DNA from: Phycisphaerae bacterium
Lineage (GTDB): Bacteria; Planctomycetota; Phycisphaerae; UBA1845; Fen-1342
DNA length: 64,000 nucleotides
NCBI GenBank assembly: GCA_022072445.1
Contig: JAJVHV010000005.1
Coordinates: 62,001 to 126,000 of the forward strand
Direction of reading: 5' to 3'
Below the pieces are notes generated by a model. It was given only the letters and a program-made list of their open reading frames with translations, did no database searches and was not told the origin of the DNA. Below, in pieces: positions 1-64,000 of this stretch (positions are counted from its first letter, which is position 1; the number at the start of each line of letters is the position of its first letter). A program made the position numbers and the translations under genes.

Positions 1-342
1 CGTAAGAAGCTGAAGCGGCTTTTCACCGCTCGGCATCGTCTCCCGAAAGATCTGTGCTGCCGTGCCGGCCGAGACCCGGTTCACTGTCTCCTTGCTCACT
101 CCGGCCAGGCGGCAGAGCTGGCCAAAGCTCCAATCGTTGAGCGCGAACTCACCGTCGTTGCCGACGGTAACGCGGAACCGGCCCCCGGTCGGCGCCGGCT
201 GAATCGACTGCGGCGGGTGCCAGCGGTCGATCGATGCGGTGCGCGTCGTGTAGCAATGCTCGTACAGCGATTGCAGCGAATCGAAGCGTTCATCCGGTCC
301 GCGCCGGAACAGCTCGTTTGAAGCGCGTGTCAGTGTCTCCAT
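1..342 (-). CDS. DUF932-like phage/plasmid-related protein (N-terminal part)
   Basis: The frame is open from the ATG at 342 to the window edge, giving 114 residues with no stop, so the C-terminal part lies outside. A good ribosome binding site (AAGGAG) sits 7 bases before the ATG. The stretch around residues 60-100 (NDWSFGQLCRLAGVSKETVN, then an arginine-rich turn) resembles the start of DUF932 proteins, which are common on phages and plasmids and have no settled function. The gene faces away from the rest of the island. The assignment rests on remembered motif resemblance, not on a search. Confidence 0.6.
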   Translation of the reverse strand, partial: METLTRASNELFRRGPDERFDSLQSLYEHCYTTRTASIDRWHPPQSIQPAPTGGRFRVTVGNDGEFALNDWSFGQLCRLAGVSKETVNRVSAGTAAQIFRETMPSGEKPLQLLT

Positions 343-695
343 GCAAAATCTCCTTGAAAGTGCCGCGTTTGCGATTGAGAAAAGAACCCCGTCCAAACCG
401 TGAATTGCACCACCGGCCTCTCGTGGCGCGGAGTAACGCCCCACGAGTACCGGGAAATCTGTCTACCCCGCGTTTGGTCCTGAAAGAGCGATAGACGAAG
501 TGAGAAACGGAGCAGCAGAAGGCGAACGCCAGCGCAATGGTTCAATCTGAACGATGTGCGTACGCCCCGTAGCCGTCATGGCCGGCCGGCGTAGTCGGCA
601 CGTGATACGACGGCAAACGCCGTTCTACTGCTCTCGTGCTGAGTGTGGCACGATTCGCGATCATTAGTAAAGCGCGTCGACAAAAAAACGTTGCG
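343..695. other. Intergenic stretch, no supported gene
   Basis: These 353 bases separate two genes transcribed leftwards. Short open frames on both strands lack ribosome binding sites and recognisable products. The part next to 342 must hold the promoter of the DUF932-like gene, but I see no convincing -35/-10 pair. No tandem repeat or strong hairpin was noticed. Confidence 0.5.
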
Positions 696-1682
696 TCAGT
701 CGTTTGATGAGCGCCGGGCCGCGTGAATCGGTTCCCAGCGCTGCTCGCGGTCAAGCGCCTGCCGTAACCACTGCACGCGACCCAGACCCATCCGGATGTG
801 GTTGTATTTCAAGGCGATCGAGCTGGCACGGGCCAGTTCGTCGTTGCCGCCATAGGCGATTTCGCGGTCGAATCGGCTGAGCGCTTCAACGCCTTTCTCG
901 ATGATCTCCTCGTAGCGACGCCGGTCCTCCGCGAGTCGCTCGGTTTCCATCGCCAGCAATTCCCGCACGCGGGCCAGCCGCTTGGCCGGGTTCTTTGGCA
1001 AATCGCGCTCCAGCCATCGCCCCGCGTCCTCGGCTGGAGCAATTTCGGCGAACGTGAGCGGCTGCGCGTTATCCCCCGCCCAGTAGTAATGCCATGGGTG
1101 GCCGGGGTCGTAAGGCAGCCGCCTCGGCGTTCCTGCAACCTGGCGGCGAACCCAGGTGTCAAGTTCGCGCGACGCATCGGAACCGAACCCCTCCTCGAAC
1201 GCGGCGAGCATGTTCGCGTAGCTCGATTGAAGCTGATCGAGTTCGCGACGCCAGCGTTCGGTAGCCCGTTCCGTCGCCTCTGCCGTCTTCATCATGCGCC
1301 CGGTCCGCGGGTCAACGCCCGTACGAATCGCCTCCTGGAGAGCCTCTGCTTCGACGAGCGTGCAAATCAGCTCGTGCACGTGCTCCTGAGTCAAGGCTGC
1401 GACGGCGTGCTCATCCGGTGCAATCGGTCCATTCAGATCAAGGCCGAATACGCCCGCCTCAATGGCGGTTCGCAGTGGTTTGCAAATCGGAGGCGCTTCA
1501 TGCGATTCTTCGTCGAAATCGGCAGCAGGCGCCGCCGCGTTGTCGTGCGACGCGACCGCGTCGTCCGGGGTCTGCTCAAAGACGATTGGCGGACGCGAAG
1601 CGGCATCGTCGTTCGCCGGTTGCGGCGATGACTCGGGCTTGACTGCGTCGCCCCATAGGGAAAGTTGCTGCATGTTCGGCAT
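696..1682 (-). CDS. Uncharacterised acidic protein of the mobile element
   Basis: A 328-residue protein I do not recognise. The first 60 residues are low-complexity and rich in Ala, Asp and Pro, as in a disordered tail. From about residue 85 it looks helical and charged, with coiled-coil-like stretches around 100-150 and 235-275. No membrane segment, signal peptide or catalytic motif is visible. The start at 1682 is preceded by GAGG about 5 bases upstream; the Met three codons later is an alternative. It lies between the DUF932-like gene and a cupin on the same strand, so it is probably element cargo of unknown role. Confidence 0.6.
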   Translation of the reverse strand: MPNMQQLSLWGDAVKPESSPQPANDDAASRPPIVFEQTPDDAVASHDNAAAPAADFDEESHEAPPICKPLRTAIEAGVFGLDLNGPIAPDEHAVAALTQEHVHELICTLVEAEALQEAIRTGVDPRTGRMMKTAEATERATERWRRELDQLQSSYANMLAAFEEGFGSDASRELDTWVRRQVAGTPRRLPYDPGHPWHYYWAGDNAQPLTFAEIAPAEDAGRWLERDLPKNPAKRLARVRELLAMETERLAEDRRRYEEIIEKGVEALSRFDREIAYGGNDELARASSIALKYNHIRMGLGRVQWLRQALDREQRWEPIHAARRSSND

Positions 1683-1764
1683 AGGGCCTCGACGGTTCGA
1701 CTCATGACCGTTCGAGGTTGTTATGCCGAGTCCTTCCCCCTATGTGACGTAACCGCGAGACCCG

Positions 1765-2439
1765 CTACTGAATCAGTGCCTCGCGCGGCGTCCATCGCAT
1801 CGGGGGCAACGTGTATTGCCGCGGGTCCTCAAAGGAGATCTCCGGGCTGTGATACGACAGCAACAGCAGGTTTTCGTTCTCGGCGCTGAAGGTGTGCAGC
1901 AGATTCCGCGTGAACACGAGCACATCGCCCGCATGCACGTCCGTCGAACGAATGTCGTTCCCGCGAAACGCCCGCCAATGCTCCTCCGACCACCAGAAGC
2001 GTCCATAGCCTTCGAGCACGGCGATGAACCTGTCGGAGTGCTCATGGACGTGTAGCGGCAGCTCGACCGTGCCGGCGGCAAAACGCAGTTTGGCGAGCCC
2101 GTCCTCGAAGGCCGGGCCGAACAGCTCGCGGCCGGACCAGAGACCACCGCTGATCGATTCCGTATCCTCAAACGGCGACCTCAGCTCGATTGGGTAGCAC
2201 TCTGCGATATCCGTCATGGCGGACCGAAGGTCTCGGTCAATCCGACCATCATCGCACGCTCCAAAGAGCAGCGTGGGCACCGCAAGGCGGCCACTGCGGA
2301 CGTCGGTCTCGACATCGTCCAGCACTCGACGCGCGATGCCGAAAAACCGGGACAGCGACCCCGCCCAACGGCTTGATCGAGTTCGCCCGCCGGTCAGGAT
2401 CTGCAAGCCAGGTTTCAGTGCGGCTTCTAACGTCGTCAT
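1765..2439 (-). CDS. Cupin-domain protein
   Basis: 224 residues. The C-terminal half has the two cupin motifs. The first is LPLHVHEHSDRFIAVLEG with paired metal-binding His and a following Glu/Asp position. The second is GDVLVFTRNLLHTFSA with the last His ligand. Together they predict a single double-stranded beta-helix, probably binding a metal. The first 110 residues are not recognised and may be an alpha-helical extension. Cupins range from isomerases and dioxygenases to sugar-binding sensors, and nothing here identifies the substrate. The start codon follows AAGGTGG. Only 76 bases separate it from the divergent membrane-protein gene at 2516, so the two may share a control region. Confidence 0.7.
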   Translation of the reverse strand: MTTLEAALKPGLQILTGGRTRSSRWAGSLSRFFGIARRVLDDVETDVRSGRLAVPTLLFGACDDGRIDRDLRSAMTDIAECYPIELRSPFEDTESISGGLWSGRELFGPAFEDGLAKLRFAAGTVELPLHVHEHSDRFIAVLEGYGRFWWSEEHWRAFRGNDIRSTDVHAGDVLVFTRNLLHTFSAENENLLLLSYHSPEISFEDPRQYTLPPMRWTPREALIQ

Positions 2440-2515
2440 CGGCCACCACCTTTCACGCGAACGGAGAGTTCGTCCTGCGAATCCGCCGGTCCACGGCGGT
2501 CATCTGATTCAGAGC

Positions 2516-3211
2516 ATGTCGAACATCAACGATCACACCTCGTTGGAGCATGGCCCGTTCGCCCGGGCGAATCTCGCTCCACGCGAGCGCATCGACCTCC
2601 TTCTTGAGGAATACCGGGCGATGTACGGCCTGCTCTCATTCCGGCTCGGCGTCGTCGACCAGAGGGTTCCGCTCACGGCCGGCACGCTCATGGCAGCCCT
2701 TGGCGCTGTACCGGCGTTGCCGGCGGAGTCGCAACTGATCGTGCTGCTGCTGATCCCGATCGGCATGGCGTGGCTCATGCGGCTGACGGTCGCCCACGCT
2801 CGCTCGAAGGAAGACGTCCTGCGACGCATCGACGAGATTGAACGACAGGTCAACCTGCTCGCCGGCGAAGAGCTGCTCGCTTTCCAGTCGCGGCATCCGA
2901 ATCGTTCCGCGACTATCAGCAGTGGCCGCACGGGAGCGGGCGCGGTGTCCTCGGTACTCGCGCTCAGCCTGGTCGGTCTGCTCGGATGTCTCGCACAGGC
3001 AGTCCACCATGGGATGCTCCACGACGCCGCTAAGTGGGCCTACACCGGCTACCTCGTCACCACGATGTTCGGCCTGCTTCATGCCGCCTTCCGCCTTCGC
3101 CACTACCGCTACGTCAAATCGCCGCCGGACCGTCCGCCGTTGGGGTGGGTGCTTGGCACCCTGGGACGCCCTTTGATGATCGTGGAAGCGTCGCACACAC
3201 ATTATAGATAG
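2516..3211 (+). CDS. Membrane protein with four predicted transmembrane segments
   Basis: 231 residues starting at the ATG at 2516; the frame is open upstream, but the sequence before this Met looks non-coding. Two hydrophobic segments around residues 50-90 (rich in Leu, Ile and Val) are followed by a charged helix at 95-130 that could form a coiled coil. Two more hydrophobic segments lie near 145-170 and 180-205, and the tail is basic. This suggests paired membrane hairpins with a cytoplasmic helical linker. I recognise no family. It lies just upstream of the five-gene ATPase/helicase operon, in the same direction but 66 bases away, so it may be accessory to it or independent. Confidence 0.65.
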   Translation: MSNINDHTSLEHGPFARANLAPRERIDLLLEEYRAMYGLLSFRLGVVDQRVPLTAGTLMAALGAVPALPAESQLIVLLLIPIGMAWLMRLTVAHARSKEDVLRRIDEIERQVNLLAGEELLAFQSRHPNRSATISSGRTGAGAVSSVLALSLVGLLGCLAQAVHHGMLHDAAKWAYTGYLVTTMFGLLHAAFRLRHYRYVKSPPDRPPLGWVLGTLGRPLMIVEASHTHYR

Positions 3212-3240
3212 CGTTTCGGCCGGAATCATCAAGGGGTGCG

Positions 3241-3268
3241 TGGAAAGTCGCGGCACATAGCGTAAGAT
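3241..3268 (+). promoter_or_regulatory. Candidate promoter of the ATPase/helicase operon
   Basis: TGGAAA (3241-3246) and TAAGAT (3263-3268) are spaced 16 bases apart, each matching four of six consensus positions. Initiation about seven bases after the -10 would fall within a few bases of the ATG at 3278, which has no Shine-Dalgarno sequence. The transcript would then be nearly leaderless. This is an inference from spacing and weak matches. Confidence 0.35.
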
Positions 3269-3277
3269 GTCCGGGTT

Positions 3278-3625
3278 ATGGCGAAGAAACGCCCCAGCCT
3301 GCAGCGCGATTTCGGCGCCCGCGTGCGAGATCTGCGGCTCCGTGCCGGTCTGAAGCAGCGGGAGTTAGCCGAACGCTGCGGCAAGGGCTTCGCCATGCAG
3401 AGGGTGGGCCAGATTGAACGCGGCGAGATGAACTGCACGCTCCAGACCATCGCCTCCCTGGCCACGGGGCTGGGGTGTGAGCCGATTGAGTTGTTCCTCT
3501 TCCCCAATGTCGCGGCCACGATCGAAGCGCCACTGGACACCGCACGGCTGGCCGACCTGTGGCGGGCGGCTGATCGTCCAACGCGCCAAAAGATACTGCG
3601 TGTCTTGGCGGAGTTGCTCGGATAG
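3278..3625 (+). CDS. XRE-family helix-turn-helix regulator
   Basis: 115 residues. Residues 14-68 form a Cro/C1-type helix-turn-helix (GARVRDLRLRAGLKQRELAE, then a recognition helix, then QIERGEMNCTLQTIASLATG). The remaining 45 residues are a short helical tail with no sensor or peptidase domain, so it resembles the small repressors and activators at the head of restriction and defence cassettes. The stop codon (3623-3625) runs into AGGAG, the ribosome binding site of the next gene, 14 bases away, so it is almost certainly co-transcribed. It probably controls the operon's own promoter. Confidence 0.85.
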   Translation: MAKKRPSLQRDFGARVRDLRLRAGLKQRELAERCGKGFAMQRVGQIERGEMNCTLQTIASLATGLGCEPIELFLFPNVAATIEAPLDTARLADLWRAADRPTRQKILRVLAELLG

Positions 3626-3639
3626 GAGAAGCGCGGCGC

Positions 3640-4464
3640 ATGGACCTGCGACACGAGCTGCTAGACGGAATAAGGGACCTGTTGGCATCGGCGAGAGAAC
3701 GTACCAAAGCGCTCAAGGCGGACGCAGAAGCTGCCTCGCACACCGAGCGAGTCTGGGAGGCGCTGCTGGACTTCGTGACCAAGTCCTGGCCTCTCCACAT
3801 CCTCGACCTCTTGGACCGGGAGGCACGCACTTTAAAGGCCATGCGTGCCGAGGGACACCCAGCGATTGGCCAAATCGAGTGCTTATATCGTGGCGCGAAA
3901 GAGGAAGCCGACACGATCAAGCGGCGTTACCCCGGTTACCTGGAGGACGCGTGTCGATCCGCAGGATTGGTGCTCGACGCCGAAAGCAGACACCCTGCCT
4001 ACAGTTTGGAGCAGCGGTTCTTCCAGCTCAAAATAGACGAGCGGAAATGGACAGCGCGGCTCTCGGATCACGAAAGTCGTCTAGCCGAGCTCCCCGCCGA
4101 CGTAAACGCTATCGTCGACGTTATCCTAAGAGAACAGAAGCGCATATTCGGTCGGCCGTTTAGCGGCTGCAAGTTTCTGAAGCTCTTGCGCTCCCAGTAC
4201 GTAGCGGTCGCAAAGAAGAACAAACAGCCTGACGGAGCGAGCATCCCGATTCGCCATATTACCCGCCGCCTAGGTAAGAATGCGAAGGGTTTTCGCTCCG
4301 ATGAGTTCCTTGTCGATCTCTCGCGCCTCGTCGAGCAGGGGCCGATGGATATTGACGGCTATCGGCTGGACCTTCAGCAAACAAAAGACACGAACCAAGG
4401 CATGTTGCTCCATGGACCCGCAGGCCGCGGGTACATCGGCTTCGTTGTCTTCCGAAAGGTCTAA
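3640..4464 (+). CDS. Unrecognised protein, second gene of the ATPase/helicase operon
   Basis: 274 residues that I cannot place in a known family. The N-terminal 140 residues are mostly charged helix, plausibly coiled coil around 15-45. The middle (about 135-175) is also helical. The C-terminal 100 residues mix basic helices with a short beta-rich end (GMLLHGPAGRGYIGFVVFRK) and could be a winged-helix or other nucleic-acid-binding fold. No nuclease, methylase or protease motif is evident, and I see no TerB-like sequence, which is what the comparable Shango system has in this role. The start follows AGGAG, and only one base separates its stop from the next ATG, so it is translated with the ATPase. 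Confidence 0.8.
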   Translation: MDLRHELLDGIRDLLASARERTKALKADAEAASHTERVWEALLDFVTKSWPLHILDLLDREARTLKAMRAEGHPAIGQIECLYRGAKEEADTIKRRYPGYLEDACRSAGLVLDAESRHPAYSLEQRFFQLKIDERKWTARLSDHESRLAELPADVNAIVDVILREQKRIFGRPFSGCKFLKLLRSQYVAVAKKNKQPDGASIPIRHITRRLGKNAKGFRSDEFLVDLSRLVEQGPMDIDGYRLDLQQTKDTNQGMLLHGPAGRGYIGFVVFRKV

Positions 4465-4465
4465 C

Positions 4466-5731
4466 ATGGACACACGCATCGTGCCAACGCAGGTTGTCGA
4501 GTCCCTCCGCAAGGGCATTCCTCCCCAGCGCGGCGTCGACCTGTACTCTGTCGGCAACGAAAAACTTATCGACGGCATCAAGAAGTACCATCTCAGCGGC
4601 ATCGGCGATCGGGGGATCATCCGCTTTCTAAGCGGCTCCTGGGGCGCAGGGAAGACGCATTTCTTCCGCCTCTTACGTGAGGTTGCCTTTCAACATGATT
4701 GCCTCGTTTCAAATGTAGAGCTGGACTTGAATAGCGCCGCGCTCAACAAGTTCGAGAAAGTATTCTACGCCATAGTCTCGCATGTTCTGACCCCCACCTA
4801 CTACTCTGAACACGCACTCGTCGAAGCGGCTCCGTTCGGGACTGTCCTGCGGGAATCCCTGGCATATCTTGCGACAGGCACCCGGTCGATTGCCAATGAG
4901 ATTTCCTACGAGCAGTATGCAAGAGCCTCGGAATTGCTAATGGGTAACCACGCTATCGACATTGACTTTAAGAAAATGGTGCAACACTACTGGCACACAT
5001 TTCTGCCCGAGTCAGCCGACCCCGTTGTCGTGGAGCAGACGCGCGGGGAGATTCTCCAGTGGTTCTCTGGCGAAGGAACGGTCGGCCAGTACCGCAAGCG
5101 GTTCGGAGTGAGCAAGATGGTGAGCAAAGAGAATGCAAAGCTCATGCTCCAATCGCTGGCCGGTTTTGTCCGGCAGGCGGGTTACCGCGGTCTCGTGATA
5201 TTGTTCGACGAGGCGGAACAAGCCTACTCGGTGATGCGGAAGTCGGCGCTCCGCGACGCACAGAACAACCTGCTATCACTCATCAACAACATCGAGTCAT
5301 TGAGCGGTCTCTTCCTGCTTTACGCCACAACCCCCGATTTCTACACCGATCCTAAGCACGGTATCGTCACCTACGGCGCCTTGTCCGGGCGCATCGGAAA
5401 GCCGGAGCAACGGCATCCGCGAGCATTGGACACCATCTGGAACCTAGACGCAGTAGAAACGACCTTGACGGACTACCAGGCCGCCGCCAACAAAATTTGC
5501 TCGATCTATGCAACCGCGTTTCCCGATGCCCAGGCAAGCCTGCCGACCGAGGCGGCGGTTCAAGAGACCGTGGCCAAGCTATTTCGCATTCACCCATCAC
5601 TGGCGGCAATTCGCTTCTGGCGGCTACTGGTGAGTGCCGTGATTACGGACCTTGACGACCACCTTGAGGGCGAGGTGCGGGACACGGAGAAACTTTATGA
5701 CGATGTGATGGCTCGCCTGAAGGAGGAGTGA
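4466..5731 (+). CDS. BrxC/BrxD-type P-loop ATPase A (DUF2791 family)
   Basis: 421 residues starting at ATG 4466, with AAGG seven bases upstream. The N-terminus has the family signature VVESLRKGIPP (residues 10-20). Walker A is GSWGAGKT (57-64) and Walker B is LVILFDEA (243-250), followed by a sensor-like LLYATTPDFY around 285. This pattern matches the ATP-binding proteins of BREX (BrxD and the BrxC core) and SngB of Shango. In those systems the ATPase works with a helicase in phage defence; the exact reaction is not settled. It is followed at once by a second, divergent paralogue. No pglZ or pglX is present, so BREX itself is excluded. Confidence 0.88.
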   Translation: MDTRIVPTQVVESLRKGIPPQRGVDLYSVGNEKLIDGIKKYHLSGIGDRGIIRFLSGSWGAGKTHFFRLLREVAFQHDCLVSNVELDLNSAALNKFEKVFYAIVSHVLTPTYYSEHALVEAAPFGTVLRESLAYLATGTRSIANEISYEQYARASELLMGNHAIDIDFKKMVQHYWHTFLPESADPVVVEQTRGEILQWFSGEGTVGQYRKRFGVSKMVSKENAKLMLQSLAGFVRQAGYRGLVILFDEAEQAYSVMRKSALRDAQNNLLSLINNIESLSGLFLLYATTPDFYTDPKHGIVTYGALSGRIGKPEQRHPRALDTIWNLDAVETTLTDYQAAANKICSIYATAFPDAQASLPTEAAVQETVAKLFRIHPSLAAIRFWRLLVSAVITDLDDHLEGEVRDTEKLYDDVMARLKEE

Positions 5732-5733
5732 TC

Positions 5734-6927
5734 GTGAACCTCGCGCAGGCCCAGCGAGTCATCGAGTCGCTAAGGAAGGGCATCCCGCCGGATGGGTTCA
5801 TCCGTCACTTCACCGTTGGGCGCGCATCCGAGGTCGCGCAGCTGACGGAGAGGCTGGACGACATTGTGCCTGGTGCACTGCTGCTTAAGGCCAACTACGG
5901 GTCCGGCAAGACTCACCTGTTACGTTTTGCCAGAGAGTGTGCGCTTGAAAAGGGCTTTGCCGTCAGCACGGTAACTTTGGACTGCAAAGGGGCAGTCCGT
6001 TTCAACCGCATGGACCAGGTGTTTGGAGCCATCTGTCGAAATATTGAGGTTCCTGACGGTCTTGGGCAAAAAGGCATCCGTTCTGTGTTGAACTTTTTAG
6101 TTGAGAAGATCGAGCACGCCAAGTCCGACACGGCGGGTGCATTCTGGCGCGATCTGACGAACAATTGGCGCTGGGATTATTCCGAAGTCCTTGATTCTCC
6201 GGCCGCTTTTGTCGCGCTGCGAGCTTGGGCGACGGGAAATTCCACGGTGCACGACCGGGTCGAAGACTGGTTGCTGTCTCCTTGGAGCTATCGGACTCAG
6301 CGCAGCAAGCTCTATTCTGACCTGATCGGTTCCTTGCGACGCTTCTTTCATGACCCGCGACCTGAGCGGCACTTCTACAGAGATGGAGTGTTTGAGTTTC
6401 ATACGCAAGGCTACGCACAAAGCTGGTCGGCGCTCCGTGACCTTCAACGCCTCTTGTGTGAGTCAGGTCTCAACGGACTGGTGTTGCTATTCGACGAGTA
6501 TGAGGATGTCGTCACAAATCTGAGAAACGTGGCGCATCAGGAGGCGGCATTCTGGAATTTGTTCCAGTTCTACGGCGGCAAGCAGTTCCCCGGTCTGTCC
6601 TTTTATGCCGTCACGCCGGAGTTCGTCGAGAAATGCGTCACGTTGCTAACCGGCAAGGGCCGATGGGACTATGACTATGGGCGATTCAAGGCAATCCCCA
6701 CCTTCCAGATGAGTCCTCTTGACGTGGAAGAGCTGGAGGAGCTGGCCATGCGCATTTTGGAGACGCATGGAATTGCCTACGACTGGGAACCCGACCTGGT
6801 GATGCTCTCCACGGAGCTGGACAAGATCGTTCGCAAGGCGGCTTCCGTGCAGGTTCAAGACCGGGCGCGCCATACGATTATCACCGTTGTGAAGGCGCTC
6901 GACCGCCTCCTTGAGGAGAGTGCATGA
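5734..6927 (+). CDS. BrxC/BrxD-type P-loop ATPase B (DUF2791 family)
   Basis: 397 residues if translation begins at GTG 5734, which lies 7 bases after a strong AGGAGG; GTG 5728 is possible but too close to that site. It shares IESLRKGIPP (residues 10-19) with ATPase A. Walker A is ANYGSGKT (53-60) and Walker B is LVLLFDEYE (249-257), and FYAVTPEF follows at the sensor position. The central regions of A and B differ greatly, so they are old paralogues or partners, not a recent duplication. Both keep the nucleotide-binding residues, so both are probably active and may form a mixed ring. Its end overlaps the helicase start by four bases (ATGA). Confidence 0.88.
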   Translation: MNLAQAQRVIESLRKGIPPDGFIRHFTVGRASEVAQLTERLDDIVPGALLLKANYGSGKTHLLRFARECALEKGFAVSTVTLDCKGAVRFNRMDQVFGAICRNIEVPDGLGQKGIRSVLNFLVEKIEHAKSDTAGAFWRDLTNNWRWDYSEVLDSPAAFVALRAWATGNSTVHDRVEDWLLSPWSYRTQRSKLYSDLIGSLRRFFHDPRPERHFYRDGVFEFHTQGYAQSWSALRDLQRLLCESGLNGLVLLFDEYEDVVTNLRNVAHQEAAFWNLFQFYGGKQFPGLSFYAVTPEFVEKCVTLLTGKGRWDYDYGRFKAIPTFQMSPLDVEELEELAMRILETHGIAYDWEPDLVMLSTELDKIVRKAASVQVQDRARHTIITVVKALDRLLEESA

Positions 6928-9032
6928 GCGGCGTCGACCTGCTCGATCGCCGAGTGGCGACAGCCTTTTATGGCCGATTTGAGTCACTGCGCGAGGCGCA
7001 GCAAGCGGCAATCGAGCCAATCCTGACCGGCCGCAACGTCATCCTGTCCGCGGGCACCGGTTCAGGGAAGACCGAAGCCGTCACGGCCCCGCTCATGAGT
7101 CGTCTTTGGCGGGAAGCCGTCAAGACGGACGGTCTGGTACTGCTCTACGTTGCACCGACGAAGGCCCTCGTCAACGATTTGGAGAAGCGTCTGTATCAGC
7201 CGCTTTACTCCCTCGGGCTACGGGTTGGCGTCAGGCACGGTGACCGGGACGACCTAGCATCCGGTCAAACGGTTCATGTGTTGGTGACGACGCCAGAGTC
7301 CCTCGACGTGATGCTGTTCCGTAAGGACGCGGCCCTCAGTAATGTCCGCGCTGTGGCCATCGACGAGGTACATCTGCTTTACAACACGCAGCGCGGGCTT
7401 CAACTGTCGATCCTGCTCCAGCGGTTGCAGGATCGACTATGCGAGCCTTTCCAGTGGGCGGCGCTCTCTGCCACGATCGGCGATCTGTCCGATGTCCATT
7501 CCTTCCTCGCTGGCAGTGATGAGGCCCCGGTATTCCTGTCGTATCCCTCGCATCGCACGATCGACGCTCAGATCAGACACATCGCAGCCGAGTCCGGTTT
7601 TCTCGACCTGGTTCGCAAGCTAACTGACGGCAGGCCGACGAAACTGCTGGTGTTTGCCAACTCGCGGAAAGAATGTGAACGGCTTGCCGGCGTCCTCCAG
7701 CACGACCCCTCGCTGCTACACGCCGTCTTCGCGCACTATTCATCGCTGTCCCCGGACGTCCGCCTCGATACGGAGAAGAAGTTTGCCGCTTCCAACACCG
7801 CCATCTGCCTGGCGACGAGCACCCTTGAGCTGGGTATTGACATTGGCGACATTGATGCGGTCCTATTGTGGGGTGCGCCCGGGGGCGTGGAATCGTTCCT
7901 TCAACGAGTCGGCCGCGGCAACAGGCGGGCGCACAAAACGAACGCGGTCTGCCTGATCCCTGACACCTCGGAATCGGTCGGATGGGATGCGCTCCGCTTC
8001 GCTGCACTCGTTGATGCGGCCCGTAAGGGCGAGCTTCCACAGCGACGCCCCTACGAACTTTACGGGGCTGCCGCACAGCAGATGCTCAACGTGATCGCCT
8101 CGGACGGTGGACGGTTTACGAAGGTGGCCGACTTGTGCCAGCTCGTCCGACACAAGCCGTACCTGGGTCGCCCGACCGTTGAATCCATCCTCGCGCAACT
8201 GGCAGCAAACGGCCACCTCCAGGCACATGGCTTCAAGAACCAATACGGGGCCGAAGAGCCGCTTCATGAACTTGTTGACTTCCAAATGATTTACGGGAAT
8301 TTCGCGGCCGGCTCTCAGACTGTGGACCTCTTCCACGGAGCTAAGCGGCTCGGTGACGTGCCTGCGACCAACCTGCTTCGGATACACCGTGGCTCCGAGG
8401 TGCGCTTCGCTGGGAAGTGCTGGCGAGTGCAGAAGGCATCACGCGACAAGATATTGCTAACGCCGACGCGGCCTGGCAATGCCATGGACTTCACCTACAC
8501 CAGCGGCGGAGTGCAGACGGATAGTTTTGTCGCCAACCGGGTCTGGCAACTCCTTCATTCCCACCAGTTCCCAGAGGACCTGTTCGCACTGTCGCTGCGG
8601 CGCACCGTGATAGAAGCGAGAGCCAGGCTTCGGGCGGCCTGTACAATGAATCAGATACCATATGCCCGATCGACTGATGGCATTCGATACTTTACGTTTT
8701 CCGGCTACTTGGTGAACAAAGCCGTTGGCCTGATCTCGCGGAAGGCAACGTTCAAGGCAAGGGAGGCGTCGCTATTGGTGCCTTCACCCATTGACTGGGC
8801 TACGATTCCACCCGAGCCGACGGCGTATGAAGGCGTATTCCCGTCGCTCTTCGAGGAGTCGTCGGAGCAGTCCCTCTATCAGGCCCAACTTCCGGCGGAA
8901 CTACAGCTTCGAGAATACCTGGAAGACTGGCTCAAGGATCAGGCGGTTGCCGATGCGCTTGTCAGGCTCGTCCGATCGACTCCCGTAGCAGTGGATCCGG
9001 CGTCAGTGGCGTTCTTTGCCGGTGCTTGCTGA
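6924..9032 (+). CDS. DEVH-box superfamily 2 helicase, Lhr/BrxHI-like
   Basis: 702 residues. The motor motifs are clear: Walker A SAGTGSGKT (42-50), a Ia-type YVAPTKALVNDL, a Ib-type TTPESLD, DEVH (147-150), motif III SAT, VFANSRKE opening the second RecA domain, and motifs V/VI (LATSTLELGIDIGDID, then FLQRVGRGNRR). This is the Lhr-like pattern of BrxHI and SngC. The last 300 residues are a variable region without the Zn-cluster of larger DUF1998 helicases. GAGGAG precedes the ATG, and the start overlaps the upstream stop (ATGA), so it should be made in fixed proportion with ATPase B. It probably translocates on or unwinds invading DNA. Confidence 0.9.
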   Translation: MSGVDLLDRRVATAFYGRFESLREAQQAAIEPILTGRNVILSAGTGSGKTEAVTAPLMSRLWREAVKTDGLVLLYVAPTKALVNDLEKRLYQPLYSLGLRVGVRHGDRDDLASGQTVHVLVTTPESLDVMLFRKDAALSNVRAVAIDEVHLLYNTQRGLQLSILLQRLQDRLCEPFQWAALSATIGDLSDVHSFLAGSDEAPVFLSYPSHRTIDAQIRHIAAESGFLDLVRKLTDGRPTKLLVFANSRKECERLAGVLQHDPSLLHAVFAHYSSLSPDVRLDTEKKFAASNTAICLATSTLELGIDIGDIDAVLLWGAPGGVESFLQRVGRGNRRAHKTNAVCLIPDTSESVGWDALRFAALVDAARKGELPQRRPYELYGAAAQQMLNVIASDGGRFTKVADLCQLVRHKPYLGRPTVESILAQLAANGHLQAHGFKNQYGAEEPLHELVDFQMIYGNFAAGSQTVDLFHGAKRLGDVPATNLLRIHRGSEVRFAGKCWRVQKASRDKILLTPTRPGNAMDFTYTSGGVQTDSFVANRVWQLLHSHQFPEDLFALSLRRTVIEARARLRAACTMNQIPYARSTDGIRYFTFSGYLVNKAVGLISRKATFKAREASLLVPSPIDWATIPPEPTAYEGVFPSLFEESSEQSLYQAQLPAELQLREYLEDWLKDQAVADALVRLVRSTPVAVDPASVAFFAGAC

Positions 9033-9243
9033 CCTTTTCTTGCCGCAGATGATTGGGAGACCGCTTGCCGTCCAGGCTAAACCTGTGTTCGCTTCGCGCA
9101 TGAAAAACTGGAATGTCATAATAGCACGTGGAGGAGCATGCCCGGAAAGCCCCGGGAATTGCCCAGCGGCGGTGACTTGGGGTCAGACGAAGCGGGAGCC
9201 CGGATAACCGGATGTCCTCTGACCCTGCTGGCGGGAAGGCGGG
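9033..9243. other. Convergent intergenic region after the operon
   Basis: These 211 bases lie between the end of the helicase gene and the end of the small leftward gene, so both genes should terminate here. GGGTCAG (from about 9180) and CTGACCC (near 9225) can pair over 7 bases with a long loop, but no T-run follows, so it is not a convincing intrinsic terminator. No gene is supported. Confidence 0.4.
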
Positions 9244-9519
9244 TTACGAGGCCTTCGTGCCTTCCGCCGCACGCTGAGCGTGAATCCACGCGAAGGCGTC
9301 GTGAAGCGCCTTCGCCAGTACGAGCAGATCGTCCGTGCCGAAGCCGGACGATTCCTTCCAGTCGCCGTTGTCCTTGTAAATGCGGGCAACGGTGACGTTG
9401 AACATGTGTCCGTTGGCGGTCTGGTTCTTCCAGATCACGGCCTTGACGCTGCCGAACCGGATTTCATGAGCCGGACGACTCTTCGATTCGCTCATTGCAA
9501 CCTCGCTTTCTGTTTCCAT
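9244..9519 (-). CDS. Small conserved plasmid-type protein
   Basis: 91 residues. After a charged start the core reads EIRFGSVKAVIWKN, then MFNVTVARIYKDNGDWKES, then LLVLAKALHDAFAWIHAQ. This is the pattern of small conserved proteins I associate with planctomycete and proteobacterial plasmids, predicted to be a short beta-sheet followed by a helix. Its function is unknown. The Met nine codons later (MSESKSRP) could be the true start. It lies between the helicase operon and the partition genes and supports the reading of the region as an integrated plasmid. Confidence 0.65.
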   Translation of the reverse strand: METESEVAMSESKSRPAHEIRFGSVKAVIWKNQTANGHMFNVTVARIYKDNGDWKESSGFGTDDLLVLAKALHDAFAWIHAQRAAEGTKAS

Positions 9520-9702
9520 AGTGGGCTCCTTTGCATTCGTCTGACGCGTATGGTTATGCCCGGTGCGCGACTTCGTGTGCGCTAAGAAGTAGGCGGGGAA
9601 GTCTGCTGATCCTGGACGGTCTGCGCCGCGGCCGGACGCGGCGACAACTGGTACCGGTGGGTTGTTCGTCCAGGATCGTCGACAGGAATCAGGAACAGCA
9701 GC

Positions 9703-10176
9703 TCAAGGCTCGTCCGCCGGTGTCGAAGGAACGAGAACACCGGCGATCAGTTCCTCGAATTGCCGACGAGCAGTCTCGCTCCCAGGCGCGTTGCTGGGCA
9801 GCCGCCGGGGACCGAGTTGGGCAGCCCGCAGCCGGATGCCGTCCAGATCGGGTGCAACGGCTCGCAGCAATGCCCGAACAAGGTGACTGGTGGTCACGCG
9901 CGCCCGCGTACCCAGCCTCAGGAACCGCACCAGCTCGTCGAGCATTTCGTCTGTCCCCGGGCAAAGTAGGATCTCTCGTTTGATACGCCGCGAGCCGCCG
10001 GCTATCGCTGGATGTGCGACATTTGTGTTTCCGCGTGTTTCGTCGCCCGTCGCGGAGGCGTGATGATTGCTGCCAGGCACATCATTCTGTCGCGAGATCG
10101 CACGCATGGCGGCGCCGGTGTCGAGTAATCGTGCCACAGAGCTGGTCGGCGGTGGTTTGTGCAGTGTTCTTGGCAT
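9703..10176 (-). CDS. Small DNA-binding-like partner of ParA
   Basis: 157 residues. The first 60 are low-complexity and probably disordered. Residues 65-115 (KREILLCPGTDEMLDELVRF, then a basic stretch, then VTTSHLVRALLRAVAP) look like a strand followed by two helices, close to the ribbon-helix-helix pattern of plasmid partition proteins. Only three bases separate it from the stop of the upstream parA-like gene, so the two are one transcript. In type Ib partition systems a small ribbon-helix-helix protein fills the ParB role. The fold is inferred by eye and no ParB-type HTH was found. Confidence 0.55.
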   Translation of the reverse strand: MPRTLHKPPPTSSVARLLDTGAAMRAISRQNDVPGSNHHASATGDETRGNTNVAHPAIAGGSRRIKREILLCPGTDEMLDELVRFLRLGTRARVTTSHLVRALLRAVAPDLDGIRLRAAQLGPRRLPSNAPGSETARRQFEELIAGVLVPSTPADEP

Positions 10177-10179
10177 GGC

Positions 10180-11085
10180 TTAGTCCCCCGTAACGGTTTG
10201 CATGGCGGGTTCGGCCGGTTGCTCCAGCGCGCGCGGCACGCAGAGCGTCCCCTCGGCAAGTTCTGGCAGATTGCCGCTCAAGAACAGGCTCCGGTGTCGA
10301 ATGCGGTGCTCGATCTCGGCTGCGAGCCGCAGGTACTGATGTGCGACCGGATTCCTCAGATAGCTATCCAATTGAAACAGCGTCCGCCCGCGTCCCGACA
10401 ACTCCGGGATCAACACAGCCTGCGAAATGTGCGTCGCGAACTGCCGGCCCGGCAACGCGATGGCGGCGGCCGCTTCAAGCTCCGCACGAAGCCGTGTCGC
10501 ACGACCGTCGACGTTGGAGAACACGATGCCGAGCACTTCAAGCGCCGCATTACGGTGCGTACGCACGTCCGAGATGTCACGAAACGCCTCGCTCAGCCCA
10601 CCCAGCGAGAGCGGATGCGGAAACGCAGAGAGCAGGATCCACTCGGCAACCGAGTACGCTGCGACCGTGGTCGTTGCGCCTGCAAATGGCGGCGTGTCCA
10701 GAAGAATGAAATTGTACGAACGGCGAATGGCGCGGAGCGGAGCGTCGAGCAACCTTGACCGATCCGTGAACTTGGATAGCGCCGCATCGAGTTCAGACAA
10801 CTGCGGACGTGCCGCAATCAGATGAACGCCATGTGGCAACCCTTCGGTGATGAGCAATTGATCGATTGCTTCACGTTCTGTGAGCAGCTCCAGAGTTCCC
10901 GCGTACTGATTCTCTGGGACCCCCAGGTGTCGCGTCGCCCCGGCAGCCGGATCGAGGTCGATGATCAGGCACCGATATCCACCTTGCCCCAGCGCTGCCG
11001 CCAAGTGCACCGTGTTCGTTGTCTTACCGACGCCGCCCTTCTGATTGCCGACCGCAATGACGGCTCCGCGAATTCGCTCCCTCAT
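10180..11085 (-). CDS. parA: ParA-family partition ATPase
   Basis: 301 residues. The deviant Walker A of the ParA/MinD class is at residues 13-21 (NQKGGVGKTTN) and has the signature lysine. LIIDLDPAAGAT follows near 40-50, and the Walker B-type NFILLDTPPFAGA near 125-135. There is no N-terminal HTH, so it resembles the short ParA of type Ib plasmids. ParA ATPases move DNA over the nucleoid together with a centromere-binding protein, here probably the gene just downstream. Its start faces the divergent replication-like gene across a 563-base region. The pair argues that the island can exist as, or comes from, a plasmid-like element. Confidence 0.9.
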   Translation of the reverse strand: MRERIRGAVIAVGNQKGGVGKTTNTVHLAAALGQGGYRCLIIDLDPAAGATRHLGVPENQYAGTLELLTEREAIDQLLITEGLPHGVHLIAARPQLSELDAALSKFTDRSRLLDAPLRAIRRSYNFILLDTPPFAGATTTVAAYSVAEWILLSAFPHPLSLGGLSEAFRDISDVRTHRNAALEVLGIVFSNVDGRATRLRAELEAAAAIALPGRQFATHISQAVLIPELSGRGRTLFQLDSYLRNPVAHQYLRLAAEIEHRIRHRSLFLSGNLPELAEGTLCVPRALEQPAEPAMQTVTGD

Positions 11086-11648
11086 ATTCCCCCTCCCCCA
11101 ATCTTTGCTGACTGAGTTTGTGCCCGATGCCGTCGCCGCGCTCGCGCGAATGCCCGCGTGCGGGATGGCATGGTTCCCTGTCTGAATAGCACGATTCGAT
11201 CAAGGGTTGCAAGTTCGAATTCGGGGTGACGAGGCAATCGGATCCGTCCTGACCGGCGAACCCGCTGTCGTGATGACGGGGCGACCGGAGGGCCGGCACG
11301 CCGAAACCGTCTTGCGCGATCGACTCGTTGCAAGTTACGGTTGCTCCGCATAGGCACGCGGCTGCATCCAAGCAGATCAGCTTGAAGAATAGGAGAGCGC
11401 ATGAGATGACTTGAAGAAACGGAGGGCAAGAACGGCAACGTGGAGGTCGCCATTCTTGCGGCTGACGGACGACATGAACGTCGGGTGCGGCAGCGGTTGA
11501 TTGAGCCAAGGTCACCGTAGCGCAGCTCCGCGCGTGATGTCAATCCCGTTCCAGCCGAACAATGAAAGTGTGCCCGCGACCCGCCCGTCCGTTTCGGGGC
11601 AACGCGAACGCCCGTCGAATCGTTCGCACAAACAGCGTTTGAAATTGA
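11086..11648. other. Divergent intergenic region, candidate origin or partition site
   Basis: 563 bases lie between the starts of parA (leftward) and the replication-like gene (rightward). Open frames here overlap on several strands and none has a ribosome binding site or recognisable product. The arrangement (par operon, non-coding gap, rep-like gene) is where plasmids keep an origin and centromere. I did not find a convincing iteron series or AT-rich block by eye, so the origin role rests on position only. Confidence 0.35.
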
Positions 11649-12992
11649 ATGAAACAGCAGATTGGGGCGTGGTCATACACGCCCGAAGAAGACACTCGAA
11701 GGAAGGGTGCAAAATCCCGTGGAACATATCGCCAGAGCGAATATGCTCGAACCAAGCCGGAGGGCGGATTCTGCTTCATCCCGGCAATGGTCATTATCGG
11801 CGCGTGGTGGGCCTTCCGAGCCCGGTTTGTGACGCTGGGAGACCTGCGAGTATGGCTTGCTTTCTTCGAAGTCGTGGCGAGGCGCTGCGGCGATCGCCCC
11901 AATCGTTCCCTGAATTCCGTGGAACATGAGCTGATCGACCTCGTCGACGGGTCAGAAGCACAGGTTCGAACATCCATTCGGCGGCTTGAGCGAGCCGGTC
12001 TCTTGCTGCGGAACCGAACAACGTCTCGCTGGTATCGGCTCCCGGAGCCGCCGGCCGCTGACGAACAGGAGAATCTCGCAGCCACAATTCGAGGCGTCGA
12101 GAACCATCGCCGGCGGGCGCCTGTCCCGCGACGGGTCATTCGCTACCTGTGCCGCGCGACTCGTCCCGTGCTGTGGGCGACCGTGCTCGGACACGTGCTC
12201 CGTTGCCTGTACTACCGCAACGGGCAATGCGCGCCGGATGGGCGGTGCAAGTCCTCGTGGGTTGCCGACGTGTTCGAGGTAGATCCACGCAACGTCAAGG
12301 CGGCTCGTCGCGAACTGGTCGAGTTGGGCGTACTCATCATGGAACCGACCGATCAGCGCTCGATGAACCGTTTTGGTCCGCGTGTTCGGTTCAACCTTGA
12401 ATGGAACGGCGTTCCTGCCTGCCGGCGACCACCACCCCCTCGGCCTAGCTTCACCGCCGGATCACCACCCCCTAAGAAAGACAGGGAACTCGCTTCGCGA
12501 TGGGAAGACCAGAAACCGTGGCCGGCGGCTGGTGTTCGTGAACGGTCGCCACGTTGGCGGGTCGCACCGTCAGACCTCGATTCACCAAACGGGCTCGGCA
12601 AGCTGTTTGAACAGCTCGTCGCGTGCGGCGCCTGCAAGGCGGGAGAGGCTGCTCGCTTGAATCTCTTCGCGGCGGCAGCCCGGACGCGGCGCGTCGCTAC
12701 GCGAAATCCGGCTGGTTTTCTGGCCGCGCTGGTCCGCTGGAAGCACTGGGACTTCGCAAGCCATGCCGACGAAGAGGCTGGGCGGGCCTGGCTTATCGAG
12801 CTTCGAAAACAGCGTTACGCACTTGGGCAGGTGAGCGAACCACAGACCAGTCGCGATGTTTCGCGACCACAGTCCCGCGAGCCTGTTCGCGCGGCAAACA
12901 TGCTGCAGGCTGTGCTGAGCTCGACGACAGCCTCCGCTCGATTCATCGCGCCCAGCTCCCGTGCTGAAACTGAAGCCGCAATCAGGAAGTGA
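11649..12992 (+). CDS. Winged-helix plasmid replication-like protein
   Basis: 447 residues. Residues 60-140 form a likely winged helix (HELIDLVDGSEAQVRTSIRR, then LERAGLLLRNRT and a wing). A second one follows at about 185-250 (SSWVADVFEVDPRNVKAARR, then ELVELGVLI). Two tandem winged helices are typical of RepA/RepB-type plasmid initiators, although the helper sequence elements that would prove this are not visible. The middle is proline-rich and the C-terminal third is helical and basic. It starts opposite parA and ends 11 bases inside the convergent integrase gene. A transcription factor of the element is the main alternative. Confidence 0.5.
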   Translation: MKQQIGAWSYTPEEDTRRKGAKSRGTYRQSEYARTKPEGGFCFIPAMVIIGAWWAFRARFVTLGDLRVWLAFFEVVARRCGDRPNRSLNSVEHELIDLVDGSEAQVRTSIRRLERAGLLLRNRTTSRWYRLPEPPAADEQENLAATIRGVENHRRRAPVPRRVIRYLCRATRPVLWATVLGHVLRCLYYRNGQCAPDGRCKSSWVADVFEVDPRNVKAARRELVELGVLIMEPTDQRSMNRFGPRVRFNLEWNGVPACRRPPPPRPSFTAGSPPPKKDRELASRWEDQKPWPAAGVRERSPRWRVAPSDLDSPNGLGKLFEQLVACGACKAGEAARLNLFAAAARTRRVATRNPAGFLAALVRWKHWDFASHADEEAGRAWLIELRKQRYALGQVSEPQTSRDVSRPQSREPVRAANMLQAVLSSTTASARFIAPSSRAETEAAIRK

Positions 12993-14211
12993 CATCGCGT
13001 GAAAGCTGGTGACGGACCCACTCCACGACCTTGCGGAACTCCGGCCGGACAGGCCGCATGTAAGCATCCGCCATGTCAGAACTGGAAGCGTGCCCCAGCC
13101 ATCGCTTCACGTCGCTGATCGACGTGCCCGGCCGCGAGCCGAACTCTGTTGCGCCGAGGTGTCTTAGCGTGTAGAACCCTGGAATGGTCTCTTTCGATTC
13201 GCCGACCTTCGTCCGCAGCTTGTCCCACCACTGCGTGACCGCGTTGCCCCGATGGTGGACGAGAGCAACGCCGGTGCGAGTGACGAATAGCAGCTCACCA
13301 ACCGGCCGCTTGACGGCCTCTTGGTACTTCGAGACGAGGGACCACACGCGCGGCGGCGTGGAACCGTATCGCTCCACACCCGTCTTCGCACGACGCAGAT
13401 CGTAAGAGTCCTGGTCGATCTGGCCCACGCGAACTACCGCGAGGTCCTTGGCGCCCAGGCCGAGCCCGATGCCAAGCCAGATCATCGTCTTTCCCCGCAG
13501 GTCGGCGCCGTTGATCATCTTCTGAAGGAGCTCAACGGTGGGGAGCGGCCGCTCAGGTGTTGGTGTTCCGTGGGCAACGTCCCTTGAGTCCCAATTCCAC
13601 GTCAGCATCTGGCGGCCGTGTTCGGGCCGGCCGGCGCGGTCGATGATCGCCTTGACAATCTGAAGCCGCTTGGCGACCTGCGAGTCGGAGTAGCCGGATT
13701 TGACGACGTGCTGGTTGAATGCTTCGACGTCATCCATTGAAAGGTCGCACAAGCGCATCCGCGATACGGCTCCGACGCCGTGTCGTGCATTGATGAATTC
13801 GAGGATGTCGCGGATGACCTTCGCCCGGTCGCGAAACACAGGCGCCGCGATGGTTCCCCGGCGACGCGGTTCATCGGGCTTGCGGATGCGAAGCCGCTCA
13901 GACTCCTTGAGCCCACTGGCGACCTCCAGCAGGCTCCCGGAGAGGGCCTTGCCGCTTGGCTTCCGCTTTCGCGCCGGCTCCACCTGCGTGGGGAGTTTCC
14001 CGGGGCCGTTGCCGCCGAGCTTCTCAGCAACCCAGGCGTGGTAGAGTGCGAGGGCCTCCTTCTCGCGCTCGCGTTCGACTATCCTGAACCGGTGACGACG
14101 CGAGTGGCCGGTCTGCGGGTCGCGGTAGCTCACGTGCCAGCCGACGTTCCGGGTGGCGTCGAACTTGAGCTTCGGAATGCGGGTCCGCGTCCGTCGACGC
14201 CGATTGACCAT
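12982..14211 (-). CDS. Tyrosine-type site-specific recombinase (integrase)
   Basis: 409 residues. The first 80 are basic, as in arm-type DNA-binding domains. Residues 140-220 look like a SAM-like core-binding domain. The catalytic domain ends with LRH (in FYTLRHLGATEF), LGH and the nucleophile Tyr in MADAYMRPV. The first catalytic Arg is not obvious (GLGLGAKDLAVV stands where GxRxxE is usual), and the His of box II is replaced by Tyr. I recall similar changes in other planctomycete integrases. The gene begins 107 bases before tRNA-Gly, the classic target of such enzymes, and marks the right edge of the island. Confidence 0.88.
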   Translation of the reverse strand: MVNRRRRTRTRIPKLKFDATRNVGWHVSYRDPQTGHSRRHRFRIVEREREKEALALYHAWVAEKLGGNGPGKLPTQVEPARKRKPSGKALSGSLLEVASGLKESERLRIRKPDEPRRRGTIAAPVFRDRAKVIRDILEFINARHGVGAVSRMRLCDLSMDDVEAFNQHVVKSGYSDSQVAKRLQIVKAIIDRAGRPEHGRQMLTWNWDSRDVAHGTPTPERPLPTVELLQKMINGADLRGKTMIWLGIGLGLGAKDLAVVRVGQIDQDSYDLRRAKTGVERYGSTPPRVWSLVSKYQEAVKRPVGELLFVTRTGVALVHHRGNAVTQWWDKLRTKVGESKETIPGFYTLRHLGATEFGSRPGTSISDVKRWLGHASSSDMADAYMRPVRPEFRKVVEWVRHQLSRDVTS

Positions 14212-14268
14212 CGGCCAACTCCGTGCATAATGGAGGGTGTCCGGCTGCCTGACGACAGCCTAGCCGCT

Positions 14269-14303
14269 GGCCTTAAGTTGTGCAAGAAGTCGGCCTTAAG
14301 TTG
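14269..14303. repeat. 12-base direct repeat between integrase and tRNA
   Basis: GGCCTTAAGTTG occurs at 14269-14280 and again at 14292-14303, a spacing of 23 bases (about two helical turns). Repeats at this spacing between an integrase gene and its target suit arm-type binding sites for the integrase or an excisionase. No copy was noticed on the far side of the tRNA. Confidence 0.6.
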
Positions 14304-14318
14304 CGAATAACCGCGTTT

Positions 14319-14390
<72 letters not shown>

Positions 14391-14506
14391 ATAGTTGTAA
14401 ACGTAGCCGCCCCGCAGACTTGCGGTGACCCGCCGAAGCATGTCAAGACGGCAGTCACGTAGATCGCGTCGATCCTCGCGGCCTTCATCGACGAGAAACT
14501 CGATCA

Positions 14507-17500
14507 TCAGGGGGGCACGGGCTGGAAGACATCCGGGTTCTCCGCCTCTTCTGGAGACCCGTCCGCAGGGCCACCGCCGGTGACCGACACAAACGCTGGA
14601 TAGCTGCCGACCGAGCCGCAGGCGTTGGTCACGGTGCATTCGAAGCGGCCGGTGGTGCCGACCGCGGCGGTGAAGGCGAACGAGGGCTCGGTGGCGCCGT
14701 CGATGCAATCGCCGTTTCGCAGCCACTGATAGCTGAGCGGCTCGGCGCCGGTGGCGGCGACGGTGAGCGTGACGAGGGCGCCGGAGAGGACGGTCTGCGA
14801 CTGTGGGCGCTGGATGATCCGGACGGGTTCGATGCCTGATCCGGGCTCGCAGCTTGTGAGCGACTGGATGAAGATGTTGTCGAAGGACGTGCCGTTGACG
14901 ACGCCGTCGAGCAGGGCGATCTTGCCGGCCGGGAAGTCGGGCGTGACGAGCGTCGTGCTGGGCGTCAGCGAGTCGTTGGCCCACGCGGTGTAGGTGTCGC
15001 CGCGCACTTCGATCCGCAGGTGCAGTGTCTGGCCGGCCGTGTAGACATTCTGCGCGATGTTCTGGGCACTGTTGTAGCCGCTGCCGTAGTTGCGGTGCCA
15101 GTAGACGTCGCCTCCGCCCCAGGGATAGGCCTCGCCGAACGCGAGCACCACGCCACGCGGATAAGGAAGCGCGGAGGAGAGGCTGGAGCGAAGGTAGATT
15201 CCGCCGTTGGTGTCGAAGTTGGCATGTGAGGCGTTCACGACGTCCAGCTCGATGAGAAAGTCCGACTGCGGCAGCGTGAACGAGCTGTAGGCCGAGTTCT
15301 GGTAGATCGTCGGCGTGCCCGCGGCGTACGAACCGTCGACAATTGCCCAGTTGCCGCGTTCGTTGGCCCAGCGGCTGGCGTCTTGCGGCAATGCGAACTT
15401 GTTGACGCGCGGGGGTGTTTCGAGGGTAACGACGTTGCTGCGGACGGTGTTGGTGGAGTTGGTGACGATGACCTGATACAGGTCCGTGTCCAGCGGCTGC
15501 GTCGGCGAGATGGTCAAGGTCGGCGTGGTGGTGCCGGTGACGCGCGCGGTTTCGTTGAGCGGCACGAACAGGCCGCCGACGTTGCGGCCCCACTGATAAT
15601 TCAGCGGCGGCTCGCCGACGGTGTCGACGGTGAGGCTGGCGGTCGCGCAGCCGGCGACGAACTGGTCGGCGACGGGCGCGATGATGCGTGCGCCGGGTGC
15701 GATCGTCATGACGAAGCTGACGCCGGCGCTGGCGATGACGCTAGCGCCAACGCGCGTGTCAACGGGCGCCGGCAGGTATCCTGACTCGGTCCCGTTGAAC
15801 GGACGTCCGAGCTGGCCGGAGCCGTTGCTGCCGCAGGTCCAGATGGTGCCGTCGGTGGCAGTGAAGACGCTGAGCGCGTAGCCGGCGGCGACGGCCCGCA
15901 CGTTGCCGACATTGATTACCGGGGCCGGCGTCGGGTAGCTCGCCCACATCGGGGCGCCGGTTCCCAGTGCGTGTTCGCCGTTGTATCCCCAGGCCCAGGC
16001 CTGACCGCTGGCCAGACGGGCCACGCTGTGCAGATTCCCCGCGGCCATGCCCGCAACACTTGCGAGCCCGCTGACCTGTACGAAGCGGTTGCGGTTCTGC
16101 GTTGTGCCGTCGCCGAGCTGGCCGTAGTTGTTCCAGCCGCAGGCCCACAGCGTTCCGTCCGCCAGGAGCGCCAGCGTGTGGCTGCCGCCGCAATCCACGT
16201 CGACGACGTTGCTGAGATCCGCGACGCGCACGGGGAGATTCGATGCCCCGCCGGTCGTGCCCTGACCGAGCTCGCCATTGCCGTTGGTGCCCCACATCCA
16301 GAGCGAGCCATCGCCGGTGATGGCAGCGGCATGGTAGTTTCCGATCGAAATGTCGACCACGCACTCCAGATTCACCTGTCCCGGGTTCAGCGCGACGCCG
16401 CTGGCCTGGTAATACCCGAGCAGGCCCTGGTAGTTGCTGCCCCAGGTCCAGACGTGGCCGTTGGCGTCGAGGGCCATGCAATTACCCTCGGGAGAACCGG
16501 CGGCGACTGCCACGACGTCCGTCAGAAAGTTGACCTGCACCGGCGTTGCGCTCATGTCGCTGGTTCCATTGCCCAGGTAGCGCGACCCCCAGGTCCAAGC
16601 CGTCCCGTCTGACATCACCGCGATCGAGTTCCAATAACCCGCTGAGACCCCGACAGCATTCGACAGGTTGATTACGTCCGCCGGGTTCACATCGGAATCG
16701 GGCAGTGTCGAACCGCGGCCCAGCATTCCATAGGTGTTGCGTCCCCAGCCCGTGATGCGGTGCCCCAACGGGTTGGCGTCGATCACGCGGACCGATATGG
16801 GCGGCGAAGTGGTCGACTGAGTTGAGCCGTCGCACTCGTTGGGAGGCGCGCCGTCGCAGGACCGAATGCGCAACGTGTAACTGCCGGCGTCGCCGGCCAC
16901 GGCGTTCGTGATTGTGAGCATGTCAGTCGTCGCGCCGCTGATGCGTCCGTCGCCGGTATCGACGACGTCGGCCCCGTTGCGCTGCCAGCGCATGCAGGTC
17001 GAGTACTGCGACGCATTCGTGTCTACGGACAGTTGAATCGTCTCGCCTGTTCGATAGGTGCCGCAACCGTTCAAGCCGAGCAGCTGGAGCGTCGGAAGCG
17101 ACCAGCCGGCGACGTAGTCATCGGACACGGAAAGGGCGGTGCTGCGGAAGTCGAACTCGAAGTTTGGCAAGGCGGCGCGAAACGCGTTGATGAATTCCAT
17201 GACGCGGACGGGGCGTGAGGCTTTGACGACCGCGAGAATCTCGTCGGGCCCCAGCGCGAGGCAATCCTGCGGACAGGCGCTCTGCCCCGGGTCCTGCACG
17301 CCGTCCTCGATGTCGCGCAGCAGGGCCCCGACGAACCCCTCGGTGATGAGTCCGTTGTGCGCCGTGCCGTCACAGCACACGTCCGTTGCTTCCAGCGGCA
17401 GGTCGTTGACCGAGATCGGCGGCGGCCCGCCGTAGCGCGCCTGCCACATGCGGGTGACCACGGAGCCGAGCCAGTCGGGGAAGCCCTCGTTCCAGGCGTC

Positions 17501-18700
17501 GTGGTCGGTTTCATTGCACCAAAGGCAGTGACCGCCGTTGTCGACGCACGTCTCCATCCCGCACACGTCAACGCCGCGATCATCGCAGAAGCCGTTGCAG
17601 TAGTCGACGTCGAGCGGGTCGGACCATTCGTAGAGCAGGTGGTGGCCCCACTCGTGCACGTGGGTGGTTTCGCTCCACTGATGCGTCGGGCCGATGTTGA
17701 TCTCCTGGTCGTTCGGGCGGTAAAAGGCCCAGCCGTCGTCATTCCACACCAGCGAGACCTTGGGGATGTTCGCACCGTTGTTCTCGAGCACGAAGCGATG
17801 AGCGCGGGTCACGCTGTTGTGCATGTGGATAGCCGGAAATGTGCCCGGATCGGCCGGCCGCTGGTTGCCGAAATTCACATCGTCGCCGGTGTAGTCTTCG
17901 AAGACCAGCGTGTCGATCGTGCTCCAGCTATAGGTATCCTCGCCGGCGTCGTTGTTGTGCACGTTCACCACGCCGGTGTCGCACTCGTAGCGCAGGTAAA
18001 TGTCCGGGTCGTCACAGCCGCTGATGTCGCAATCGTCCCAGCACACCGTGACGTCGAACCCCCCCTGCTCGTCGGTGTAGCTGTCGAACATGACCTCGGA
18101 ATCGACCGTATCTTCGTCCATGATCTGGAAGTGAATCCCGTCCGCTCCGATCACCTGACCGTCCGGCCGCACGTATTCGATTCGGCCGCGAACGCGAATG
18201 AGCTGATCGTCGCAACCGCGCTGACCATCGCCGCCTCCTGTGTCGCCAATACCCATGGCGTCGAGCCGCTTTTCCGACTCGACCCGCACAGAGGGTCGAT
18301 CCCGTCCGATCCATGCAAGCCGCTCGGGCCGCAGGTCGATGCGCTTGATCGTCGCGCTTCCGTCGAACGTCACACGCACTTCGAGCCTCTTCGAGGCGTC
18401 GAGCACGTGGGCTTCAAACGGAACCTCAAACACCTGGCCGCGCAATGCGGGCGTCGGTGCCGGCAAACCTACCGCAAGCGAGATCCACCCGTCGCCGCCG
18501 AGCTCGATGGCGTCGAGCACGCCGTCCTTCGACGGGATGACTTCCAGCACGCCCGAGTACATTTGCCCGTTCACGGCCGGCGTGGCCTCCGGCCGCATCC
18601 GAATCTTGATGGGCGAGCGTACGTCGGCGCGGACAGTCGCAACCGTGTTGAGGGCGACCATGACGAGTGCCAGGAACAACCACGCGGCCGACTTGCTCAT
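14507..18700 (-). CDS. Very large secreted mosaic protein with HEWGH motif, Ig-like and RCC1 domains
   Basis: 1397 residues from the ATG at 18700; the frame extends 40 codons further but MSKSAAWLFLALVMVALNTV is a clear signal peptide. Residues 160-280 are cysteine-rich and look like a prepeptidase or carboxypeptidase-regulatory beta domain. HVHEWGHHLLYEWSD (347-361) contains a zinc-metalloprotease HExxH, followed by many Cys. Near 585-680 is an Ig-like domain, and about 690-1040 carries six or so RCC1-type repeats (WGxNxxGQLGxG pattern). Another Ig-like domain follows, then a concanavalin-like region, then a last Ig-like domain with the RNGDCIDGAT turn. It is probably an exported, surface-bound adhesin-protease. 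No sorting tail was recognised. Confidence 0.85.
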   Translation of the reverse strand: MSKSAAWLFLALVMVALNTVATVRADVRSPIKIRMRPEATPAVNGQMYSGVLEVIPSKDGVLDAIELGGDGWISLAVGLPAPTPALRGQVFEVPFEAHVLDASKRLEVRVTFDGSATIKRIDLRPERLAWIGRDRPSVRVESEKRLDAMGIGDTGGGDGQRGCDDQLIRVRGRIEYVRPDGQVIGADGIHFQIMDEDTVDSEVMFDSYTDEQGGFDVTVCWDDCDISGCDDPDIYLRYECDTGVVNVHNNDAGEDTYSWSTIDTLVFEDYTGDDVNFGNQRPADPGTFPAIHMHNSVTRAHRFVLENNGANIPKVSLVWNDDGWAFYRPNDQEINIGPTHQWSETTHVHEWGHHLLYEWSDPLDVDYCNGFCDDRGVDVCGMETCVDNGGHCLWCNETDHDAWNEGFPDWLGSVVTRMWQARYGGPPPISVNDLPLEATDVCCDGTAHNGLITEGFVGALLRDIEDGVQDPGQSACPQDCLALGPDEILAVVKASRPVRVMEFINAFRAALPNFEFDFRSTALSVSDDYVAGWSLPTLQLLGLNGCGTYRTGETIQLSVDTNASQYSTCMRWQRNGADVVDTGDGRISGATTDMLTITNAVAGDAGSYTLRIRSCDGAPPNECDGSTQSTTSPPISVRVIDANPLGHRITGWGRNTYGMLGRGSTLPDSDVNPADVINLSNAVGVSAGYWNSIAVMSDGTAWTWGSRYLGNGTSDMSATPVQVNFLTDVVAVAAGSPEGNCMALDANGHVWTWGSNYQGLLGYYQASGVALNPGQVNLECVVDISIGNYHAAAITGDGSLWMWGTNGNGELGQGTTGGASNLPVRVADLSNVVDVDCGGSHTLALLADGTLWACGWNNYGQLGDGTTQNRNRFVQVSGLASVAGMAAGNLHSVARLASGQAWAWGYNGEHALGTGAPMWASYPTPAPVINVGNVRAVAAGYALSVFTATDGTIWTCGSNGSGQLGRPFNGTESGYLPAPVDTRVGASVIASAGVSFVMTIAPGARIIAPVADQFVAGCATASLTVDTVGEPPLNYQWGRNVGGLFVPLNETARVTGTTTPTLTISPTQPLDTDLYQVIVTNSTNTVRSNVVTLETPPRVNKFALPQDASRWANERGNWAIVDGSYAAGTPTIYQNSAYSSFTLPQSDFLIELDVVNASHANFDTNGGIYLRSSLSSALPYPRGVVLAFGEAYPWGGGDVYWHRNYGSGYNSAQNIAQNVYTAGQTLHLRIEVRGDTYTAWANDSLTPSTTLVTPDFPAGKIALLDGVVNGTSFDNIFIQSLTSCEPGSGIEPVRIIQRPQSQTVLSGALVTLTVAATGAEPLSYQWLRNGDCIDGATEPSFAFTAAVGTTGRFECTVTNACGSVGSYPAFVSVTGGGPADGSPEEAENPDVFQPVPP

Positions 18701-18987
18701 GTCATAAACTCCCGTGCGTGCGATCGTGCGCGATCGCAACGCTTGACGAAAACGTTTCACGGATGGAAACACTCCGCGGGCCACTTGCGCCGACGACCAC
18801 GCTGCCGTCCACGCTGACACTGCTCACGCCGCGGTGATTCGTGCCGGCCAGAGGCGATCGCGACAAGTCGAACATGTGGCTTCATGATCGACACTCCGCT
18901 GACGCGGCACGCTCGCGGACGTATTTCCAGTGCGAACAGGTCGCGGCCTCACTCACGCGCGTCTCAGCGGATTTTGTGAACGGGGCG

Positions 18988-18993
18988 TATAAT
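18988..18993 (+). promoter_or_regulatory. Candidate -10 box (TATAAT) abutting the sigma-factor start
   Basis: A perfect TATAAT ends five bases before the ATG at 18999. Transcription starting 6-8 bases downstream would begin on the ATG itself, giving a leaderless mRNA. No Shine-Dalgarno sequence is present in the few bases available. I see no good -35 hexamer at 16-18 bases, which lowers confidence. Confidence 0.35.
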
Positions 18994-18998
18994 CGGCG

Positions 18999-19640
18999 AT
19001 GCTGGGCGCAACGGAGGTCGACCGCTTGATCGCCGAACAACGGGCCTTGGTGAGCCGCGCTGTGGCGGGAGAAAAGGACGCCCTGAGCGAATTGCTCGAA
19101 TCGTTCGGACCGGACGTTGAGGCGGCGTTGGTGATCGGCCCGCTCTGGCGGGGCATGCTCGATGCAGCCGACGTGATGCAAGTCACTTATTTGGAAGCCT
19201 TTGGGCAGATTGGACGATTCGATCCGTCGCGGCCGGAGGCGTTTCCGAGCTGGCTCCGCCGGATCGCGGAGAACAACCTGCGTGACGCGATTCGCGGCCT
19301 GGAAGCAAGGAAGAATCCCTCGCCTCGCATGCAACTCGACGCCTACGGCGGCGACGCCAGCCTGGCGTTATTCGACCTCCTAACGGCCGGAGTTGGCACC
19401 CCCAGTCAGGCGGCGCGGGGCAACGAAGCGAGCGAGCGTCTTCGGCGAGCCCTGCAATGCCTGCCCGCCGACTACGCCCGAGTCATTCAGCTCTACGATT
19501 TGGAAGAGCGGTCTGTGGAGGAAGTTGCCGCAGCGCTGGGACGTTCAACGGGGGCGATCTTCATGCTGCGGATGCGCGGGCTTGAGCGATTGCGGGCGCT
19601 CCTCGGCAGTCCGTCCGAGTTTCTTGAATCGCGGACGTGA
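18999..19640 (+). CDS. ECF-type RNA polymerase sigma factor
   Basis: 213 residues. Region 2 is seen around 45-105 (MLDAADVMQVTYLEAF, then FPSWLRRIAENNLRDAIR), and region 4 around 150-205 (LPADYARVIQLYDLEERSVE, EVAAALGRSTGAIFMLRMRG). There is a linker and no sigma-1 or sigma-3 domain. It recruits RNA polymerase to a dedicated promoter set. No zinc-binding anti-sigma gene follows; instead a Ser/Thr kinase with TPRs starts 31 bases downstream, the usual planctomycete pairing in which the kinase may control the sigma factor. The nearest candidate target is the large secreted gene diverging upstream. Confidence 0.9.
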   Translation: MLGATEVDRLIAEQRALVSRAVAGEKDALSELLESFGPDVEAALVIGPLWRGMLDAADVMQVTYLEAFGQIGRFDPSRPEAFPSWLRRIAENNLRDAIRGLEARKNPSPRMQLDAYGGDASLALFDLLTAGVGTPSQAARGNEASERLRRALQCLPADYARVIQLYDLEERSVEEVAAALGRSTGAIFMLRMRGLERLRALLGSPSEFLESRT

Positions 19641-19670
19641 GTTCGCAGGCCATTCAGACGCAGTGTTCAC

Positions 19671-22376
19671 ATGCCTGTGCCGGGCGCGCCTAGAAACGTC
19701 CATCGAACCTGGATTGCCGCAGCGCGGCAGCAGTCCGACCTCGCCGATTGTGCGGCAGCGGCCATTCGCGCGGCAGAGGGCGCCGACGCGCCGCCGCTCG
19801 CGGCCGACTATTTCCCAGGCTATGAAATCCAGCGCGAGATTCATCGCGGGGCACAGGGGACGGTTTATCGGGCCGTTCAGAAAAGTACGGGCCGACGCGT
19901 CGCCCTGAAACTGCTGCACGATCACGCGTTTGGCGGGTTGCTGGACCGGGCCCGCTTCGAGCGTGAAATGCAGGTCCTTGCGGCGCTCCAGCATCCGAAC
20001 ATCGTTGCGATTCATGACGGCGGCAACCACAACGGCCGTTTCTTTCTGGTCATGGACTACGTTGCCGGGCAGCCGCTCGACGCATATTTGGCCAGCCGGT
20101 CGCGGTCCATCCGCGAGACGCTGGAGTTGTTCATCGCCATCTGCGAAGCCGTGAACGCCGCGCACGTCCGCGGCGTGATCCATCGCGACCTGAAGCCGGC
20201 CAACGTTCGCGTGGACGAGGGCGGCCGGCCATTCGTACTGGATTTTGGTCTTGCCAAGCTCGATGCGAGCTGCCAGCTAGCTGCTGCGAGCGGTTCGTCT
20301 GGCGCGATGCGACTGGCTGTCGGAGTCTCCACGGACTCACAGAAGCACGCTCCAGCGGAATCGACTGTTCCCGCAGAATCCGGCGATCGCCGCATGGCCG
20401 CCACCGCGACTGGCCAATTCCTGGGGTCGCTGCCTTGGGCCGCGCCCGAGCAGGCCGCGGGCAGCCCCACGCAGATCGACACGCGCACCGACGTCTACTC
20501 GCTCGGCGTCATGCTCTATCAGATCCTCACCGGGAGGTTCCCCTACCCAGTCGCCGGGCCGATGAGGCGCACGCTCGACTCGATCTTGCACGCACCACCG
20601 ACGCCGCCACGAGGCTTGCGGCCGGGGCTTGACGACGAGCTCGAGACGATCATGCTCAAGTGCCTGAGCAAGGAGCGCGAGCGGCGCTATCAGACCGCTG
20701 GCGAGCTGTCTCAGGATCTGCGCCGTTATCTCGCCGATGAGCCGATCGAAGCCAAGCGCGACAGCGGCTGGTATCGAGCGCGCGTGTTCCTGCGGCGGAA
20801 CCGGTTGCCCGTCGCCGCCTCGGCCGCATTCATGATTGTGTTGCTGGGCGCATTCGGCTTCTCGCTGGCGCAGTGGCGGGCCGCGGTGCAAGACCGGGAT
20901 CGTGCGGCTCTGGCCGAGAAGCAGCAGGGCCAGGAGCGCGCGCGGGCCGAATCTCACAGCCGCAAGCTCCAGAATGTCAATCGTTTTGTGCAGGACTTGC
21001 TGCTCAGTGCCGATCCTTATGCGCTTCCGGCGGGTGATGTGCCCGCGCGTGCGCTGCTGGACAATGCTTCGCGCGACATCGAAGCGGGCGAATTGCGCGA
21101 TCAGCCCGAGGTGGAAGCGGCGGTTCGCACGACGCTCGGACGGGCGTATACGACGCTGGCGCGTTATGAAATAGCCGGCGTTCATCTCGAAGCCGCGCTG
21201 CGGATCATCGAGCAGTTGGCCGTCCCCGACCAGAAGGCGCTGGGCGACGTACTTCGCGCCCTCGCCCAACTGCGGCTCGCCACCCAGGAGCTCGACACCG
21301 CCGAGGTGCTGGCGCGGCGCGCCCTTTCCGTGCGACAGGCCGCCTATGGCGACGCCCACGAAGAAGTTGCCGCCGCGTGGGATACGCTCGGGGCGGTGCT
21401 CTACGCCGCGCAGCGCTTCGCTGAAGCCGAAGAGGCGATGCGCACCGCAGTCGCAACCTGGCGCGCCGCATTGGGGGAGAACGACCCGCAGGTCGCAGCC
21501 GCCGTGGCACGGCTGGCGATGCACACACACGACGCGGGTGAATCGACCGAATTGTTGAAACAGGCCGTGCAGCAGTTCGAGCAAGCGGGCGAGGAGCGCA
21601 GCCTGCACTACGCGGAGGCGCTGAGCGACCTGGCGCGCATCCAGCACCTGCGGCGCGAGTATGCGGCGGCGGAGAGTTCTTACCTGCGCGCGATTGCGGT
21701 GCGCAGCGCGATCATCGGCGGACCGAACCTGTATGTGCTGAACGACCTGGACAACGTCACGCTGCTGTACATGCAGAGCGGCAATTGGCCGCGGGCACTC
21801 GAGATGAGCGGCGAATTGCTGCGAGCCGCCCAGGCCCTGTACGGCGAAGACTCCCCGCGGGCGGCGCAAGCGCTGATGCACGTCGCGGCGTCGTGTCGGC
21901 ACGTGAATGAGAACGTGCGCGGACTGGCAGCGGCGCGGCAGGCGCTCCAAATTCACGTGCGCAGCGGCAACGACCGGACCATTGATGGACTGCACGCGCG
22001 CCTGGGAGTGGCGGCTTTGGCGCTGAAATGCGGACAGCTCGACCTGGCCGAAACGGCGGCACGCGAATGCCTGGACGCTCCCGAAGACGTACTTTCCATG
22101 CAGCCCTGGCGCAAGCCGTTGGCCCAATCGCTGCTCGGCAGCACCCTCACGGAACGCGGGCAATACGAAGCCGCCGAACCGTTCTTGCTCGCGGGATACG
22201 AGGGCCTGTCCCAGAGTCGCAACGCACCGCCCGACAGCCGCGAATCGGCTGGTGAGAGACTCGTGCAGCTTTATGAACGATGGGAGGCCGCCCAACCGGG
22301 GACTGGCAAGGCGCGGATGGCGGAAGAGTGGCGCACACGGCTCGCGGCGTCCTCAACTTCCTCATCACGTGAATGA
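19671..22376 (+). CDS. Transmembrane Ser/Thr protein kinase with TPR sensor region
   Basis: 901 residues. The kinase domain spans about 50-355, with a glycine loop at 58-65, VALK (Lys 80), HRDLKPANV (171-179), DFG (191-193) and APE (258-260). An unusual insertion of about 50 residues lies between DFG and APE. RTDVYSLGVMLYQILTG is the typical helix after it. A single transmembrane helix at about 381-401 is followed by a long region of TPR-like helical repeats (about 460-880), outside the cytoplasm if the kinase is inside. This layout suits a receptor that senses a partner and phosphorylates cytoplasmic targets, perhaps the sigma factor encoded 31 bases upstream. The start lacks a strong ribosome binding site. 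Confidence 0.9.
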   Translation: MPVPGAPRNVHRTWIAAARQQSDLADCAAAAIRAAEGADAPPLAADYFPGYEIQREIHRGAQGTVYRAVQKSTGRRVALKLLHDHAFGGLLDRARFEREMQVLAALQHPNIVAIHDGGNHNGRFFLVMDYVAGQPLDAYLASRSRSIRETLELFIAICEAVNAAHVRGVIHRDLKPANVRVDEGGRPFVLDFGLAKLDASCQLAAASGSSGAMRLAVGVSTDSQKHAPAESTVPAESGDRRMAATATGQFLGSLPWAAPEQAAGSPTQIDTRTDVYSLGVMLYQILTGRFPYPVAGPMRRTLDSILHAPPTPPRGLRPGLDDELETIMLKCLSKERERRYQTAGELSQDLRRYLADEPIEAKRDSGWYRARVFLRRNRLPVAASAAFMIVLLGAFGFSLAQWRAAVQDRDRAALAEKQQGQERARAESHSRKLQNVNRFVQDLLLSADPYALPAGDVPARALLDNASRDIEAGELRDQPEVEAAVRTTLGRAYTTLARYEIAGVHLEAALRIIEQLAVPDQKALGDVLRALAQLRLATQELDTAEVLARRALSVRQAAYGDAHEEVAAAWDTLGAVLYAAQRFAEAEEAMRTAVATWRAALGENDPQVAAAVARLAMHTHDAGESTELLKQAVQQFEQAGEERSLHYAEALSDLARIQHLRREYAAAESSYLRAIAVRSAIIGGPNLYVLNDLDNVTLLYMQSGNWPRALEMSGELLRAAQALYGEDSPRAAQALMHVAASCRHVNENVRGLAAARQALQIHVRSGNDRTIDGLHARLGVAALALKCGQLDLAETAARECLDAPEDVLSMQPWRKPLAQSLLGSTLTERGQYEAAEPFLLAGYEGLSQSRNAPPDSRESAGERLVQLYERWEAAQPGTGKARMAEEWRTRLAASSTSSSRE

Positions 22377-22686
22377 GGTTCCGCTCGGGTAAGGCAGATC
22401 GAGTGCGGAGCCAGCTCTTCGTACCTGGCCGCGTCAGTCAGCGCTGCCACGACTACATACAGATTCGCTGGCGGATCGAACTCGGCACACATCACGCGTG
22501 TCAAATCACCAAACGGCCGGGACCGGCCGTTCTTCTGGAGAATCTGGACCCCACCCCAAAGACCGACGTAGATATTACCGTCGGAAACCGACGTGAGCGA
22601 GGCGTACGTCCAATACTTCAATGTTGTCGGTGGCGGAGTATCTGCAGGAAATCTAAAGAGAGAGACAAAATGGGCGTCACAGACCG
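22377..22686 (-). pseudogene. Middle fragment of a dockerin-locus secreted protein
   Basis: On the minus strand this stretch encodes a sequence aligning with residues about 170-240 of the intact neighbour at 23065-24165. Shared features include SDGNIYVGLWGG against PDGNVYFSVSGG, NGRSRPFGDLTRVMCAEFDP against NGRRRRFGDLSRVACIEFDP, and a following PxxNLYV. Nothing before or after it resembles the family: there is no signal peptide and no dockerin tail. At about 22684 it joins directly to the 533-base duplicated block. It is a truncated paralogue, probably non-functional. Confidence 0.75.
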
Positions 22687-23216
22687 ATGACGCCACACCA
22701 GGAATAGCAACCCGGCCGAGCCGCGACGTCGCCGCGCGGGATGCGACCCATCCGAGCCCCAAGCGCCAGCGCGCGGGCACTACTTGAAACCCGCGCCCCC
22801 TTCGCGCACATGCGTCCCCATCCGAGCCCCGACCGTCAGGGAGGGTTCGAACACGCGCGATCCGCGTCGCGCGCGAGGTTTCCTGTTCTATCGTCGCGCG
22901 CAACACCCCAGCCGAGCCCCGACCATGAAGGCGACCGAGGAGGGAGCCTGAATGGAGGGGTTTCGTAGCCCAGCAGGAGTGTCAACCGTATTCGACGGTC
23001 GTTCGCGCTGTGCCAGGAAACCGCTTGCTGACGCGCGCGGCTCGCTTGGCGTCCGCGCCTCGGCCTACGGCGTCTTCGTCAGCAGCTCGATGAACGCGTC
23101 GATGTCGAACGCGTTGACGCTGCCGTCGCCGTTCAGGTCGGCCAACATGCGGTCGCAGTGCGGCGCGAGGGCGTCGTAGGCCGCGTCGCCCATCACCGCC
23201 GCGATGAACGGGTCGA
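22684..23216. repeat. 533-base direct duplication, copy A
   Basis: This block appears identical to 24179-24711 (offset 1495). It contains the 3' end of the dockerin-tailed gene (the dockerin repeats and stop) plus the downstream non-coding sequence, itself rich in short dispersed repeats such as the GAGCCCCGACC family. Identity ends at 23217, inside the dockerin coding region. No transposase or inverted ends are present, so it looks like a homologous tandem duplication, not an insertion sequence. Confidence 0.9.
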
Positions 23217-24165
23217 CGTCGAACGCGTTCACCCCGCGGTCGCAGTTCAGATCGCCCTTCTTGGGCGGAACGTAGCACGCAATACCGGCGCCCGTGTATA
23301 CCGACAAGTCCTCGCTCGCTCGAATAGTCGTGATGGCACCCGTGGTGACATCGAGCGCGTAGACGCCTTCGCTGTCCGTGGCATAGAGCGTGTTCGGGTC
23401 TTCGCCGAACGTGAAAGCGAAGAAGTTGCCGCAGGCGAACCCCGTTGTCACCAGGCGCCGAGACGTGGGGTCGACGCCTGCATAGGCGTGAATGGCTAAG
23501 CCCCCGCAGTCGATGAGCCACGTCGCTACGAACAAGTTGCCCAGCGGGTCGAACTCGATGCACGCAACGCGCGAAAGGTCGCCAAAACGTCGGCGTCGGC
23601 CGTTCTGATTTAGCACATAGACCTCGCCCCCCGAGACCGAAAAGTACACGTTCCCATCCGGGCCCGACGTGAGCGTGTAGTGTGATCCGAACTCGATCCT
23701 CGTCTTAGGCGGACGGTCCTGCGGGTACTTCATCAGCTCGTAGTAGAAATGATCGGTCACGTAGAAGTTCCCCGCGCGGTCCCAGCACAGCCCGTTCGAG
23801 CCCACCGGTCCGCCGATGCCGTCGCTCGCATCATGCGCCGTCGTCACGTTCCCCGCCGAGTCGATCTCAGCCACGCGCGCGTTCCAGAAGCTCAGCACGC
23901 GCAAGCGCTTCCCATTGGGCGAGAAGCGCAGGCCGCTCATGCCGCACAGGCCGTCAGCGCGGTCGGCCAACTCCCAGCGCTCGGCGGTCAGCGGGTCGAT
24001 CTCGTCGACCCAGTTCCTAAGGTTCGCGTTGCACATCTCGCCGCCGCCGCCGTAGCGGACGGTGAAGATGTGCCCGGGAACAAACCCATCCGAATTGGGC
24101 TGTGCGAGTCCGACCGGCGCGGCCGAGCAAGCGACTAGGAGAACTGTGATCTGTGTCCGGCGCAT
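23065..24165 (-). CDS. Secreted NHL/SMP-30-like protein with C-terminal dockerin-like repeat
   Basis: 366 residues. A signal peptide (MRRTQITVLLVACSAAPVGL) is followed by a beta-propeller-like region (LRFSPNGKRLRVLS, SNGLCWDRAGNFYVTD, GPDGNVYFSVSG, EFDPLGNLFVAT). The end (about 305-366) is a duplicated calcium-loop motif: GDLNCDRGVNAFDVDPF and ADLNGDGSVNAFDIDAF. This matches the GC-type dockerin tail of Phycisphaerae, thought to anchor or assemble exported proteins. The protein likely acts outside the cytoplasm; its ligand is unknown. Its last 152 bases of coding sequence lie in duplicated block A, and block B begins 14 bases upstream of its start. Confidence 0.85.
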   Translation of the reverse strand: MRRTQITVLLVACSAAPVGLAQPNSDGFVPGHIFTVRYGGGGEMCNANLRNWVDEIDPLTAERWELADRADGLCGMSGLRFSPNGKRLRVLSFWNARVAEIDSAGNVTTAHDASDGIGGPVGSNGLCWDRAGNFYVTDHFYYELMKYPQDRPPKTRIEFGSHYTLTSGPDGNVYFSVSGGEVYVLNQNGRRRRFGDLSRVACIEFDPLGNLFVATWLIDCGGLAIHAYAGVDPTSRRLVTTGFACGNFFAFTFGEDPNTLYATDSEGVYALDVTTGAITTIRASEDLSVYTGAGIACYVPPKKGDLNCDRGVNAFDVDPFIAAVMGDAAYDALAPHCDRMLADLNGDGSVNAFDIDAFIELLTKTP

Positions 24166-24178
24166 ACGTGCATACTAC

Positions 24179-24711
24179 CCGATGACGCCACACCAGGAAT
24201 AGCAACCCGGCCGAGCCGCGACGTCGCCGCGCGGGATGCGACCCATCCGAGCCCCAAGCGCCAGCGCGCGGGCACTACTTGAAACCCGCGCCCCCTTCGC
24301 GCACATGCGTCCCCATCCGAGCCCCGACCGTCAGGGAGGGTTCGAACACGCGCGATCCGCGTCGCGCGCGAGGTTTCCTGTTCTATCGTCGCGCGCAACA
24401 CCCCAGCCGAGCCCCGACCATGAAGGCGACCGAGGAGGGAGCCTGAATGGAGGGGTTTCGTAGCCCAGCAGGAGTGTCAACCGTATTCGACGGTCGTTCG
24501 CGCTGTGCCAGGAAACCGCTTGCTGACGCGCGCGGCTCGCTTGGCGTCCGCGCCTCGGCCTACGGCGTCTTCGTCAGCAGCTCGATGAACGCGTCGATGT
24601 CGAACGCGTTGACGCTGCCGTCGCCGTTCAGGTCGGCCAACATGCGGTCGCAGTGCGGCGCGAGGGCGTCGTAGGCCGCGTCGCCCATCACCGCCGCGAT
24701 GAACGGGTCGA
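24179..24711. repeat. 533-base direct duplication, copy B
   Basis: Second copy of the 22684-23216 block, beginning 14 bases upstream of the start codon of the dockerin-tailed gene. Because the copies are in the same orientation, the promoter side of the intact gene now consists of former downstream sequence. Recombination between the copies would delete the intact gene precisely. Confidence 0.9.
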
Positions 24712-24735
24712 TGTCAAACGCGTTCACCCAGCGGT
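24560..24735 (-). pseudogene. Orphan dockerin tail of a third paralogue
   Basis: On the minus strand this encodes only the end of the dockerin-like tail (VNAFDIDPFIAAVMGDAAYD, then ADLNGDGSVNAFDIDAF and stop). The remaining protein is missing: upstream of about 24735 the sequence switches to an unrelated fragment. Most of it lies in duplicated block B, but the last 24 bases (24712-24735) carry small differences from copy A, so it came from a separate paralogue. Confidence 0.75.
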
Positions 24736-24902
24736 CTACCCCGACGCCGCGCCTCAAGGTCACGGCGCCGGCGCATGGCTATATCGCCCCGCCAGGATAT
24801 TACATGATGTACATCCTCAAGCCGTCGGGTGAGACCGGCCGCGACAACGTCTGGTTCCCGTCGCGAGGCCACATTCTAAAGGTGGCGATGCAGACTTTGT
24901 GA
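24735..24902 (+). pseudogene. C-terminal remnant of a galactose-oxidase-like protein
   Basis: The plus-strand frame reads PRLKVTAPAHGYIAPPGYYM, MYILKPSG, then PSRGHILKVAM and a stop at 24902. VTAPxxxxIAPPGYYMxxxL is the hallmark end of the DUF1929 domain that closes galactose-oxidase-like (kelch) enzymes. Everything before it is missing, and the frame upstream is the antisense of the dockerin tail. It is a 3' remnant left by deletion at this recombination-prone locus. Confidence 0.65.
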
Positions 24903-25004
24903 GGCGAGCGCCCGGCACTGCGGTTGGTTTCAGGTTTGGTCGTCCGCCGGGGGTTGGCGGTACGACATGGCACAGGAATCGCAGCCGGCGGCGAGCGTGC
25001 CGCA

Positions 25005-27038
25005 TCATTCTTCCTCTTCGTGTGGCTTGTAGGCCGCGACGATTTGCGCCTGGACCATGGGCGGGACAATGTCGTAGTGGCTGAACTCCATGCTGTAGCT
25101 GCCCTGGCCGCCGGTCACGCTTTTGAGCTGCGAGTTATACGTTGCGACTTCGCCGAGCGGGACGGACGCCTTGATGCTGGCGATGTTGCCCGGCAGGATG
25201 TCCTGCCCGAGGATCTGGCCGCGTTTGCCGGCCAGGTCGCGCGTGATGTCGCCGACGAAGTTGCTGGGGGCGGTGACTTCGATCGTGACGATCGGCTCGA
25301 GCAGAATCGGCCGGCACTGGGCGAAGGCCTTCTTGAAAGCCTGCTTGCCCGCGATCTGGAACGCGATGTCCTTGCTGTCGACCGGGTGCGTCTTGCCGTC
25401 CACCAGCGACACCTTCACGTCGACCACCGGACAGCCGGCGATGACGCCCTGCTTCATCTGCGCCTGGACGCCCTTGTCCACCGCCGGCCGGAACGCCAGG
25501 TCGATTGCGCCGCCGAAGATCTTGTCGGCGAACTCGTAACCCTTGCCACGCTCGTTGGGCTCCATGTCGATCGCGACCTTGGCGAACTGCCCGGCCCCCC
25601 CGGTCTGCTTCTTGTGCGTGTACTCGACGTACTTGACCGACCCGGTGATCGTCTCGCGATACGGAATCTTCGGCGCCTTGGTGTCAACCTCAAGCTTGAA
25701 CAGCCGCTTCATCCGGCTGCGGATGATGTTCAGATGTTGGTCGCCCAGCCCCTGGATGACCAGCTCTCCGGTCTGCGCCTCGCGATGCGAGTGAAAACAC
25801 GGGTCCTCTTCCATGAACTTGTGCAGCGCGCCGCCGATCTTCTCGATGTCGCCGCGGCTCTTGGGCTCGACGGCCAGGGCGTACATGGGGGTTGGGAACT
25901 TCGGCAGTGGCACCTTGCCCTCGACGGGCTGCGTGCCGACCATCGAGCCGATGTGCAGATCGAGCTTCGCAAACGCAATGATGTCGCCCGCGGTCGCCTC
26001 GGGAATCTCGTGATGCTGATCGCCACGCAGCTTGAACAGGTGCCCCGGCCGCACGGTCTTGCGCTCGCCGCCGATGTGCAGGTTCGAGTCCCCCTTGGCC
26101 ACGCCGCACAGCACCCGCGCCACGGAGTACTTGATGTTGCTCTTCGGGTCCGCCGTGATCTTGAAAACCTGCGCGACAAAGTCGCCGTCCTGCTTCGGGA
26201 CCACCGGCGTCGCCGCGGCCCCCTCACGCTCGATGCTGCGCTGCTTGCCGTCCAGCGGCGACGGCGCGAACGTCACCAGCGCGTCGAGCAGCTCCTGCAC
26301 GCCCGCGCCCCCGCGCGCGTTCGTGAAGAGGATCGGGATCAGCCGCCCCGTGGCCACCGCCTTCCCGATCACCGGGTGGACGCGGTCAGCGGCGATCGTG
26401 CCGTTCGCCATGTACTCTTCCATCAGCGCGTCGTCGGTCTCGACGATCCGTTCGAGCAGCGCCGTGTGGCATTCCGCGACGCTCAAGATGTCCGCCGCGC
26501 CCTCTTCCTTGCCGAACACGTCGATGACGCTCTTGCCGCCGCCCGACGGGAGATTGATCGGCACGCAACCTTGACCGAAACTCTCCGTGATGGCGTTGAC
26601 CACGCCTTCCAGGTCGGCGTTCTCGGCGTCGATCTTGTTGATGACGATGACCCGCCCCAAGCCACAGTCGCCGGCGGCGTTAAACATGCGCCGCGTGTTC
26701 ACCTCGATGCCCGCCGAGGCCGACACCACCACCACCGCCGTTTCGACGCCGATTAGCCCAGCCATGGCCGGCCCGACGTGATCCGGCGAGCCCGGCGTAT
26801 CGACGAAGTTGAGCACTCTTCCGCCGTGCTCGATGTGGTAGATACTCGAATCGATGCTGTGCTTGCGCTCCTTGGACTCCTCATCGAAATCCAGCATGCT
26901 CGTGTTGTCGTCGACGCTTCCGAGACGAGTCGTGGCCCCGCTCTTGTGCAGCAACGCCTCGCCCAGCGTCGTCTTGCCGCACCCCGTATGCCCCACGACC
27001 GCCATGTTCCGAAAGTCGCCGATCTGATGAGCGCCCAT
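25005..27038 (-). CDS. EF-G-like GTPase paralogue (EF-G2 type)
   Basis: 677 residues covering all five EF-G domains. The G domain has GHTGCGKTT (residues 16-24) in place of AHIDAGKTT, switch I KERKHSI in place of QRGITI, and NKID. Switch II is DTPGSPDHV: the catalytic His of canonical EF-G (DTPGHVDF) is Ser here. Domain II, domain III, domain IV (KKQTGGAGQFAKV) and domain V follow in order. The canonical fusA is at 58134-60206, so this is the second paralogue. Such EF-G2 proteins have slow or absent ribosome-dependent GTPase, and their roles in recycling or translocation vary. GGAGA precedes the ATG. Confidence 0.93.
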   Translation of the reverse strand: MGAHQIGDFRNMAVVGHTGCGKTTLGEALLHKSGATTRLGSVDDNTSMLDFDEESKERKHSIDSSIYHIEHGGRVLNFVDTPGSPDHVGPAMAGLIGVETAVVVVSASAGIEVNTRRMFNAAGDCGLGRVIVINKIDAENADLEGVVNAITESFGQGCVPINLPSGGGKSVIDVFGKEEGAADILSVAECHTALLERIVETDDALMEEYMANGTIAADRVHPVIGKAVATGRLIPILFTNARGGAGVQELLDALVTFAPSPLDGKQRSIEREGAAATPVVPKQDGDFVAQVFKITADPKSNIKYSVARVLCGVAKGDSNLHIGGERKTVRPGHLFKLRGDQHHEIPEATAGDIIAFAKLDLHIGSMVGTQPVEGKVPLPKFPTPMYALAVEPKSRGDIEKIGGALHKFMEEDPCFHSHREAQTGELVIQGLGDQHLNIIRSRMKRLFKLEVDTKAPKIPYRETITGSVKYVEYTHKKQTGGAGQFAKVAIDMEPNERGKGYEFADKIFGGAIDLAFRPAVDKGVQAQMKQGVIAGCPVVDVKVSLVDGKTHPVDSKDIAFQIAGKQAFKKAFAQCRPILLEPIVTIEVTAPSNFVGDITRDLAGKRGQILGQDILPGNIASIKASVPLGEVATYNSQLKSVTGGQGSYSMEFSHYDIVPPMVQAQIVAAYKPHEEEE

Positions 27039-27166
27039 ACGCCGTTCTCCGTTTGCAGTTAGACACCTCTGACGAGCAAACCGTCAGGATTGCGCGAAGT
27101 TCGGATGATATCGCCGCCCGGCAGGGGGTGCCAAGCATGTGCCCGGACGCCGCCCGGGCAGCCGAT

Positions 27167-28153
27167 TCACGCGCCTGCCAGCAAGCGAAAGACCCGTCGC
27201 TCCACGCCGGGAAGCCAGACGTCGCACCTGATTGAAGGCTGGAGCGGTTCATCATTGGCCAGCGCCAGGACCGCGTCTGCCGCCATCATTACGACCCCGA
27301 CCAACAGGAGCGATGCCGCCGCTGCCAGCCAGCCACGCCGGAGCTTGAGATACAGGTGGAAGCCGATCGTCAGTGATGCCACCAGGAAAATCGGAGGGAG
27401 CCAGATCGCGACTGTGAAGAGGATTGCCGGGAGCCGGCCCTGGCGAGGCCACGTGTAGCAGCGATATCCAAGCCAGGCCGCGGATAGCACGGTACTGACC
27501 AGCACGTTGAGGAGCAGTGCGCCGATGCTGGAGTAAATCACGACACGCTGTAAGTGCACCCAGCGAAGTCGGAAGCGGCAGACTGTCACTCGATAAATGA
27601 GCATCGACGCGCTCAACGCCAGCAGGAGCGGGAGTCGCATCGCCGGCCAGTGGCCCGCGCTGCTCGTGGCGGTCCGCCGCCACCATTGTGAGAGATGCTG
27701 CATCGTCACTCTTTTGGGCATCCCCTCCAGCCAAACGCTGGCCGCCCAGCTTCCTGTCTCCACGCTCGTGTTGGCGACGACAAGCAGGATAACTGCCAGC
27801 GTCGCGAAGCCGATCAGCCCCGGCCAGCCGAGCGGATCGAGGAGCGTTGCACGTCGCCGCCAGAGCCGCCACGGCACCAGAGAAAGCACCAGTGAGCGAA
27901 GAAGGCTCGTCACGGGCCGCTGGCGCCATCGGCATTCGAAAAGACCGCACTGTCTAGCGCTCGCCTCGTGTTCGCGCGCCCGGGAAATAAGGCTTGGCCA
28001 GTGAAGGTCCAGGCCGCATTCTGGACAGCGCGACGACTCCAGCATGTAGAGGTTGTAATCGCACCGCGGGCAATGGACCGCCGTCCTGATTTCGCCCCAC
28101 GCCGGATGCACTTCCGCTGGGTCCGCCGGCGTACGGCCGTCCGCGATGGTCAT
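27167..28153 (-). CDS. Zinc-ribbon multi-pass membrane protein 1
   Basis: 328 residues. A zinc ribbon near the N-terminus (residues 31-52, CPRCDYNLYMLESSRCPECG) is followed by a basic stretch and about five hydrophobic segments between 95 and 310. The ribbon should lie in the cytoplasm and may bind nucleic acid or another protein. No transport or enzyme motif was found. It ends a two-gene unit with the related protein at 28158-28826, whose stop is 4 bases away from its start. The function is unknown; both belong to a style of ribbon-plus-membrane protein frequent in planctomycetes. Confidence 0.75.
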   Translation of the reverse strand: MTIADGRTPADPAEVHPAWGEIRTAVHCPRCDYNLYMLESSRCPECGLDLHWPSLISRAREHEASARQCGLFECRWRQRPVTSLLRSLVLSLVPWRLWRRRATLLDPLGWPGLIGFATLAVILLVVANTSVETGSWAASVWLEGMPKRVTMQHLSQWWRRTATSSAGHWPAMRLPLLLALSASMLIYRVTVCRFRLRWVHLQRVVIYSSIGALLLNVLVSTVLSAAWLGYRCYTWPRQGRLPAILFTVAIWLPPIFLVASLTIGFHLYLKLRRGWLAAAASLLLVGVVMMAADAVLALANDEPLQPSIRCDVWLPGVERRVFRLLAGA

Positions 28154-28157
28154 CCGT

Positions 28158-28826
28158 TCACCCGTCCCCCGCGATTCGATCTCCGCGTGGCGCCGGTTCG
28201 TGTGTGCGTACTACCCGCGGTCCCTGCGCCGGGGACTGCCCATACCCCTGAGCGGCGATCAGCTCGTCGATCGTGAACGCCGTCCCGCACTCGGGGCAGC
28301 GCAGCTCATGCAGCCCGATCAGCGAGTATCCGCACGCCGGGCAGCTCACGTCGACAGTCTCATCGGCGTTAAACACGGCGCGCGACAGCCGGCCCCGCGC
28401 GATCGTCGGAAGCCAAACGATCGCCAGCACCGAACTCAGGAACAGAAGCCACGCCGCGATCGCTGGCTCCTCGTTGCGAATCGCTTCGTCAATCATGATC
28501 GAGCCGAAGAACGCGATCAGGATCAGTGCCGCCGTCAACAGGATCGGCCGAAGGAGCGGCTGGTGTGGGCCGCTCCGGCGCCAGATCCACGCCAGCACGC
28601 CGAACCAGACCACGCCCGCCGCCAGCAGTCCGAGCAGCACCTGCTCATCGCGCAACCCGCGCTGCGACAGCAGCGCCAGCAGCCACGGCACGCCCACCCC
28701 GGCCGCGGCCAGTTGCAGCCCGGCGATCAGGCTTACCATGAATCGTACGCCCGTCCCGGCCTGCGCCGAGAAAACGCTGAACCAGATGGACCCGTACGAA
28801 CTCCCATCCCGACGGCGCGTGCTCAT
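28158..28826 (-). CDS. Zinc-ribbon multi-pass membrane protein 2
   Basis: 222 residues from the ATG at 28826 (MSTRRRDG); the frame extends 33 codons upstream but that part is not protein-like. Four hydrophobic segments (about 25-45, 50-70, 85-110 and 125-145) are followed by a zinc ribbon (VSCPACGYSLIGLHELRCPECG) near the C-terminus. The order is the reverse of its neighbour, in which the ribbon comes first. Four bases separate the genes, so they should be translated together and the products may interact. The function is unknown. Confidence 0.75.
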   Translation of the reverse strand: MSTRRRDGSSYGSIWFSVFSAQAGTGVRFMVSLIAGLQLAAAGVGVPWLLALLSQRGLRDEQVLLGLLAAGVVWFGVLAWIWRRSGPHQPLLRPILLTAALILIAFFGSIMIDEAIRNEEPAIAAWLLFLSSVLAIVWLPTIARGRLSRAVFNADETVDVSCPACGYSLIGLHELRCPECGTAFTIDELIAAQGYGQSPAQGPRVVRTHEPAPRGDRIAGDG

Positions 28827-28949
28827 GTCTCGACCCGCCTGCTTCCTCGTCGACGTGTGTGCGCACACCAAGCCCAGTGCGCTGGCGGCGCTCGGCATAC
28901 ATCCTATTCTCGCCGGCAGCGCCATTATTCGCCGGCGACGCCCCGCGCG

Positions 28950-29732
28950 TCAGCCCGACTCATGCCGCACCCCACGATAGATCGCGACGCTGCCCAGATT
29001 CAACGACTCGGCCGCGACGTCGTCCAACCCGGCGGCGCGCAGTCGGCGGATCATCGCCTCGCGCGGCAGAAACTTGCGGATGGAGCGCGGCAGATAGCGA
29101 TACGCCCGCGTCCGATCGCGGCTGATCCAGTTCGCCAGCCTTGGCAGCACGAGCTCCGTGTAGAACCGATACGGCCAGCGCAAGAGTACGTTTGAGGGCA
29201 CCGTGAACTCCAGGATCACCAGCCGCCCGCCCTCGCGCAGCACGCGACGCATTTCGCCCAGCCCCGCGTCCAGATCCTGAAAATTCCGCACGCCGAACGC
29301 ACAACTCGCCACGTCCACGCTCGCGTCCCGCAGCGGCAGCCGCAGCGCATCAGCCCGTAGCAGTTGCACCGGGATCACCAGCCCGTGGTAACGGCCGCGC
29401 GCCAGCATCTGCGCCGAAAAGTCGATTCCAACCAGTCGCTCCGGCGGCGTCGCCCCGGACGCAAACGCCCGCAGCATGTCGCCGGTTCCGCAGCACACGT
29501 CCAGCACGACGTCGCCGCGGCGCACGTCGGCCGCGCGCACCGCCGCCCGCCGCCACGCCGCGTCGCGGCCCAGGCTGGCGATCGTATTGACCCGCTCGTA
29601 GGTCGGCGCGATCGCGTCAAACATGCGCTCCACGCGCCGTGCCTTGTCCTCACGGCCGTGCGGGTCGCGCAGCGCGTCGGCATCCCAGCCGACGGCCGGC
29701 GTGCCGTCGCGCGCCGTCTGCTCAGCGCACAT
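28950..29732 (-). CDS. menG: Demethylmenaquinone methyltransferase (UbiE/MenG)
   Basis: 260 residues from ATG 29732; a GTG at 29753 would add seven. It transfers a methyl group from S-adenosylmethionine to demethylmenaquinone, the last step of menaquinone synthesis. The UbiE signature is clear: RVERMFDAIAPTYERVN, the SAM loop VVLDVCCGTGDMLRAFA, FGVRNFQDLDAGLGEMRRVL, then LILEFTVP and YRYLPRSIRKF. No other menaquinone gene is in the window. The start lies inside the last codons of aroA (11-base overlap), so the two genes are co-translated although their pathways differ beyond sharing chorismate upstream. Confidence 0.92.
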   Translation of the reverse strand: MCAEQTARDGTPAVGWDADALRDPHGREDKARRVERMFDAIAPTYERVNTIASLGRDAAWRRAAVRAADVRRGDVVLDVCCGTGDMLRAFASGATPPERLVGIDFSAQMLARGRYHGLVIPVQLLRADALRLPLRDASVDVASCAFGVRNFQDLDAGLGEMRRVLREGGRLVILEFTVPSNVLLRWPYRFYTELVLPRLANWISRDRTRAYRYLPRSIRKFLPREAMIRRLRAAGLDDVAAESLNLGSVAIYRGVRHESG

Positions 29733-31020
29733 CGTCGCCCCGCCGTCGGCCACAGGCCCGCGCCAGTGACTCGAAAAAGTCGGGAAAGCTCTTCGACACG
29801 CATTCCGGATTCAGAATGACGACGCCCGGCGCCGCCAGTCCAGCCAGCGCCAAGCTCATCGCCATGCGGTGGTCGTCATACGTCCGAATCTCCGCCGGCC
29901 GCACGCGCTCGGGCGGAAAGATGCTCAGGCCGTCGTCCCGAACGTCGACCCGCGCGCCCAGCCGCGCCAGCTCCGCCGCCAAAGCCGCGATGCGGTCGGT
30001 TTCCTTGATCCGCAGATTCGCCACGTTCCGGATGTGCGTCACGCCGTCTGCAAAAAGCGCCGTCACCGCCAGCGTCTGCACGCTGTCGGGCATGTCGTTC
30101 AGGTCTTCGTCGACCGCACGCAGCCGGCCGCCGCGCGGCGCAGCGACCTCCAGAAACGAGCCGCCCTCGGTCACCGTGCAGCCCATCCTCCTCAGCACGT
30201 CGACAAACCCCACATCCCCCTGCGCGCTGCGCCTCGTCAACCCGTTGACGCGCACCTTGCCGCCCGTGATCGCCGCCGCCGCGAAGAAATACGTCGCCGC
30301 GCTCGCGTCCGGCTCGATCGCGTAGTCGCCGCCGCGATAGCGCTGCGTTCCCGGAATCACGTAGCGCGGCCCGTCGGCCAGCAGCTCCACGCCCATCCGC
30401 CGCATCACGTCAACCGTCATCTCGACGTACGGCCCGCTCACCACCGGGCCGTCGATCCGCATCAACACGTCGCGCAGCGCGTAAGGCGATACCATCAGAA
30501 TCGCGCTGATGAACTGGCTCGACGGCGGCGTCCGGAACTCGAGCGGCCCACCCGCCAGGCCCCGCGCCACGATCGTCAGCGGCGGAAAGCCGCGCTGCGC
30601 GTCATAGCCGATCTGCGCCCCCAGCTCGCCCAAGGCGTCGACCAGCGGCCCGATCGGCCGCTGGCGCATCCGGGCACTGCCGTCGATGCGATACAGGCCC
30701 TGGCCCAGGCACAGCAGCGCCGCCAGGAAACGCATGGCCGTGCCCGCGTGGCCGACGTTGAGGCTGGCGTCAACGGCTCGAATCTGCCCGCCGCCGCCGA
30801 CAACTTCGATCGTCGTCCCCTGCACGCCGATCTCAAACTCCAGTGCCCGCAGCGCCGCGATCATGAGCTGCGTGTCGTCGGCCAGCAGCGCGCCGCGGAT
30901 GCGGCTGCGCCCTTCCGCCAGCGCGGCGCAAATCAGGTGTCTCTGCGTCAGGCTTTTCGATCCCGGGACTTCGACCGTCGCGACGATCGGCCCCGAAGGT
31001 TGGATGGAGACGTGGTTCAT
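29722..31020 (-). CDS. aroA: 3-phosphoshikimate 1-carboxyvinyltransferase (EPSP synthase)
   Basis: 432 residues from ATG 31020; the open frame continues far upstream but MNHVSIQPSGPIVATVEVPG is the normal N-terminus. The enzyme joins phosphoenolpyruvate to shikimate 3-phosphate in the shikimate pathway. Motifs are VPGSKSLTQRHLICAALAEG (residues 19-38), LNVGHAGTAMRFLAAL, the second LxGxxxMRxRPI variant (DGSARMRQRPIGPL), SSQFISAILM, and near the end IKETDRIAALAAEL and YDDHRMAMSLAL. The SKSLTQR segment has Thr where many class I enzymes have Ser or Thr. It is followed by menG on the same transcript. Confidence 0.95.
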   Translation of the reverse strand: MNHVSIQPSGPIVATVEVPGSKSLTQRHLICAALAEGRSRIRGALLADDTQLMIAALRALEFEIGVQGTTIEVVGGGGQIRAVDASLNVGHAGTAMRFLAALLCLGQGLYRIDGSARMRQRPIGPLVDALGELGAQIGYDAQRGFPPLTIVARGLAGGPLEFRTPPSSQFISAILMVSPYALRDVLMRIDGPVVSGPYVEMTVDVMRRMGVELLADGPRYVIPGTQRYRGGDYAIEPDASAATYFFAAAAITGGKVRVNGLTRRSAQGDVGFVDVLRRMGCTVTEGGSFLEVAAPRGGRLRAVDEDLNDMPDSVQTLAVTALFADGVTHIRNVANLRIKETDRIAALAAELARLGARVDVRDDGLSIFPPERVRPAEIRTYDDHRMAMSLALAGLAAPGVVILNPECVSKSFPDFFESLARACGRRRGDDVR

Positions 31021-31057
31021 GCCTGGCTCGCCGCGCCGCCGGCGCCGCACACCCGCG

Positions 31058-31978
31058 CTACGCGGCCGGACGCACGCAATACAGCACCTCAAGCGACCAG
31101 CACACCTCGCCGGCCGCCTCAACGTCCTCGCCCCCGTCGGCCGCCCGCCCCAGCCGCACGTCGTCCCCGTCCGGCAGCCATATCCGCAACACGGCTCCGC
31201 GCCGCCGCAAACGGCACAACGCCGGCCGTCCCGGCCGCGCCGCCCGACCGCACGAGACGATCGCCACGTCGCCACGCCGCAGCATCGGCGCCATGTCGTC
31301 ATCCGCAACCCGAACCGCGAAAAGTGCGTCGCGCTCCGTGATCGCATCGGTCGCCAGTAGCACGCCCGCCCGCGCGTCCCGTGTCGCCAGCGTCGCCGGC
31401 GCCAGCGGCTCATCCTCACGCGCACTGGGGGCACACAGCCACGCCTCACCGCCCGCGCTTCGCAGCCCACCTGTCGCGCTCAGCGCTTTGAGACGCTTCC
31501 CCGCGCCGCGCGCCGCGGGCGGCGTCTCGCCCAGCTCATCGGGCTCAAGAATCGGGACAAATCGCTCGCGCGTCGGCGGCGGCAGCTCGCGCCGCCCGGC
31601 CCGCGCCGCCTGCCCGCTTTGCAGCAGCTCGATGAACGCCTCCAGCGGCCCGGCCGACTCTGGAGACTCGTGCAGCAGCCGCGCCGCCGCCGACAGTAGC
31701 TGCTGGTGCCGGTCGCGCGCCCCGCTGATCACCAGCGTGCCGCGGCCGGAAAGCCCCGTCAGCAGCCACTGCAAATCCTCCCCCGTCACCTCGCACATCC
31801 GAACCAGCACGTCCGCCGGCGGAATCCGCCCCGCCTCGTACGCCGCGTACTCTTCGCGCGACACCCCGACCCGCTCGGCGAATACTCCACGCCCGCGCGC
31901 GCCAAACTGTCGCCGCCGAAGCTCGCGAATGCGTCCCGCCAGGTTGGTTGCTGCCTCGCTCATGACTCGTCCGGCCAT
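31058..31978 (-). CDS. XRE regulator with S24/LexA-like C-terminal domain
   Basis: 306 residues. Residues 15-75 carry a Cro/C1-type helix-turn-helix (FAERVGVSREEYAAYEAGRI), and residues about 200-300 a LexA/S24-like fold (FAVRVADDDMAPMLRRGDVA). In active S24 peptidases the motif is DSM with a catalytic Ser, followed by a Lys; here it is DDM and no matching Lys is seen, so self-cleavage is unlikely. The middle is proline- and alanine-rich. ATG 31963 (MSEAATN) is an alternative start without a ribosome binding site. It is probably a ligand- or stress-sensing repressor. Confidence 0.8.
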   Translation of the reverse strand: MAGRVMSEAATNLAGRIRELRRRQFGARGRGVFAERVGVSREEYAAYEAGRIPPADVLVRMCEVTGEDLQWLLTGLSGRGTLVISGARDRHQQLLSAAARLLHESPESAGPLEAFIELLQSGQAARAGRRELPPPTRERFVPILEPDELGETPPAARGAGKRLKALSATGGLRSAGGEAWLCAPSAREDEPLAPATLATRDARAGVLLATDAITERDALFAVRVADDDMAPMLRRGDVAIVSCGRAARPGRPALCRLRRRGAVLRIWLPDGDDVRLGRAADGGEDVEAAGEVCWSLEVLYCVRPAA

Positions 31979-32037
31979 CGTACCATATCGCGCCCCGCGT
32001 CGCGTCTAACCAGGACAGCGCCCGCCGCCCGCCCGCT

Positions 32038-32904
32038 TCACGAAACCAGCCCGATCAGCCGGTACAGCAGCTTCGCCGCCAGAAACTCCGTCACGTTGTT
32101 CGGCGGGATCGGCCGCACTTCCACCAGGTCGGCGGCCACAATCCGCCGCGAACGCGCCACCGCCTCCAGCAGATCGGTCACCTGGTACCAGTCGAGTCCG
32201 CCCGGCTCCGGCGTGCCCGTCCCCGGTGCGAATGCCGGGTCAAATCCGTCGATGTCGATCGTGACGAACACCTCGTCCGTCAGCCCCGCCACCGCGTCGC
32301 CGATCCAACCCGGACCTTGCCGGCAACTCCGCGCCGAGATGATCTGCTTACCCGCAGACCGGATAAAGCGCGACTCCTCCGCCGAGTAGTTGCGAATGCC
32401 CACCGCCACCGCCGGTACGCCAAGCTCGTGAATCCGCCGCATCACGCAGGCGTGGCTCCACGGCGTGCCCTGGTATTTGTCGCGCAGGTCGGCGTGCGCG
32501 TCGACTTGCAGCACGCTCAGACCGCGATATCGGCCCTGCACCGCCCGTACCAGCCCCGACGTGACGCTGTGTTCCCCGCCCAGCCCGATAACGAATTTCC
32601 CGTCGCGCACCGGCTTCCGCGCCGCCGCATACACCGCCTGCACCATCTGCTCCGGCCCGCGCATGTCGGGGTGAACCGGGTCGAGCGTCGCCACCCCCGC
32701 CCGCAGCGATTCGCGCCCCAGCGCTTCGTCATACAGCTCCACCTGCTGCGACGCGGTGATGATTGCTCGCGGGCCGTCGCGCGTCCCGACGGCGTAGCTG
32801 GTCGTCGAGTCGTAGGGAATTGGAAGAACCGCGAACCGCGCCGTGCGATAGTCTGATTCGCGCGCCGGCAGACCAAGAAAATTGTCGGGGACCACTTCGG
32901 GCAC
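32038..32904 (-). CDS. speB: Agmatinase (ureohydrolase family)
   Basis: 288 residues with a GTG start at 32904. It hydrolyses agmatine to putrescine and urea using two manganese ions. All metal-binding motifs are present: GGEHSV (about 104-109), DAHADLRD (about 128-135), SHACVMRR, and DIDGFDPAFAPGTGTPEPGG in the last third, followed by a Glu-rich VEVRPI. These separate it from arginase and formiminoglutamase only partly; the GTPEPGG form and length favour agmatinase. It begins five bases after the stop of the unknown gene at 32910-33350, so the two form an operon. No arginine decarboxylase is in the window. Confidence 0.88.
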   Translation of the reverse strand: MPEVVPDNFLGLPARESDYRTARFAVLPIPYDSTTSYAVGTRDGPRAIITASQQVELYDEALGRESLRAGVATLDPVHPDMRGPEQMVQAVYAAARKPVRDGKFVIGLGGEHSVTSGLVRAVQGRYRGLSVLQVDAHADLRDKYQGTPWSHACVMRRIHELGVPAVAVGIRNYSAEESRFIRSAGKQIISARSCRQGPGWIGDAVAGLTDEVFVTIDIDGFDPAFAPGTGTPEPGGLDWYQVTDLLEAVARSRRIVAADLVEVRPIPPNNVTEFLAAKLLYRLIGLVS

Positions 32905-32909
32905 GGCAC

Positions 32910-33350
32910 CTACTCGGACGGCCGCGGCGGCGGCGGTTGTTGCTGCTGCTGCGGCGGCGGTTGATGGATCACGACCTGAAATCGCCGGCGGCCGAGCAGC
33001 GCCCCCTCATGAAGAACCTCGAACGCATACTGCCCAGCCGACGGAACACGCGCCCCCTGAAAAAAGAACACCACGTCCACAACGGCCAGCGGCGACGGGG
33101 CGGTGATCGACCCCTTGCTCTCCAGAATTACCGCGTTATCGGAGTCGCGCACCAGCACGAGTTGCAGCGAGACCTTTCCCACCAGTTCGGTCAGCGTCGC
33201 CAGCACCGCCATCTGGTGAATCGCGATCGGCGCCTGCGGCACAACGACCATGTTGAACAGCCCGATGGCGCTTTTCTTGCCCGTCAGGCGATCATCGATC
33301 ACCTGATCGCACAGCAGCAGCGACACCAGCGTGGGGCTCGCGTTGGACAT
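32910..33350 (-). CDS. DUF6941-like small protein
   Basis: 146 residues. The start, LLLCDQVIDDRLTGKKSAIG, followed by LFNMV, matches the pattern of a family of small beta-rich proteins annotated DUF6941, of unknown function. The middle is predicted as a beta-sandwich (strands around 55-125), and the end is a Pro/Gln-rich tail (PPPQQQQQPPPP). No signal peptide is seen, so it is probably cytoplasmic. It is co-transcribed with agmatinase. The family name is from memory and should be taken as tentative. Confidence 0.6.
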   Translation of the reverse strand: MSNASPTLVSLLLCDQVIDDRLTGKKSAIGLFNMVVVPQAPIAIHQMAVLATLTELVGKVSLQLVLVRDSDNAVILESKGSITAPSPLAVVDVVFFFQGARVPSAGQYAFEVLHEGALLGRRRFQVVIHQPPPQQQQQPPPPRPSE

Positions 33351-33392
33351 GGCGCGGATTGTAGCCGGGAATCGCCGTCGCCGCGCGATCCG

Positions 33393-34868
33393 CTACTCCT
33401 CGATCGAGCGCTCGACCGCGTAGTTCGTCGGCTCGCGCGTAATCATCACGTCGTGCGGGTGCGACTCGAGCACGCCGGCGTGCGTAATGCGGACAAACCG
33501 CGCCTTGCGGCGCAACTCCTCGATCGACTTTGCCCCGCAATAGCCCATGCCCTGCCGCAGACCGCCCACGAGCTGAAACACGTAATCGCCCAGCGGCCCG
33601 CGGTAGGGCACGCGGCCCTCGACGCCCTCCGGTACCATCTTGCGCGGCTGGTCGGCCCGCTGGAAGTAACGCTCCGCCGACCCGACGCTCATCGCCCCCA
33701 GCGACCCCATCCCGCGGTACTCCTTGAACCGCCGCCCCTTCCACAGCACCAGTTGGCCGGGCGATTCGTCCATGCCCGCGAACAGCGAGCCGATCATCAC
33801 ACTGTGCGCCCCGGCGGCCAGCGCCTTCGTCACGTCGCCGCTGTAGCGAACGCCGCCGTCAGCGATGATCGGGACCGCCGCGTCGGCGCTGGTGTTGAAG
33901 ATCGCCGTGATCTGCGGCATGCCGGCGCCTGTCACCACTCGCGTTGTGCAGATCGAGCCCGGACCGATCCCCACCTTGACCGCGTCAGCCCCCGCCTCCG
34001 TCAGCTCGCGAACGGCCTCCGCCGTCACGACATTCCCCGCGATCACGTCGATGTCGTGTCGCGACTTGAGCTGCCGCACCGTCTCGATGATCGCGTCGCT
34101 GTGACCATGCGCGCTGTCCACCACCAGCACGTCCACGTCGGCCCGCACCAGCGATTCCGCCCGCTCGAAATCCAGCGCGCCGATCGCCGCCCCGACCCGC
34201 AGCCGCCCGCGATCGTCCTTGCAGCTCTGCGGAAACTCACGCGCCCGCTCGATGTCACGCATCGTGATCAGCCCCGCCAGCTTCCCCTGCCCGTCCACCA
34301 GCAGCAGCTTCTCCACTTTCGCCCGGTTCAGGATCGCTTCCGCGTCATCCAGCCGCGTGTGCGGCGGCGCGGTCACGAGCCCCTCGCGCGTCATCACTTC
34401 GTCGATCCGGCGGTCCGTCCGCTCCAGGAATTTCAAATCGCGCCGTGTGATAATTCCCGCCAGCCTGCCGTCGGCGTGCGTGATCGGCACGCCGCTGATG
34501 TTCTGCAGCGTCATCACAGCCTTGGCACGCTCGACCGAATCGTCGGGCCGCAGCGTCACCGGATCGTTGATCACGCCGCTCTCGCTGCGCTTGACCTTGC
34601 GCACTTCGCGCGTCTGATCCTCGACGCTCAGGTTGCGGTGGATGATGCCGATGCCGCCTTCCTGCGCCAGCGCCACGGCCAGCGCGCTTTCGGTGACCGT
34701 GTCCATCGGCGCGCTGACGAGCGGAATGTTGATTCGGATGCGGCGCGTCAGTTGCGTGCTGACGTCGATCTCGCGCGGATGCACGCTGGCGCGCGACGGA
34801 ATCAGCAGCACGTCGTCAAACGTCAGTCCGTCGCCGATGATTCTTGGATGGCAGGCATGATCCGACAT
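33393..34868 (-). CDS. guaB: Inosine-5'-monophosphate dehydrogenase
   Basis: 491 residues, the usual length. It oxidises IMP to XMP with NAD, the first committed step of GMP synthesis. [15 protein letters not shown] opens the barrel, two CBS domains occupy about 95-210, and the active-site loop [15 protein letters not shown] carries the catalytic Cys (about 308). [20 protein letters not shown], then [13 protein letters not shown] complete the IMP-binding and flap regions. The start (ATG 34868) follows MSDHACHP with a -10 box only six bases upstream, so the mRNA is probably leaderless. It is not in an operon with guaA here. Confidence 0.96.
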
Positions 34869-34874
34869 AGGCCG

Positions 34875-34903
34875 ATGCTAGTTCGCACGTTCGCAGCCGT
34901 CAA
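34875..34903 (-). promoter_or_regulatory. Promoter of guaB, probably leaderless
   Basis: Read on the minus strand, TTGACG (34903-34898) and TAGCAT (34880-34875) are separated by exactly 17 bases, a good housekeeping match. The -10 ends six bases before the ATG at 34868, so initiation should fall on or within one base of the start codon. There is no room for a Shine-Dalgarno sequence. Confidence 0.65.
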
Positions 34904-35050
34904 GCACTCCGACTCACTCGCTGGCGCTTCGTGCTCTGATGCTATGTAGCACCGCCAACCGCCGGCCGCACTCCCCGGGTGGCATGGGTGGCTCGCTTCA
35001 TGGTTTCATGCTCTGGACGCCAGGCGTGAGCATGCGACAAGCTGTGGAGG

Positions 35051-35091
35051 GCAGCCGCCCTTGGCTGCATTCCGGCCAGCATGCCGGAATG
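35051..35091. repeat. Two adjacent palindromes, one of the REP-like family
   Basis: GCAGCC-GCCCTT-GGCTGC (35051-35068) is a member of the dispersed CAGCCG/CGGCTG palindrome family. Overlapping its end, CATTCCGGC-CAGCAT-GCCGGAATG (35068-35091) is a perfect nine-base stem. Both lie between the divergent starts of guaB and panC. The rest of 34904-35140 shows no gene. Confidence 0.7.
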
Positions 35092-35140
35092 TGCCGCCCG
35101 CCCATTCGACTTTCGCCGACCTTGCGCATTCAATACATGC

Positions 35141-36040
35141 GTGCTGGTCGCCCGCTCGATCGCCGAAATACGCCGCGCCGTCTCCGCCGCCCGCCCGCCG
35201 CACCGCGTCGGCCTCGTGCCCACGATGGGCGCCCTGCACGCCGGACATCTCTCGCTGGTCGACACCTGCCGCCGGCGGGGCGAGTATTGCGTTGCCAGCA
35301 TCTTTGTGAATCCGACCCAGTTCGGTCCCAACGAAGACTTTGCCAGTTATCCGCGCGATGAGGCCGGCGATCTCGAAAAGTTCCGAGCCGCCGGCGTCGA
35401 CGCCGTCTTCATGCCGGGCGTCGCCGAGCTGTACCCGCCCGGCGCCACCACGACGATTCACGTCGCCCGGCTCGACGAGCACCTCTGCGGTCCATTCCGC
35501 CCCGGCCACTTCGACGGCGTCGCGACCGTCGTCGCCAAACTGCTCAGCATCGTCGCCCCCGACAGCGCCTATTTCGGACAGAAGGACGCCCAGCAGCTCG
35601 CCATCGTCCGCGCCATGGTGCGCGACCTCGACCTGCCCGTCGAGATCGTCGGCTGCCCGATCGTCCGCGAACCCGACGGACTGGCCATGAGCAGCCGCAA
35701 CGCCTACCTGTCGCCCGAGGAGCGCGGCCGCGCCGTCTGCCTCTTCCACGCCCTGCAGCGCGCCCGCGACGCCATCCGCGCCGGCCAGCGCGACGCGCGG
35801 GCGGTCGAAGCGCTGCTGCGCGACGCCGTCCAGGCCGCCCGGCCCGACCGCATCGACTACCTCAGCGTCGTCGACGCCGTCACGTTGCAGCCCGTGCAGC
35901 ACGTCGCCGGCGTCATCCTGCTCGCCGGAGCCCTGCACGTCGGCCGCACGCGGCTCATCGACAACCTGCTGCTGGACGCCGATAATCCGGCGGCCGAATC
36001 CCCGGCGCCGAGCCGCTCTGGAGACCGATCACTCGCATGA
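35141..36040 (+). CDS. panC: Pantothenate synthetase
   Basis: 299 residues if GTG 35141 (VLVARSIAEIRRAV) is the start; an ATG 60 bases upstream is in frame but adds a non-conserved segment running into the repeats. The enzyme condenses pantoate with beta-alanine using ATP. Motifs are VGLVPTMGALHAGHLSL (HIGH-like), FVNPTQFGPNEDFASYPR, YFGQKDAQQLAIVRAMVRDL and SSRNAYLSPEER. It overlaps the next gene, lgt, by four bases (ATGA), so the two are translated together. Length and motifs are normal for the family. Confidence 0.93.
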   Translation: MLVARSIAEIRRAVSAARPPHRVGLVPTMGALHAGHLSLVDTCRRRGEYCVASIFVNPTQFGPNEDFASYPRDEAGDLEKFRAAGVDAVFMPGVAELYPPGATTTIHVARLDEHLCGPFRPGHFDGVATVVAKLLSIVAPDSAYFGQKDAQQLAIVRAMVRDLDLPVEIVGCPIVREPDGLAMSSRNAYLSPEERGRAVCLFHALQRARDAIRAGQRDARAVEALLRDAVQAARPDRIDYLSVVDAVTLQPVQHVAGVILLAGALHVGRTRLIDNLLLDADNPAAESPAPSRSGDRSLA

Positions 36041-37233
36041 TGCCCGTCGTCTTTCACATTCCGTTCGTCAACCGGCCCGTGCCGGGCTTCGGCCTGATGC
36101 TCATGATCGGCTTCCTGCTCTCGATCGTTTGGGCCACGCGCCGCGCGGCACGCAGCGGCGCCAACCCCGACGTGATCCTCAACTGCGGGTTCATCGGCCT
36201 GATCGCCGGCGTTGTCGGCTGCCGCGTCATGTACGTCGCCCACTACTGGGATGACTTCGCCCGCTACGGACACCCACTCAAGGTCATCTTCGCGATCTTC
36301 GACGTGACCCGCGGCGGCCTGGAGTTCTACGGCGGCGTCATCCTCACCGCGATCGCCACGCTCGTGTATCTGAGACGCTGGGGACACTCGGTCCGCTGGT
36401 ACCTCGACATCCTGACGCCCTCGCTGGCGTTGGGTCTGGCGATCGGCCGCCTCGGCTGCTTCCTGAACGGCTGCTGCTGGGGAGACACGTGCGACCTGCC
36501 CTGGGCCGTGCGGTTCCCCTTCGGCAGCAACGCCCAGATGCAGCAGTGGGAGCAGCGACGCCCGGGTTCCGAGCTGCCGCAGCAGTTGATGACGGTGAAC
36601 GCCACCGGCGTCGCGTTCGGCCTCTCGCGCGAAAGCCTCGCCGCCACCGACGATCAACTTCACGCCGCCGACGCCGCCGAGAGCACCGCCCGCAGCAAGC
36701 TCGGCGAAGCCCGCGAGCAGCTTGCCAAGGCCGGCGGCGCCGACCGGGAGCTCGCCCGCACGGTCGATCGCCTCGAGCGCGACGTGCAATCCGCCGCGGC
36801 CCAGTTCAGCGACATCCGCTCGCAGATGCGGAAGTACGGGCTCTCCGCTGCCCAGCTTCGCGCGCTGGCCGCCCGCCACCCGGCGCTGCCCGTCCACCCC
36901 ACGCAGATCTACGAGACCATCAACGCCTTGCTGCTCGCGCTGCTGCTCAACCTGATCTACTGGCGTCGGACGCGCGACGGGCAGGTCTTCTTTCTATTCT
37001 TTGCGATTCAGCCGCTGACGCGCTGGCTGCTCGAATCGATCCGCGCCGACAACCCGATCGACACGCTCGGCGTGTTCACGATCTCGCAGTTCATCGCGCT
37101 CGCCATGACCGCGGTCGGCATCCTCGGGCTTGTCTGGCTGCGCTCGCAGCCCCCGCGCTCCCAACGGGCGAGACTGTTCGTCCCCGAAGAGAGTGAGTCG
37201 CCTGAGCAAGGCCCCGTACCCGCCCGCGCCTGA
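36037..37233 (+). CDS. lgt: Prolipoprotein diacylglyceryl transferase with inserted coiled coil
   Basis: 398 residues. It moves a diacylglyceryl group from phospholipid to the lipobox Cys of prolipoproteins in the inner membrane. Conserved Lgt elements are GLEFYGGVI (about 89-97), GRLGCFLNGCCWGD (about 137-150) and HPTQIYE with the following transmembrane helix. Between FPFGSNAQ and VHPTQIYE there are about 120 extra residues, mostly charged helix with heptad spacing (residues about 165-285), absent from E. coli Lgt. The family is usually about 290 residues. The insertion should project outside the membrane. It is co-translated with panC, whose pathway is unrelated. Confidence 0.93.
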   Translation: MMPVVFHIPFVNRPVPGFGLMLMIGFLLSIVWATRRAARSGANPDVILNCGFIGLIAGVVGCRVMYVAHYWDDFARYGHPLKVIFAIFDVTRGGLEFYGGVILTAIATLVYLRRWGHSVRWYLDILTPSLALGLAIGRLGCFLNGCCWGDTCDLPWAVRFPFGSNAQMQQWEQRRPGSELPQQLMTVNATGVAFGLSRESLAATDDQLHAADAAESTARSKLGEAREQLAKAGGADRELARTVDRLERDVQSAAAQFSDIRSQMRKYGLSAAQLRALAARHPALPVHPTQIYETINALLLALLLNLIYWRRTRDGQVFFLFFAIQPLTRWLLESIRADNPIDTLGVFTISQFIALAMTAVGILGLVWLRSQPPRSQRARLFVPEESESPEQGPVPARA

Positions 37234-37255
37234 CGGGCGTCGACCCGAACCCCGA

Positions 37256-37391
37256 CCGTGAAGGCGCGCCCAGCCCTGACGTAAAGGCGCGCCCAGCCCT
37301 GACCGTAAAGGCGCGCCCAGCCCTGACGTAAAGGCGCGCCCAGCCCTGACGTAAAGGCGCGCCCAGCCCTGACCGCAAAGGCGCGCCCAGC
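37256..37391. repeat. Tandem 23/24-base repeat array, six copies
   Basis: A unit reading CGTAAAGGCGCGCCCAGCCC plus TGA repeats about six times head to tail between lgt and the acetyltransferase gene. Copies alternate between 23 and 24 bases through an extra C, and the first and last differ by one or two bases. Immediately after it comes a copy of the dispersed GAGCCCCGACCGTCAGGG element (37392-37420). No spacers separate the units, so it is not a CRISPR array. The remaining bases of 37234-37509 show no gene. Confidence 0.9.
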
Positions 37392-37509
37392 CGAGCCCCG
37401 ACCGTCAGGGAGGGGTTCGACCGAAAGTTGCGATCGTCGAGCGCAGGATCGCGCCGTCCCGCACAACCTCCGACGCGCGCAACGTCGTCCATGCACAAGA
37501 CGCCGCGCA

Positions 37510-38013
37510 TCACCCCGCCGCCGCCACCACCTTGACGAACACCACCTTGTCATCCCCGGGCGCGTAGAAGTCGACCAGCCGCGCGTCGACCGCGTAGCCG
37601 CAGCGTTCATAAAACCGCCGCGTCGGCTCGTACTGCGCCCGTGACGACGTCTCGACGTAAACACGCGTCCCGCCGGCCTGCGCGATCCGCCGCTCCGCCT
37701 GGTCCATCAGCCAGCGCCCCACGCCGCGCGACTGCCACCCCGGATCGACGGCAATCCAGTAGAGGTCGTAGCTGCTGCGCGTGCAGGCGATCGGCCCATA
37801 GCACGCGTAGCCCGCCAGTTCGCCGTCATGCAGCGCCAGAACGAAGTGATACCCGCTGGCCGGCCCGCGGCTGACGCGCTCGCGCACCAGCTCCGCCGCG
37901 ACCTCGACCTCCTCAGCATGGAAAAACCCCGTCCCCGCGACCAGCCGCCGGACGCGCGCCTCATCCTCCGCGCACACGCTCTCGCGCAGCGCCAGCCCAT
38001 TCGCCGCCGACAC
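37510..38013 (-). CDS. GNAT-family acetyltransferase
   Basis: 167 residues with a GTG start at 38013. Motif A (YWIAVDPGWQSRGVGRWLMD, about 100-120) has the acetyl-CoA pyrophosphate loop QSRGVG, and motif B ends with YEPTRRFYERCGY. Residues 55-85 form the usual central strands (HFVLALHDGELAGYACYGPI). Acetylation of a small amine or peptide N-terminus is expected; the substrate cannot be told. It starts seven bases after the stop of the aminotransferase at 38020, so both may share a transcript and a metabolic theme. Confidence 0.88.
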   Translation of the reverse strand: MSAANGLALRESVCAEDEARVRRLVAGTGFFHAEEVEVAAELVRERVSRGPASGYHFVLALHDGELAGYACYGPIACTRSSYDLYWIAVDPGWQSRGVGRWLMDQAERRIAQAGGTRVYVETSSRAQYEPTRRFYERCGYAVDARLVDFYAPGDDKVVFVKVVAAAG

Positions 38014-38019
38014 GCGGCC

Positions 38020-39162
38020 CTAGCTCCGCTCGGCGATCGACTTTTGCGCCGCCGTCACGCCCGCGCCCAGCTCGAACTTGTGCCCGCGCTTGTAGAGCAC
38101 CTGCTCCAGCGCGCCGATCGCCAGAATCGTGTCCATCTCGTCAACGTAGCCCATGTGCCCCAGCCGCAGAATCTTGCCCTTGAGCTGGTCCTGCCCGCCG
38201 GCCGACTCGATGCCGTAACGCTCCTCCAGATCAGTGCGGATGTCCTTCACCGCGATCCCCGCCGGCGGTTTCAGCGCCGTGACCGAATCGCTCGGGCTCT
38301 TCGAGAACACGGGCATGCCGATCGCGCTGCCGGCCGCCCGCGTCGCCGCCGCCATCGAGGCGACACGCTTCCACACCTTCTCAAGGCCCTCTTCCAGCAG
38401 CACATCCAGCGCCTTCACCAGCCCGCGCACCAGCAGGTGCGCCGGCGTGAACGGCGTGTCGTTCTCCGCCGCGCTCTTCCGCGCCTTGTTCAGATTCAGG
38501 TAGTACGCCCGCTGCGACTTGTTGGCCTCGATCGCCGACCACGCCCGCGGACTGATCGCCACAAAGCCCAGCCCCGGCGGCAGCATCAGCGCCTTTTGCG
38601 ATCCCGTGATCACCACGTCGACGCCCCATTCGTCCGGCTTGAGCGGCATCGCCCCGGCCGACGTGATGCAGTCCGCCAGCAGCAGCTTGCCCGCCTGCTG
38701 GCAGACCTTCCCGATCCCCTGCAGGTCGCACTTCGTTGCCGTCGAGGTCTCGCTGTGGACGACCATCACCGCCGTGATCGCCGCATCCTTCCGCAGCAGC
38801 TCAGCCACTTGCTCCGGCGAGATGGTGTCGCCCCACTCGACCGCGTGACGCGTGACGCTGATGCCGTGCTGCTGTGCGATTTCGCCCCAGCGCTGCCCGA
38901 ACTTGCCCGCCTCGATCGTCAACAGCTTGCTGCCCGGCCCATGAATCCCGACGATCGCGGCCTCCGCCGCCGCCGTCCCCGAGCCCGTCACGATGATCAC
39001 TTCATGCCGCGTGCATAGCACCTGCTGAAGCTTCTCGGCCGCGGCCTTCATGAAACCCTTGAACCAGTCGGTCCGGTGGTGATGGAACGGACGCGACATC
39101 TCCAGCAGGACTTCCTCCGGCACCGCACACGGCCCGGGAGTGAAAAGTCGGAATTTCTTCAT
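38020..39162 (-). CDS. Class V PLP-dependent aminotransferase (alanine-glyoxylate type)
   Basis: 380 residues. The fold type I aminotransferase pattern is clear: LFTPGPCAVPEEVLLEMSRP at the start, SGTAAAEAAIVGI (PLP phosphate loop), VVHSETSTATKCDL, the Asp pairing with the pyridine nitrogen in LLLADCITSAGAMPL, and the PLP lysine in GSQKALMLPPGLGFVAIS (about 190-205). This subclass includes serine-pyruvate/alanine-glyoxylate transaminases and PucG-type ureidoglycine enzymes. Nothing nearby (no allantoin or serine-cycle genes) fixes the substrate. The GNAT gene follows 6 bases downstream. Confidence 0.9.
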   Translation of the reverse strand: MKKFRLFTPGPCAVPEEVLLEMSRPFHHHRTDWFKGFMKAAAEKLQQVLCTRHEVIIVTGSGTAAAEAAIVGIHGPGSKLLTIEAGKFGQRWGEIAQQHGISVTRHAVEWGDTISPEQVAELLRKDAAITAVMVVHSETSTATKCDLQGIGKVCQQAGKLLLADCITSAGAMPLKPDEWGVDVVITGSQKALMLPPGLGFVAISPRAWSAIEANKSQRAYYLNLNKARKSAAENDTPFTPAHLLVRGLVKALDVLLEEGLEKVWKRVASMAAATRAAGSAIGMPVFSKSPSDSVTALKPPAGIAVKDIRTDLEERYGIESAGGQDQLKGKILRLGHMGYVDEMDTILAIGALEQVLYKRGHKFELGAGVTAAQKSIAERS

Positions 39163-39483
39163 GGTCGCTGCCTCCAGTCTTCAGCCTCTACGCTTCGCCT
39201 GCGCTTCACGTCGGCGCCAAAATCCTAACCCCAGCGCTCAACCGCCGCGAGCCGCGCCCAACGCCCCGCGCCGACGCCATTCAGCAAGCATTCCGCGTTC
39301 CTTGTGTAGCACAGCCGCCCCAGGCTCTGAATTCCGCGCGCAGCCGTCAAGTCCGCGCGCAGCCGCCAATTCCGCGCGCAATCGTGTCGAGCAGCCGCCC
39401 TCGGCTGCACTCCCTTGAAACTCGCTGGCCGTCGAGCGCCGTCGCCCCCCACGTCCGATCGCCCATCCGTCATAATGCTCCCG
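39163..39483. other. Divergent intergenic region rich in short repeats
   Basis: These 321 bases lie between the divergent aminotransferase and lipoate-ligase-like genes. At 39333-39386 a 19-base unit beginning TCCGCGCGCAGCCG repeats almost three times. At 39391-39408 is the palindrome GCAGCC-GCCCTC-GGCTGC of the dispersed family, and a degenerate copy lies near 39310-39328. No gene is supported; both promoters must be here but no clear -35/-10 pair was seen. Confidence 0.7.
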
Positions 39484-40227
39484 ATGACCCAGAACTTGCA
39501 CGTCTTCCGCGACCCGCCGCTCGACGGCCCGACCAACATGGCCCGCGACGAGCACCTGCTCTACTCGCTCCCCACGCAACCCGCGGCCCTGCGGCTCTAC
39601 GCCTGGTCCGAACCAACCATCAGCCTCGGTTACTTCCAGCCCTTCAGCCAGATCCAATCGCTCCCTGACCCGCTCAACACCCTGGCGGTCGTACGCCGCT
39701 GCACCGGCGGCGGCGCGATCCTGCACGACCGCGAGCTGACCTACTGCCTCGTTTTGAGCGAAACCCAGCCGCTTGCACGCCGGCCGCCCGTCGAGCTTTA
39801 TCGGGCCGTGCACACCTGTTGGCGCGACGCCCTCGCCGTTGCCGGCGTCGAAACCTCTCTCGCCCCCGATTCGCTCCCTCTCCCCACGCCTCGCTCCGGC
39901 CCATTCTTTTGCTTCGCCCGCCCCGGCCAGACCGACCTGCTCCTCCACGGCGAAAAGCTGCTCGGAAGCTCCCAGCGGCGGATTCCCGGCGGCGTGATGC
40001 AGCACGGTTCGCTGATTCTCGGACGCCGTTTCGACGCCCACCCCGGCGCTCATCTGGGCGACCCCGACAGTCGCGAAATGACGTGCTGGGCCGACGCGTT
40101 CGTCGCCCGGCTCGCCGCCGCACTCGATCTCGCACCCACGCCGACGAGCCTTGACGCAGCGCAGCTCGCCGACGTCGCCACCCGCCGATCCGTCTACGCC
40201 TCAGCCGCCTGGACCCGGCGCCGCTGA
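39484..40227 (+). CDS. Lipoate-protein ligase A-like protein
   Basis: 247 residues from ATG 39484 (MTQNLHVFRD), the second of two close Met codons. The BPL/LplA/LipB fold is seen in NMARDEHLL, YAWSEPTISLGYFQPF, the loop RRCTGGGAILHDRELTYCLV (about 68-87), and the lysine that makes the lipoyl-adenylate contact in GEKLLGSSQRRI (about 157-168), followed by GGVMQHGSLIL. It should attach lipoate or octanoate to a carrier domain. Neither lipA nor any lipoylated protein gene is in the window. Octanoyltransferase LipM-type activity is the main alternative. Confidence 0.85.
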   Translation: MTQNLHVFRDPPLDGPTNMARDEHLLYSLPTQPAALRLYAWSEPTISLGYFQPFSQIQSLPDPLNTLAVVRRCTGGGAILHDRELTYCLVLSETQPLARRPPVELYRAVHTCWRDALAVAGVETSLAPDSLPLPTPRSGPFFCFARPGQTDLLLHGEKLLGSSQRRIPGGVMQHGSLILGRRFDAHPGAHLGDPDSREMTCWADAFVARLAAALDLAPTPTSLDAAQLADVATRRSVYASAAWTRRR

Positions 40228-40410
40228 CGTCGCGCTGCCGAGGACCCGGGGGGCTGTCCGCTGGCGTGATAGGGGGCAGGCAACATAGAGGGGGCGTCGG
40301 CAAGGTCGGGTTCGCCGGCGGCAGATGGTCCGCACACGATCACGGTCGCCTGCGGAGCGCGCTGCTGGCGGAAAACCGTCCAGCCGTAGCAGGTTTTTGC
40401 GCCTTGCGGC

Positions 40411-40439
40411 TTGCAAAACGCTCGTGCGATGACGATAAT
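40411..40439 (+). promoter_or_regulatory. Promoter of the first prepilin-like gene
   Basis: TTGCAA (40411-40416) and GATAAT (40434-40439) lie 17 bases apart, a good housekeeping match. The start codon at 40500 follows about 55 bases later, with TGGAGA as a possible ribosome binding site. The rest of the gap 40228-40410 has no gene. Confidence 0.6.
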
Positions 40440-40499
40440 ACAGCGGTTAAGCCAACTCTGGCCGAAGTTTCTTCGTTGGCACACATTGGAGACAGACGC

Positions 40500-41306
40500 A
40501 TGATGCGCCGCAGGTCCGCGTTTACACTCATCGAGTTGCTGGTGGTCGTGGCGATTATCGCCCTGCTGATCAGCATCCTGCTCCCCTCGCTCCAGAAGGC
40601 CCGCGAACAGGCCAAGGCCGTCGTCTGCGGTTCGAACGAAAAGAGCCAGGGAACGGCAATGCTCATGTACAACAACGACACCGACCACTATCCCGCTGAG
40701 CACATGCAGACTCAGGGCCGGGCGTGGTTTACGTCGTGGGCGCCGCGCATCCGCAAGTACACGCAGAACGACACCGGCGTGTTCTACTGCGTCTCGTCCG
40801 ACGCGGCCTATCGCTGGCAGAAGAAGTTTACGGGCCGCGGCGATGCGTATCAGCCCGATCTGACCGCGCTCGGATACGAACCCGGTGAAGACCCCATCGA
40901 GGGCACCGCGTACTTCTTCACGTACGGTTACAACGGCTGCGGCATTGAGCAGTACAGCGATCCAAACTTCGGCCTCGGTGTTCACGCCAAGCGGCGCAAC
41001 AATCCGAACGGCAACGATCCGGAAGCTCCACTCCGCGAGTTGCGCACGGCGCGCGTCCTGCGCCCGTCCGAGATGATCATGATCGCCGACAGCAACACCG
41101 ACGGAAACTCGGACTCGGAGATCAGCGTCGACTTCGACTACCCGTCGATGTTCCCCGGCCGCCGTCATAATGACGGAACGCAGGTGCTGTTCTGTGATGG
41201 CCATGCCGAGCGCATTCCGTTCGATCGCCTCATGGCGAGGGACGAAATCGCCCGGCGCCGCTGGAACAACGACTTCCAGCCGCACAAGGAGCTCTGGGCC
41301 GACTAG
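40500..41306 (+). CDS. Prepilin-like protein with H-X9-DG motif (pair 1, first)
   Basis: 268 residues from ATG 40500 (a second Met follows directly). A short basic leader ends before [20 protein letters not shown], the type IV prepilin cleavage and hydrophobic helix, with Glu five residues after Phe. PrePilin peptidase should cut before Phe. A globular region follows, and the end holds [18 protein letters not shown], the H-X9-DG signature of planctomycete pseudopilins. Such proteins are exported and may be surface fibres or scaffolds; their real role is unknown. It is closely related to the gene at 41856-42671 and followed by a strong terminator at 41332. Confidence 0.93.
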   Translation: MMRRRSAFTLIELLVVVAIIALLISILLPSLQKAREQAKAVVCGSNEKSQGTAMLMYNNDTDHYPAEHMQTQGRAWFTSWAPRIRKYTQNDTGVFYCVSSDAAYRWQKKFTGRGDAYQPDLTALGYEPGEDPIEGTAYFFTYGYNGCGIEQYSDPNFGLGVHAKRRNNPNGNDPEAPLRELRTARVLRPSEMIMIADSNTDGNSDSEISVDFDYPSMFPGRRHNDGTQVLFCDGHAERIPFDRLMARDEIARRRWNNDFQPHKELWAD

Positions 41307-41331
41307 CGCGGCGATGCTTCGTACGGACCAC

Positions 41332-41371
41332 GCCGGCGGCCGACGACTTCCGTTGGTCGCCGGCTCGTTTT
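41332..41371 (+). terminator. Intrinsic terminator after the first prepilin-like gene
   Basis: GCCGGCGGCCGACG pairs with CGTTGGTCGCCGGC around the loop ACTTC, a stem of 14 pairs including two or three G-U pairs. TCGTTTT follows at 41365-41371. It ends the transcript 26 bases after the prepilin stop and separates it from the zinc-ribbon gene at 41422. Confidence 0.75.
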
Positions 41372-41421
41372 GATAGCTGCTGCGCTCAGCGGCGCCACGT
41401 CCACGAATTCTTGGAAGCGAG

Positions 41422-41775
41422 ATGAACAAGAACACAGTACTGACCGCTGTTGCCGTCATTGCACTTGCTGTCGCTGGCGTGCTCTTCGCGAAGAATCTGT
41501 TCTACTCCAAGCGGCCCGACACGCCCGACACCACCTACTGGATCTGCGTCAACCGCGAGTGCAACCATCGCTTCGAGCTGTCCGTCGACAAATTGAAGCA
41601 AGAGCGCGATCTTCCACAATGCCCGAAGTGCAACCAGCGGACCACCGTCCGCGCCTACCAGTGCCCGTCCTGCAAAGGAACGTACGAGGCGGAAGGGCAC
41701 GGCCTACTGCCGAAGAATTGCCCGTTATGCAAGGCCGCCATCCCGCGGCCTCAAATTGGAAAGAGCGACGGCTGA
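41422..41775 (+). CDS. Membrane-anchored double zinc-ribbon protein
   Basis: 117 residues. The first 25 form one hydrophobic anchor (VLTAVAVIALAVAGVLFAKN). Two zinc-binding sites follow: CVNRECNHRF paired with CPKC (about residues 40-68), and CPSC paired with CPLC (about 78-102). Whether the ribbons face inward or outward is not clear; the N-terminus lacks a strong positive bias. It lies between two closely related prepilin-like genes on the same strand, which suggests a part in the same export or assembly process. No family is recognised. Confidence 0.75.
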   Translation: MNKNTVLTAVAVIALAVAGVLFAKNLFYSKRPDTPDTTYWICVNRECNHRFELSVDKLKQERDLPQCPKCNQRTTVRAYQCPSCKGTYEAEGHGLLPKNCPLCKAAIPRPQIGKSDG

Positions 41776-41855
41776 GCGCGTCAGCCAGCCTTGAATCGTG
41801 ATCTCGCGTCAGTAACACGATTTCCGACCAGGAGCCGCTTTCGGAGCAAAGTGGA

Positions 41856-42671
41856 ATGCGTGCTTTACGCCGTTCGTTTGCCGCGTCCAGACTGGGCTTC
41901 ACGCTGATCGAACTGCTCGTCGTCGTCGCGCTGATCGCACTGCTCATCTCTATCCTGCTGCCGTCGCTCCAGAAAGCCCGCGAGCAGGCCAAGGCGGTCG
42001 TGTGCGGCAGCAACGAGCGCCAGATGGGCATCGCCCTGCTGATGTACACCAACGAGTGGAACTATTACCCCGCCGAGCACGCCCAGTTCGGCGCCCGCGG
42101 CTGGTACACGTCGTGGGCGCCGCGCATCCGCCGCTACATGCAGAACGACACCGGCGCGTTCTATTGCGTCTCGTCCGATTCGGCCTATCGCTGGGTCAAA
42201 CGCTACACCGGCCGCGCCGCGAACTACGACCCCGCCGAGGTCGTCGCCTACGGCTACGAGCCCGGCGAGGACCCCATCGAAGGCGCCGCTTTCTTCTTCA
42301 CCTACGGCTACAACGCCTGCGGCGTGATGGAGTTCAGCAACCCGCTGCTCGGGCTGGGCATGCACTCCAAGCGCACGCCGAACGACTCCGAAGTCTGGAA
42401 GGAGCTGCCGGTAACGCGCGTCAAGCGCCCCGCCGACATGATCGCCATCGCCGACAGCAACACCGACGCCAACTCCGACTCCGAGATCAGCGTCGACCTG
42501 CGCTACCCGTCGATGCTCCCAGGCCGACGGCACAACGACGGCAACCAGGTGCTCTTCTGCGACGGCCACGTCGAGCGGATCGGCTTCGTCAACCTCGTTC
42601 AGGAGGACGAGGCCATGCGGCGGCGCTGGAACAACGACTTCGACCCGCACCGCGAGAAGTGGCGGAAGTGA
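41856..42671 (+). CDS. Prepilin-like protein with H-X9-DG motif (pair 1, second)
   Basis: 271 residues. The leader ([14 protein letters not shown]) precedes the prepilin site [20 protein letters not shown] with Glu at +5. The body is very similar to the product of 40500-41306: both have [20 protein letters not shown]-type text, a [11 protein letters not shown] turn, an FFTYGYN strand and [16 protein letters not shown]. The end has [18 protein letters not shown]. The pair arose by duplication around the small zinc-ribbon gene. Secretion through a type II or IV pilus-like machine is expected, but no such machine is encoded in the window. Confidence 0.93.
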
Positions 42672-42714
42672 CCGCCCCGCTGTCCGCCGTGCCTTGTCCG
42701 CAAAGCAGTGCACC

Positions 42715-42752
42715 CAGCCGAGCCCGGAGCGTCAGCGACGGGTTCGACCTGA
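42715..42752. repeat. Dispersed GAGCCC...GTCAG element
   Basis: The sequence from CCGAGCCCGGAGCGTCAGCG onward is a variant of the element seen at 22813, 24308 and 37392 (consensus CCGAGCCCCGACCGTCAGGG, then AGGGTTCGA). It lies in the convergent gap between a prepilin-like gene and ftsK. Confidence 0.6.
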
Positions 42753-42806
42753 GTGTGCCTCCGAGCTCGGCGCATCGCGCCGTCGACCCGCTCTATCCAC
42801 ACCCCG

Positions 42807-45338
42807 TCACTCCGGCGCCGCGTCGCCCGCCCCGGGTTCGTCCGCCTCCGCCGCCTCTTCCCGGTCGCGGGCGGCCTTGATGGCCTGCCACTCGTCCTTG
42901 GTCAGCACGACCTCGCGCGCCTGGCTGCCCTTGTACTCGCCGACGATCCCCGCCACGTACATCTGATCCACCAGCCGGCTGGCGCGCCCATACCCGATCG
43001 TCAGACGCCGTTGCAGCAGACTGACCGACCCGCGGCCGCTCTCGATGACGATGTCCACCGCCTGATCGAACAGCTCGTCACGCTCGCCGCCCTCTTCGCC
43101 ACCCGCGCCCGGCATCCGCACCAGTTCCGGATGGAACTGCGGACGCGCCTGGGTGCAGCAGTGCTTCACCACCCGCCGCAACTCCTCGTCGCTCACAAAC
43201 GTCCCCTGAGCACGCGAGAGCTTCGACGTTCCCGGCGGCAGGAACAGCATGTCGCCCTGCCCGAGCAGCACCTCGCCGCCGTTCTGGTCGAGCACGATGC
43301 GTGAATCCAGCCGCGACGAGACCCGGAAGGCGATGCGGCAGGGCAGGTTGCTCTTGATCAGCCCCGTGACGACGTTCGCCTGCGGGCGCTGCGTGCTGAC
43401 GATCAGGTGGATGCCGACCGCGCGGCTCTTCTGCGCCAGGCGGCAGAGATAGAACTCAACTTCCTTGGCGCTGGTCATCATCAGGTCGGCCAGCTCGTCG
43501 ATCACGATCACGATGTAGGGCAGGTGCGTCGGCACCCGCGCCATCTCGTCGTCCGAAGCCGGTTGCAGGCGTTCGCGCAGCCCCGCCGGCCCCAGTGCGT
43601 TATACGCGCGAATGTCCTTCACGCCCGCCTCGGCCAGCAGGGCATAGCGCTCGTCCATCTTCGTCGCCGCCCAGTCGAGAATGCCCTCCGCCTTGCTCAT
43701 CTCCGTCACGATCGGGCACATCAGGTGCGGGATTTCCTTGAACACCGACAGCTCGACCACCTTCGGATCGACCAGGATCAGCTTCACCTCCTCCGGCGTG
43801 TGCGTCAGCAGCACCGACATGACGATCGACGTCACGCACACGCTCTTGCCCGAACCGGTTGTCCCGGCCACCAGCAGGTGCGGCATGCGCGTCAGGTCGC
43901 TGACCACCGGCTGGCCCGAGGCGTCTTTCCCCAAAAACAGCGGTACGCCGCTGCCGCCGGCGCGAACGCCGGTCGCTTCGATCAGGTCGCGCAGTCGCAC
44001 TTTCTCCTTGTCGACGTTCGGCACTTCAATGCCGATCGTGTTTCGACCCGGCAGCGGCGCCACCACGCGCACCGCCGGGGCCTTCAACGCCCGCGCCATG
44101 TCGTTCGACAGCGACGCGATCTGGCTGACCTTGATGCCCGGTGCCAGCTTCAGCTCGAACACCGTGATCACCGGCCCGGTTTCAATCCCCACCACCTGAA
44201 CTTCAAGCCGGAACTCCGTCAGCGTCTGCTCCAGAATGTACGCTTTCTCGCGGCACAGGATTTCCAGCGACTTGCGGTCGATCTGCGTCGCGTGATCCAG
44301 CAGCTCCAGCGTCGGAAGCTGATAACCCCCCGCGTCCAACGGCTCAAACCGACCCTCCGCCCGCGCGGCCCGCGATTGCGGCTGCAAGTGCTTGATAATC
44401 AGTCCGTGAATCGCCTCCGGCGTCCGCACCGCGGCTTCCGGCTTTTCGCCGCCGTCCGCGCCGTCGCCACCCGTCCCACGCTCGCGCGCCGCGCCCCGGG
44501 CCGAATTGCTCCGCGCCGCCGCGGCGGCGTCCGCCGCCGGCGCCGCAGCCTGATCGACCGCAGCCGCATCCGCCGGCGCCGTCGCGGGCGGCGCCGGAAT
44601 CGGCACCGCGGCGGAACGTCCGCGCCCGCCCGCCGCCGGCTCAACGACGCCTCGCAGGCTCGGAACGGCCCCCGACTCGCCGGGAGCGGCCGGCGCCGGT
44701 GCGGGCGATCGCGGCTGCATGAAACGCTCCAGACGCTCCGCCGCCGCCGCCGTCACAATTGAACTCCCCTGTGCCAGCACCCGCGCCGAGCGCGGCCCAG
44801 CCCACCCGATCAGGCGCGTGAATGCCACCACCAGCTCGTCGATCGCCAGCATCAGCCCCACGACGATCGCGCACGACAGCAGGATCATCGTCCCGGCGCC
44901 GCCGATTTGCTCCTCCAGGACGTGCAGCCCGACCAACCCAAGCACACCACCCGCGCCCGGCAGCGGGTACCCGCCCGTGTCCGCGACGAAGCGCCGTGCC
45001 GCCACGCTCGTCGCCGAGACCAGCAGCGCCAGGCCGACGAACCGCAGATACAGGTCGCTCAGCGCCCGCTGCCGCAACCGCGCCGCCGCCGCCGCCGTCA
45101 GCAGCGCCACCAGCGGAAACGCCCCCAGCCCGAGATAGTAGTAAAGCTGATACGCCACCCACGCCCCGATCACGCCGCAGCCGTTGCGGGGCGGGCTGTT
45201 GGCCGGCCAGCGCGTCGCGTTCGGCGGATCGGCCGCGTCGAACGTCAGCAGGCAGATCCACGCGATCAGCGTCGCCACAAACAGCACGGCCCACAGCGAG
45301 AAAGACAAAACCGCGTTTCGGCGTTCGGTTCGGGGCAT
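42807..45338 (-). CDS. ftsK: DNA translocase FtsK/SpoIIIE
   Basis: 843 residues from ATG 45338, chosen because AAGGA lies 11 bases upstream; ATG 45350 adds four codons but abuts that site. Four hydrophobic segments (about 10-175) anchor it, an Ala/Pro-rich linker covers about 215-310, and the motor follows with Walker A GTTGSGKSVC (about 498-507), a Walker B-type VIVIDELADLM, and STQRPQANVVTGLIKSN. The last 65 residues form the gamma winged helix that reads KOPS (SLLQRRLTIGYGRASRLVDQ). It pumps chromosome ends through the closing septum. The linker is shorter than that of E. coli FtsK. Confidence 0.95.
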   Translation of the reverse strand: MPRTERRNAVLSFSLWAVLFVATLIAWICLLTFDAADPPNATRWPANSPPRNGCGVIGAWVAYQLYYYLGLGAFPLVALLTAAAAARLRQRALSDLYLRFVGLALLVSATSVAARRFVADTGGYPLPGAGGVLGLVGLHVLEEQIGGAGTMILLSCAIVVGLMLAIDELVVAFTRLIGWAGPRSARVLAQGSSIVTAAAAERLERFMQPRSPAPAPAAPGESGAVPSLRGVVEPAAGGRGRSAAVPIPAPPATAPADAAAVDQAAAPAADAAAAARSNSARGAARERGTGGDGADGGEKPEAAVRTPEAIHGLIIKHLQPQSRAARAEGRFEPLDAGGYQLPTLELLDHATQIDRKSLEILCREKAYILEQTLTEFRLEVQVVGIETGPVITVFELKLAPGIKVSQIASLSNDMARALKAPAVRVVAPLPGRNTIGIEVPNVDKEKVRLRDLIEATGVRAGGSGVPLFLGKDASGQPVVSDLTRMPHLLVAGTTGSGKSVCVTSIVMSVLLTHTPEEVKLILVDPKVVELSVFKEIPHLMCPIVTEMSKAEGILDWAATKMDERYALLAEAGVKDIRAYNALGPAGLRERLQPASDDEMARVPTHLPYIVIVIDELADLMMTSAKEVEFYLCRLAQKSRAVGIHLIVSTQRPQANVVTGLIKSNLPCRIAFRVSSRLDSRIVLDQNGGEVLLGQGDMLFLPPGTSKLSRAQGTFVSDEELRRVVKHCCTQARPQFHPELVRMPGAGGEEGGERDELFDQAVDIVIESGRGSVSLLQRRLTIGYGRASRLVDQMYVAGIVGEYKGSQAREVVLTKDEWQAIKAARDREEAAEADEPGAGDAAPE

Positions 45339-45488
45339 GCGGGGCGCCATCCTTGTCGAGCGCGGTCGCACGGCGTCCGTGCCGCGCGCACCAAATCGGC
45401 GGCTAGTATATCGCATCCGGGCCGCGCCTTCGATAACCTATGCAAGCAGGCGCGGTTCCGGCCGGAGCCGCCGTCGCGAGGACCCGGT

Positions 45489-46322
45489 TTGCCAGCAAGA
45501 GTGTTCAGCTCGCTTTTCGAACGCCTCGGCGCGCTCATCATCGCCCGCATCAGCGGTTTCGGCCGCTTCGCCGTCTTCAGCCTCTACGCCGCGTCGTTCA
45601 TCCCCGCCGACCTGCTCTCGCGCCGCGCCTGGGGCCGCCTGCTCCAGCAGTCCCTCCAGATCGGCACACGCTCCGTCCCGGTCGTCATGATCACCGGCAT
45701 GTTCGTCGGCATGGTTCTCGCCGTGCAGGCCTACCGCCAATTCGAATCCGCCGGCCTCGGCGACCGCCTCGGCGTCATCGTCAACCTCACCGTCATCTCC
45801 GAGCTCGGACCGGTTCTCGCCGGCGTCATGCTGGCCGGCCGCGTCGGCGGGGCACTCACCGCCGAAATCGGCACCATGAACATCACCGAGCAGCTCATCG
45901 CCCTGCGCAGCATGGGCACGGACCCGATCCGGTTTCTCGTCACCCCGCGCTTCCTCGCCTGCCTGGTCCTCACCCCGCTGCTGACCTGCTACGCCAACCT
46001 GCTCGGCTCCTTCGGCGCCTGGCTCATCACCGTCAAGGTCTACGGCCAGGACTCCGGACCCTACTGGGAGTACACCCGCCAGTTCGTCGAACTCTGGGAC
46101 CTCAACTCCGGGCTCTTCAAATCAATGTTCTTCGGCGGCTCGATCGGGCTGATCAGTTGTTATCGCGGGTTCCATTGCCGGCGCGGCGCCGAGGGCGTCG
46201 GCGAGGCCTGCACCGGCGCCTTCGTCGCCAGTTTCATCGTCATCCTCGTGCTCGACTTCTTCCTGAACATCGTGATGAACGGCGTCTATGAGCTCCGGTA
46301 CGGCTTCAAGCCTATCATTTGA
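45489..46322 (+). CDS. mlaE: MlaE-type ABC transporter permease
   Basis: 277 residues from TTG 45489, which has GAGGA six bases upstream; GTG 45501 is the alternative. The MlaE core is clear: LLQQSLQIGTRSVPVVMITG, MFVGMVLAVQAYRQFESAGL, a long ELGPVLAGVMLAGRVGGALT stretch, and EIGTMNITEQLIAL. It is predicted to span the membrane five or six times. With the ATPase of the next gene it should move phospholipid between membranes. Most Mla loci also carry the MCE substrate-binding protein MlaD; none is found in the window. The neighbour overlaps its last 35 bases. Confidence 0.92.
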   Translation: MPARVFSSLFERLGALIIARISGFGRFAVFSLYAASFIPADLLSRRAWGRLLQQSLQIGTRSVPVVMITGMFVGMVLAVQAYRQFESAGLGDRLGVIVNLTVISELGPVLAGVMLAGRVGGALTAEIGTMNITEQLIALRSMGTDPIRFLVTPRFLACLVLTPLLTCYANLLGSFGAWLITVKVYGQDSGPYWEYTRQFVELWDLNSGLFKSMFFGGSIGLISCYRGFHCRRGAEGVGEACTGAFVASFIVILVLDFFLNIVMNGVYELRYGFKPII

Positions 46323-47145
46323 GACCCGCCTCGACGCCGCGCGGCAACCGGCCGGGGGAAGCGATGGTCCGCCCATCGTCGAACTGCGCGACGTGCACAA
46401 GTCCTTCGGCACGCAGCCTGTCCTGGGCGGAATCAACCTGCGCATCGCCCGCGGCCGAACCACCGTCATCATCGGCCGCTCCGGCACCGGCAAGAGCGTC
46501 CTGCTTCAGCACATCGTCGGCCTCATCCGCCCCGACCGCGGCGAAGTCTTCATCGAGGGCCGCCGCATCAGCCACCTCCCCGAGCGCGAGCTCGTCGAGA
46601 TACGCCGCGAAATCAGCTTCGTCTTTCAGCTCAACGCCCTGTTCGACTCCATGACCGTCGCGCAGAACGTGGCCTTCCCCATGGTCGAATCCGGCCGCGC
46701 GCGCCACATGAGCGCCGCCCGCCTGCGCGAGCTCGTCCGCACGCGCCTCGAACTGGTCGGCATGGCCGGCTTCGAGCACAAGCGGCCGGCCGAGCTCTCC
46801 GGCGGCGAGAAGAAGCGCGTCGCGCTGGCCCGCGCCATCGCCGTCGAGCCGCCCCCCAAGGTCATCCTCTACGACGAGCCCACCGCCGGCCTGGACCCGC
46901 AGCGCTCCGACGTGATCAACCGCCTCGTCCGCCGCCTACAGGATGAGTTCCACGTCACCAGTGTCGTTGTCACCCACGACATGCGCAGCGCCGCGGCCGT
47001 CGGCGACCGCATTCTCATGCTCTGGAATGGCCGATTCATCGCCGACGGTTCGCTGCTCGAACTCGCCTCCGTCAAGGACGAGCACGTCCGGCGGTTCCTC
47101 GAAGGCCGCGCCGAACCCAGCGACATTATCGAGAAGCCCATTTGA
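46288..47145 (+). CDS. mlaF: MlaF-type ABC transporter ATP-binding protein
   Basis: 285 residues with a start at 46288 inside the end of mlaE. The first 25 residues are an extra tail. Walker A is GRSGTGKS (about 64-71), the Q-loop is SFVFQLNALFDSMTV, the signature is LSGGEKKRVALARA, and Walker B is VILYDEPTAGLDP with a switch His in VVVTHDM. It powers the permease. The substrate should be phospholipid, inferred from the MlaE partner. The stop is followed five bases later by a palindromic repeat. Confidence 0.93.
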   Translation: MSSGTASSLSFETRLDAARQPAGGSDGPPIVELRDVHKSFGTQPVLGGINLRIARGRTTVIIGRSGTGKSVLLQHIVGLIRPDRGEVFIEGRRISHLPERELVEIRREISFVFQLNALFDSMTVAQNVAFPMVESGRARHMSAARLRELVRTRLELVGMAGFEHKRPAELSGGEKKRVALARAIAVEPPPKVILYDEPTAGLDPQRSDVINRLVRRLQDEFHVTSVVVTHDMRSAAAVGDRILMLWNGRFIADGSLLELASVKDEHVRRFLEGRAEPSDIIEKPI

Positions 47146-47150
47146 TGCGG

Positions 47151-47303
47151 CACAGCCGTCCTCGGCTGTGAGCGGGGGCACTTGCAGCACAGCCGCCCTC
47201 GGCTGTGTTTGAAGTGACGCCGCCCACGCCTTCTGGTGACAGGCGCGGGCGGCGATGAACTGCGTCAGGTGCTAATCGGCATTCACAGCCACCCTCGGCT
47301 GTG
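47151..47303. repeat. Three copies of the CACAGCC/GGCTGTG palindrome
   Basis: CACAGCCGCCCTCGGCTGTG and close variants occur at 47151-47170, 47188-47207 and 47284-47303, each a seven-base stem with a six-base loop. They fill the gap between convergent mlaF and the lipoprotein gene. The same element forms a larger array at 63176-63365. They may act as transcription end points for the two converging genes. Confidence 0.85.
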
Positions 47304-47309
47304 CCACAC

Positions 47310-48167
47310 TCACAGCGCCAAGTCCGCCAATTCGTCAAGCGTCGTTTCCGTAAACTCGCCGCCGCCGATGCTCACTTCAATACTCCCGTCCACCGGCGAA
47401 TCCTCATTGAAACGAATCACGATCGTCCGTATTGAGCTCGCCGACAGCGTGATGTTCCCGCCAAAAGGCACGAAATTCCCGTACGTTGCATACGACACCG
47501 GCAGATTCTCGACGCCCAGCGTCCAGCTCTGATTATCGGCTGTCACCGTCCCGGCGAACTCGTTGAACGTCGTCACCGGCGCATCGCCGCCGACGTGGTC
47601 GATGCTCCCGTCGCCGCTCGCCTCGACCGTCCCGCCGCTGTCCCGGAACGTCAGGTCGAAATCGCCGACCAGCGCCACCTGGCTCTGCCCGATCTCGTAC
47701 GTCAGGCCGGCGTCGCCATCCAGCTCGGCGCCGTTGCACTCCAGACCGTCGAACGTCACGTCCACCGACTGCGCCAGCGAGTCGAACGTGCCCGTCGCGC
47801 TGCCCGAGCACGTGTAGTCCGAATCGCCGTAGGGTGTACAGCCGTCGCCGAAGTCGATCACGGCGGTGAAGACCAGCGCCCCTTGACCGGACGCGCTCAG
47901 CGTCACCTCCGGGCAGGTGCCGATCGCGATATCGGTCGGAATGGTGGCCGACGTCTCGCCGCTGACCGCGCTCGGCACACCCTGTGACGCCGAAACGCCG
48001 TTCACCAGCGCTTCGATTCCCGCCAGCGCTCCGGCGACGGCGTCCTGCTCGTCGGCGCTGAGGCCGCTGGTCCCAGAATTGCCGGTCAGGTCGGGCGTTT
48101 GCCCCTGCGGGCACCCCGCCAGGGTGGCAAGGGCGATCAGAACGAGCAGCGTGCGAACGTTGATCAT
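47310..48167 (-). CDS. Secreted lipoprotein of unknown function
   Basis: 285 residues from ATG 48167, which has GGAGA upstream; longer frames are not supported. The leader MINVRTLLVLIALATLAGC ends in a lipobox (LAGC), so the mature protein should be lipidated at Cys 19 by Lgt, encoded at 36037. The remaining 265 residues are Gly-, Ser-, Thr- and Asp-rich and predicted all-beta, with no known catalytic motif. Two cysteine pairs (around 83/109 and 120/139) may form disulfides. It is probably anchored to the inner or outer membrane. The family is not recognised. Confidence 0.85.
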   Translation of the reverse strand: MINVRTLLVLIALATLAGCPQGQTPDLTGNSGTSGLSADEQDAVAGALAGIEALVNGVSASQGVPSAVSGETSATIPTDIAIGTCPEVTLSASGQGALVFTAVIDFGDGCTPYGDSDYTCSGSATGTFDSLAQSVDVTFDGLECNGAELDGDAGLTYEIGQSQVALVGDFDLTFRDSGGTVEASGDGSIDHVGGDAPVTTFNEFAGTVTADNQSWTLGVENLPVSYATYGNFVPFGGNITLSASSIRTIVIRFNEDSPVDGSIEVSIGGGEFTETTLDELADLAL

Positions 48168-48388
48168 GAATCGTCTCCGGATTTCTGATTTGTCAGGGTC
48201 GTATTCTCGGCTGGCCGGGATCGGCCCGGCGCGCGAAGCCGACCAGCGTTGTCGTATCGGTCCGCGCCGGGCCGGATTCAAGCAAGAAGCGCGATGTGGC
48301 GGGATTTCGCCAGGTCTGGGTGAGTGCGCGAGATGCGCGAAAACGCTCATGGGATCGCGCGTGCCGTCCGATAGGACGATGTTGAATC
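48168..48388. other. Upstream region of the lipoprotein and second prepilin pair
   Basis: Together with the promoter at 48389-48417 and the leader to 48565, this forms a 398-base divergent gap. The sequence includes GC-rich hairpins, for example CCGGGATCGGCCCGG near 48213, but no gene or known repeat. The promoter of the leftward lipoprotein gene must lie near 48180-48230; I see no clear match. Confidence 0.5.
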
Positions 48389-48417
48389 TTGACGGCTGAG
48401 CCGAATCAAACTATTAT
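48389..48417 (+). promoter_or_regulatory. Strong promoter of the second prepilin-like pair
   Basis: TTGACG (48389-48394) and TATTAT (48412-48417) are exactly 17 bases apart, with five of six matches each to the housekeeping consensus. Transcription would begin near 48424, leaving a leader of about 140 bases before the ATG at 48566. This leader is long for the window, where several genes appear nearly leaderless, and could hold a control element; I see no known riboswitch in it. Confidence 0.75.
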
Positions 48418-48565
48418 GAGAAGACGGTTTGGAGCCGGAGAGGGCCAGGAGTCGCGCGTCTGACGGATTTTCGTCAGCGGCTGCCATTTCAGTGCTGGTC
48501 CTTCGGCGTGCGACGAGCGTGGCGCGCCGTTTGCTAACGAGTTGAAGCGCGTGCGAGGACAAATC

Positions 48566-49501
48566 ATGAGCAAGCGGGCCGGTAACGGGTTCACGTTGAT
48601 CGAGTTGTTGGTCGTGGTCGCGATCATCGCGCTGCTGATCAGCATTCTGCTGCCGTCACTGCAGAACGCGCGCGAGCAGGGCAAGCGCGCTGTCTGCATC
48701 TCGAACCTGCGGCAGTTGGGCAACTGCCAGGCGATGTATCAGAACGATTACGCCGACACGTTCCCGCACCATTACGGCCGTGACGACGGCGATCCGCTCC
48801 CGCCTTGGCCGGTCGGGACGAATGGCTTCTACTACGGCGGCAAGTGGGCGTATGACCGCGCCCGCGGTAACAGCTTCTTCTGGTCGGCGCCCGGCCCGCA
48901 CCGCAAGCCGTTCAATCGCTACATGTTCACCGAGATCAGCGGCAAGCTGGAACCCGGCGACATCAACAAGACCGATCTGGCCACGCAGGAAATGGTCATC
49001 TACCGCTGCCCGTCGGACTACGGCGGACAGATCAACAGCGATGCCAGCGGCGAGGCGGATTTCATTCCGCTCTACGAGACGGCCGGCAGCAGCTACGACC
49101 AGAACTACCACGCCAGCCTGGCGCAGAAGGCGGAGTTCAGCGGCAAACACGACGCCAATACGCAGACCGACAAATACAACTTCTGGAACCTGGCGCCGAC
49201 GACGTGGAACGGGAACAACCCGAACCCCGAGCTCAAGACGCTGTCGACGAATGGGTACTGGAAGCTCAAGATGACCAAGGACGCCGGCCGGTTCGTGACG
49301 CTCTGGGAAGACCGGGCGGACGTGGCGATCTGGAGCGCCGTGCAGACGCGCGGCTATCACAAGAGATTCTCGACACATAGCGTGCTGTTCCTGGACGGTC
49401 ACGCCGACAACCTGTTCATGGACACGCGGCAGACCTGGGGCACCGGCTGGAAGACCGGTTCCCGCTACTGGCAGAAGTGGGGGGAAGACGGCGAGCGCTA
49501 G
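48566..49501 (+). CDS. Prepilin-like protein with H-X9-DG motif (pair 2, first)
   Basis: 311 residues from ATG 48566, with GAGGA seven bases upstream; an ATG 24 bases earlier lacks such a site. The leader MSKRAGNG precedes [20 protein letters not shown] with Glu at +5. The body contains an Asn/Trp/Tyr-rich domain, and the end [16 protein letters not shown] is the H-X9-DG motif. It differs from pair 1 in most of the body but is nearly the same as the gene 33 bases downstream. Both are driven by the promoter at 48389. Confidence 0.93.
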
Positions 49502-49534
49502 TCGGGTCGGTGACGGCGCTCTGAAAGGACCCTC

Positions 49535-50479
49535 ATGAACGCATCACGGAGAATCCAAAGCGCCGCATTCACCCTTATCGAGCTGCTGGTCGTGGTCGCG
49601 ATCATCGCACTGCTGATCAGCATCCTGCTGCCGTCGCTGCAAAACGCGCGCGAGCAGGGCAAGCGAGCCGTCTGCATCTCAAACCTGCGGCAGCTCGGCA
49701 ACACGCAGGCGATGTATCAGAACGACTACGCCGACACCTTCCCGCATCACTACGGCCGCGACGACGGCGAAGTCATTCCGCCCTGGCCCGGCGGAACCAA
49801 CGGCTTCTTCTATGGTGGGAAGTGGGCCTTCGACCGCACACGCGGCAACAGCTTCTTCTGGTCGGCCCCCGGCCCGCACCGCAAGCCGTTCAACCTCTAC
49901 ATGTTCACCGAGATCAGCGGAAAGCTCGAACCCGGCGACATGACGAAAACCGAACTCGCCGCGCAGGAGATGTACATCTATCGCTGCCCGTCGGACTACG
50001 GCGGACAGATCATGAGCGACGCCAGCGGCGAGCCGGATTTCATCCCGCTCTACGAGACCGCCGGCAGCAGCTACGACCAGAACTACCACGCCTGCCTGGC
50101 GCAGAAGCTGGAGTTCCAGAACAAGCACGATCCGAACCCGGCGACCGACAAATACAACTTCTGGAACCTGGCGCCGACGACGTGGAACGGGAACAACCCG
50201 AACCCCGAGCTCAAGGTGCTCTCGACGAACGGCTATTGGAAACTTAAGTTGAGCAAGGATGCCGGTCGCTTCGTGACGCTCTGGGAAGACCGGGCCGACG
50301 TGGCGATCTGGAGCGCGGTGCAGACGCGCGGTTACCACAGGAAATTCTCGACACACAGCGTGCTGTTCCTGGATGGTCACGCCGACAACCTGTTCATGGA
50401 CACGCGGCAAACCTGGGGCACCGGCTGGAAGACCGGCTCGCGCTACTGGCAGAAGTGGGGCGAGGACGGCGATCGCTAG
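49535..50479 (+). CDS. Prepilin-like protein with H-X9-DG motif (pair 2, second)
   Basis: 314 residues. A short leader ([11 protein letters not shown]) precedes [20 protein letters not shown]. From there on it differs from the upstream gene only at scattered positions, with identical stretches such as [20 protein letters not shown], so it is a recent tandem duplicate or one kept alike by gene conversion. The leaders differ completely. Two proteins this similar may be major and minor subunits of one structure. The strong terminator at 50514 ends the operon. Confidence 0.93.
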
Positions 50480-50513
50480 GCCGACCGCGACCTCACCATC
50501 AATGAACCGTCAC

Positions 50514-50547
50514 AGTGCTCCGGAACATGCCCGGAGCACTTTGCTTT
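50514..50547 (+). terminator. Intrinsic terminator of the second prepilin-like pair
   Basis: AGTGCTCCGG (50514-50523) pairs perfectly with CCGGAGCACT (50531-50540) around a seven-base loop, and TTGCTTTG follows. The T-run is interrupted, but the ten-base perfect stem 35 bases after the prepilin stop is convincing. The following gene starts only a few bases later (TTG 50546 or ATG 50558), so its own promoter must lie within or be read through this hairpin. Confidence 0.75.
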
Positions 50548-50557
50548 GAAAGCGGGC

Positions 50558-51580
50558 ATGAACACCGCATACACGATCGTGGCCGGCCTCGTGGCATCGG
50601 CGGTTGCCTTCTGGCCACGCCGCGGAATCCTGGCGCGGTGGCGCCAGGCGCAGGAGCTGGCCCGCCGCACGCGGCGCGAGGACGCGCTCAAGCACATTCT
50701 CAAGAGCGAAGCCAGCGGGCGCGTCGCCACGCTTCAGAGCATCGCGGGGGCGCTGCAGATCACCACCGGCAACGCCGCGGGACTTCTGGAGGAACTGGCA
50801 GCGCACGACCTGTTGACCTTCGAGGGGGGCCGATTGCGCCTGCGGCCGACCGGGCGCGAAATGGGCCTGCACGTCGTCCGCGCGCATCGGCTCTGGGAGA
50901 GCTATCTGGCGGAGCAGACCGGCGTCGCGGAAGACGAGTGGCACTATCGCGCGGAAAAGCAGGAACATCTTCTCAGCCCCGCGCAGACACTTGAGCTGGC
51001 GGCCCGGCTCGGCCATCCGACGCGCGATCCACACGGCGACGCCATTCCTGGTGCCGACGGCACGCTGGAAGGCGAACAGGACCAGTCGCTCAACGGCGTC
51101 GAGCCCGAAACCCCGGTGCTGATCACCCATCTCGAGGACGAGCCGGAAACGGTCTATCGCCAGTTGATGGCACTTGGGTTGCGTCCGGGGATGCGAGCCT
51201 TCGTCATCGAGCGATCCACGACGCGCATTCGCTTCTGGGCGGACGGCAACGAGCACGTTCTCGCGCCGGTGCTGGCGGAGAATGTCTCCGTGAAACCGCT
51301 GCCGGAGTTTCGCCCGGCGGACCTGGTGGAGGAGGAGTATCTTTCGGGCCTGAAACTTGGAGAGCGCACGCGCGTCGTCGGCCTTTCGCGCGCCTGCCGC
51401 GGGCCGGAGCGCCGCCGGCTGCTTGACCTGGGTTTTGTGCCGGGCACGCTGGTCGAGGTTGACATGGTCAGCCCGGCGGGCGATCCGACCGCGTACCGCG
51501 TGCGCGGATCGGTGGTGGCGCTGCGGCGCGAACAGGCCAATCTGATCCGGGTCAACTCGGGGGATGCCGAATCCACATGA
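50558..51580 (+). CDS. Membrane-tethered DtxR-type regulator with two FeoA-like domains
   Basis: 340 residues from ATG 50558 (TTG 50546 would add four). Residues 1-25 are hydrophobic (TAYTIVAGLVASAVAF), a likely anchor. Residues 40-100 form a DtxR/MntR-like winged helix (TLQSIAGALQITTGNAAGLL, then LTFEGGRLRLRPTGRE), followed by the helical dimerisation part (AHRLWESYLAEQTGV, AEKQEHLLSPAQ). Two SH3-like FeoA domains follow, about 180-255 and 265-335 (LKLGERTRVVGLS, LLDLGFVPGTLVEVDMVSP). It overlaps the next gene, feoB-type GTPase, by four bases, so it should sense or assist iron import. Confidence 0.85.
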   Translation: MNTAYTIVAGLVASAVAFWPRRGILARWRQAQELARRTRREDALKHILKSEASGRVATLQSIAGALQITTGNAAGLLEELAAHDLLTFEGGRLRLRPTGREMGLHVVRAHRLWESYLAEQTGVAEDEWHYRAEKQEHLLSPAQTLELAARLGHPTRDPHGDAIPGADGTLEGEQDQSLNGVEPETPVLITHLEDEPETVYRQLMALGLRPGMRAFVIERSTTRIRFWADGNEHVLAPVLAENVSVKPLPEFRPADLVEEEYLSGLKLGERTRVVGLSRACRGPERRRLLDLGFVPGTLVEVDMVSPAGDPTAYRVRGSVVALRREQANLIRVNSGDAEST

Positions 51581-52428
51581 AGGCTCCGAACGCGTCACAG
51601 GCGTCGCCGCTGCCCGTCAGGTCTGAAACGGCCACCACGGCCTGCGCGTCGTGCAGCGTCTATCGCGCGGCCCATCTCAAGAAGCTCGGCGTCGCGACGG
51701 ACTCCTGGGACTACGTGGTCGCGCTGGCGGGTAATCCGAACACCGGCAAGAGCACCGTGTTCAACGCACTGACCGGCTTGCGCCAGCATACGGGCAACTG
51801 GCCGGGCAAGACCGTGTCGCGCGCCGAAGGCGGCTACGCATACGACGCCAGGCGCTTCAAGCTCGTCGATCTGCCGGGGACCTACTCGCTGCTCTCGACC
51901 AGCCTCGATGAGCAGATCGCCCGCGACTTCATTCTCTTCGGCCAACCGGATGTGACCGTGATCGTCGCGGATGCGACGCGTCTGGAGCGGAATCTCAACC
52001 TGGCGCTGCAGGTTCTCGAAATCACCGACCGGGCCGTCATCTGCCTCAATCTGATGGATGAGGCCAAACGACACGGCATCCGCGTGGACGAGCGACAACT
52101 GGCGCGCGATCTCGGCGTGCCGGTCGTGCCGACCGCGGCCCGCTACGGCCGGGGGATGCCCGAGTTGCTGCAGGTCATCAGCGACGTAGCCACGGGCAAG
52201 CTCGTCTGCCGCCCACAACGACTCGATACCGAACCCGCCGCGATCAAACCGGCTCTGGCCGACCTGGTGGGCCAGCTCAAGGCCGCCTTCCCCGATCTGC
52301 CAAACCCGCGCTGGATCGCGCTGCGCCTACTGGGCGGCGACGATTCCATCGTCGATGCGCTGCGCAGCGGGCAGCTTGGCACGTTGCAGGCGATCGCCGC
52401 GCCGGCGCCGGTCGAAGCCCGAGGCTGA
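51577..52428 (+). CDS. feoB: FeoB GTPase domain encoded as a separate protein
   Basis: 283 residues. After a Cys-containing head ([12 protein letters not shown]) the G domain has G1 GNPNTGKST (about 51-59), a G2 Thr in [10 protein letters not shown]3 DLPGTYSL, and G4 NLMDEA. A helical guanine-dissociation-inhibitor region follows to about 265. It ends without the membrane part, which is encoded by the next gene after an 7-base gap. Ferrous iron transporters are usually one polypeptide of about 750 residues; here 283 plus 480 gives that length. GTP binding by this protein should gate the permease. Confidence 0.93.
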
Positions 52429-52435
52429 ACGCGCG

Positions 52436-53878
52436 ATGAACGCTTCCGACGCCCATTCCAGGTCGCCGTCGGCCGAGACGATCCTCGCGGCCACGCAACG
52501 CTGGCGTCAGCAGCTCAGCGGCGATCTGCACGAGCACATCGTCGAAGCCATCTACAGCCGGGCCGCGCGGATCACCGACCGGGCGGTTTCGCGCCCCGGC
52601 CGCGCGGCGCGGCCCACGTTCGACCGGACGCTCGACCGCGTCCTCACCAGCCGGCTGACGGGCTTTCCCATCATGATCCTGCTGTTCGCGATCATGTTCT
52701 GGATCACCATCACCGGCGCCAACGTGCCTTCGGGAATGATCGCGTCGCTCCTGATCGACCAAGGCCATCCGTGGCTGCGGAGCCTTTTCGGCGCCGCCGG
52801 TTCGCCCTGGTGGCTGACCGGCCTGATCGTGGACGGCATGTATCTCGGCACCGCCTGGGTCGTCAGTGTGATGCTGCCGCCGATGGCGATCTTCTTCCCG
52901 CTGTTCACGCTGCTGGAGGATTTCGGCTACCTGCCGCGCGTGGCGTTCAACCTGGATCGGCTGTTCAAGTCCTCCGGAGCGCACGGCAAACAGGCCATGA
53001 CCACCATGATGGGCTTTGGCTGTAACGCCGCGGGCGTCGTGGCCACGCGCATCATCGACAGCCCGCGCGAGCGGCTGCTGGCGATCTTGACCAACAATTT
53101 TGCGCTGTGCAACGGCCGCTGGCCGACGCAGATTCTGATCGCCACTGTGTTTCTCGGCACGCTGGTCCCCGCCTCGCTGGCCGGACTCGCATCGGCCGCC
53201 GCCGTGACCGGCGTGGCACTGCTGGGCGTGCTGCTGACGTTCGTGGTGGGCTGGGCGCTGTCGCGCACGGTGCTCAAGGGCGAGGTCAGCACGTTCAGCC
53301 TGGAGCTGCCACCGTATCGGCCGCCGCGGCTGTGGCAGACGCTCTACACCTCGCTGATCGACCGCACGCTCTTCGTGCTGTGGCGCGCCGTGGTGTTCGC
53401 GCTGCCGGCCGGCGCGGTGATCTGGCTCGTCGCCAACGTCTATGTCGGCGGCGACAGCCTGGCGGGACACTTCATCCGCGTTGCCGATCCGGTGGGAGTT
53501 TTTCTCGGCCTGAACGGCGTCATCCTGCTCGCCTACGTCATCGCCATCCCGGCCAACGAGATTGTCATTCCCACGGTGCTGATGCTGACGGTGATGGTCA
53601 CCGGGACGCAGAACGTGGGCGCCGGAGCGGGCGTGATGTTCGAGCTCGACTCCGACGACGCCGTGCGCCAGCTCCTCTCCGCCGGCGGCTGGACGACGCT
53701 GACCGCGGTGAACCTGATGCTCTTCAGCCTGCTGCACAACCCGTGCAGCACGACGCTTTACACGATCTACAAGGAAACGGGCAGCGCCAAATGGACCGTT
53801 GCCTCGGCGTTATTGCCGCTGGGCCTGGGCTTCGCGGTGTGCGGTCTGGTGGCGTGGAGCTGGCGGCTGTTGAGCTGA
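52436..53878 (+). CDS. feoB: FeoB permease domain encoded as a separate protein
   Basis: 480 residues from ATG 52436. The first 75 are soluble helix. A run of eight or so transmembrane helices carries the FeoB gate motifs: [39 protein letters not shown] (second Cys-containing gate), and [16 protein letters not shown] near the end. It moves ferrous iron inward across the inner membrane with the GTPase of the upstream gene. The normal FeoB break between G domain and permease is at this place in several bacteria with split FeoB. No feoC-like gene follows. Confidence 0.93.
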
Positions 53879-53945
53879 CGAGCCGGATTCGCATCCCGCC
53901 GAACTGTGGCCGGCCTGGGCCGCTGATCGCTGCGATCGCTTCCGC

Positions 53946-53988
53946 TTGACTGCGGCATCGCTATTTGGTGTAATGGCCATATAGCCAT
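53946..53988 (+). promoter_or_regulatory. Promoter and overlapping operator of the arsR-type gene
   Basis: TTGACT (53946-53951) and TGTAAT (53969-53974) are 17 bases apart. An inverted repeat, ATGGC-CATATA-GCCAT (53973-53988), overlaps the end of the -10, the start point and the first bases of the ATG. Such placement would let the ArsR-type product repress its own synthesis. Initiation near 53981 leaves a leader of about six bases and no ribosome binding site. Confidence 0.65.
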
Positions 53989-54316
53989 GAAAATTCGACC
54001 GCGCCACTCTCGACCCCGATACGACGCCCGGGCGCGGATTGCCAAGGCCCTGGCCCATCCCAGCCGGCTGATGATTCTGGAAGCGCTGGAGGACCGCGAG
54101 GTCTGCGTGTGCGACCTGACGGACCTCGTCGGTGCGGATCAGTCAACGGTTTCGAAGCACCTGGCCGTGCTCAAGCAGGCGGGGCTGGTTGAGGACCGCA
54201 AGGACGGGGTGATGGTCTTCTACAAACTGAAGGTGTGTTGCTTGCAGGGGTTCTGGGACTGCATCGAGACCGTGCTGTCGCAAAACCTGAAGGCCCAGCA
54301 GGCGGTGTTGCGATGA
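53987..54316 (+). CDS. ArsR/SmtB-family repressor
   Basis: 109 residues. The winged helix is ARIAKALAHPSRLMILEALE, then CVCDLTDLVGADQSTVSKHL and AVLKQAGLVEDRKDGVMVFY. CVC at residues 39-41 matches the ELCVCDL-type site of arsenic-sensing members, and two more Cys follow at 83-84 (KVCCLQ), so it may bind arsenite or another soft metal. The start lies directly on its own operator (see 53946-53988). A degenerate DUF4405/thioredoxin-like gene follows 221 bases downstream and could be its former target. Confidence 0.88.
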   Translation: MKIRPRHSRPRYDARARIAKALAHPSRLMILEALEDREVCVCDLTDLVGADQSTVSKHLAVLKQAGLVEDRKDGVMVFYKLKVCCLQGFWDCIETVLSQNLKAQQAVLR

Positions 54317-54537
54317 ACGCGCGGGGTTATCGGTGCTATAGGCATGGTATTTGCTGGTCGTGGTGTGGAAGGATGAGCGCGCCATGTTGACCAGGCAGCG
54401 GAAAATCGCCGCCGCGTTCGTAAGGTGGTCGTTGCGGGCAAGGTCCCGCCGGCGGCGGAGGTTGAGCGACTCCTGGTCGCCGTCGCGCCGTCACGGTGAG
54501 GAAGCGGAAGCCGCGGTTTGATCCGAGGGGCATCATC

Positions 54538-55241
54538 ATGGCCCGCAGCGCGCTGAATTTCGTCATCGACCTCGTCACTTTCATCGTCATGCTGACGATG
54601 ATCGCCACCGGCCTGCTGATCCGCTTCGTGCTGCCGCCGGGGAGCGGCGAGCGGCGCTCGCTGTGGGACTGGACGCGCCACGACTGGGGCGATGTTCATT
54701 TCTGGCTGGCGGTGGCGCTGGGCGGGCTGGTACTTGTCCACCTCGCGCTGCATTGGAGCTGGGTGTGCAGCCTCGTATCACGCTGGTGTGCGAGTACAGA
54801 GTTCCGTACTCGCTCGAAGTCCGCGCTGCGCCGCAATGTTGTCGGCGTGGCGCTGCTGCTGACCGTCATTGGGCTGATCGGCGGATTCCTCTGGATCGCC
54901 CAGGGCAGCGTCGTCGAGACCGAGCGCGGCGGCCGACAGCGTCGGGGCGGCCGGAGTGCAGCACTGCTCGAATCACCCGCTCTTGCGGACGAGGCGGCGC
55001 CGGTCACGAGCGCTACGTTCGTCGCGACAGAGGCAGGAACCAGGGACGGCATTCACGTCTACTACTTTCGCCGCACGCTGCGGTGTCAGACTGGCCTGAC
55101 AATCGAGGCGCTGGCGCGCCGGGCCGTGCAGGAGAACTTTGCCGACGCACTCGCCGACGGCCGCATGTGGACCGGGTCGGCAATGAGCGGGCCTCCACGG
55201 AGTACGTCTGTCGCGAACTTTGTGAATTCGGAGGCGGATGA
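54538..55241 (+). pseudogene. Frameshifted DUF4405 membrane/ArsF-like thioredoxin-fold fusion
   Basis: The ATG at 54538 follows GAGGGG. The first 75 residues (FVIDLVTFIVMLTMIATGLL, then DVHFWLAVALGGLVLVHLAL) are a two-helix DUF4405 membrane domain, and another membrane helix lies near 105-125. From about 165 the frame reads GIHVYYFRRTLRCQTGLTIE and ALARRAVQENFADALADGRM, a thioredoxin-like domain of the ArsF type. At about 55160 similarity moves to a different frame (VGNERASTEYVCRELCEFGG), which stops at 55241. This needs one missing base. The usual CxxC is CQTG, so the site is lost too. It probably once served the arsR-type regulator upstream. Confidence 0.7.
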
Positions 55242-55332
55242 TGAGTGCCGCAGGCGCGAGCGAGATGTCCGAACGTCGAGTGAGTGCGGCGTCGCGCCTC
55301 CGGTCCGTGGCCGCAAGTGCCCGTCGGCGTGC

Positions 55333-56529
55333 TTATTTCGTCTGCCCCTCGAGCAGTGCGGGCAGCCGGCTCGACAGGTAATACAACGTCGTGCCGATCA
55401 GCAGCCCGACGACGTACCCCTGTGGCACACTGAGCGCCACCACCGCGACGAGCAGCGCGATCGTCAGTTCGCGCGGCGACCCCGCCGTGTCGCCCACCAG
55501 CCGCATGAGCACCAGCCCCTCGAACAGCAGCACGACGCCCAGGATCGGCAGCGGAAAGACCTCGACCACTTGAGCCGCGACGCCGCCGAAGAGCAGCCCG
55601 AGCAGGACGTACATCGCGCCGTAGATGACCACCGATCCGCCGGTCCGCGCGCCGAAGGCGTAATGCCCTGCCAGTCCGCCGCAGCCGTGGCAGACCGGCA
55701 CGCCGCTGAGAAACGGCGCGATCAAGTTCACCAGGCTATAGGTCAGCCCCAGCTCGCGAATGGTCACCGGACGCTGCGGGAACAGATCAGCCACGGTCTG
55801 GCGCGTCGCGATCAGCGAGTTCGAGAGCGAGAGCGGCAACTGCGGCAGTGCCAGCACCACCGCGCCGGTCACGATGCTGTTCCAATCCGGTAGATGCATC
55901 TGCGGCAACCGCAGGCCGACTCCGCCGACGATGGCGGCCGCGTCGATACGCCACGTCAGCGCGTACACCGCCCCCAGCGCGATCAGCACGAGGCCGGCCG
56001 GCGCGCGGCGGTTGCCCCATAGCGCCAGCATGACCACGAAGCCGCCGGCCGCCAGCCACCAGCCGGCGACGCCCTGCGCGGGCACGTATTGCTTGAGCGC
56101 GAGCGTTGCCAGCGACAGGCCCAGGCCGACCTGCACTCCCCGCACCACGCAGCGCGGAATCACCCGCGCCAGCCACGTCAGCGCGCCGCTCAACGTCAGC
56201 ACGAGGACGATTACGCCGATCGCCAGCCCGGCCCCGTAGAGCGTCGGACCGGCGATCTTCTGCGAGATGACCAGCACGGCCATCGCCTTCAGCGGCTGCA
56301 TCGGCATCGGCAGCCCGTAGAGCAGGCCGGTCAGGATTTGCAACAGGCCGAAGACGGTGAAAACGCTGGCCGCGTCCAGCCCGGCCGCCGCGATCATGCC
56401 GATCAGCAGCGGCAGGTCGGTGCCGATGTCGCCGAAGCTCCCGGCAAGCTCGTGCCGGTCGAAGCGAATGCGCGGCGTCGCGGGGTTCGCGACGGTCGGC
56501 GATGTCTGCGGTGTGGCCAACACGGACAT
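55333..56529 (-). CDS. MOT1-type sulfate/molybdate transporter
   Basis: 398 residues from ATG 56529; a longer frame exists but has no features. About ten to twelve hydrophobic helices are predicted. The MOT1 signatures are ELAGSFGDIGTDLPLLIGMI near the start and FSGVPVCHGCGGLAGHYAFG-like text (about 270-290), with PMPMQPLKAMAVLVIS in between. Eukaryotic MOT1 moves molybdate; bacterial members are annotated as putative sulfate or molybdate transporters. No molybdenum-cofactor or sulfate-reduction gene is nearby. The end faces the degenerate gene upstream on the other strand. Confidence 0.88.
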   Translation of the reverse strand: MSVLATPQTSPTVANPATPRIRFDRHELAGSFGDIGTDLPLLIGMIAAAGLDAASVFTVFGLLQILTGLLYGLPMPMQPLKAMAVLVISQKIAGPTLYGAGLAIGVIVLVLTLSGALTWLARVIPRCVVRGVQVGLGLSLATLALKQYVPAQGVAGWWLAAGGFVVMLALWGNRRAPAGLVLIALGAVYALTWRIDAAAIVGGVGLRLPQMHLPDWNSIVTGAVVLALPQLPLSLSNSLIATRQTVADLFPQRPVTIRELGLTYSLVNLIAPFLSGVPVCHGCGGLAGHYAFGARTGGSVVIYGAMYVLLGLLFGGVAAQVVEVFPLPILGVVLLFEGLVLMRLVGDTAGSPRELTIALLVAVVALSVPQGYVVGLLIGTTLYYLSSRLPALLEGQTK

Positions 56530-56710
56530 GATGGAGAGATTACAGAATTGAAGTCGATCGGGCGACCCAAGCGGCATGCCCAGTACATCCGATTCGGCTG
56601 GCCGAGAATGCTCCACGCGTGCGTTACGGCGCTTCGCGCTGCCATTTCTCGCTCGCGCACATGGCCTGGCCACCCGCTCTGGATCGCGCCCTGCGCCGCC
56701 TTCGCGCCCG

Positions 56711-57310
56711 CTACCGTCTCGGCTCATACCGCATCGCCACGGCACCCGAGCCGAACTCCAGCCGGCTGACGAGCTTCAAGTCGAGCGGCTTCGATAGCCC
56801 GGCGAAAAGCGTTGGCCCGTGGCCCGCCAGCCGCGGGTGCACGACAAACTCGTATTCATCGATCAATCCAAGTTCCGCGAGCGCCAGCGGGAGCATCACG
56901 CCGCCCACGAACAGTCCTTTGCCCGCTTGCTGCTTGAGCTGCGTGACGGCCGTCGCCAGGTCGCCGGGTGCGAGAAAGGATGCACGCACCAGCTCCGCGT
57001 TCCAATCGACCTGCTTCAAGGTGCTCGACACGACGTACTTCCTGGCCGCATTGATTGTGCGGGCGAAGGGTCGCATCCAGTCGGGCCGCTGGTGCGTGAA
57101 TCCTTTCTCGCACCCCGTCTGGGCCGGCTGGGATGGCGGCGACCGGAAGGCGGCTTCCATCATTTCATAAGTCACCCGGCCAAAAAGTAGCGCATCGGCC
57201 CGGTTGAGGTTCTCGACCGCGTGACGATGCAACTCTTCGTCCGGGATGATGGCGCGGTGATCGCAGCAGCCGTCCAATGTGACGTTGATGGAATACCGGA
57301 GGGGTCGCAT
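56711..57310 (-). CDS. Dihydrofolate-reductase-like family protein
   Basis: 199 residues. The RibD/DHFR-like pattern is seen: RYSINVTLDGCCDH at the start, LNRADALLFGRVTYEMMEAA (about 34-53), KYVVSSTLKQVDW near 90-102, and GKGLFVGGVMLPLALAELGL, IDEYEFVVHPRLAGHGPTLF. Family members reduce pyrimidine-like substrates, or have unknown substrates; most sit outside folate metabolism. No catalytic Asp/Glu of true FolA is identifiable. It is separated from the transporter by about 180 bases without a gene. Confidence 0.85.
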   Translation of the reverse strand: MRPLRYSINVTLDGCCDHRAIIPDEELHRHAVENLNRADALLFGRVTYEMMEAAFRSPPSQPAQTGCEKGFTHQRPDWMRPFARTINAARKYVVSSTLKQVDWNAELVRASFLAPGDLATAVTQLKQQAGKGLFVGGVMLPLALAELGLIDEYEFVVHPRLAGHGPTLFAGLSKPLDLKLVSRLEFGSGAVAMRYEPRR

Positions 57311-57449
57311 TAGGCTTTCCTGAAGCGGCGTAACGGAACTGCATTCAACGGCTGGGCGGGCGCCGAGCCGCTCTCCTCAATATATGGACCCGCTCAACCG
57401 CAAAACAGAACACCGCGGGGCGAGTCGTCGTTTCGACGTCGCTCATCCA

Positions 57450-57776
57450 TCACTTCTGCTCGCTGACGGAGATTTCGAGCCCGTCGGGATCTTTGTACAC
57501 GGCGATGCGCACGCCGAAGGTCGCGGTCGGCGGCTGAACGCACGTGACGCCCGCTGCCAGCAGCTGCTTGTGATACTCGTCGAGATCGGGCACGCTCCAG
57601 CCGGGCCGGCTGCGGCCGCCGCCCTCGCCGCCGTGCAGCGCGAGCGTGGCCCCCTCGGTGGCGAACTCGGTCCAGTGTGGCGTTTCGAACTTGAGCGGCA
57701 GGCCCATCACGTCGCGATAGAAGGCGACGCCCTTTTTCATGTCGCTCACGAACACGATGGCATAGTTGACTCTCAT
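57450..57776 (-). CDS. VOC-superfamily (glyoxalase-like) protein
   Basis: 108 residues, one vicinal-oxygen-chelate module. Features are NYAIVFVSDMKKGVAFYRDV near the start, the strand FATEGATLALHGGEGG, and YKDPDGLEISVSE at the end, where Glu would be a metal ligand. The first metal His seen in active glyoxalases is not obvious. VOC proteins include glyoxalases, dioxygenases and antibiotic-binding proteins; the substrate is unknown. The start follows a GGAGT-like site. Confidence 0.85.
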   Translation of the reverse strand: MRVNYAIVFVSDMKKGVAFYRDVMGLPLKFETPHWTEFATEGATLALHGGEGGGRSRPGWSVPDLDEYHKQLLAAGVTCVQPPTATFGVRIAVYKDPDGLEISVSEQK

Positions 57777-57902
57777 GCACGACTCCTGGAGGTGCCGCTC
57801 GCTCGGCAGCCGGCGCTGCGCCAGTTATGTGGAGACGATAACCGTCTGGCCGTCGCAGAAGCGCGGCGAAATGCTGCTCAACACGGCAGCCGGTCCGCTC
57901 TT

Positions 57903-57933
57903 AAAACGCAACGACCGCCCCGAAGGACGGTCG
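57903..57933 (-). terminator. Intrinsic terminator of tRNA-Pro
   Basis: Read on the minus strand, CGACCGTCC (57933-57925), the tetraloop TTCG, and GGGCGGTCG (57920-57912) form a nine-pair stem, one pair a wobble, capped by the very stable UUCG loop. TTGCGTTTTAA follows. It lies 14 bases after the tRNA 3' end. Confidence 0.85.
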
Positions 57934-57946
57934 CGGGTAAACAAAA

Positions 57947-58022
57947 TCGGGGCGACAGGATTCGAACCTGCGACCTCCTGGACCCAAACCAGGCGCTCTA
58001 ATCCAGGCTGAGCTACACCCCG
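57947..58022 (-). tRNA. tRNA-Pro (anticodon UGG)
   Basis: 76 bases on the minus strand. The acceptor CGGGGTG pairs with CGCCCCG (one wobble), with discriminator A at 57947. The D arm has GCTCAGCCTGGATTAGAGC, the anticodon stem CCTGG/CCAGG encloses TTTGGGT (anticodon TGG), and the T arm carries GGTTCGAATCC. CCA is not encoded. A UUCG-capped terminator follows at 57912-57933. Confidence 0.96.
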
Positions 58023-58133
58023 TCAAGCCTTCGGCCAATGTTACGCCCCACGGTCGCACCGGGCAACACAGTTGAAAGCGGTCGGCCGTCGTGCCACAAC
58101 CAGCGCGAAGCGCCAGCGGTGAATGCCCCTCCG

Positions 58134-60206
<2,073 letters not shown>

Positions 60207-60482
60207 GCGATCGTGGGCCAGGCAGAGATTCTCGTTCGTTGCCAGTGCCGCGGCGCCGTGCGCCCGCGTCGGATGACGAGCCGGGTACTATACCAGCGCG
60301 CCGGCGGCCGCCCAAACGTGTTGTTATCGGACTACAGACCGCCCGGCCGAATTCGCCGCAAGCTTCCCGACGACCCGTCGTTTTTCCTATTGGACTGACC
60401 GAAGACTACAATTGCCACCGTTCCGCGCCGCAGCCGCGCCCATCGTCCGACGCCGCGCGACGCGGACACTCGGAGAAACCCA

Positions 60483-61595
60483 ATGCGACGACTTCCGGTC
60501 TTCCTTTCCGCACTTTCCATCCTCGCGGCCACGACGCTCGCCCAAACCCCCGACGAGCAGCCCGCCCCACGGGCACGCATCGCGCGGCCCGACCGCCCGG
60601 CTCGCCAGCAGGGCGGCGAGCGCATGCGCCCGATGGTCGACCGCCTCGTGCGCGAACTCGACCTCGACGAGGCTCAGAAAGCCGAACTCGACCGCATCCT
60701 CGAAAGCCAGCGCGAACAAATGTCCGAGATGCGACGCGCCGCCGAGGAAATGCGCGCCGCACGCCAAGCCGGCGACGAGGCACGCCTCGCCGAGCTCCGC
60801 GAGAAATTCGGCGACATCCAGCGCGGCGGCGGCGCCATGTTCGACGGCATCTTCGACCAGCTTGCACCCCACCTGCGCCCCGACCAGAAGGCCAAGCTCG
60901 AAACGCTCCGCAGCGACATGGCCGCCCGGCGGCCGGGCCCCCAGTCCATCGACTGGGATGACCTCGCCGCGCAGCTCAAGCTCGACGACGTGCAGCGCGC
61001 CAAGTTCGACGAAATCGTCGCCCGCGCCCGCGACGAGGCCGGCCGCGCCGGCCCCGGCGAAGAGCTGCGCGGAATCTATGAGGAGATGCGCACCGCGCGC
61101 GACGGCGGCGACGATGCCAAGGTCGAAGAGCTGCGCGCCAAGATTGCCGACATGCGCCGCGCCGGCGACTCGCGCGGCGAGACGGCCTTCGACGAGATCG
61201 CCGGAATCCTGCGCGACGATCAGAAGGCCGTCCTCACCCGTTATCGCGAGCGCGTGGCGCGCGGCCGCGGGCAGGAGATCGACGATCCGCGCCAGATCGT
61301 CCGCATCGCGCGGCGCCTCGACCTGACCGATGACCAGCTCAATCAGCTCGGAGAGATCGAGGAAGCCTCGCAAGAGCAGCTCAAGGACGACGACAGCCGC
61401 GAACACCGCGCCACGGTCGCCAAGAACGTGACCGCCAAGGTCCGCGCCATCCTCGACGCCGAGCAGGTCAAACGCTTCGACGAAGCGCTCAGCCGCCGCA
61501 CCGGCGGGCCGCGCCGGCCCGAGGCCGGACGCGCCCAGGGCGAGCGCGGGGTACGCCGGGCGCCGCGCGAGGGTCAGCCGCGCGAAGAGCCATAG
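60483..61595 (+). CDS. Secreted Spy/LTXXQ-like helical protein
   Basis: 370 residues. A signal peptide (MRRLPVFLSALSILAATTLA, cleavage after AQ likely) precedes an all-helical, strongly charged body. Repeated short motifs, LDLDEAQKAELDRILESQRE, HLRPDQKAKLETLRSDMA, LKLDDVQRAKFDEIVARARD, LRDDQKAVLTRYRERVAR and LDLTDDQLNQLGEIEEASQE, follow the spacing of Spy-like LTXXQ repeats, about five copies. Spy-family proteins are periplasmic chaperones or metal-responsive factors. The long divergent gap to fusA (60207-60482) holds its promoter but none is obvious. The exact function is unknown. Confidence 0.75.
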   Translation: MRRLPVFLSALSILAATTLAQTPDEQPAPRARIARPDRPARQQGGERMRPMVDRLVRELDLDEAQKAELDRILESQREQMSEMRRAAEEMRAARQAGDEARLAELREKFGDIQRGGGAMFDGIFDQLAPHLRPDQKAKLETLRSDMAARRPGPQSIDWDDLAAQLKLDDVQRAKFDEIVARARDEAGRAGPGEELRGIYEEMRTARDGGDDAKVEELRAKIADMRRAGDSRGETAFDEIAGILRDDQKAVLTRYRERVARGRGQEIDDPRQIVRIARRLDLTDDQLNQLGEIEEASQEQLKDDDSREHRATVAKNVTAKVRAILDAEQVKRFDEALSRRTGGPRRPEAGRAQGERGVRRAPREGQPREEP

Positions 61596-61904
61596 CCGCG
61601 CCGAGCACGCCGAACACGCGTGGAATGAAATGCGGCCGAGCGGCGCATCCGCGCCGGCTTGGCCGCTTTGCGCGCCGCCGGCCTCCCCGGCGCCATAGGT
61701 TCCCAGCGGGCATGTGTCACCGCCCCGGCTGCGTACCCTGCCGCGATGTGGCACAGCGGCCCCCGGCTGTGGCCCTCGTGCGCGAACACGGCCGCGCACG
61801 ATTCGCATGCCGTGCTCGCTCCGCGTCTAGCGCTCAAGCGCAGCCGCGCCAGCGCCCGATAAACCTCAACGACGCCGCGCTCGCGGCTTCCGAGGAGCTT
61901 CATC
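61596..61904. other. Intergenic region with one palindromic repeat
   Basis: These 309 bases lie between two same-direction genes. CACAGCGGCCCCCGGCTGTG (61752-61771) is one copy of the dispersed palindrome. GAGGAG at about 61892 is the ribosome binding site of the next gene (GTG start). No gene is supported here, although short frames are open on both strands. Confidence 0.65.
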
Positions 61905-63050
61905 GTGCGTGAGAGCCTGCCGCCGCTGATCGTTCTGTCAGTGTTGCTCGCCCTGGCCGGTTGCGCCAAGGACGCCCGCATCAGCATCGCCGAGCTGCGC
62001 GATCTTGAGGATCGCTACGTCACGACACAGCCCGTCGAAGTCGAGCCGCAGCAGCTCTCCGTCCGCGAAATGCGGCCCTACACCGTCGGCGCCGGCGACG
62101 TGCTCCAGATCACTATTCTCGGTCTCGACGCCGCCGCCATCTACGCAGGACCAACCATCCACGCCCGCGTGCACAAGGACGGGCAGATCGTCCTGCCCAT
62201 GGCCGGCGCCATCGACGTCGCCGGCCTCGACCTGCCGGGCGTCGAGCGCGCCGTGCGCAGTGCGTTTCTGCCGAAATTCGTCAAGCAGGAAATCTCCGTC
62301 TTCGCCGAACTCAGCACGCCCGAAGGAACCACCGTCATGGTCTTCGGCGCCGCCGGCCAGCGCGGCGCTGTCACGCTCAAGAGCAACGAGCGCAACGTCC
62401 TCTACGCCCTGGCGTACGCACAGGGCTTCGGCGCCGGCAGCGGCGGGACCGTCCGCGTCAAGCCGATTCGCTCTGACCGCGAGGAGATCGAGTACAACCT
62501 GAACGACGTGAACGACGTCCGCCGCGCGCTGACCGCCGCGCCGCTCGAATCGGGCGACATGCTGTTCGTGTCGGCGGCCAAGCCGAACGTGATCTACACC
62601 ATGGGTCTGCTGAGCAGCCCGGGTCAGGTGTCCGTGCCGGAGAACGGCAGCATGTCCGTGCTGCACACGATCGCCGCGTCGGGCGGTCTGCTCGATCTGG
62701 CGCAGCGCGACGCGACCCTGTGGCGCACGCTGCCCGACGGGGCCCGCGTCCGCGTAAAGCTCGAGCTGGACAAGATCATGGTCGGCGAGCAGTACGATCT
62801 GGCCCTGCGGGCCGGCGACGTGCTCGAGGTGCCGCACACGCTCGACACGCGCTTCATGCAGTGGTTCAACCAGAACATCAACCTGGGACCGTTCGGCATC
62901 TCGACGATGTACAACCCGCTCGCTCAGTACAACACGAACCGCGCTCTGCGCGGCTCGAACGGGAACTTCCGCAGCACCGTGCGCGACGCCCTTCAGCTTG
63001 GCATTCCTGAGCTGCTGGTCCCGCCAGTCGCGGCGCCGCGCGTGCCGTAG
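61905..63050 (+). CDS. Wza-like polysaccharide export lipoprotein
   Basis: 381 residues with a GTG start at 61905, preceded by GAGGAG at eight bases. MRESLPPLIVLSVLLALAGC is a lipoprotein leader with a lipobox. Residues 55-145 form the Poly_export domain (YTVGAGDVLQITILGLDAAA, then GQIVLPMAGAIDVAGLDLPG). Two SLBB-like beta domains follow at about 145-235 and 235-310 (VFGAAGQRGAVTLK, MGLLSSPGQVSVPENGSMSV). The C-terminal part is of unknown structure. It should form the outer-membrane exit channel for an exopolysaccharide; the matching synthesis genes are not in the window. Confidence 0.88.
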   Translation: MRESLPPLIVLSVLLALAGCAKDARISIAELRDLEDRYVTTQPVEVEPQQLSVREMRPYTVGAGDVLQITILGLDAAAIYAGPTIHARVHKDGQIVLPMAGAIDVAGLDLPGVERAVRSAFLPKFVKQEISVFAELSTPEGTTVMVFGAAGQRGAVTLKSNERNVLYALAYAQGFGAGSGGTVRVKPIRSDREEIEYNLNDVNDVRRALTAAPLESGDMLFVSAAKPNVIYTMGLLSSPGQVSVPENGSMSVLHTIAASGGLLDLAQRDATLWRTLPDGARVRVKLELDKIMVGEQYDLALRAGDVLEVPHTLDTRFMQWFNQNINLGPFGISTMYNPLAQYNTNRALRGSNGNFRSTVRDALQLGIPELLVPPVAAPRVP

Positions 63051-63447
63051 GTAGGGTTCAGGGTTTAGGGTCCAAGGTTCAGGGCCCGGGCTTCCGACTT
63101 CGACAGGAAGGTGAGGCTCGCGCCAAGCGGTTGGATCGAACGGCGCGCGAATGGAAGCAATCGCGCGCCCATCCGATGTGGCACCGCCGCCCTCGGCTGT
63201 GAGAGTGATGTGGCACAGCCGCCCTCGGCTGTGAGAGTGATGTGGCACGGCCGCACCCCGGCTGTGTGGCACACCCGCCCTCGGCTGTGCGTACCGCATC
63301 CGCCCTCAGCTATGTGGCACAGCCGCCCCCCGGCTGTGTGGCACACCCGCCCTCGGCTGTGTGTCACCCCGCGCCCCGCGCGCGGCTGCCCTGCCGACGC
63401 TGTTCGCGTCGGCAGGGCCGCGCACTTAAGGTAAGACCCGCTGCCGC
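63051..63447. other. Intergenic region holding the large palindrome array
   Basis: These 397 bases separate two genes that converge. 63176-63365 holds the palindromic repeat array, described separately. The first 110 bases contain short direct repeats of the text GGTTCAGGGTTTAGGG, GGTTCAGGGCCCGGG. Nothing looks like a gene; frames open here are translations of the repeat. Confidence 0.75.
63176..63365. repeat. Array of seven REP-like palindromes
   Basis: The element CACAGCCGCCCTCGGCTGTG and variants (some with CCC for CCT, some with ACCCC or CCCCCC in the loop) occur seven times, spaced about 25-35 bases. Each unit can fold into a hairpin of six or seven pairs. The same element is seen singly or in small groups at 35051, 39391, 47151-47303 and 61752. 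Units differ by point changes, so they are not a recent identical tandem array. No spacers of uniform length, so not CRISPR. Confidence 0.9.
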
Positions 63448-64000
63448 TCAGTCCAGCGTGACGGTCTTCCCGTCACGGACGATGACGCTGCCGCCCGTGA
63501 ATGTGAACTCGCCGGTCGAGCCGAAACTGTCCTTGAGATCGAGCGTGCCGCCGCTGACGCTGATATTGACCGTCAGGCCGGTGAAGAAGGTGTTGTCATA
63601 GGGCAGGTCGAAGACCTCGATCTCGCCGCCGCTCAGTTCCCACGCGGGCGTCGTGGCGGACAGTTTCGCCGCTCTGATTTCGAGGAATCCGCCGTTGGAG
63701 ACCTGGAACTTGCCCGTGCCGGCGAGGGTCAGCTCCGGGATGAAGCGGGCCATGCCGCCCAGCGTCAGGTGATCGTCGCTGTGACTGACGGTGACGTTGA
63801 CGTTGTTCTCAAGCGACGTGAGGAAGGTCAGGTTGCCCTTCAGGTCGACGCCGTCGCTGAGGATCATCAGCATGTAATACCCCGTGTCGGGGTCGGCACG
63901 CTTGATCAGTCCGCCATAGCCGCTGCCGCGCTTGCCGATGTCGCCCGAGCCGTCGAACGTGACGGTTCCCCAGATGCGCAGGATGGCGCGGTCGCCCGCG
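63448..64000 (-). CDS. Partial secreted repeat-rich beta protein (C-terminal part)
   Basis: The frame is open from the window edge at 64000 to a stop at 63448, about 183 residues, so the N-terminal part is missing. The text is all-beta and rich in Gly, Ser, Thr and Asn: GNLTFLTSLENNVNVTVSHS, LTLAGTGKFQVSNGGFLEIR, LSGGEIEVFDLPYDN, then LTVNISVSGGTLDLKDSFGS. This is the pattern of long parallel beta-helix or autotransporter-like proteins. No anchor or dockerin tail is seen. A Met at 63873 is internal and not a start. Confidence 0.7.
   Translation of the reverse strand, partial: AGDRAILRIWGTVTFDGSGDIGKRGSGYGGLIKRADPDTGYYMLMILSDGVDLKGNLTFLTSLENNVNVTVSHSDDHLTLGGMARFIPELTLAGTGKFQVSNGGFLEIRAAKLSATTPAWELSGGEIEVFDLPYDNTFFTGLTVNISVSGGTLDLKDSFGSTGEFTFTGGSVIVRDGKTVTLD

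Follow-up and report, generated by a model that had tools for sequence, protein, structure and literature searches.

The window, a 64,000-nucleotide stretch of a Phycisphaerae bacterium genome, carries a cassette of four adjacent genes, P2, AT1, AT2 and HEL, as cargo of a 68.4-kb element integrated at a tRNA-Gly gene (Table 1). All five open reading frames of the original prediction were found on the plus strand at 3278-9032 with exactly the spacing it gave (gaps of 14, 1 and 2 bases and a 4-base overlap). Its five-gene operon, however, stands only for the four tightly packed genes P2-AT1-AT2-HEL and not for the XRE gene, a backbone regulator lying upstream. This regulator (Pfam HTH_31, 43 bits; PADLOC Control_protein, 38 bits) has a 57% identical homologue in a related element, L007, at 16764-17096, which is separated from the L007 cassette by about 4 kb and preceded, as in the window, by a membrane-protein gene (15981-16592; similarity judged by eye). 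None of the other cassette loci compared has such a homologue. The distance in L007 and the similar membrane-protein neighbour rule out XRE as a fifth member, and we therefore describe a cassette of four genes preceded by a regulator of the element backbone. A promoter and terminator scan of the cassette region gave no more signals than shuffled sequences.

Table 1. Features of the cassette and of its carrier element in the window.
Feature	Coordinates	Strand	Remarks
Small predicted membrane protein	2402..3211	+	element backbone; directly upstream of XRE; no Pfam match
XRE/Cro-type HTH regulator, 115 aa	3278..3625	+	ORF; element backbone
P2, 274 aa	3640..4464	+	ORF; no known family
AT1, 421 aa	4466..5731	+	AAA+ ATPase of the BrxC/BrxD Pfam family
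AT2, 397 aa	5734..6927	+	second AAA+ ATPase, distinct from AT1; GTG start
HEL, 702 aa	6924..9032	+	SF2 DEVH helicase, BrxHI/SngC/Lhr type
ParA-like ATPase of the element	10180..11085	-	Pfam AAA_31, 117 bits
Putative tyrosine integrase, 409 aa	12982..14211	-	adjoins att site; C-terminus tyrosine-recombinase-like by eye
att direct repeat, 38 bp, exact	14318..14355	+	TGCGGGCGTAATTCAGTGGTAGAATGCCAGCTTCCCAA; over 5' half of tRNA-Gly; partner copy on contig C4, 7919-7956
tRNA-Gly(CCC)	14319..14390	+	integration target; ARAGORN

That the genes sit on a mobile element, as had been proposed, is borne out by the pair of 38-bp repeats 68.4 kb apart, by the putative integrase (which has no Pfam match at E 0.05) and by a TrwC relaxase, encoded by the element together with a coupling protein. 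The element also carries Hma-like genes (HmaA, 533 bits; HmaC, 254 bits). Compared with L007, its backbone helicase is 74% identical, against 36-49% for the cassette proteins, and the L007 cassette occupies a different position, as expected of separate acquisition.

P2 had been called a protein of unknown kind, and Pfam, PADLOC and NCBIfam yielded no family match for it; comparison with PDB sequences returned coiled-coil noise only. Its AlphaFold model (pLDDT 96.0, pTM 0.86) consists of a long N-terminal helical, coiled-coil part, a small beta domain and a C-terminal winged-helix-like domain (residues 172-274), and P2 is predicted from this model to carry a DNA-binding domain. A fold search with VIA-align gave weak winged-helix matches, the best, with a Z of 6.0, to ORC/Cdc6 chains; since such matches at Z of about 6 are common background, we claim only a general fold class for P2. 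Foldseek returned nothing below E 0.001 (best E 0.28), and BrxA is not among the fold matches listed, which excludes nothing. The idea that P2 is a TerB protein found no support, since P2 has no Pfam TerB match and a profile comparison with the genome's own TerB protein showed no similarity. The only TerB match of the genome is on contig C6, in a complete and separate Shango locus, in line with the original statement that TerB is missing.

Both ATPases match the Pfam family BrxC_BrxD (PF10923; 156.8 bits for AT1 and 90.8 bits for AT2, gathering cut-off 22.2), in agreement with the two different DUF2791-type ATPases that had been described, and the Walker A motifs given for them, GSWGAGKT in AT1 and ANYGSGKT in AT2, are present, with DEAE and DEYE as the respective Walker B motifs. 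Among the cassettes of the close clade (clade A), Walker A is found in 18/21 copies of AT1 and in all 21 of AT2. In a tree of 122 sequences AT1 and AT2 each form a clade of their own (SH-aLRT 100 for both), and AT1, AT2, SngB and BrxD are four separate supported clades (SH-aLRT 99-100); both proteins also score far below the 350-bit cut-off of the NCBIfam BrxD equivalog (AT1 117.7, AT2 76.4). The AlphaFold model of AT2 (pLDDT 90.5) was matched by Foldseek to ORC/Cdc6, DnaA and BrxC chains with probabilities of 0.99-1.00, at E values of only 0.005-0.02 and a TM of about 0.4. An AT2 start at an earlier GTG, 5728, would overlap AT1. The AT2-P2 distance correlation is not significant (0.27), those of the other pairs being significant.

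The original assignment of the last gene to DEVH helicases of the Lhr/BrxHI kind is supported by its DEVH box and by a full-length match to the PADLOC BrxHI profile (320 bits, residues 18-680, profile positions 21-688 of 698), the SngC profile scoring lower at 267 bits. SF2 motifs II, III and VI are present in 18/18 clade A copies. The solved sequences closest to HEL, 5v9x and 7lhl, are ATP-dependent DNA helicases of the Lhr type. Lhr is a stand-alone, repair-related helicase, whereas HEL comes together with two ATPases and P2.

The four genes occur together over many phylum-level groups, so that the outcome named in advance as speaking against a system, genes not conserved together in other genomes, did not arise. 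The order P2-AT1-AT2-HEL is kept in 15 of the 18 clade A loci that are not truncated by contig ends, mostly with gaps of -4 to +4 bases, and clade A is found in 14 such groups, one of them represented by an archaeon: Planctomycetota, Hydrogenedentota, Sumerlaeota, Cyanobacteriota, Chloroflexota, Thermodesulfobacteriota, Kryptoniota, Bacteroidota, Armatimonadota, Verrucomicrobiota, Acidobacteriota, Kiritimatiellota, Pseudomonadota and Methanoregula (the Bacteroidota, Sumerlaeota, Pseudomonadota and Hydrogenedentota copies being truncated or incomplete). A first contig search with P2 alone gave no match, and an AT1 alignment search found the loci; a profile of P2 alone, run on other genomes, finds AT1, AT2 and HEL alongside in the same order, which argues that the grouping is not due to chance. 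The clade A tree joins Kiritimatiellae to a betaproteobacterium (support 100) and Methanoregula to cyanobacteria (89), groupings that point to transfer. The cassette is rare, with three strong matches in 244 cyanobacterial genomes, one match in 197 genomes of the Methanoregula phylum and one strong match, that of its own genome, in 392 planctomycete genomes. Two cultured species carry it on plasmids, Desulfomonile tiedjei on pDESTI.01 (10215-15641) and Aulosira laxa on plasmid3 (18893-24287). In Microcoleus it lies in the chromosome between miaA and a Uma2-type gene, and where one locus (L127) has all four genes another (L030) retains a remnant of AT1 only, indicating that the cassette is dispensable. 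Searches of viral contigs with P2 or AT2 and of phage records with P2 revealed no cassette, which neither supports nor refutes a role in defence.

A diverged second clade, clade B, has the same gene order, and its P2 is homologous to that of clade A (hhalign E 4e-21 over 255 columns). Most loci of clade B are surrounded by ordinary genes of the chromosome, with flanking genes common to related genomes; clade B-type P2 was detected in 45 of 189 Myxococcota genomes sampled, and five loci have no recognisable HEL. The chromosomal setting, the frequency in Myxococcota and the loci lacking HEL suggest that some members of the wider family may not serve in defence, and clade B, which looks chromosomal, may have another role.

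Several cassettes have defence genes as neighbours. One is placed inside a type 1 BREX operon, between PglX and PglZ-BrxL with gaps of 42 and 25 bases (L033), and that of Aulosira follows a type 2 BREX PglX-PglZ-BrxD-BrxHI (L009). Elsewhere the cassette has a type IIG restriction-modification (RM) gene upstream and DruE of Druantia 5 bases downstream (L038), a type IIG RM fragment nearby (L021), type I RM methylases (L128) or AbiEi/AbiEii (L010). The claim that BREX parts are missing agrees with the absence of PglZ (PF08665) from the whole genome under study, but does not extend to these two BREX-associated cassettes; PglX, PglW and BrxC had no match among the scanned neighbour genes, which are part of the genes of the window element. 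Neighbours in a defence island can be mere hitchhikers, and PADLOC matches generic ATPases and helicases as well.

No catalogued system with these genes in the same order was found in PADLOC 2.0, NCBIfam, Pfam or the accessible parts of the open-access literature on BREX, Shango, ARMADA/YprA helicases and Hachiman, and the open-access literature yielded nothing on two-ATPase BrxD-like systems. This and the co-conservation of the genes uphold the original view of a different minimal system on a mobile element. The closest likeness is to Shango (SngA-SngB-SngC), in which a BrxC/BrxD-family AAA+ ATPase is directly followed by a BrxHI/SngC-type SF2 helicase, with one more protein upstream (PMC10250203). 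The cassette shares this pairing, the upstream protein and the location on plasmids or islands, but has two ATPases outside the SngB clade instead of one, and its P2 is a helical protein with a predicted winged-helix-like end, unrelated by sequence to the TerB domain of SngA. Plasmids of Klebsiella and Salmonella also encode BrxD-like ATPases, but all regions examined there were Shango and not this cassette. The BrxD-BrxHI dyad of type 2 BREX, for which helicase loading has been put forward (PMC12839542), likewise combines ATPase and helicase; it differs in that AT1 and AT2 fall below the BrxD equivalog cut-off, the genome has no PglZ, and Aulosira holds dyad and cassette side by side. As far as their accessible parts describe them, the DUF499 BREX-related, BRC and ARMADA/BRIGADE/TALON systems are also centred on helicases or ORC-type ATPases, with different core proteins, and a word search of those parts (TerB, Shango, SngC, two ATPases) revealed no such cassette (PMC12839542, PMC12458937).

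These comparisons bear on several explanations of the cassette. One, which we consider unlikely, is an accessory module of BREX or RM that strengthens, controls or backs up such a modification-based system next to it. The positions inside and directly behind BREX and beside RM genes and DruE fit such a role, and BrxD and BrxHI are BREX subunits themselves; most carriers, however, have no adjoining BREX, and PglZ is absent from the genome studied here. The coexistence of BrxD-BrxHI and cassette in Aulosira means that the cassette is no replacement for the dyad, and BxaP, a gene inserted in BREX loci, provides a precedent for independent protection (PMC10799925). A variant of Shango, with P2 in place of the TerB protein and the ATPase duplicated, seems quite unlikely to us: the shared ATPase-helicase pairing would agree with it, and Shango too is plasmid-borne and can adjoin AbiE genes, but the four ATPase clades are separate, no relationship between P2 and the TerB protein could be detected, and a complete Shango exists apart from the cassette in the same genome.

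It is improbable that the cassette serves the replication, partition or stability of mobile elements, its ORC-like ATPases, helicase and winged-helix protein forming an initiator set. The predicted ORC/Cdc6/DnaA-like AAA+ fold, the predicted winged helix and the helicase are what one might expect of such a set, as is carriage on the Aulosira and Desulfomonile plasmids and on an integrative element with its own ParA; against this stand the chromosomal site in Microcoleus, of which a relative keeps a decayed remnant, the copy inside a BREX operon, and the fact that between related elements the cassette differs in position and has diverged further than the backbones have. We give equally little credence to the idea that clades A and B are an old chromosome-maintenance or transcription-linked machine and that clade A has merely moved onto mobile elements. 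The Myxococcota frequency and shared flanking genes of clade B speak for it, as does a small-barrel-like N-terminal extension, Tudor/CarD-like by eye, on many clade B AT2 proteins. This extension is nevertheless missing throughout clade A and in some copies of clade B and has no Pfam match, and clade A has a rare and patchy occurrence in association with defence genes.

The co-travel of the four genes over more than 12 bacterial phyla and archaea, often beside or inside anti-virus systems, makes it probable that the four genes form a hitherto undescribed system of defence against invading DNA, working like Shango or BrxD-BrxHI. P2 could act as a DNA-binding adaptor through its helical part and winged helix, while AT1 and AT2, putatively of the ORC/Cdc6 kind, would assemble as a hetero-oligomer on DNA that P2 singles out or that is in a state typical of invaders. 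The ATPase assembly might then load or activate HEL, which would remodel or stall the invading DNA and so keep it from replicating. As none of the four proteins has a recognised nuclease domain, the block would be non-nucleolytic or the DNA would be handed to host nucleases. More tentatively, and with somewhat less than even confidence, we suggest a large bacterial and archaeal family in which two different ORC/Cdc6-like ATPases and a new winged-helix adaptor recognise and disable invader DNA by nuclease-free helicase loading, with a chromosomal branch that is maybe housekeeping. BrxD-BrxHI, Shango and other modules of helicase and ATPase are linked to protection while their working is not understood, and a related, compact cassette with two distinct ATPases, an adaptor modelled at high confidence and dozens of natural variants opens the idea of helicase loading to direct tests. 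Defence catalogues would gain a widespread system, and the chromosomal sister clade could reveal the origin of such systems.

The four genes P2, AT1, AT2 and HEL are kept together in other genomes, in keeping with the original prediction. Searching with P2, we recovered this gene set in a planctomycete from the window organism's order, on a cyanobacterial plasmid and on pDESTI.01 of Desulfomonile tiedjei, and a P2 profile found four distant planctomycete loci, in each of which P2 is followed by two ATPases and a helicase. An alignment search with AT1 returned 51 loci in named genomes, which we split into clade A, including the window's cassette (AT1 identity to the window protein 49–86% in the tblastn list; HEL of about 700 aa), and its diverged sister, clade B (about 20–25% identity overall; HEL mostly about 530 aa), their P2 proteins being homologous along their length (hhalign 99.4%, E 4e-21). 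All four genes stand in order in 15 of the 18 examined clade A loci not truncated by contig ends, including L029, where P2 is divided between two ORFs; the exceptions are L030, a remnant with AT1 alone, L031, without HEL, and L128, where an inserted gene interrupts AT2 and HEL was not found. L030 and L127, from Microcoleus and a related cyanobacterium, occupy the same site beside miaA, one holding AT1 only and the other the full cassette, a natural decay series.

The five ORFs of the window, with their lengths, gaps and Walker motifs, match their first description, and the proposed five-gene operon stands as a four-gene unit without the XRE regulator. An XRE homologue (57% identical) was found at only one compared locus, L007, a related planctomycete element on a contig shared with L036, where it lies about 4 kb from the cassette behind a similar small membrane-protein gene. 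We therefore rejected XRE as a fifth member; it belongs to the element's backbone and stands by chance in front of the window's cassette. In profile searches AT1 and AT2 are members of the Pfam BrxC/BrxD family, their scores against the NCBIfam BrxD equivalog (118 and 76 bits) are far below its cut-off of 350, HEL matches both BrxHI and SngC over its length, and P2 matches no family in Pfam, PADLOC or NCBIfam.

The cassette matched no system in these three libraries or in the open-access literature searched, in line with the claim that it differs from catalogued systems. It would work like Shango or the BrxD-BrxHI pair, yet lacks defining features of both, and so appears to be a defence system of the BrxD-type-ATPase and helicase kind that belongs to neither. 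The predicted lack of PglZ and TerB holds for the host genome, where profile searches found no PglZ and a single TerB match, within a separate Shango locus. BREX is not absent from all relatives, since the cassettes of L033 and L009 lie within or next to it. That Shango locus is complete (TerB of 801 aa, SngB and SngC). Conjugative plasmids from Klebsiella and Salmonella (NZ_MN823998, NZ_CP120340) also carry Shango loci; that search hit 446 Klebsiella and 142 Salmonella plasmid records, and the few regions examined were all Shango.

Defence genes adjoin several clade A cassettes, an association of neighbours and not a statistical enrichment. In L033 (Verrucomicrobiales) the cassette lies within a type 1 BREX operon, 42 bases after PglX and 25 bases before PglZ and BrxL, and in L009, an Aulosira plasmid, it comes directly after a type 2 BREX operon with its own BrxD and BrxHI. 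L038 has a type IIG RM upstream of the cassette and, 5 bases downstream of it, DruE; a fragment of a type IIG RM is the neighbour in L021, type I RM methylases are in L128, and AbiEi/AbiEii in L010. Clade B occurs in 45 of 189 Myxococcota genomes, mostly amid ordinary chromosomal genes, with flanks common to related genomes and HEL sometimes absent; because of this setting the whole family is not necessarily defensive, and we confine the defence claim to clade A. Many clade B AT2 proteins carry an N-terminal extension, absent from clade A, that looks small-barrel-like by eye, follows roughly the pattern V.H..YG.G.V...R..GYE..V.F (e.g. L043, L058, L061, L068; some such loci are without helicase) and has no Pfam match. 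A further variant, a relative, is L069 (Verrucomicrobia, Kiruna), with three tandem BrxD-like ATPases and a helicase adjoining DISARM DrmMI, and no recognised P2.

The P2 model (pLDDT 96, pTM 0.86) has a long helix and helical bundle within its first 107 residues, followed by a small beta domain and by helices and strands at 172–274. This last part weakly matches winged helices from proteins such as ORC/Cdc6 and linker histone (Z about 6) and can at most be called winged-helix-like and probably DNA-binding. The AT2 model (pLDDT 90.5) matches ORC/Cdc6, DnaA and BrxC chains with Foldseek probabilities of 0.99–1.00 and modest E-values. The solved sequences nearest to HEL in a sequence search are Lhr-type helicases. 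From these models, the type of helicase and a published proposal that BrxD loads BrxHI (PMC12839542), we infer that P2, AT1 and AT2 would load HEL onto invading DNA. Since no nuclease domain was seen in the four proteins, the block may be non-nucleolytic.

The predicted mobile carrier was borne out: exact 38-bp repeats flank a 68.4-kb element, which has its putative integrase gene next to the tRNA and also encodes ParA, a TrwC relaxase and a coupling protein similar to TrwB. Its backbone helicase is 74% identical to that of the L007 element, whereas the cassettes share only 36–49% and sit at different places, as expected if each element acquired its own copy. The HmaA-like and HmaC-like genes possibly form a split or variant Hma system.

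Coordinates of the cassette and other features of the host genome (C4, the window's contig; C6, another contig)
Feature	Position	Locus coordinates	Remark
P2-AT1-AT2-HEL	window 3640-9032 (+)		
38-bp repeat	window 14318-14355		in tRNA-Gly(CCC)
38-bp repeat, second copy	C4:7919		
HmaA-like gene	C4:32061-35624	L117:12061-15624	533 bits; left of window, on element
HmaC/DUF499-like gene	C4:44646-47969	L016:2647-5970	254 bits; left of window, on element
CHAT-protease and TPR protein	C4:55211-59116	L016:13212-17117	1301 aa; on element
Two tandem prepilin-like genes	window 48542-50479		N-termini nearly identical
Shango	C6	L008:7778-13803	

In a maximum-likelihood tree of 122 ATPases, AT1 and AT2 of each clade, BrxD and SngB form six separate groups (SH-aLRT 99–100) with a poorly resolved branching order between them. 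The clade A tree is incongruent with the organisms: Kiritimatiellae, for example, group with a betaproteobacterium, and Methanoregula groups with cyanobacteria, a pattern pointing to spread by horizontal transfer. Gene-to-gene distances of the cassette genes are correlated in five of six pairs.

Follow-up and report, generated by a model that had tools for sequence, protein, structure and literature searches.

The window analysed here, a stretch of 64,000 nucleotides from a Phycisphaerae bacterium, contains directly upstream of two ATPase genes and a helicase gene an open reading frame for a 274-residue protein, which the initial annotation had regarded as unrecognised, as locked into the operon and as the component that would define a new system. 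This raises the question of what this protein, called P0001 in the following, contributes to such an operon. A comparison of related loci revealed that P0001 is the signature protein and the first gene in order of a four-gene cassette, and its membership in this cassette is firm. The genes concerned are listed with their positions in the window.

3278 to 3625, + strand: Xre-type HTH protein of 115 aa (Pfam HTH_31, 4.9e-11), which ends 14 bases before P0001
3640 to 4464, + strand: P0001, 274 aa, open reading frame of 274 codons from ATG 3640 to TAA 4464, with a predicted N-terminal helical region (about residues 1-97), a predicted middle alpha/beta domain (98-172) and a predicted C-terminal winged helix (173-274)
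4466 to 5731, + strand: ATPase A, 421 aa, BrxC_BrxD family (Pfam BrxC_BrxD, 1.1e-45)
5728 to 6927, + strand: ATPase B, 399 aa, second ATPase of the BrxC_BrxD family (Pfam 1e-25; PADLOC BrxD 9.3e-22)
6924 to 9032, + strand: SF2 DEAD/DEAH helicase of the BrxHI/SngC type, 702 aa (PADLOC BrxHI 5.2e-96)

P0001 (about 30 kDa) is a genuine gene and not a chance open reading frame, because homologues with 32-59% identity over nearly the entire length occupy the same operon place on eight genome contigs and two plasmids. The described spacing to ATPase A was also confirmed: one base separates the stop of P0001 (end 4464) from the ATG of ATPase A (4466). Further downstream, ATPase B overlaps the 3' end of ATPase A, and the ATG of the helicase at 6924 overlaps the stop of ATPase B. 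The listed start of ATPase B is GTG 5728, and GTG 5734, located behind a Shine-Dalgarno-like stretch, is probably an equally good start. The Xre-type gene in front of P0001 is a possible local regulator and an inconstant neighbour, as among the compared loci only one other homologue was found (L014/L005, which are one and the same place). In the order-mate, this homologue with 57% identity (L014:19264-19596) is not located upstream of the cassette but 3.9 kb behind it.

Searches with P0001 in Pfam, NCBIfam, PADLOC-DB, PHROGs and the PDB sequences gave no significant match, and the nine close members including P0001 gave nothing significant in Pfam or PADLOC either (best Pfam E 0.016, with the families scattered). 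TerB was not matched in Pfam at E <= 1 by any of the nine family members, and the family searches did not indicate a nuclease or other enzyme motif in P0001. Relatives were found by tblastn in 72,556 plasmid records, namely on Aulosira laxa NIES-50 plasmid3 (51%) and on Desulfomonile tiedjei pDESTI.01 (42%). In a pattern-limited scan of 84,980 genomes, eight of the 94 matching stretches were P0001 relatives, from Sumerlaeota, Desulfobacterales, Atribacteria, Microcoleus, Anaerolineales, Nostoc, Armatimonadetes and Planctomycetaceae, the last one on a contig (G109) within the window's own order. As far as the contigs reach, each close relative shows the order P0001 - ATPase A - ATPase B - helicase.

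The family extends considerably beyond these close relatives. Using the ATPase B profile, a second cassette was identified in the home phylum (G305; 2/392 genomes at E <= 1e-20), and hhalign identifies its first gene, 298 aa in the same position, as a distant homologue of P0001 (96.2%, E 2.5e-9). The P0001 profile together with G305 and a second copy in the Desulfobacterales genome G506 detected 13/395 genomes in the phylum of the latter, and an enlarged profile of 22 rows detected 18/392 genomes in the home phylum; these counts include the genomes that started each search. The ATPase B profile matched 3/339 cyanobacterial genomes. An independent link comes from L054, a distant member that belongs to the extended branch described below: with it as query, tblastn retrieved the Desulfomonile P0001 gene at 2e-7. 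Members of the superfamily range down to about 17% identity. Another remote homologue of 281 aa (L023:56-901), the second of the Desulfobacterales genome, lies beside genes that look phasin-like by eye; with the contig end only 56 bases away, it offers no further context. On viral contigs, no P0001 relative was found among the 83 and the 16 pattern matches, the phage records searched contained none, and plasmid searches with the far members L022 and L061 and with L023 gave no match.

The gene order was compared over 43 loci, 14 close and 29 distant, each with a P0001-superfamily gene. In 41 of them, the next gene downstream, on the same strand, is ATPase A; ATPase B is present in 38 and the helicase in 32, with gene labels from profiles that were partly built from those loci. 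The 16 loci L083-L098 are an independent test of the order, as the profiles held none of their own sequences: here, ATPase A is the next gene in 16/16, ATPase B is found in 14/16 and the helicase in 11/16, and the two loci without ATPase B stop at the contig end. The complete cassette (P0001-like gene, ATPase A, ATPase B and helicase on one strand), which we take as the criterion for the superfamily, is present in the window and in 32 of the 43 loci. Among the 11 loci without helicase seven end at a contig end (L007, L010, L023, L062, L086, L091, L093) and one is near it (L095); L065 is broken by transposase genes, L098 has both ATPases without a detectable helicase, and L063, a lone weak P0001 match with housekeeping-looking neighbours and no cassette, may be a false positive, which was retained in the denominators. 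In the cyanobacterial locus L065 (8950-13451) ATPase B is split by a transposase-like gene with another one adjacent; the gene located 361 bases upstream of P0001 encodes, as judged by eye, a type I restriction methylase. The same gene order recurs across several bacterial phyla.

P0001 was modelled with AlphaFold from nine sequences (mean pLDDT 90.4, pTM 0.78). In the model, residues 3-107 are helical, and a four-stranded sheet (120-152) is followed by a helix (155-170). The C-terminal part (176-273) is predicted to fold as helix - short strand - helix - helix - strand - strand, with helices 176-193, 204-214 and 220-233, the short strand 202-203 and strands 241-248 and 265-273, which corresponds to the alpha-beta-alpha-alpha-beta-beta topology of a winged helix. 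The structural comparison with VIA-align is in line with this prediction: 37 of the 50 matches listed fall on residues 171-274 (best Z 7.1, rmsd 3.2, 77 aligned), among them MCM, linker histone, SarX, RctB, Cdt1 and PhoP, and most of the structures matching this region are winged-helix proteins. Below Z 8 a shared arrangement may mean little, and as every Z value stays below 8, we claim the topology for P0001 and not a closer relation. Foldseek with the whole model gave no match at E <= 0.001 in the PDB or among viral models, and TerB is not among the 50 VIA-align matches listed. Thus, the statement that P0001 shows no motif that can be named holds for the sequence searches, whereas the model gives its C-terminal third a name. 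The middle domain modelled alone reached a pLDDT of 88.8 and was left without assignment, because its common two-layer alpha/beta arrangement matches unrelated proteins. Its lookalikes, which were rejected, are a Mediator subunit, frataxin/CyaY, the MotA C-terminal domain, type III secretion chaperones and CapZ, all with Z <= 7.5.

The conserved C-terminal end had been proposed as a binding surface. Conservation in this region was confirmed, since G254, L257, G267 and F271 are invariant in 12/12 close rows and all lie within about residues 254-273. In the model these are wing residues, so that the stretch is better described as the wing of the predicted winged helix and could plausibly serve in binding, most likely of DNA. 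D154, R172, Y187, F223, D226, R229 and F271 are near-invariant across the 22 superfamily rows. Conserved basic residues of the winged helix (R205, R210, R229) are only suggestive of DNA binding, and a winged helix can also mediate protein contacts.

A protein with a predicted winged helix, encoded as the first gene of an operon and about 30 kDa in size, could also be a local transcription factor, which autoregulates the ATPase/helicase operon and stays outside the machine. We consider this improbable, as linkage to ATPase A in 41/43 loci, with members down to about 17% identity, fits better with a structural partner than with an exchangeable regulator. The conservation is also not restricted to the DNA-binding part, because the mean top-residue frequency over 12 close rows is 0.67 in the middle domain versus 0.72 in the winged helix (0.48 in the N-terminal helices), and with the Xre-type gene a separate candidate regulator already adjoins P0001 in the window. 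Furthermore, the identity matrix of P0001 tracks those of ATPase A and the helicase over eight complete loci (r = 0.89 and r = 0.90; ATPase B r = 0.74). All six gene pairs correlate (r 0.66-0.90, Mantel p about 0.0005-0.002), and the weaker correlations all involve ATPase B. The covariation with both ATPases, which had been suggested as a check, is thus present as inheritance of the genes as a unit, not as residue contacts. Taken together, we are fairly confident that P0001 is a structural subunit rather than a regulator.

The two ATPases match each other in a profile comparison (99.9%), both have intact Walker A and Walker B motifs, and both score better against BrxD than against SngB in PADLOC (BrxD 7.6e-36 and SngB 7.7e-26 for ATPase A). 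With 117.7 and 76.4 bits they fall below the cut-off of 350 of the BrxD equivalog NF033438 in NCBIfam. ATPase A contains Arg309 and Arg319, both invariant in 10/10 rows and located between sensor 1 and the next strand, whereas ATPase B (9 rows) has no invariant arginine at the place of these two. BrxD has been described as an ORC-Cdc6 AAA+ ATPase, which may load or activate BrxHI, with an arginine finger at the base of strand 5 (PMC12839542). From our alignment in combination with this description we infer that R309 and R319 are candidates for the arginine finger and that A and B may form a mixed assembly, in which one subunit has and the other lacks the expected arginines. Among the distant cassettes, two loci (L022:3431-4879 and L062:1-1086) encode ATPases with an N-terminal stretch containing an H-x-x-Y-G-x-G pattern, which by eye resembles the Tudor-like module of UvrD/PcrA C-termini, and L062 has a third BrxD-like ATPase.

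In the helicase, motifs I, Ia, II, III, V and VI were inspected and are intact, and besides BrxHI it is matched by SngC (1.2e-79) and DpdJ (2.3e-37) in PADLOC. SngC, BrxHI, DruE and DpdJ have been reported to form what may be a separate SF2 clade, with antiphage functions as its defining feature (PMC12278908).

As P0001 stands at the same relative position as SngA, the TerB-like protein of Shango, the cassette could be a divergent Shango, in which P0001 functionally substitutes for SngA in its sensor/TerB role. The genome itself allows a direct comparison, as it contains a separate complete Shango (L018:4277-10302, contig C6) with SngA (801 aa, 7.3e-57 in PADLOC), a SngB-like ATPase of 455 aa in between, assigned by BLAST and position, and SngC (751 aa, 1.6e-235). 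ATPase A is 23% identical to this SngB-like ATPase and the helicase 32% over 350 residues to SngC, which documents relatedness, but the presence of a separate Shango in the same genome speaks against mere divergence, and the cassette profiles detected no P0001 match in this locus. In profile comparisons, P0001 and SngA are without relation: hhalign gave 0.1-0.3% against a six-sequence SngA alignment and 0.2% against SngA of the same genome, and the PADLOC SngA profile gave no hit in the cassette. The cassette also has two ATPases of the BrxC_BrxD family instead of one of the SngB type and thus differs from Shango in more than the first gene, and the helicase scores better against BrxHI than against SngC. 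For these reasons, a divergent Shango has little probability. The components of BREX and the remaining ones of Shango were tested in the same way, and BrxA, BrxC, PglZ, PglX, SngB, SngC and BrxHI gave 0.1-1.5% as single-sequence targets, with the positive control at 96.2%. The position at the place of SngA and the distinctness of the system, as proposed by the initial annotation, are both borne out by these results.

Additional information on the substrate comes from an extended branch (L053-L059). In L056 the helicase gene is truncated at the contig end. In the six other loci, the helicase (1109-1112 aa, or 1790-1960 aa) is extended by a region that shows the pattern GxPxL...GD...KWxVAFxAxLL together with a C..C..F..C cluster, and we take this region to be of the Cas4/RecB type. 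Pfam scores for this region are weak and below the cut-off (Cas_Cas4 0.0028 and 0.012, PDDEXK_1 0.007). A catalytic-looking D-x-K lysine is present in 5/6 loci and missing in L055. An AAA_11/AAA_12 SF1 helicase with MkoA/DpdJ-like scores comes next, either fused (L059) or as a separate gene (L054). These relatives look as if built for DNA processing, and this speaks for DNA as the target in the window's cassette, too.

P0001 of the window shares 59% identity with the Sumerlaeota copy versus 32% with the order-mate, and ATPase A 75% versus 49%, which argues that the cassette moves between phyla as a unit. In the window it is part of a putative mobile element with the following features.

Contig C4:7919-76355 (window -54081 to 14355): putative integrated conjugative-type element of 68.4 kb, bounded by 38-bp direct repeats
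12982 to 14211, - strand: likely tyrosine recombinase at the right end of the element, about 108 bases from tRNA-Gly
14318 to 14355, + strand: 38-bp direct repeat, 5' half of tRNA-Gly(CCC), with the second copy 68.4 kb upstream (C4:7919)

The site of the element is the anticodon half of tRNA-Gly(CCC), and we propose the repeat as attachment repeat of the cassette-carrying element; at the second repeat copy no tRNA gene was found. The recombinase, which had no Pfam match at E 0.01, is presumably a tyrosine recombinase by motif and position. The element also carries ParA, a TrwC relaxase, a TrwB-like coupling protein and a second defence-like set (L015:6061-18604 and L019:646-8687, C4:32061-52687) with an HmaA-like helicase (3.7e-160), a DUF1156 methylase with HmaB-like score (1e-118), GmrSD_N, a DUF499 ATPase, a Strawberry-notch-type helicase and two small proteins, one of them PDC-M48B-like. 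This set resembles the BREX-related DUF499 systems of PMC12839542. Between both sets lies a gene for a 1301-aa protein with CHAT, weak NACHT and TPR repeats (L006:9212-13117), a candidate STAND/caspase-like effector.

Defence genes were also found beside other copies. BREX genes adjoin the cassette in L003 and L009: in Aulosira it is located directly behind PglX-PglZ-BrxD-BrxHI (BrxHI by annotation and BLAST), and on the Atribacteria contig L009 it is convergent with BrxA-PglZ-BrxC. Desulfomonile pDESTI.01 has AbiEi/AbiEii in its annotation. The flanks were scanned with family libraries for the window's element, L003, L009, L010 and one L004 gene and read by eye elsewhere, which revealed no clear defence gene in L011, L013, L014 and L064.

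Based on the SF2 clade (PMC12278908) and the Shango activity (PMC10250203), together with mobility, patchy distribution and neighbours, we think it likely that the cassette serves in defence, and it probably works in the manner of Shango and BrxD-BrxHI. That it is instead a machine for DNA repair, replication restart or maintenance of mobile elements is improbable, for although AAA+ ATPases, an Lhr/Ski2-type helicase and the Dna2-like nuclease-helicase of one branch are repair-type parts too and the cassette sits on plasmids and an integrated element, its sparse occurrence (2/114 genomes of the order for the close family, 18/392 of the phylum for the superfamily) is unlike housekeeping, and linkage to BREX and restriction genes suits it poorly.

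As the best explanation of the whole we favour, with modest confidence, that P0001 acts as the adaptor through which a defence complex of AAA+ loader and helicase binds DNA. The predicted winged helix of P0001 would hold DNA, while its N-terminal helices and middle domain would dock on both BrxD-like ATPases. The mixed ATPase assembly would load or activate the BrxHI/SngC-like helicase on invading DNA, in the succession initiator, loader, helicase, and the helicase would then unwind or strip the DNA of the invader. The compact form in the window is without a nuclease of its own and would depend on host nucleases or a neighbouring system; the related branch would use the fused Cas4/RecB-like nuclease and the SF1 helicase instead. 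Such a cassette would spread horizontally and serve against phages or plasmids. The specific loader mechanism is a more tentative part of this explanation. A wider reading, which is speculative and rather unlikely, is an unnamed multi-phylum immune system that would use the logic of replication initiation as a weapon, with a winged-helix initiator, an ORC/Cdc6-like heteromeric AAA+ loader, an SF2 helicase and nuclease arms that can be exchanged, absent from the compact form and of the Cas4/Dna2 type in the extended one. If P0001 decides where the loader assembles, it would be the subunit that recognises the invader.

In the literature searched, in which subscription journals and preprints are thinly covered, and in databases up to PADLOC-DB 2.0.0 the cassette is undescribed, and it may be described elsewhere. 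It is a distinct variant by virtue of its signature protein, its second ATPase and the branch with a nuclease, and the parts apart from P0001 belong to known families. The cassette is related to, yet distinct from, Shango and BREX. With Shango it shares the small operon, in which a first-gene protein is followed by a BrxD-like ATPase and a BrxHI/SngC-like helicase. For Shango, antiphage activity has been shown (PMC10250203) and an occurrence in genomic islands with an antiplasmid system is reported (PMC11096173). In the home phylum, the P0001 superfamily occurs in 18/392 genomes versus 7/294 for SngA, in different samples and with different cut-offs. BREX type 2 has likewise BrxD-family ATPases and a BrxHI-family helicase, for which a loader/helicase relation is proposed (PMC12839542). 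In contrast to BREX, the ATPases of the cassette lie far below the NCBI BrxD cut-off, P0001 is without counterpart among the BREX components compared, and PglZ, PglX, BrxC/PglY and PglW were not found by PADLOC/Pfam among the cassette proteins or the element open reading frames scanned. Cas4/Dna2-type nuclease-helicases, with which MkoA and DpdJ share parts, are resembled by the extended branch with its predicted nuclease and SF1 helicase, whereas these parts are missing from the compact cassette of the window. With the P0001 profile, this rather frequent cassette, which has carried no label so far, can now be annotated. Shango, BREX type 2 and Dpd each have one or both of two components, a BrxD-like ATPase and a BrxHI/SngC/DpdJ-like helicase, and how these act together is not understood. 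The four-gene system isolates this ATPase-helicase module, with a constant predicted DNA-binding subunit of its own and a nuclease branch, and thereby makes the loader-helicase idea directly testable.
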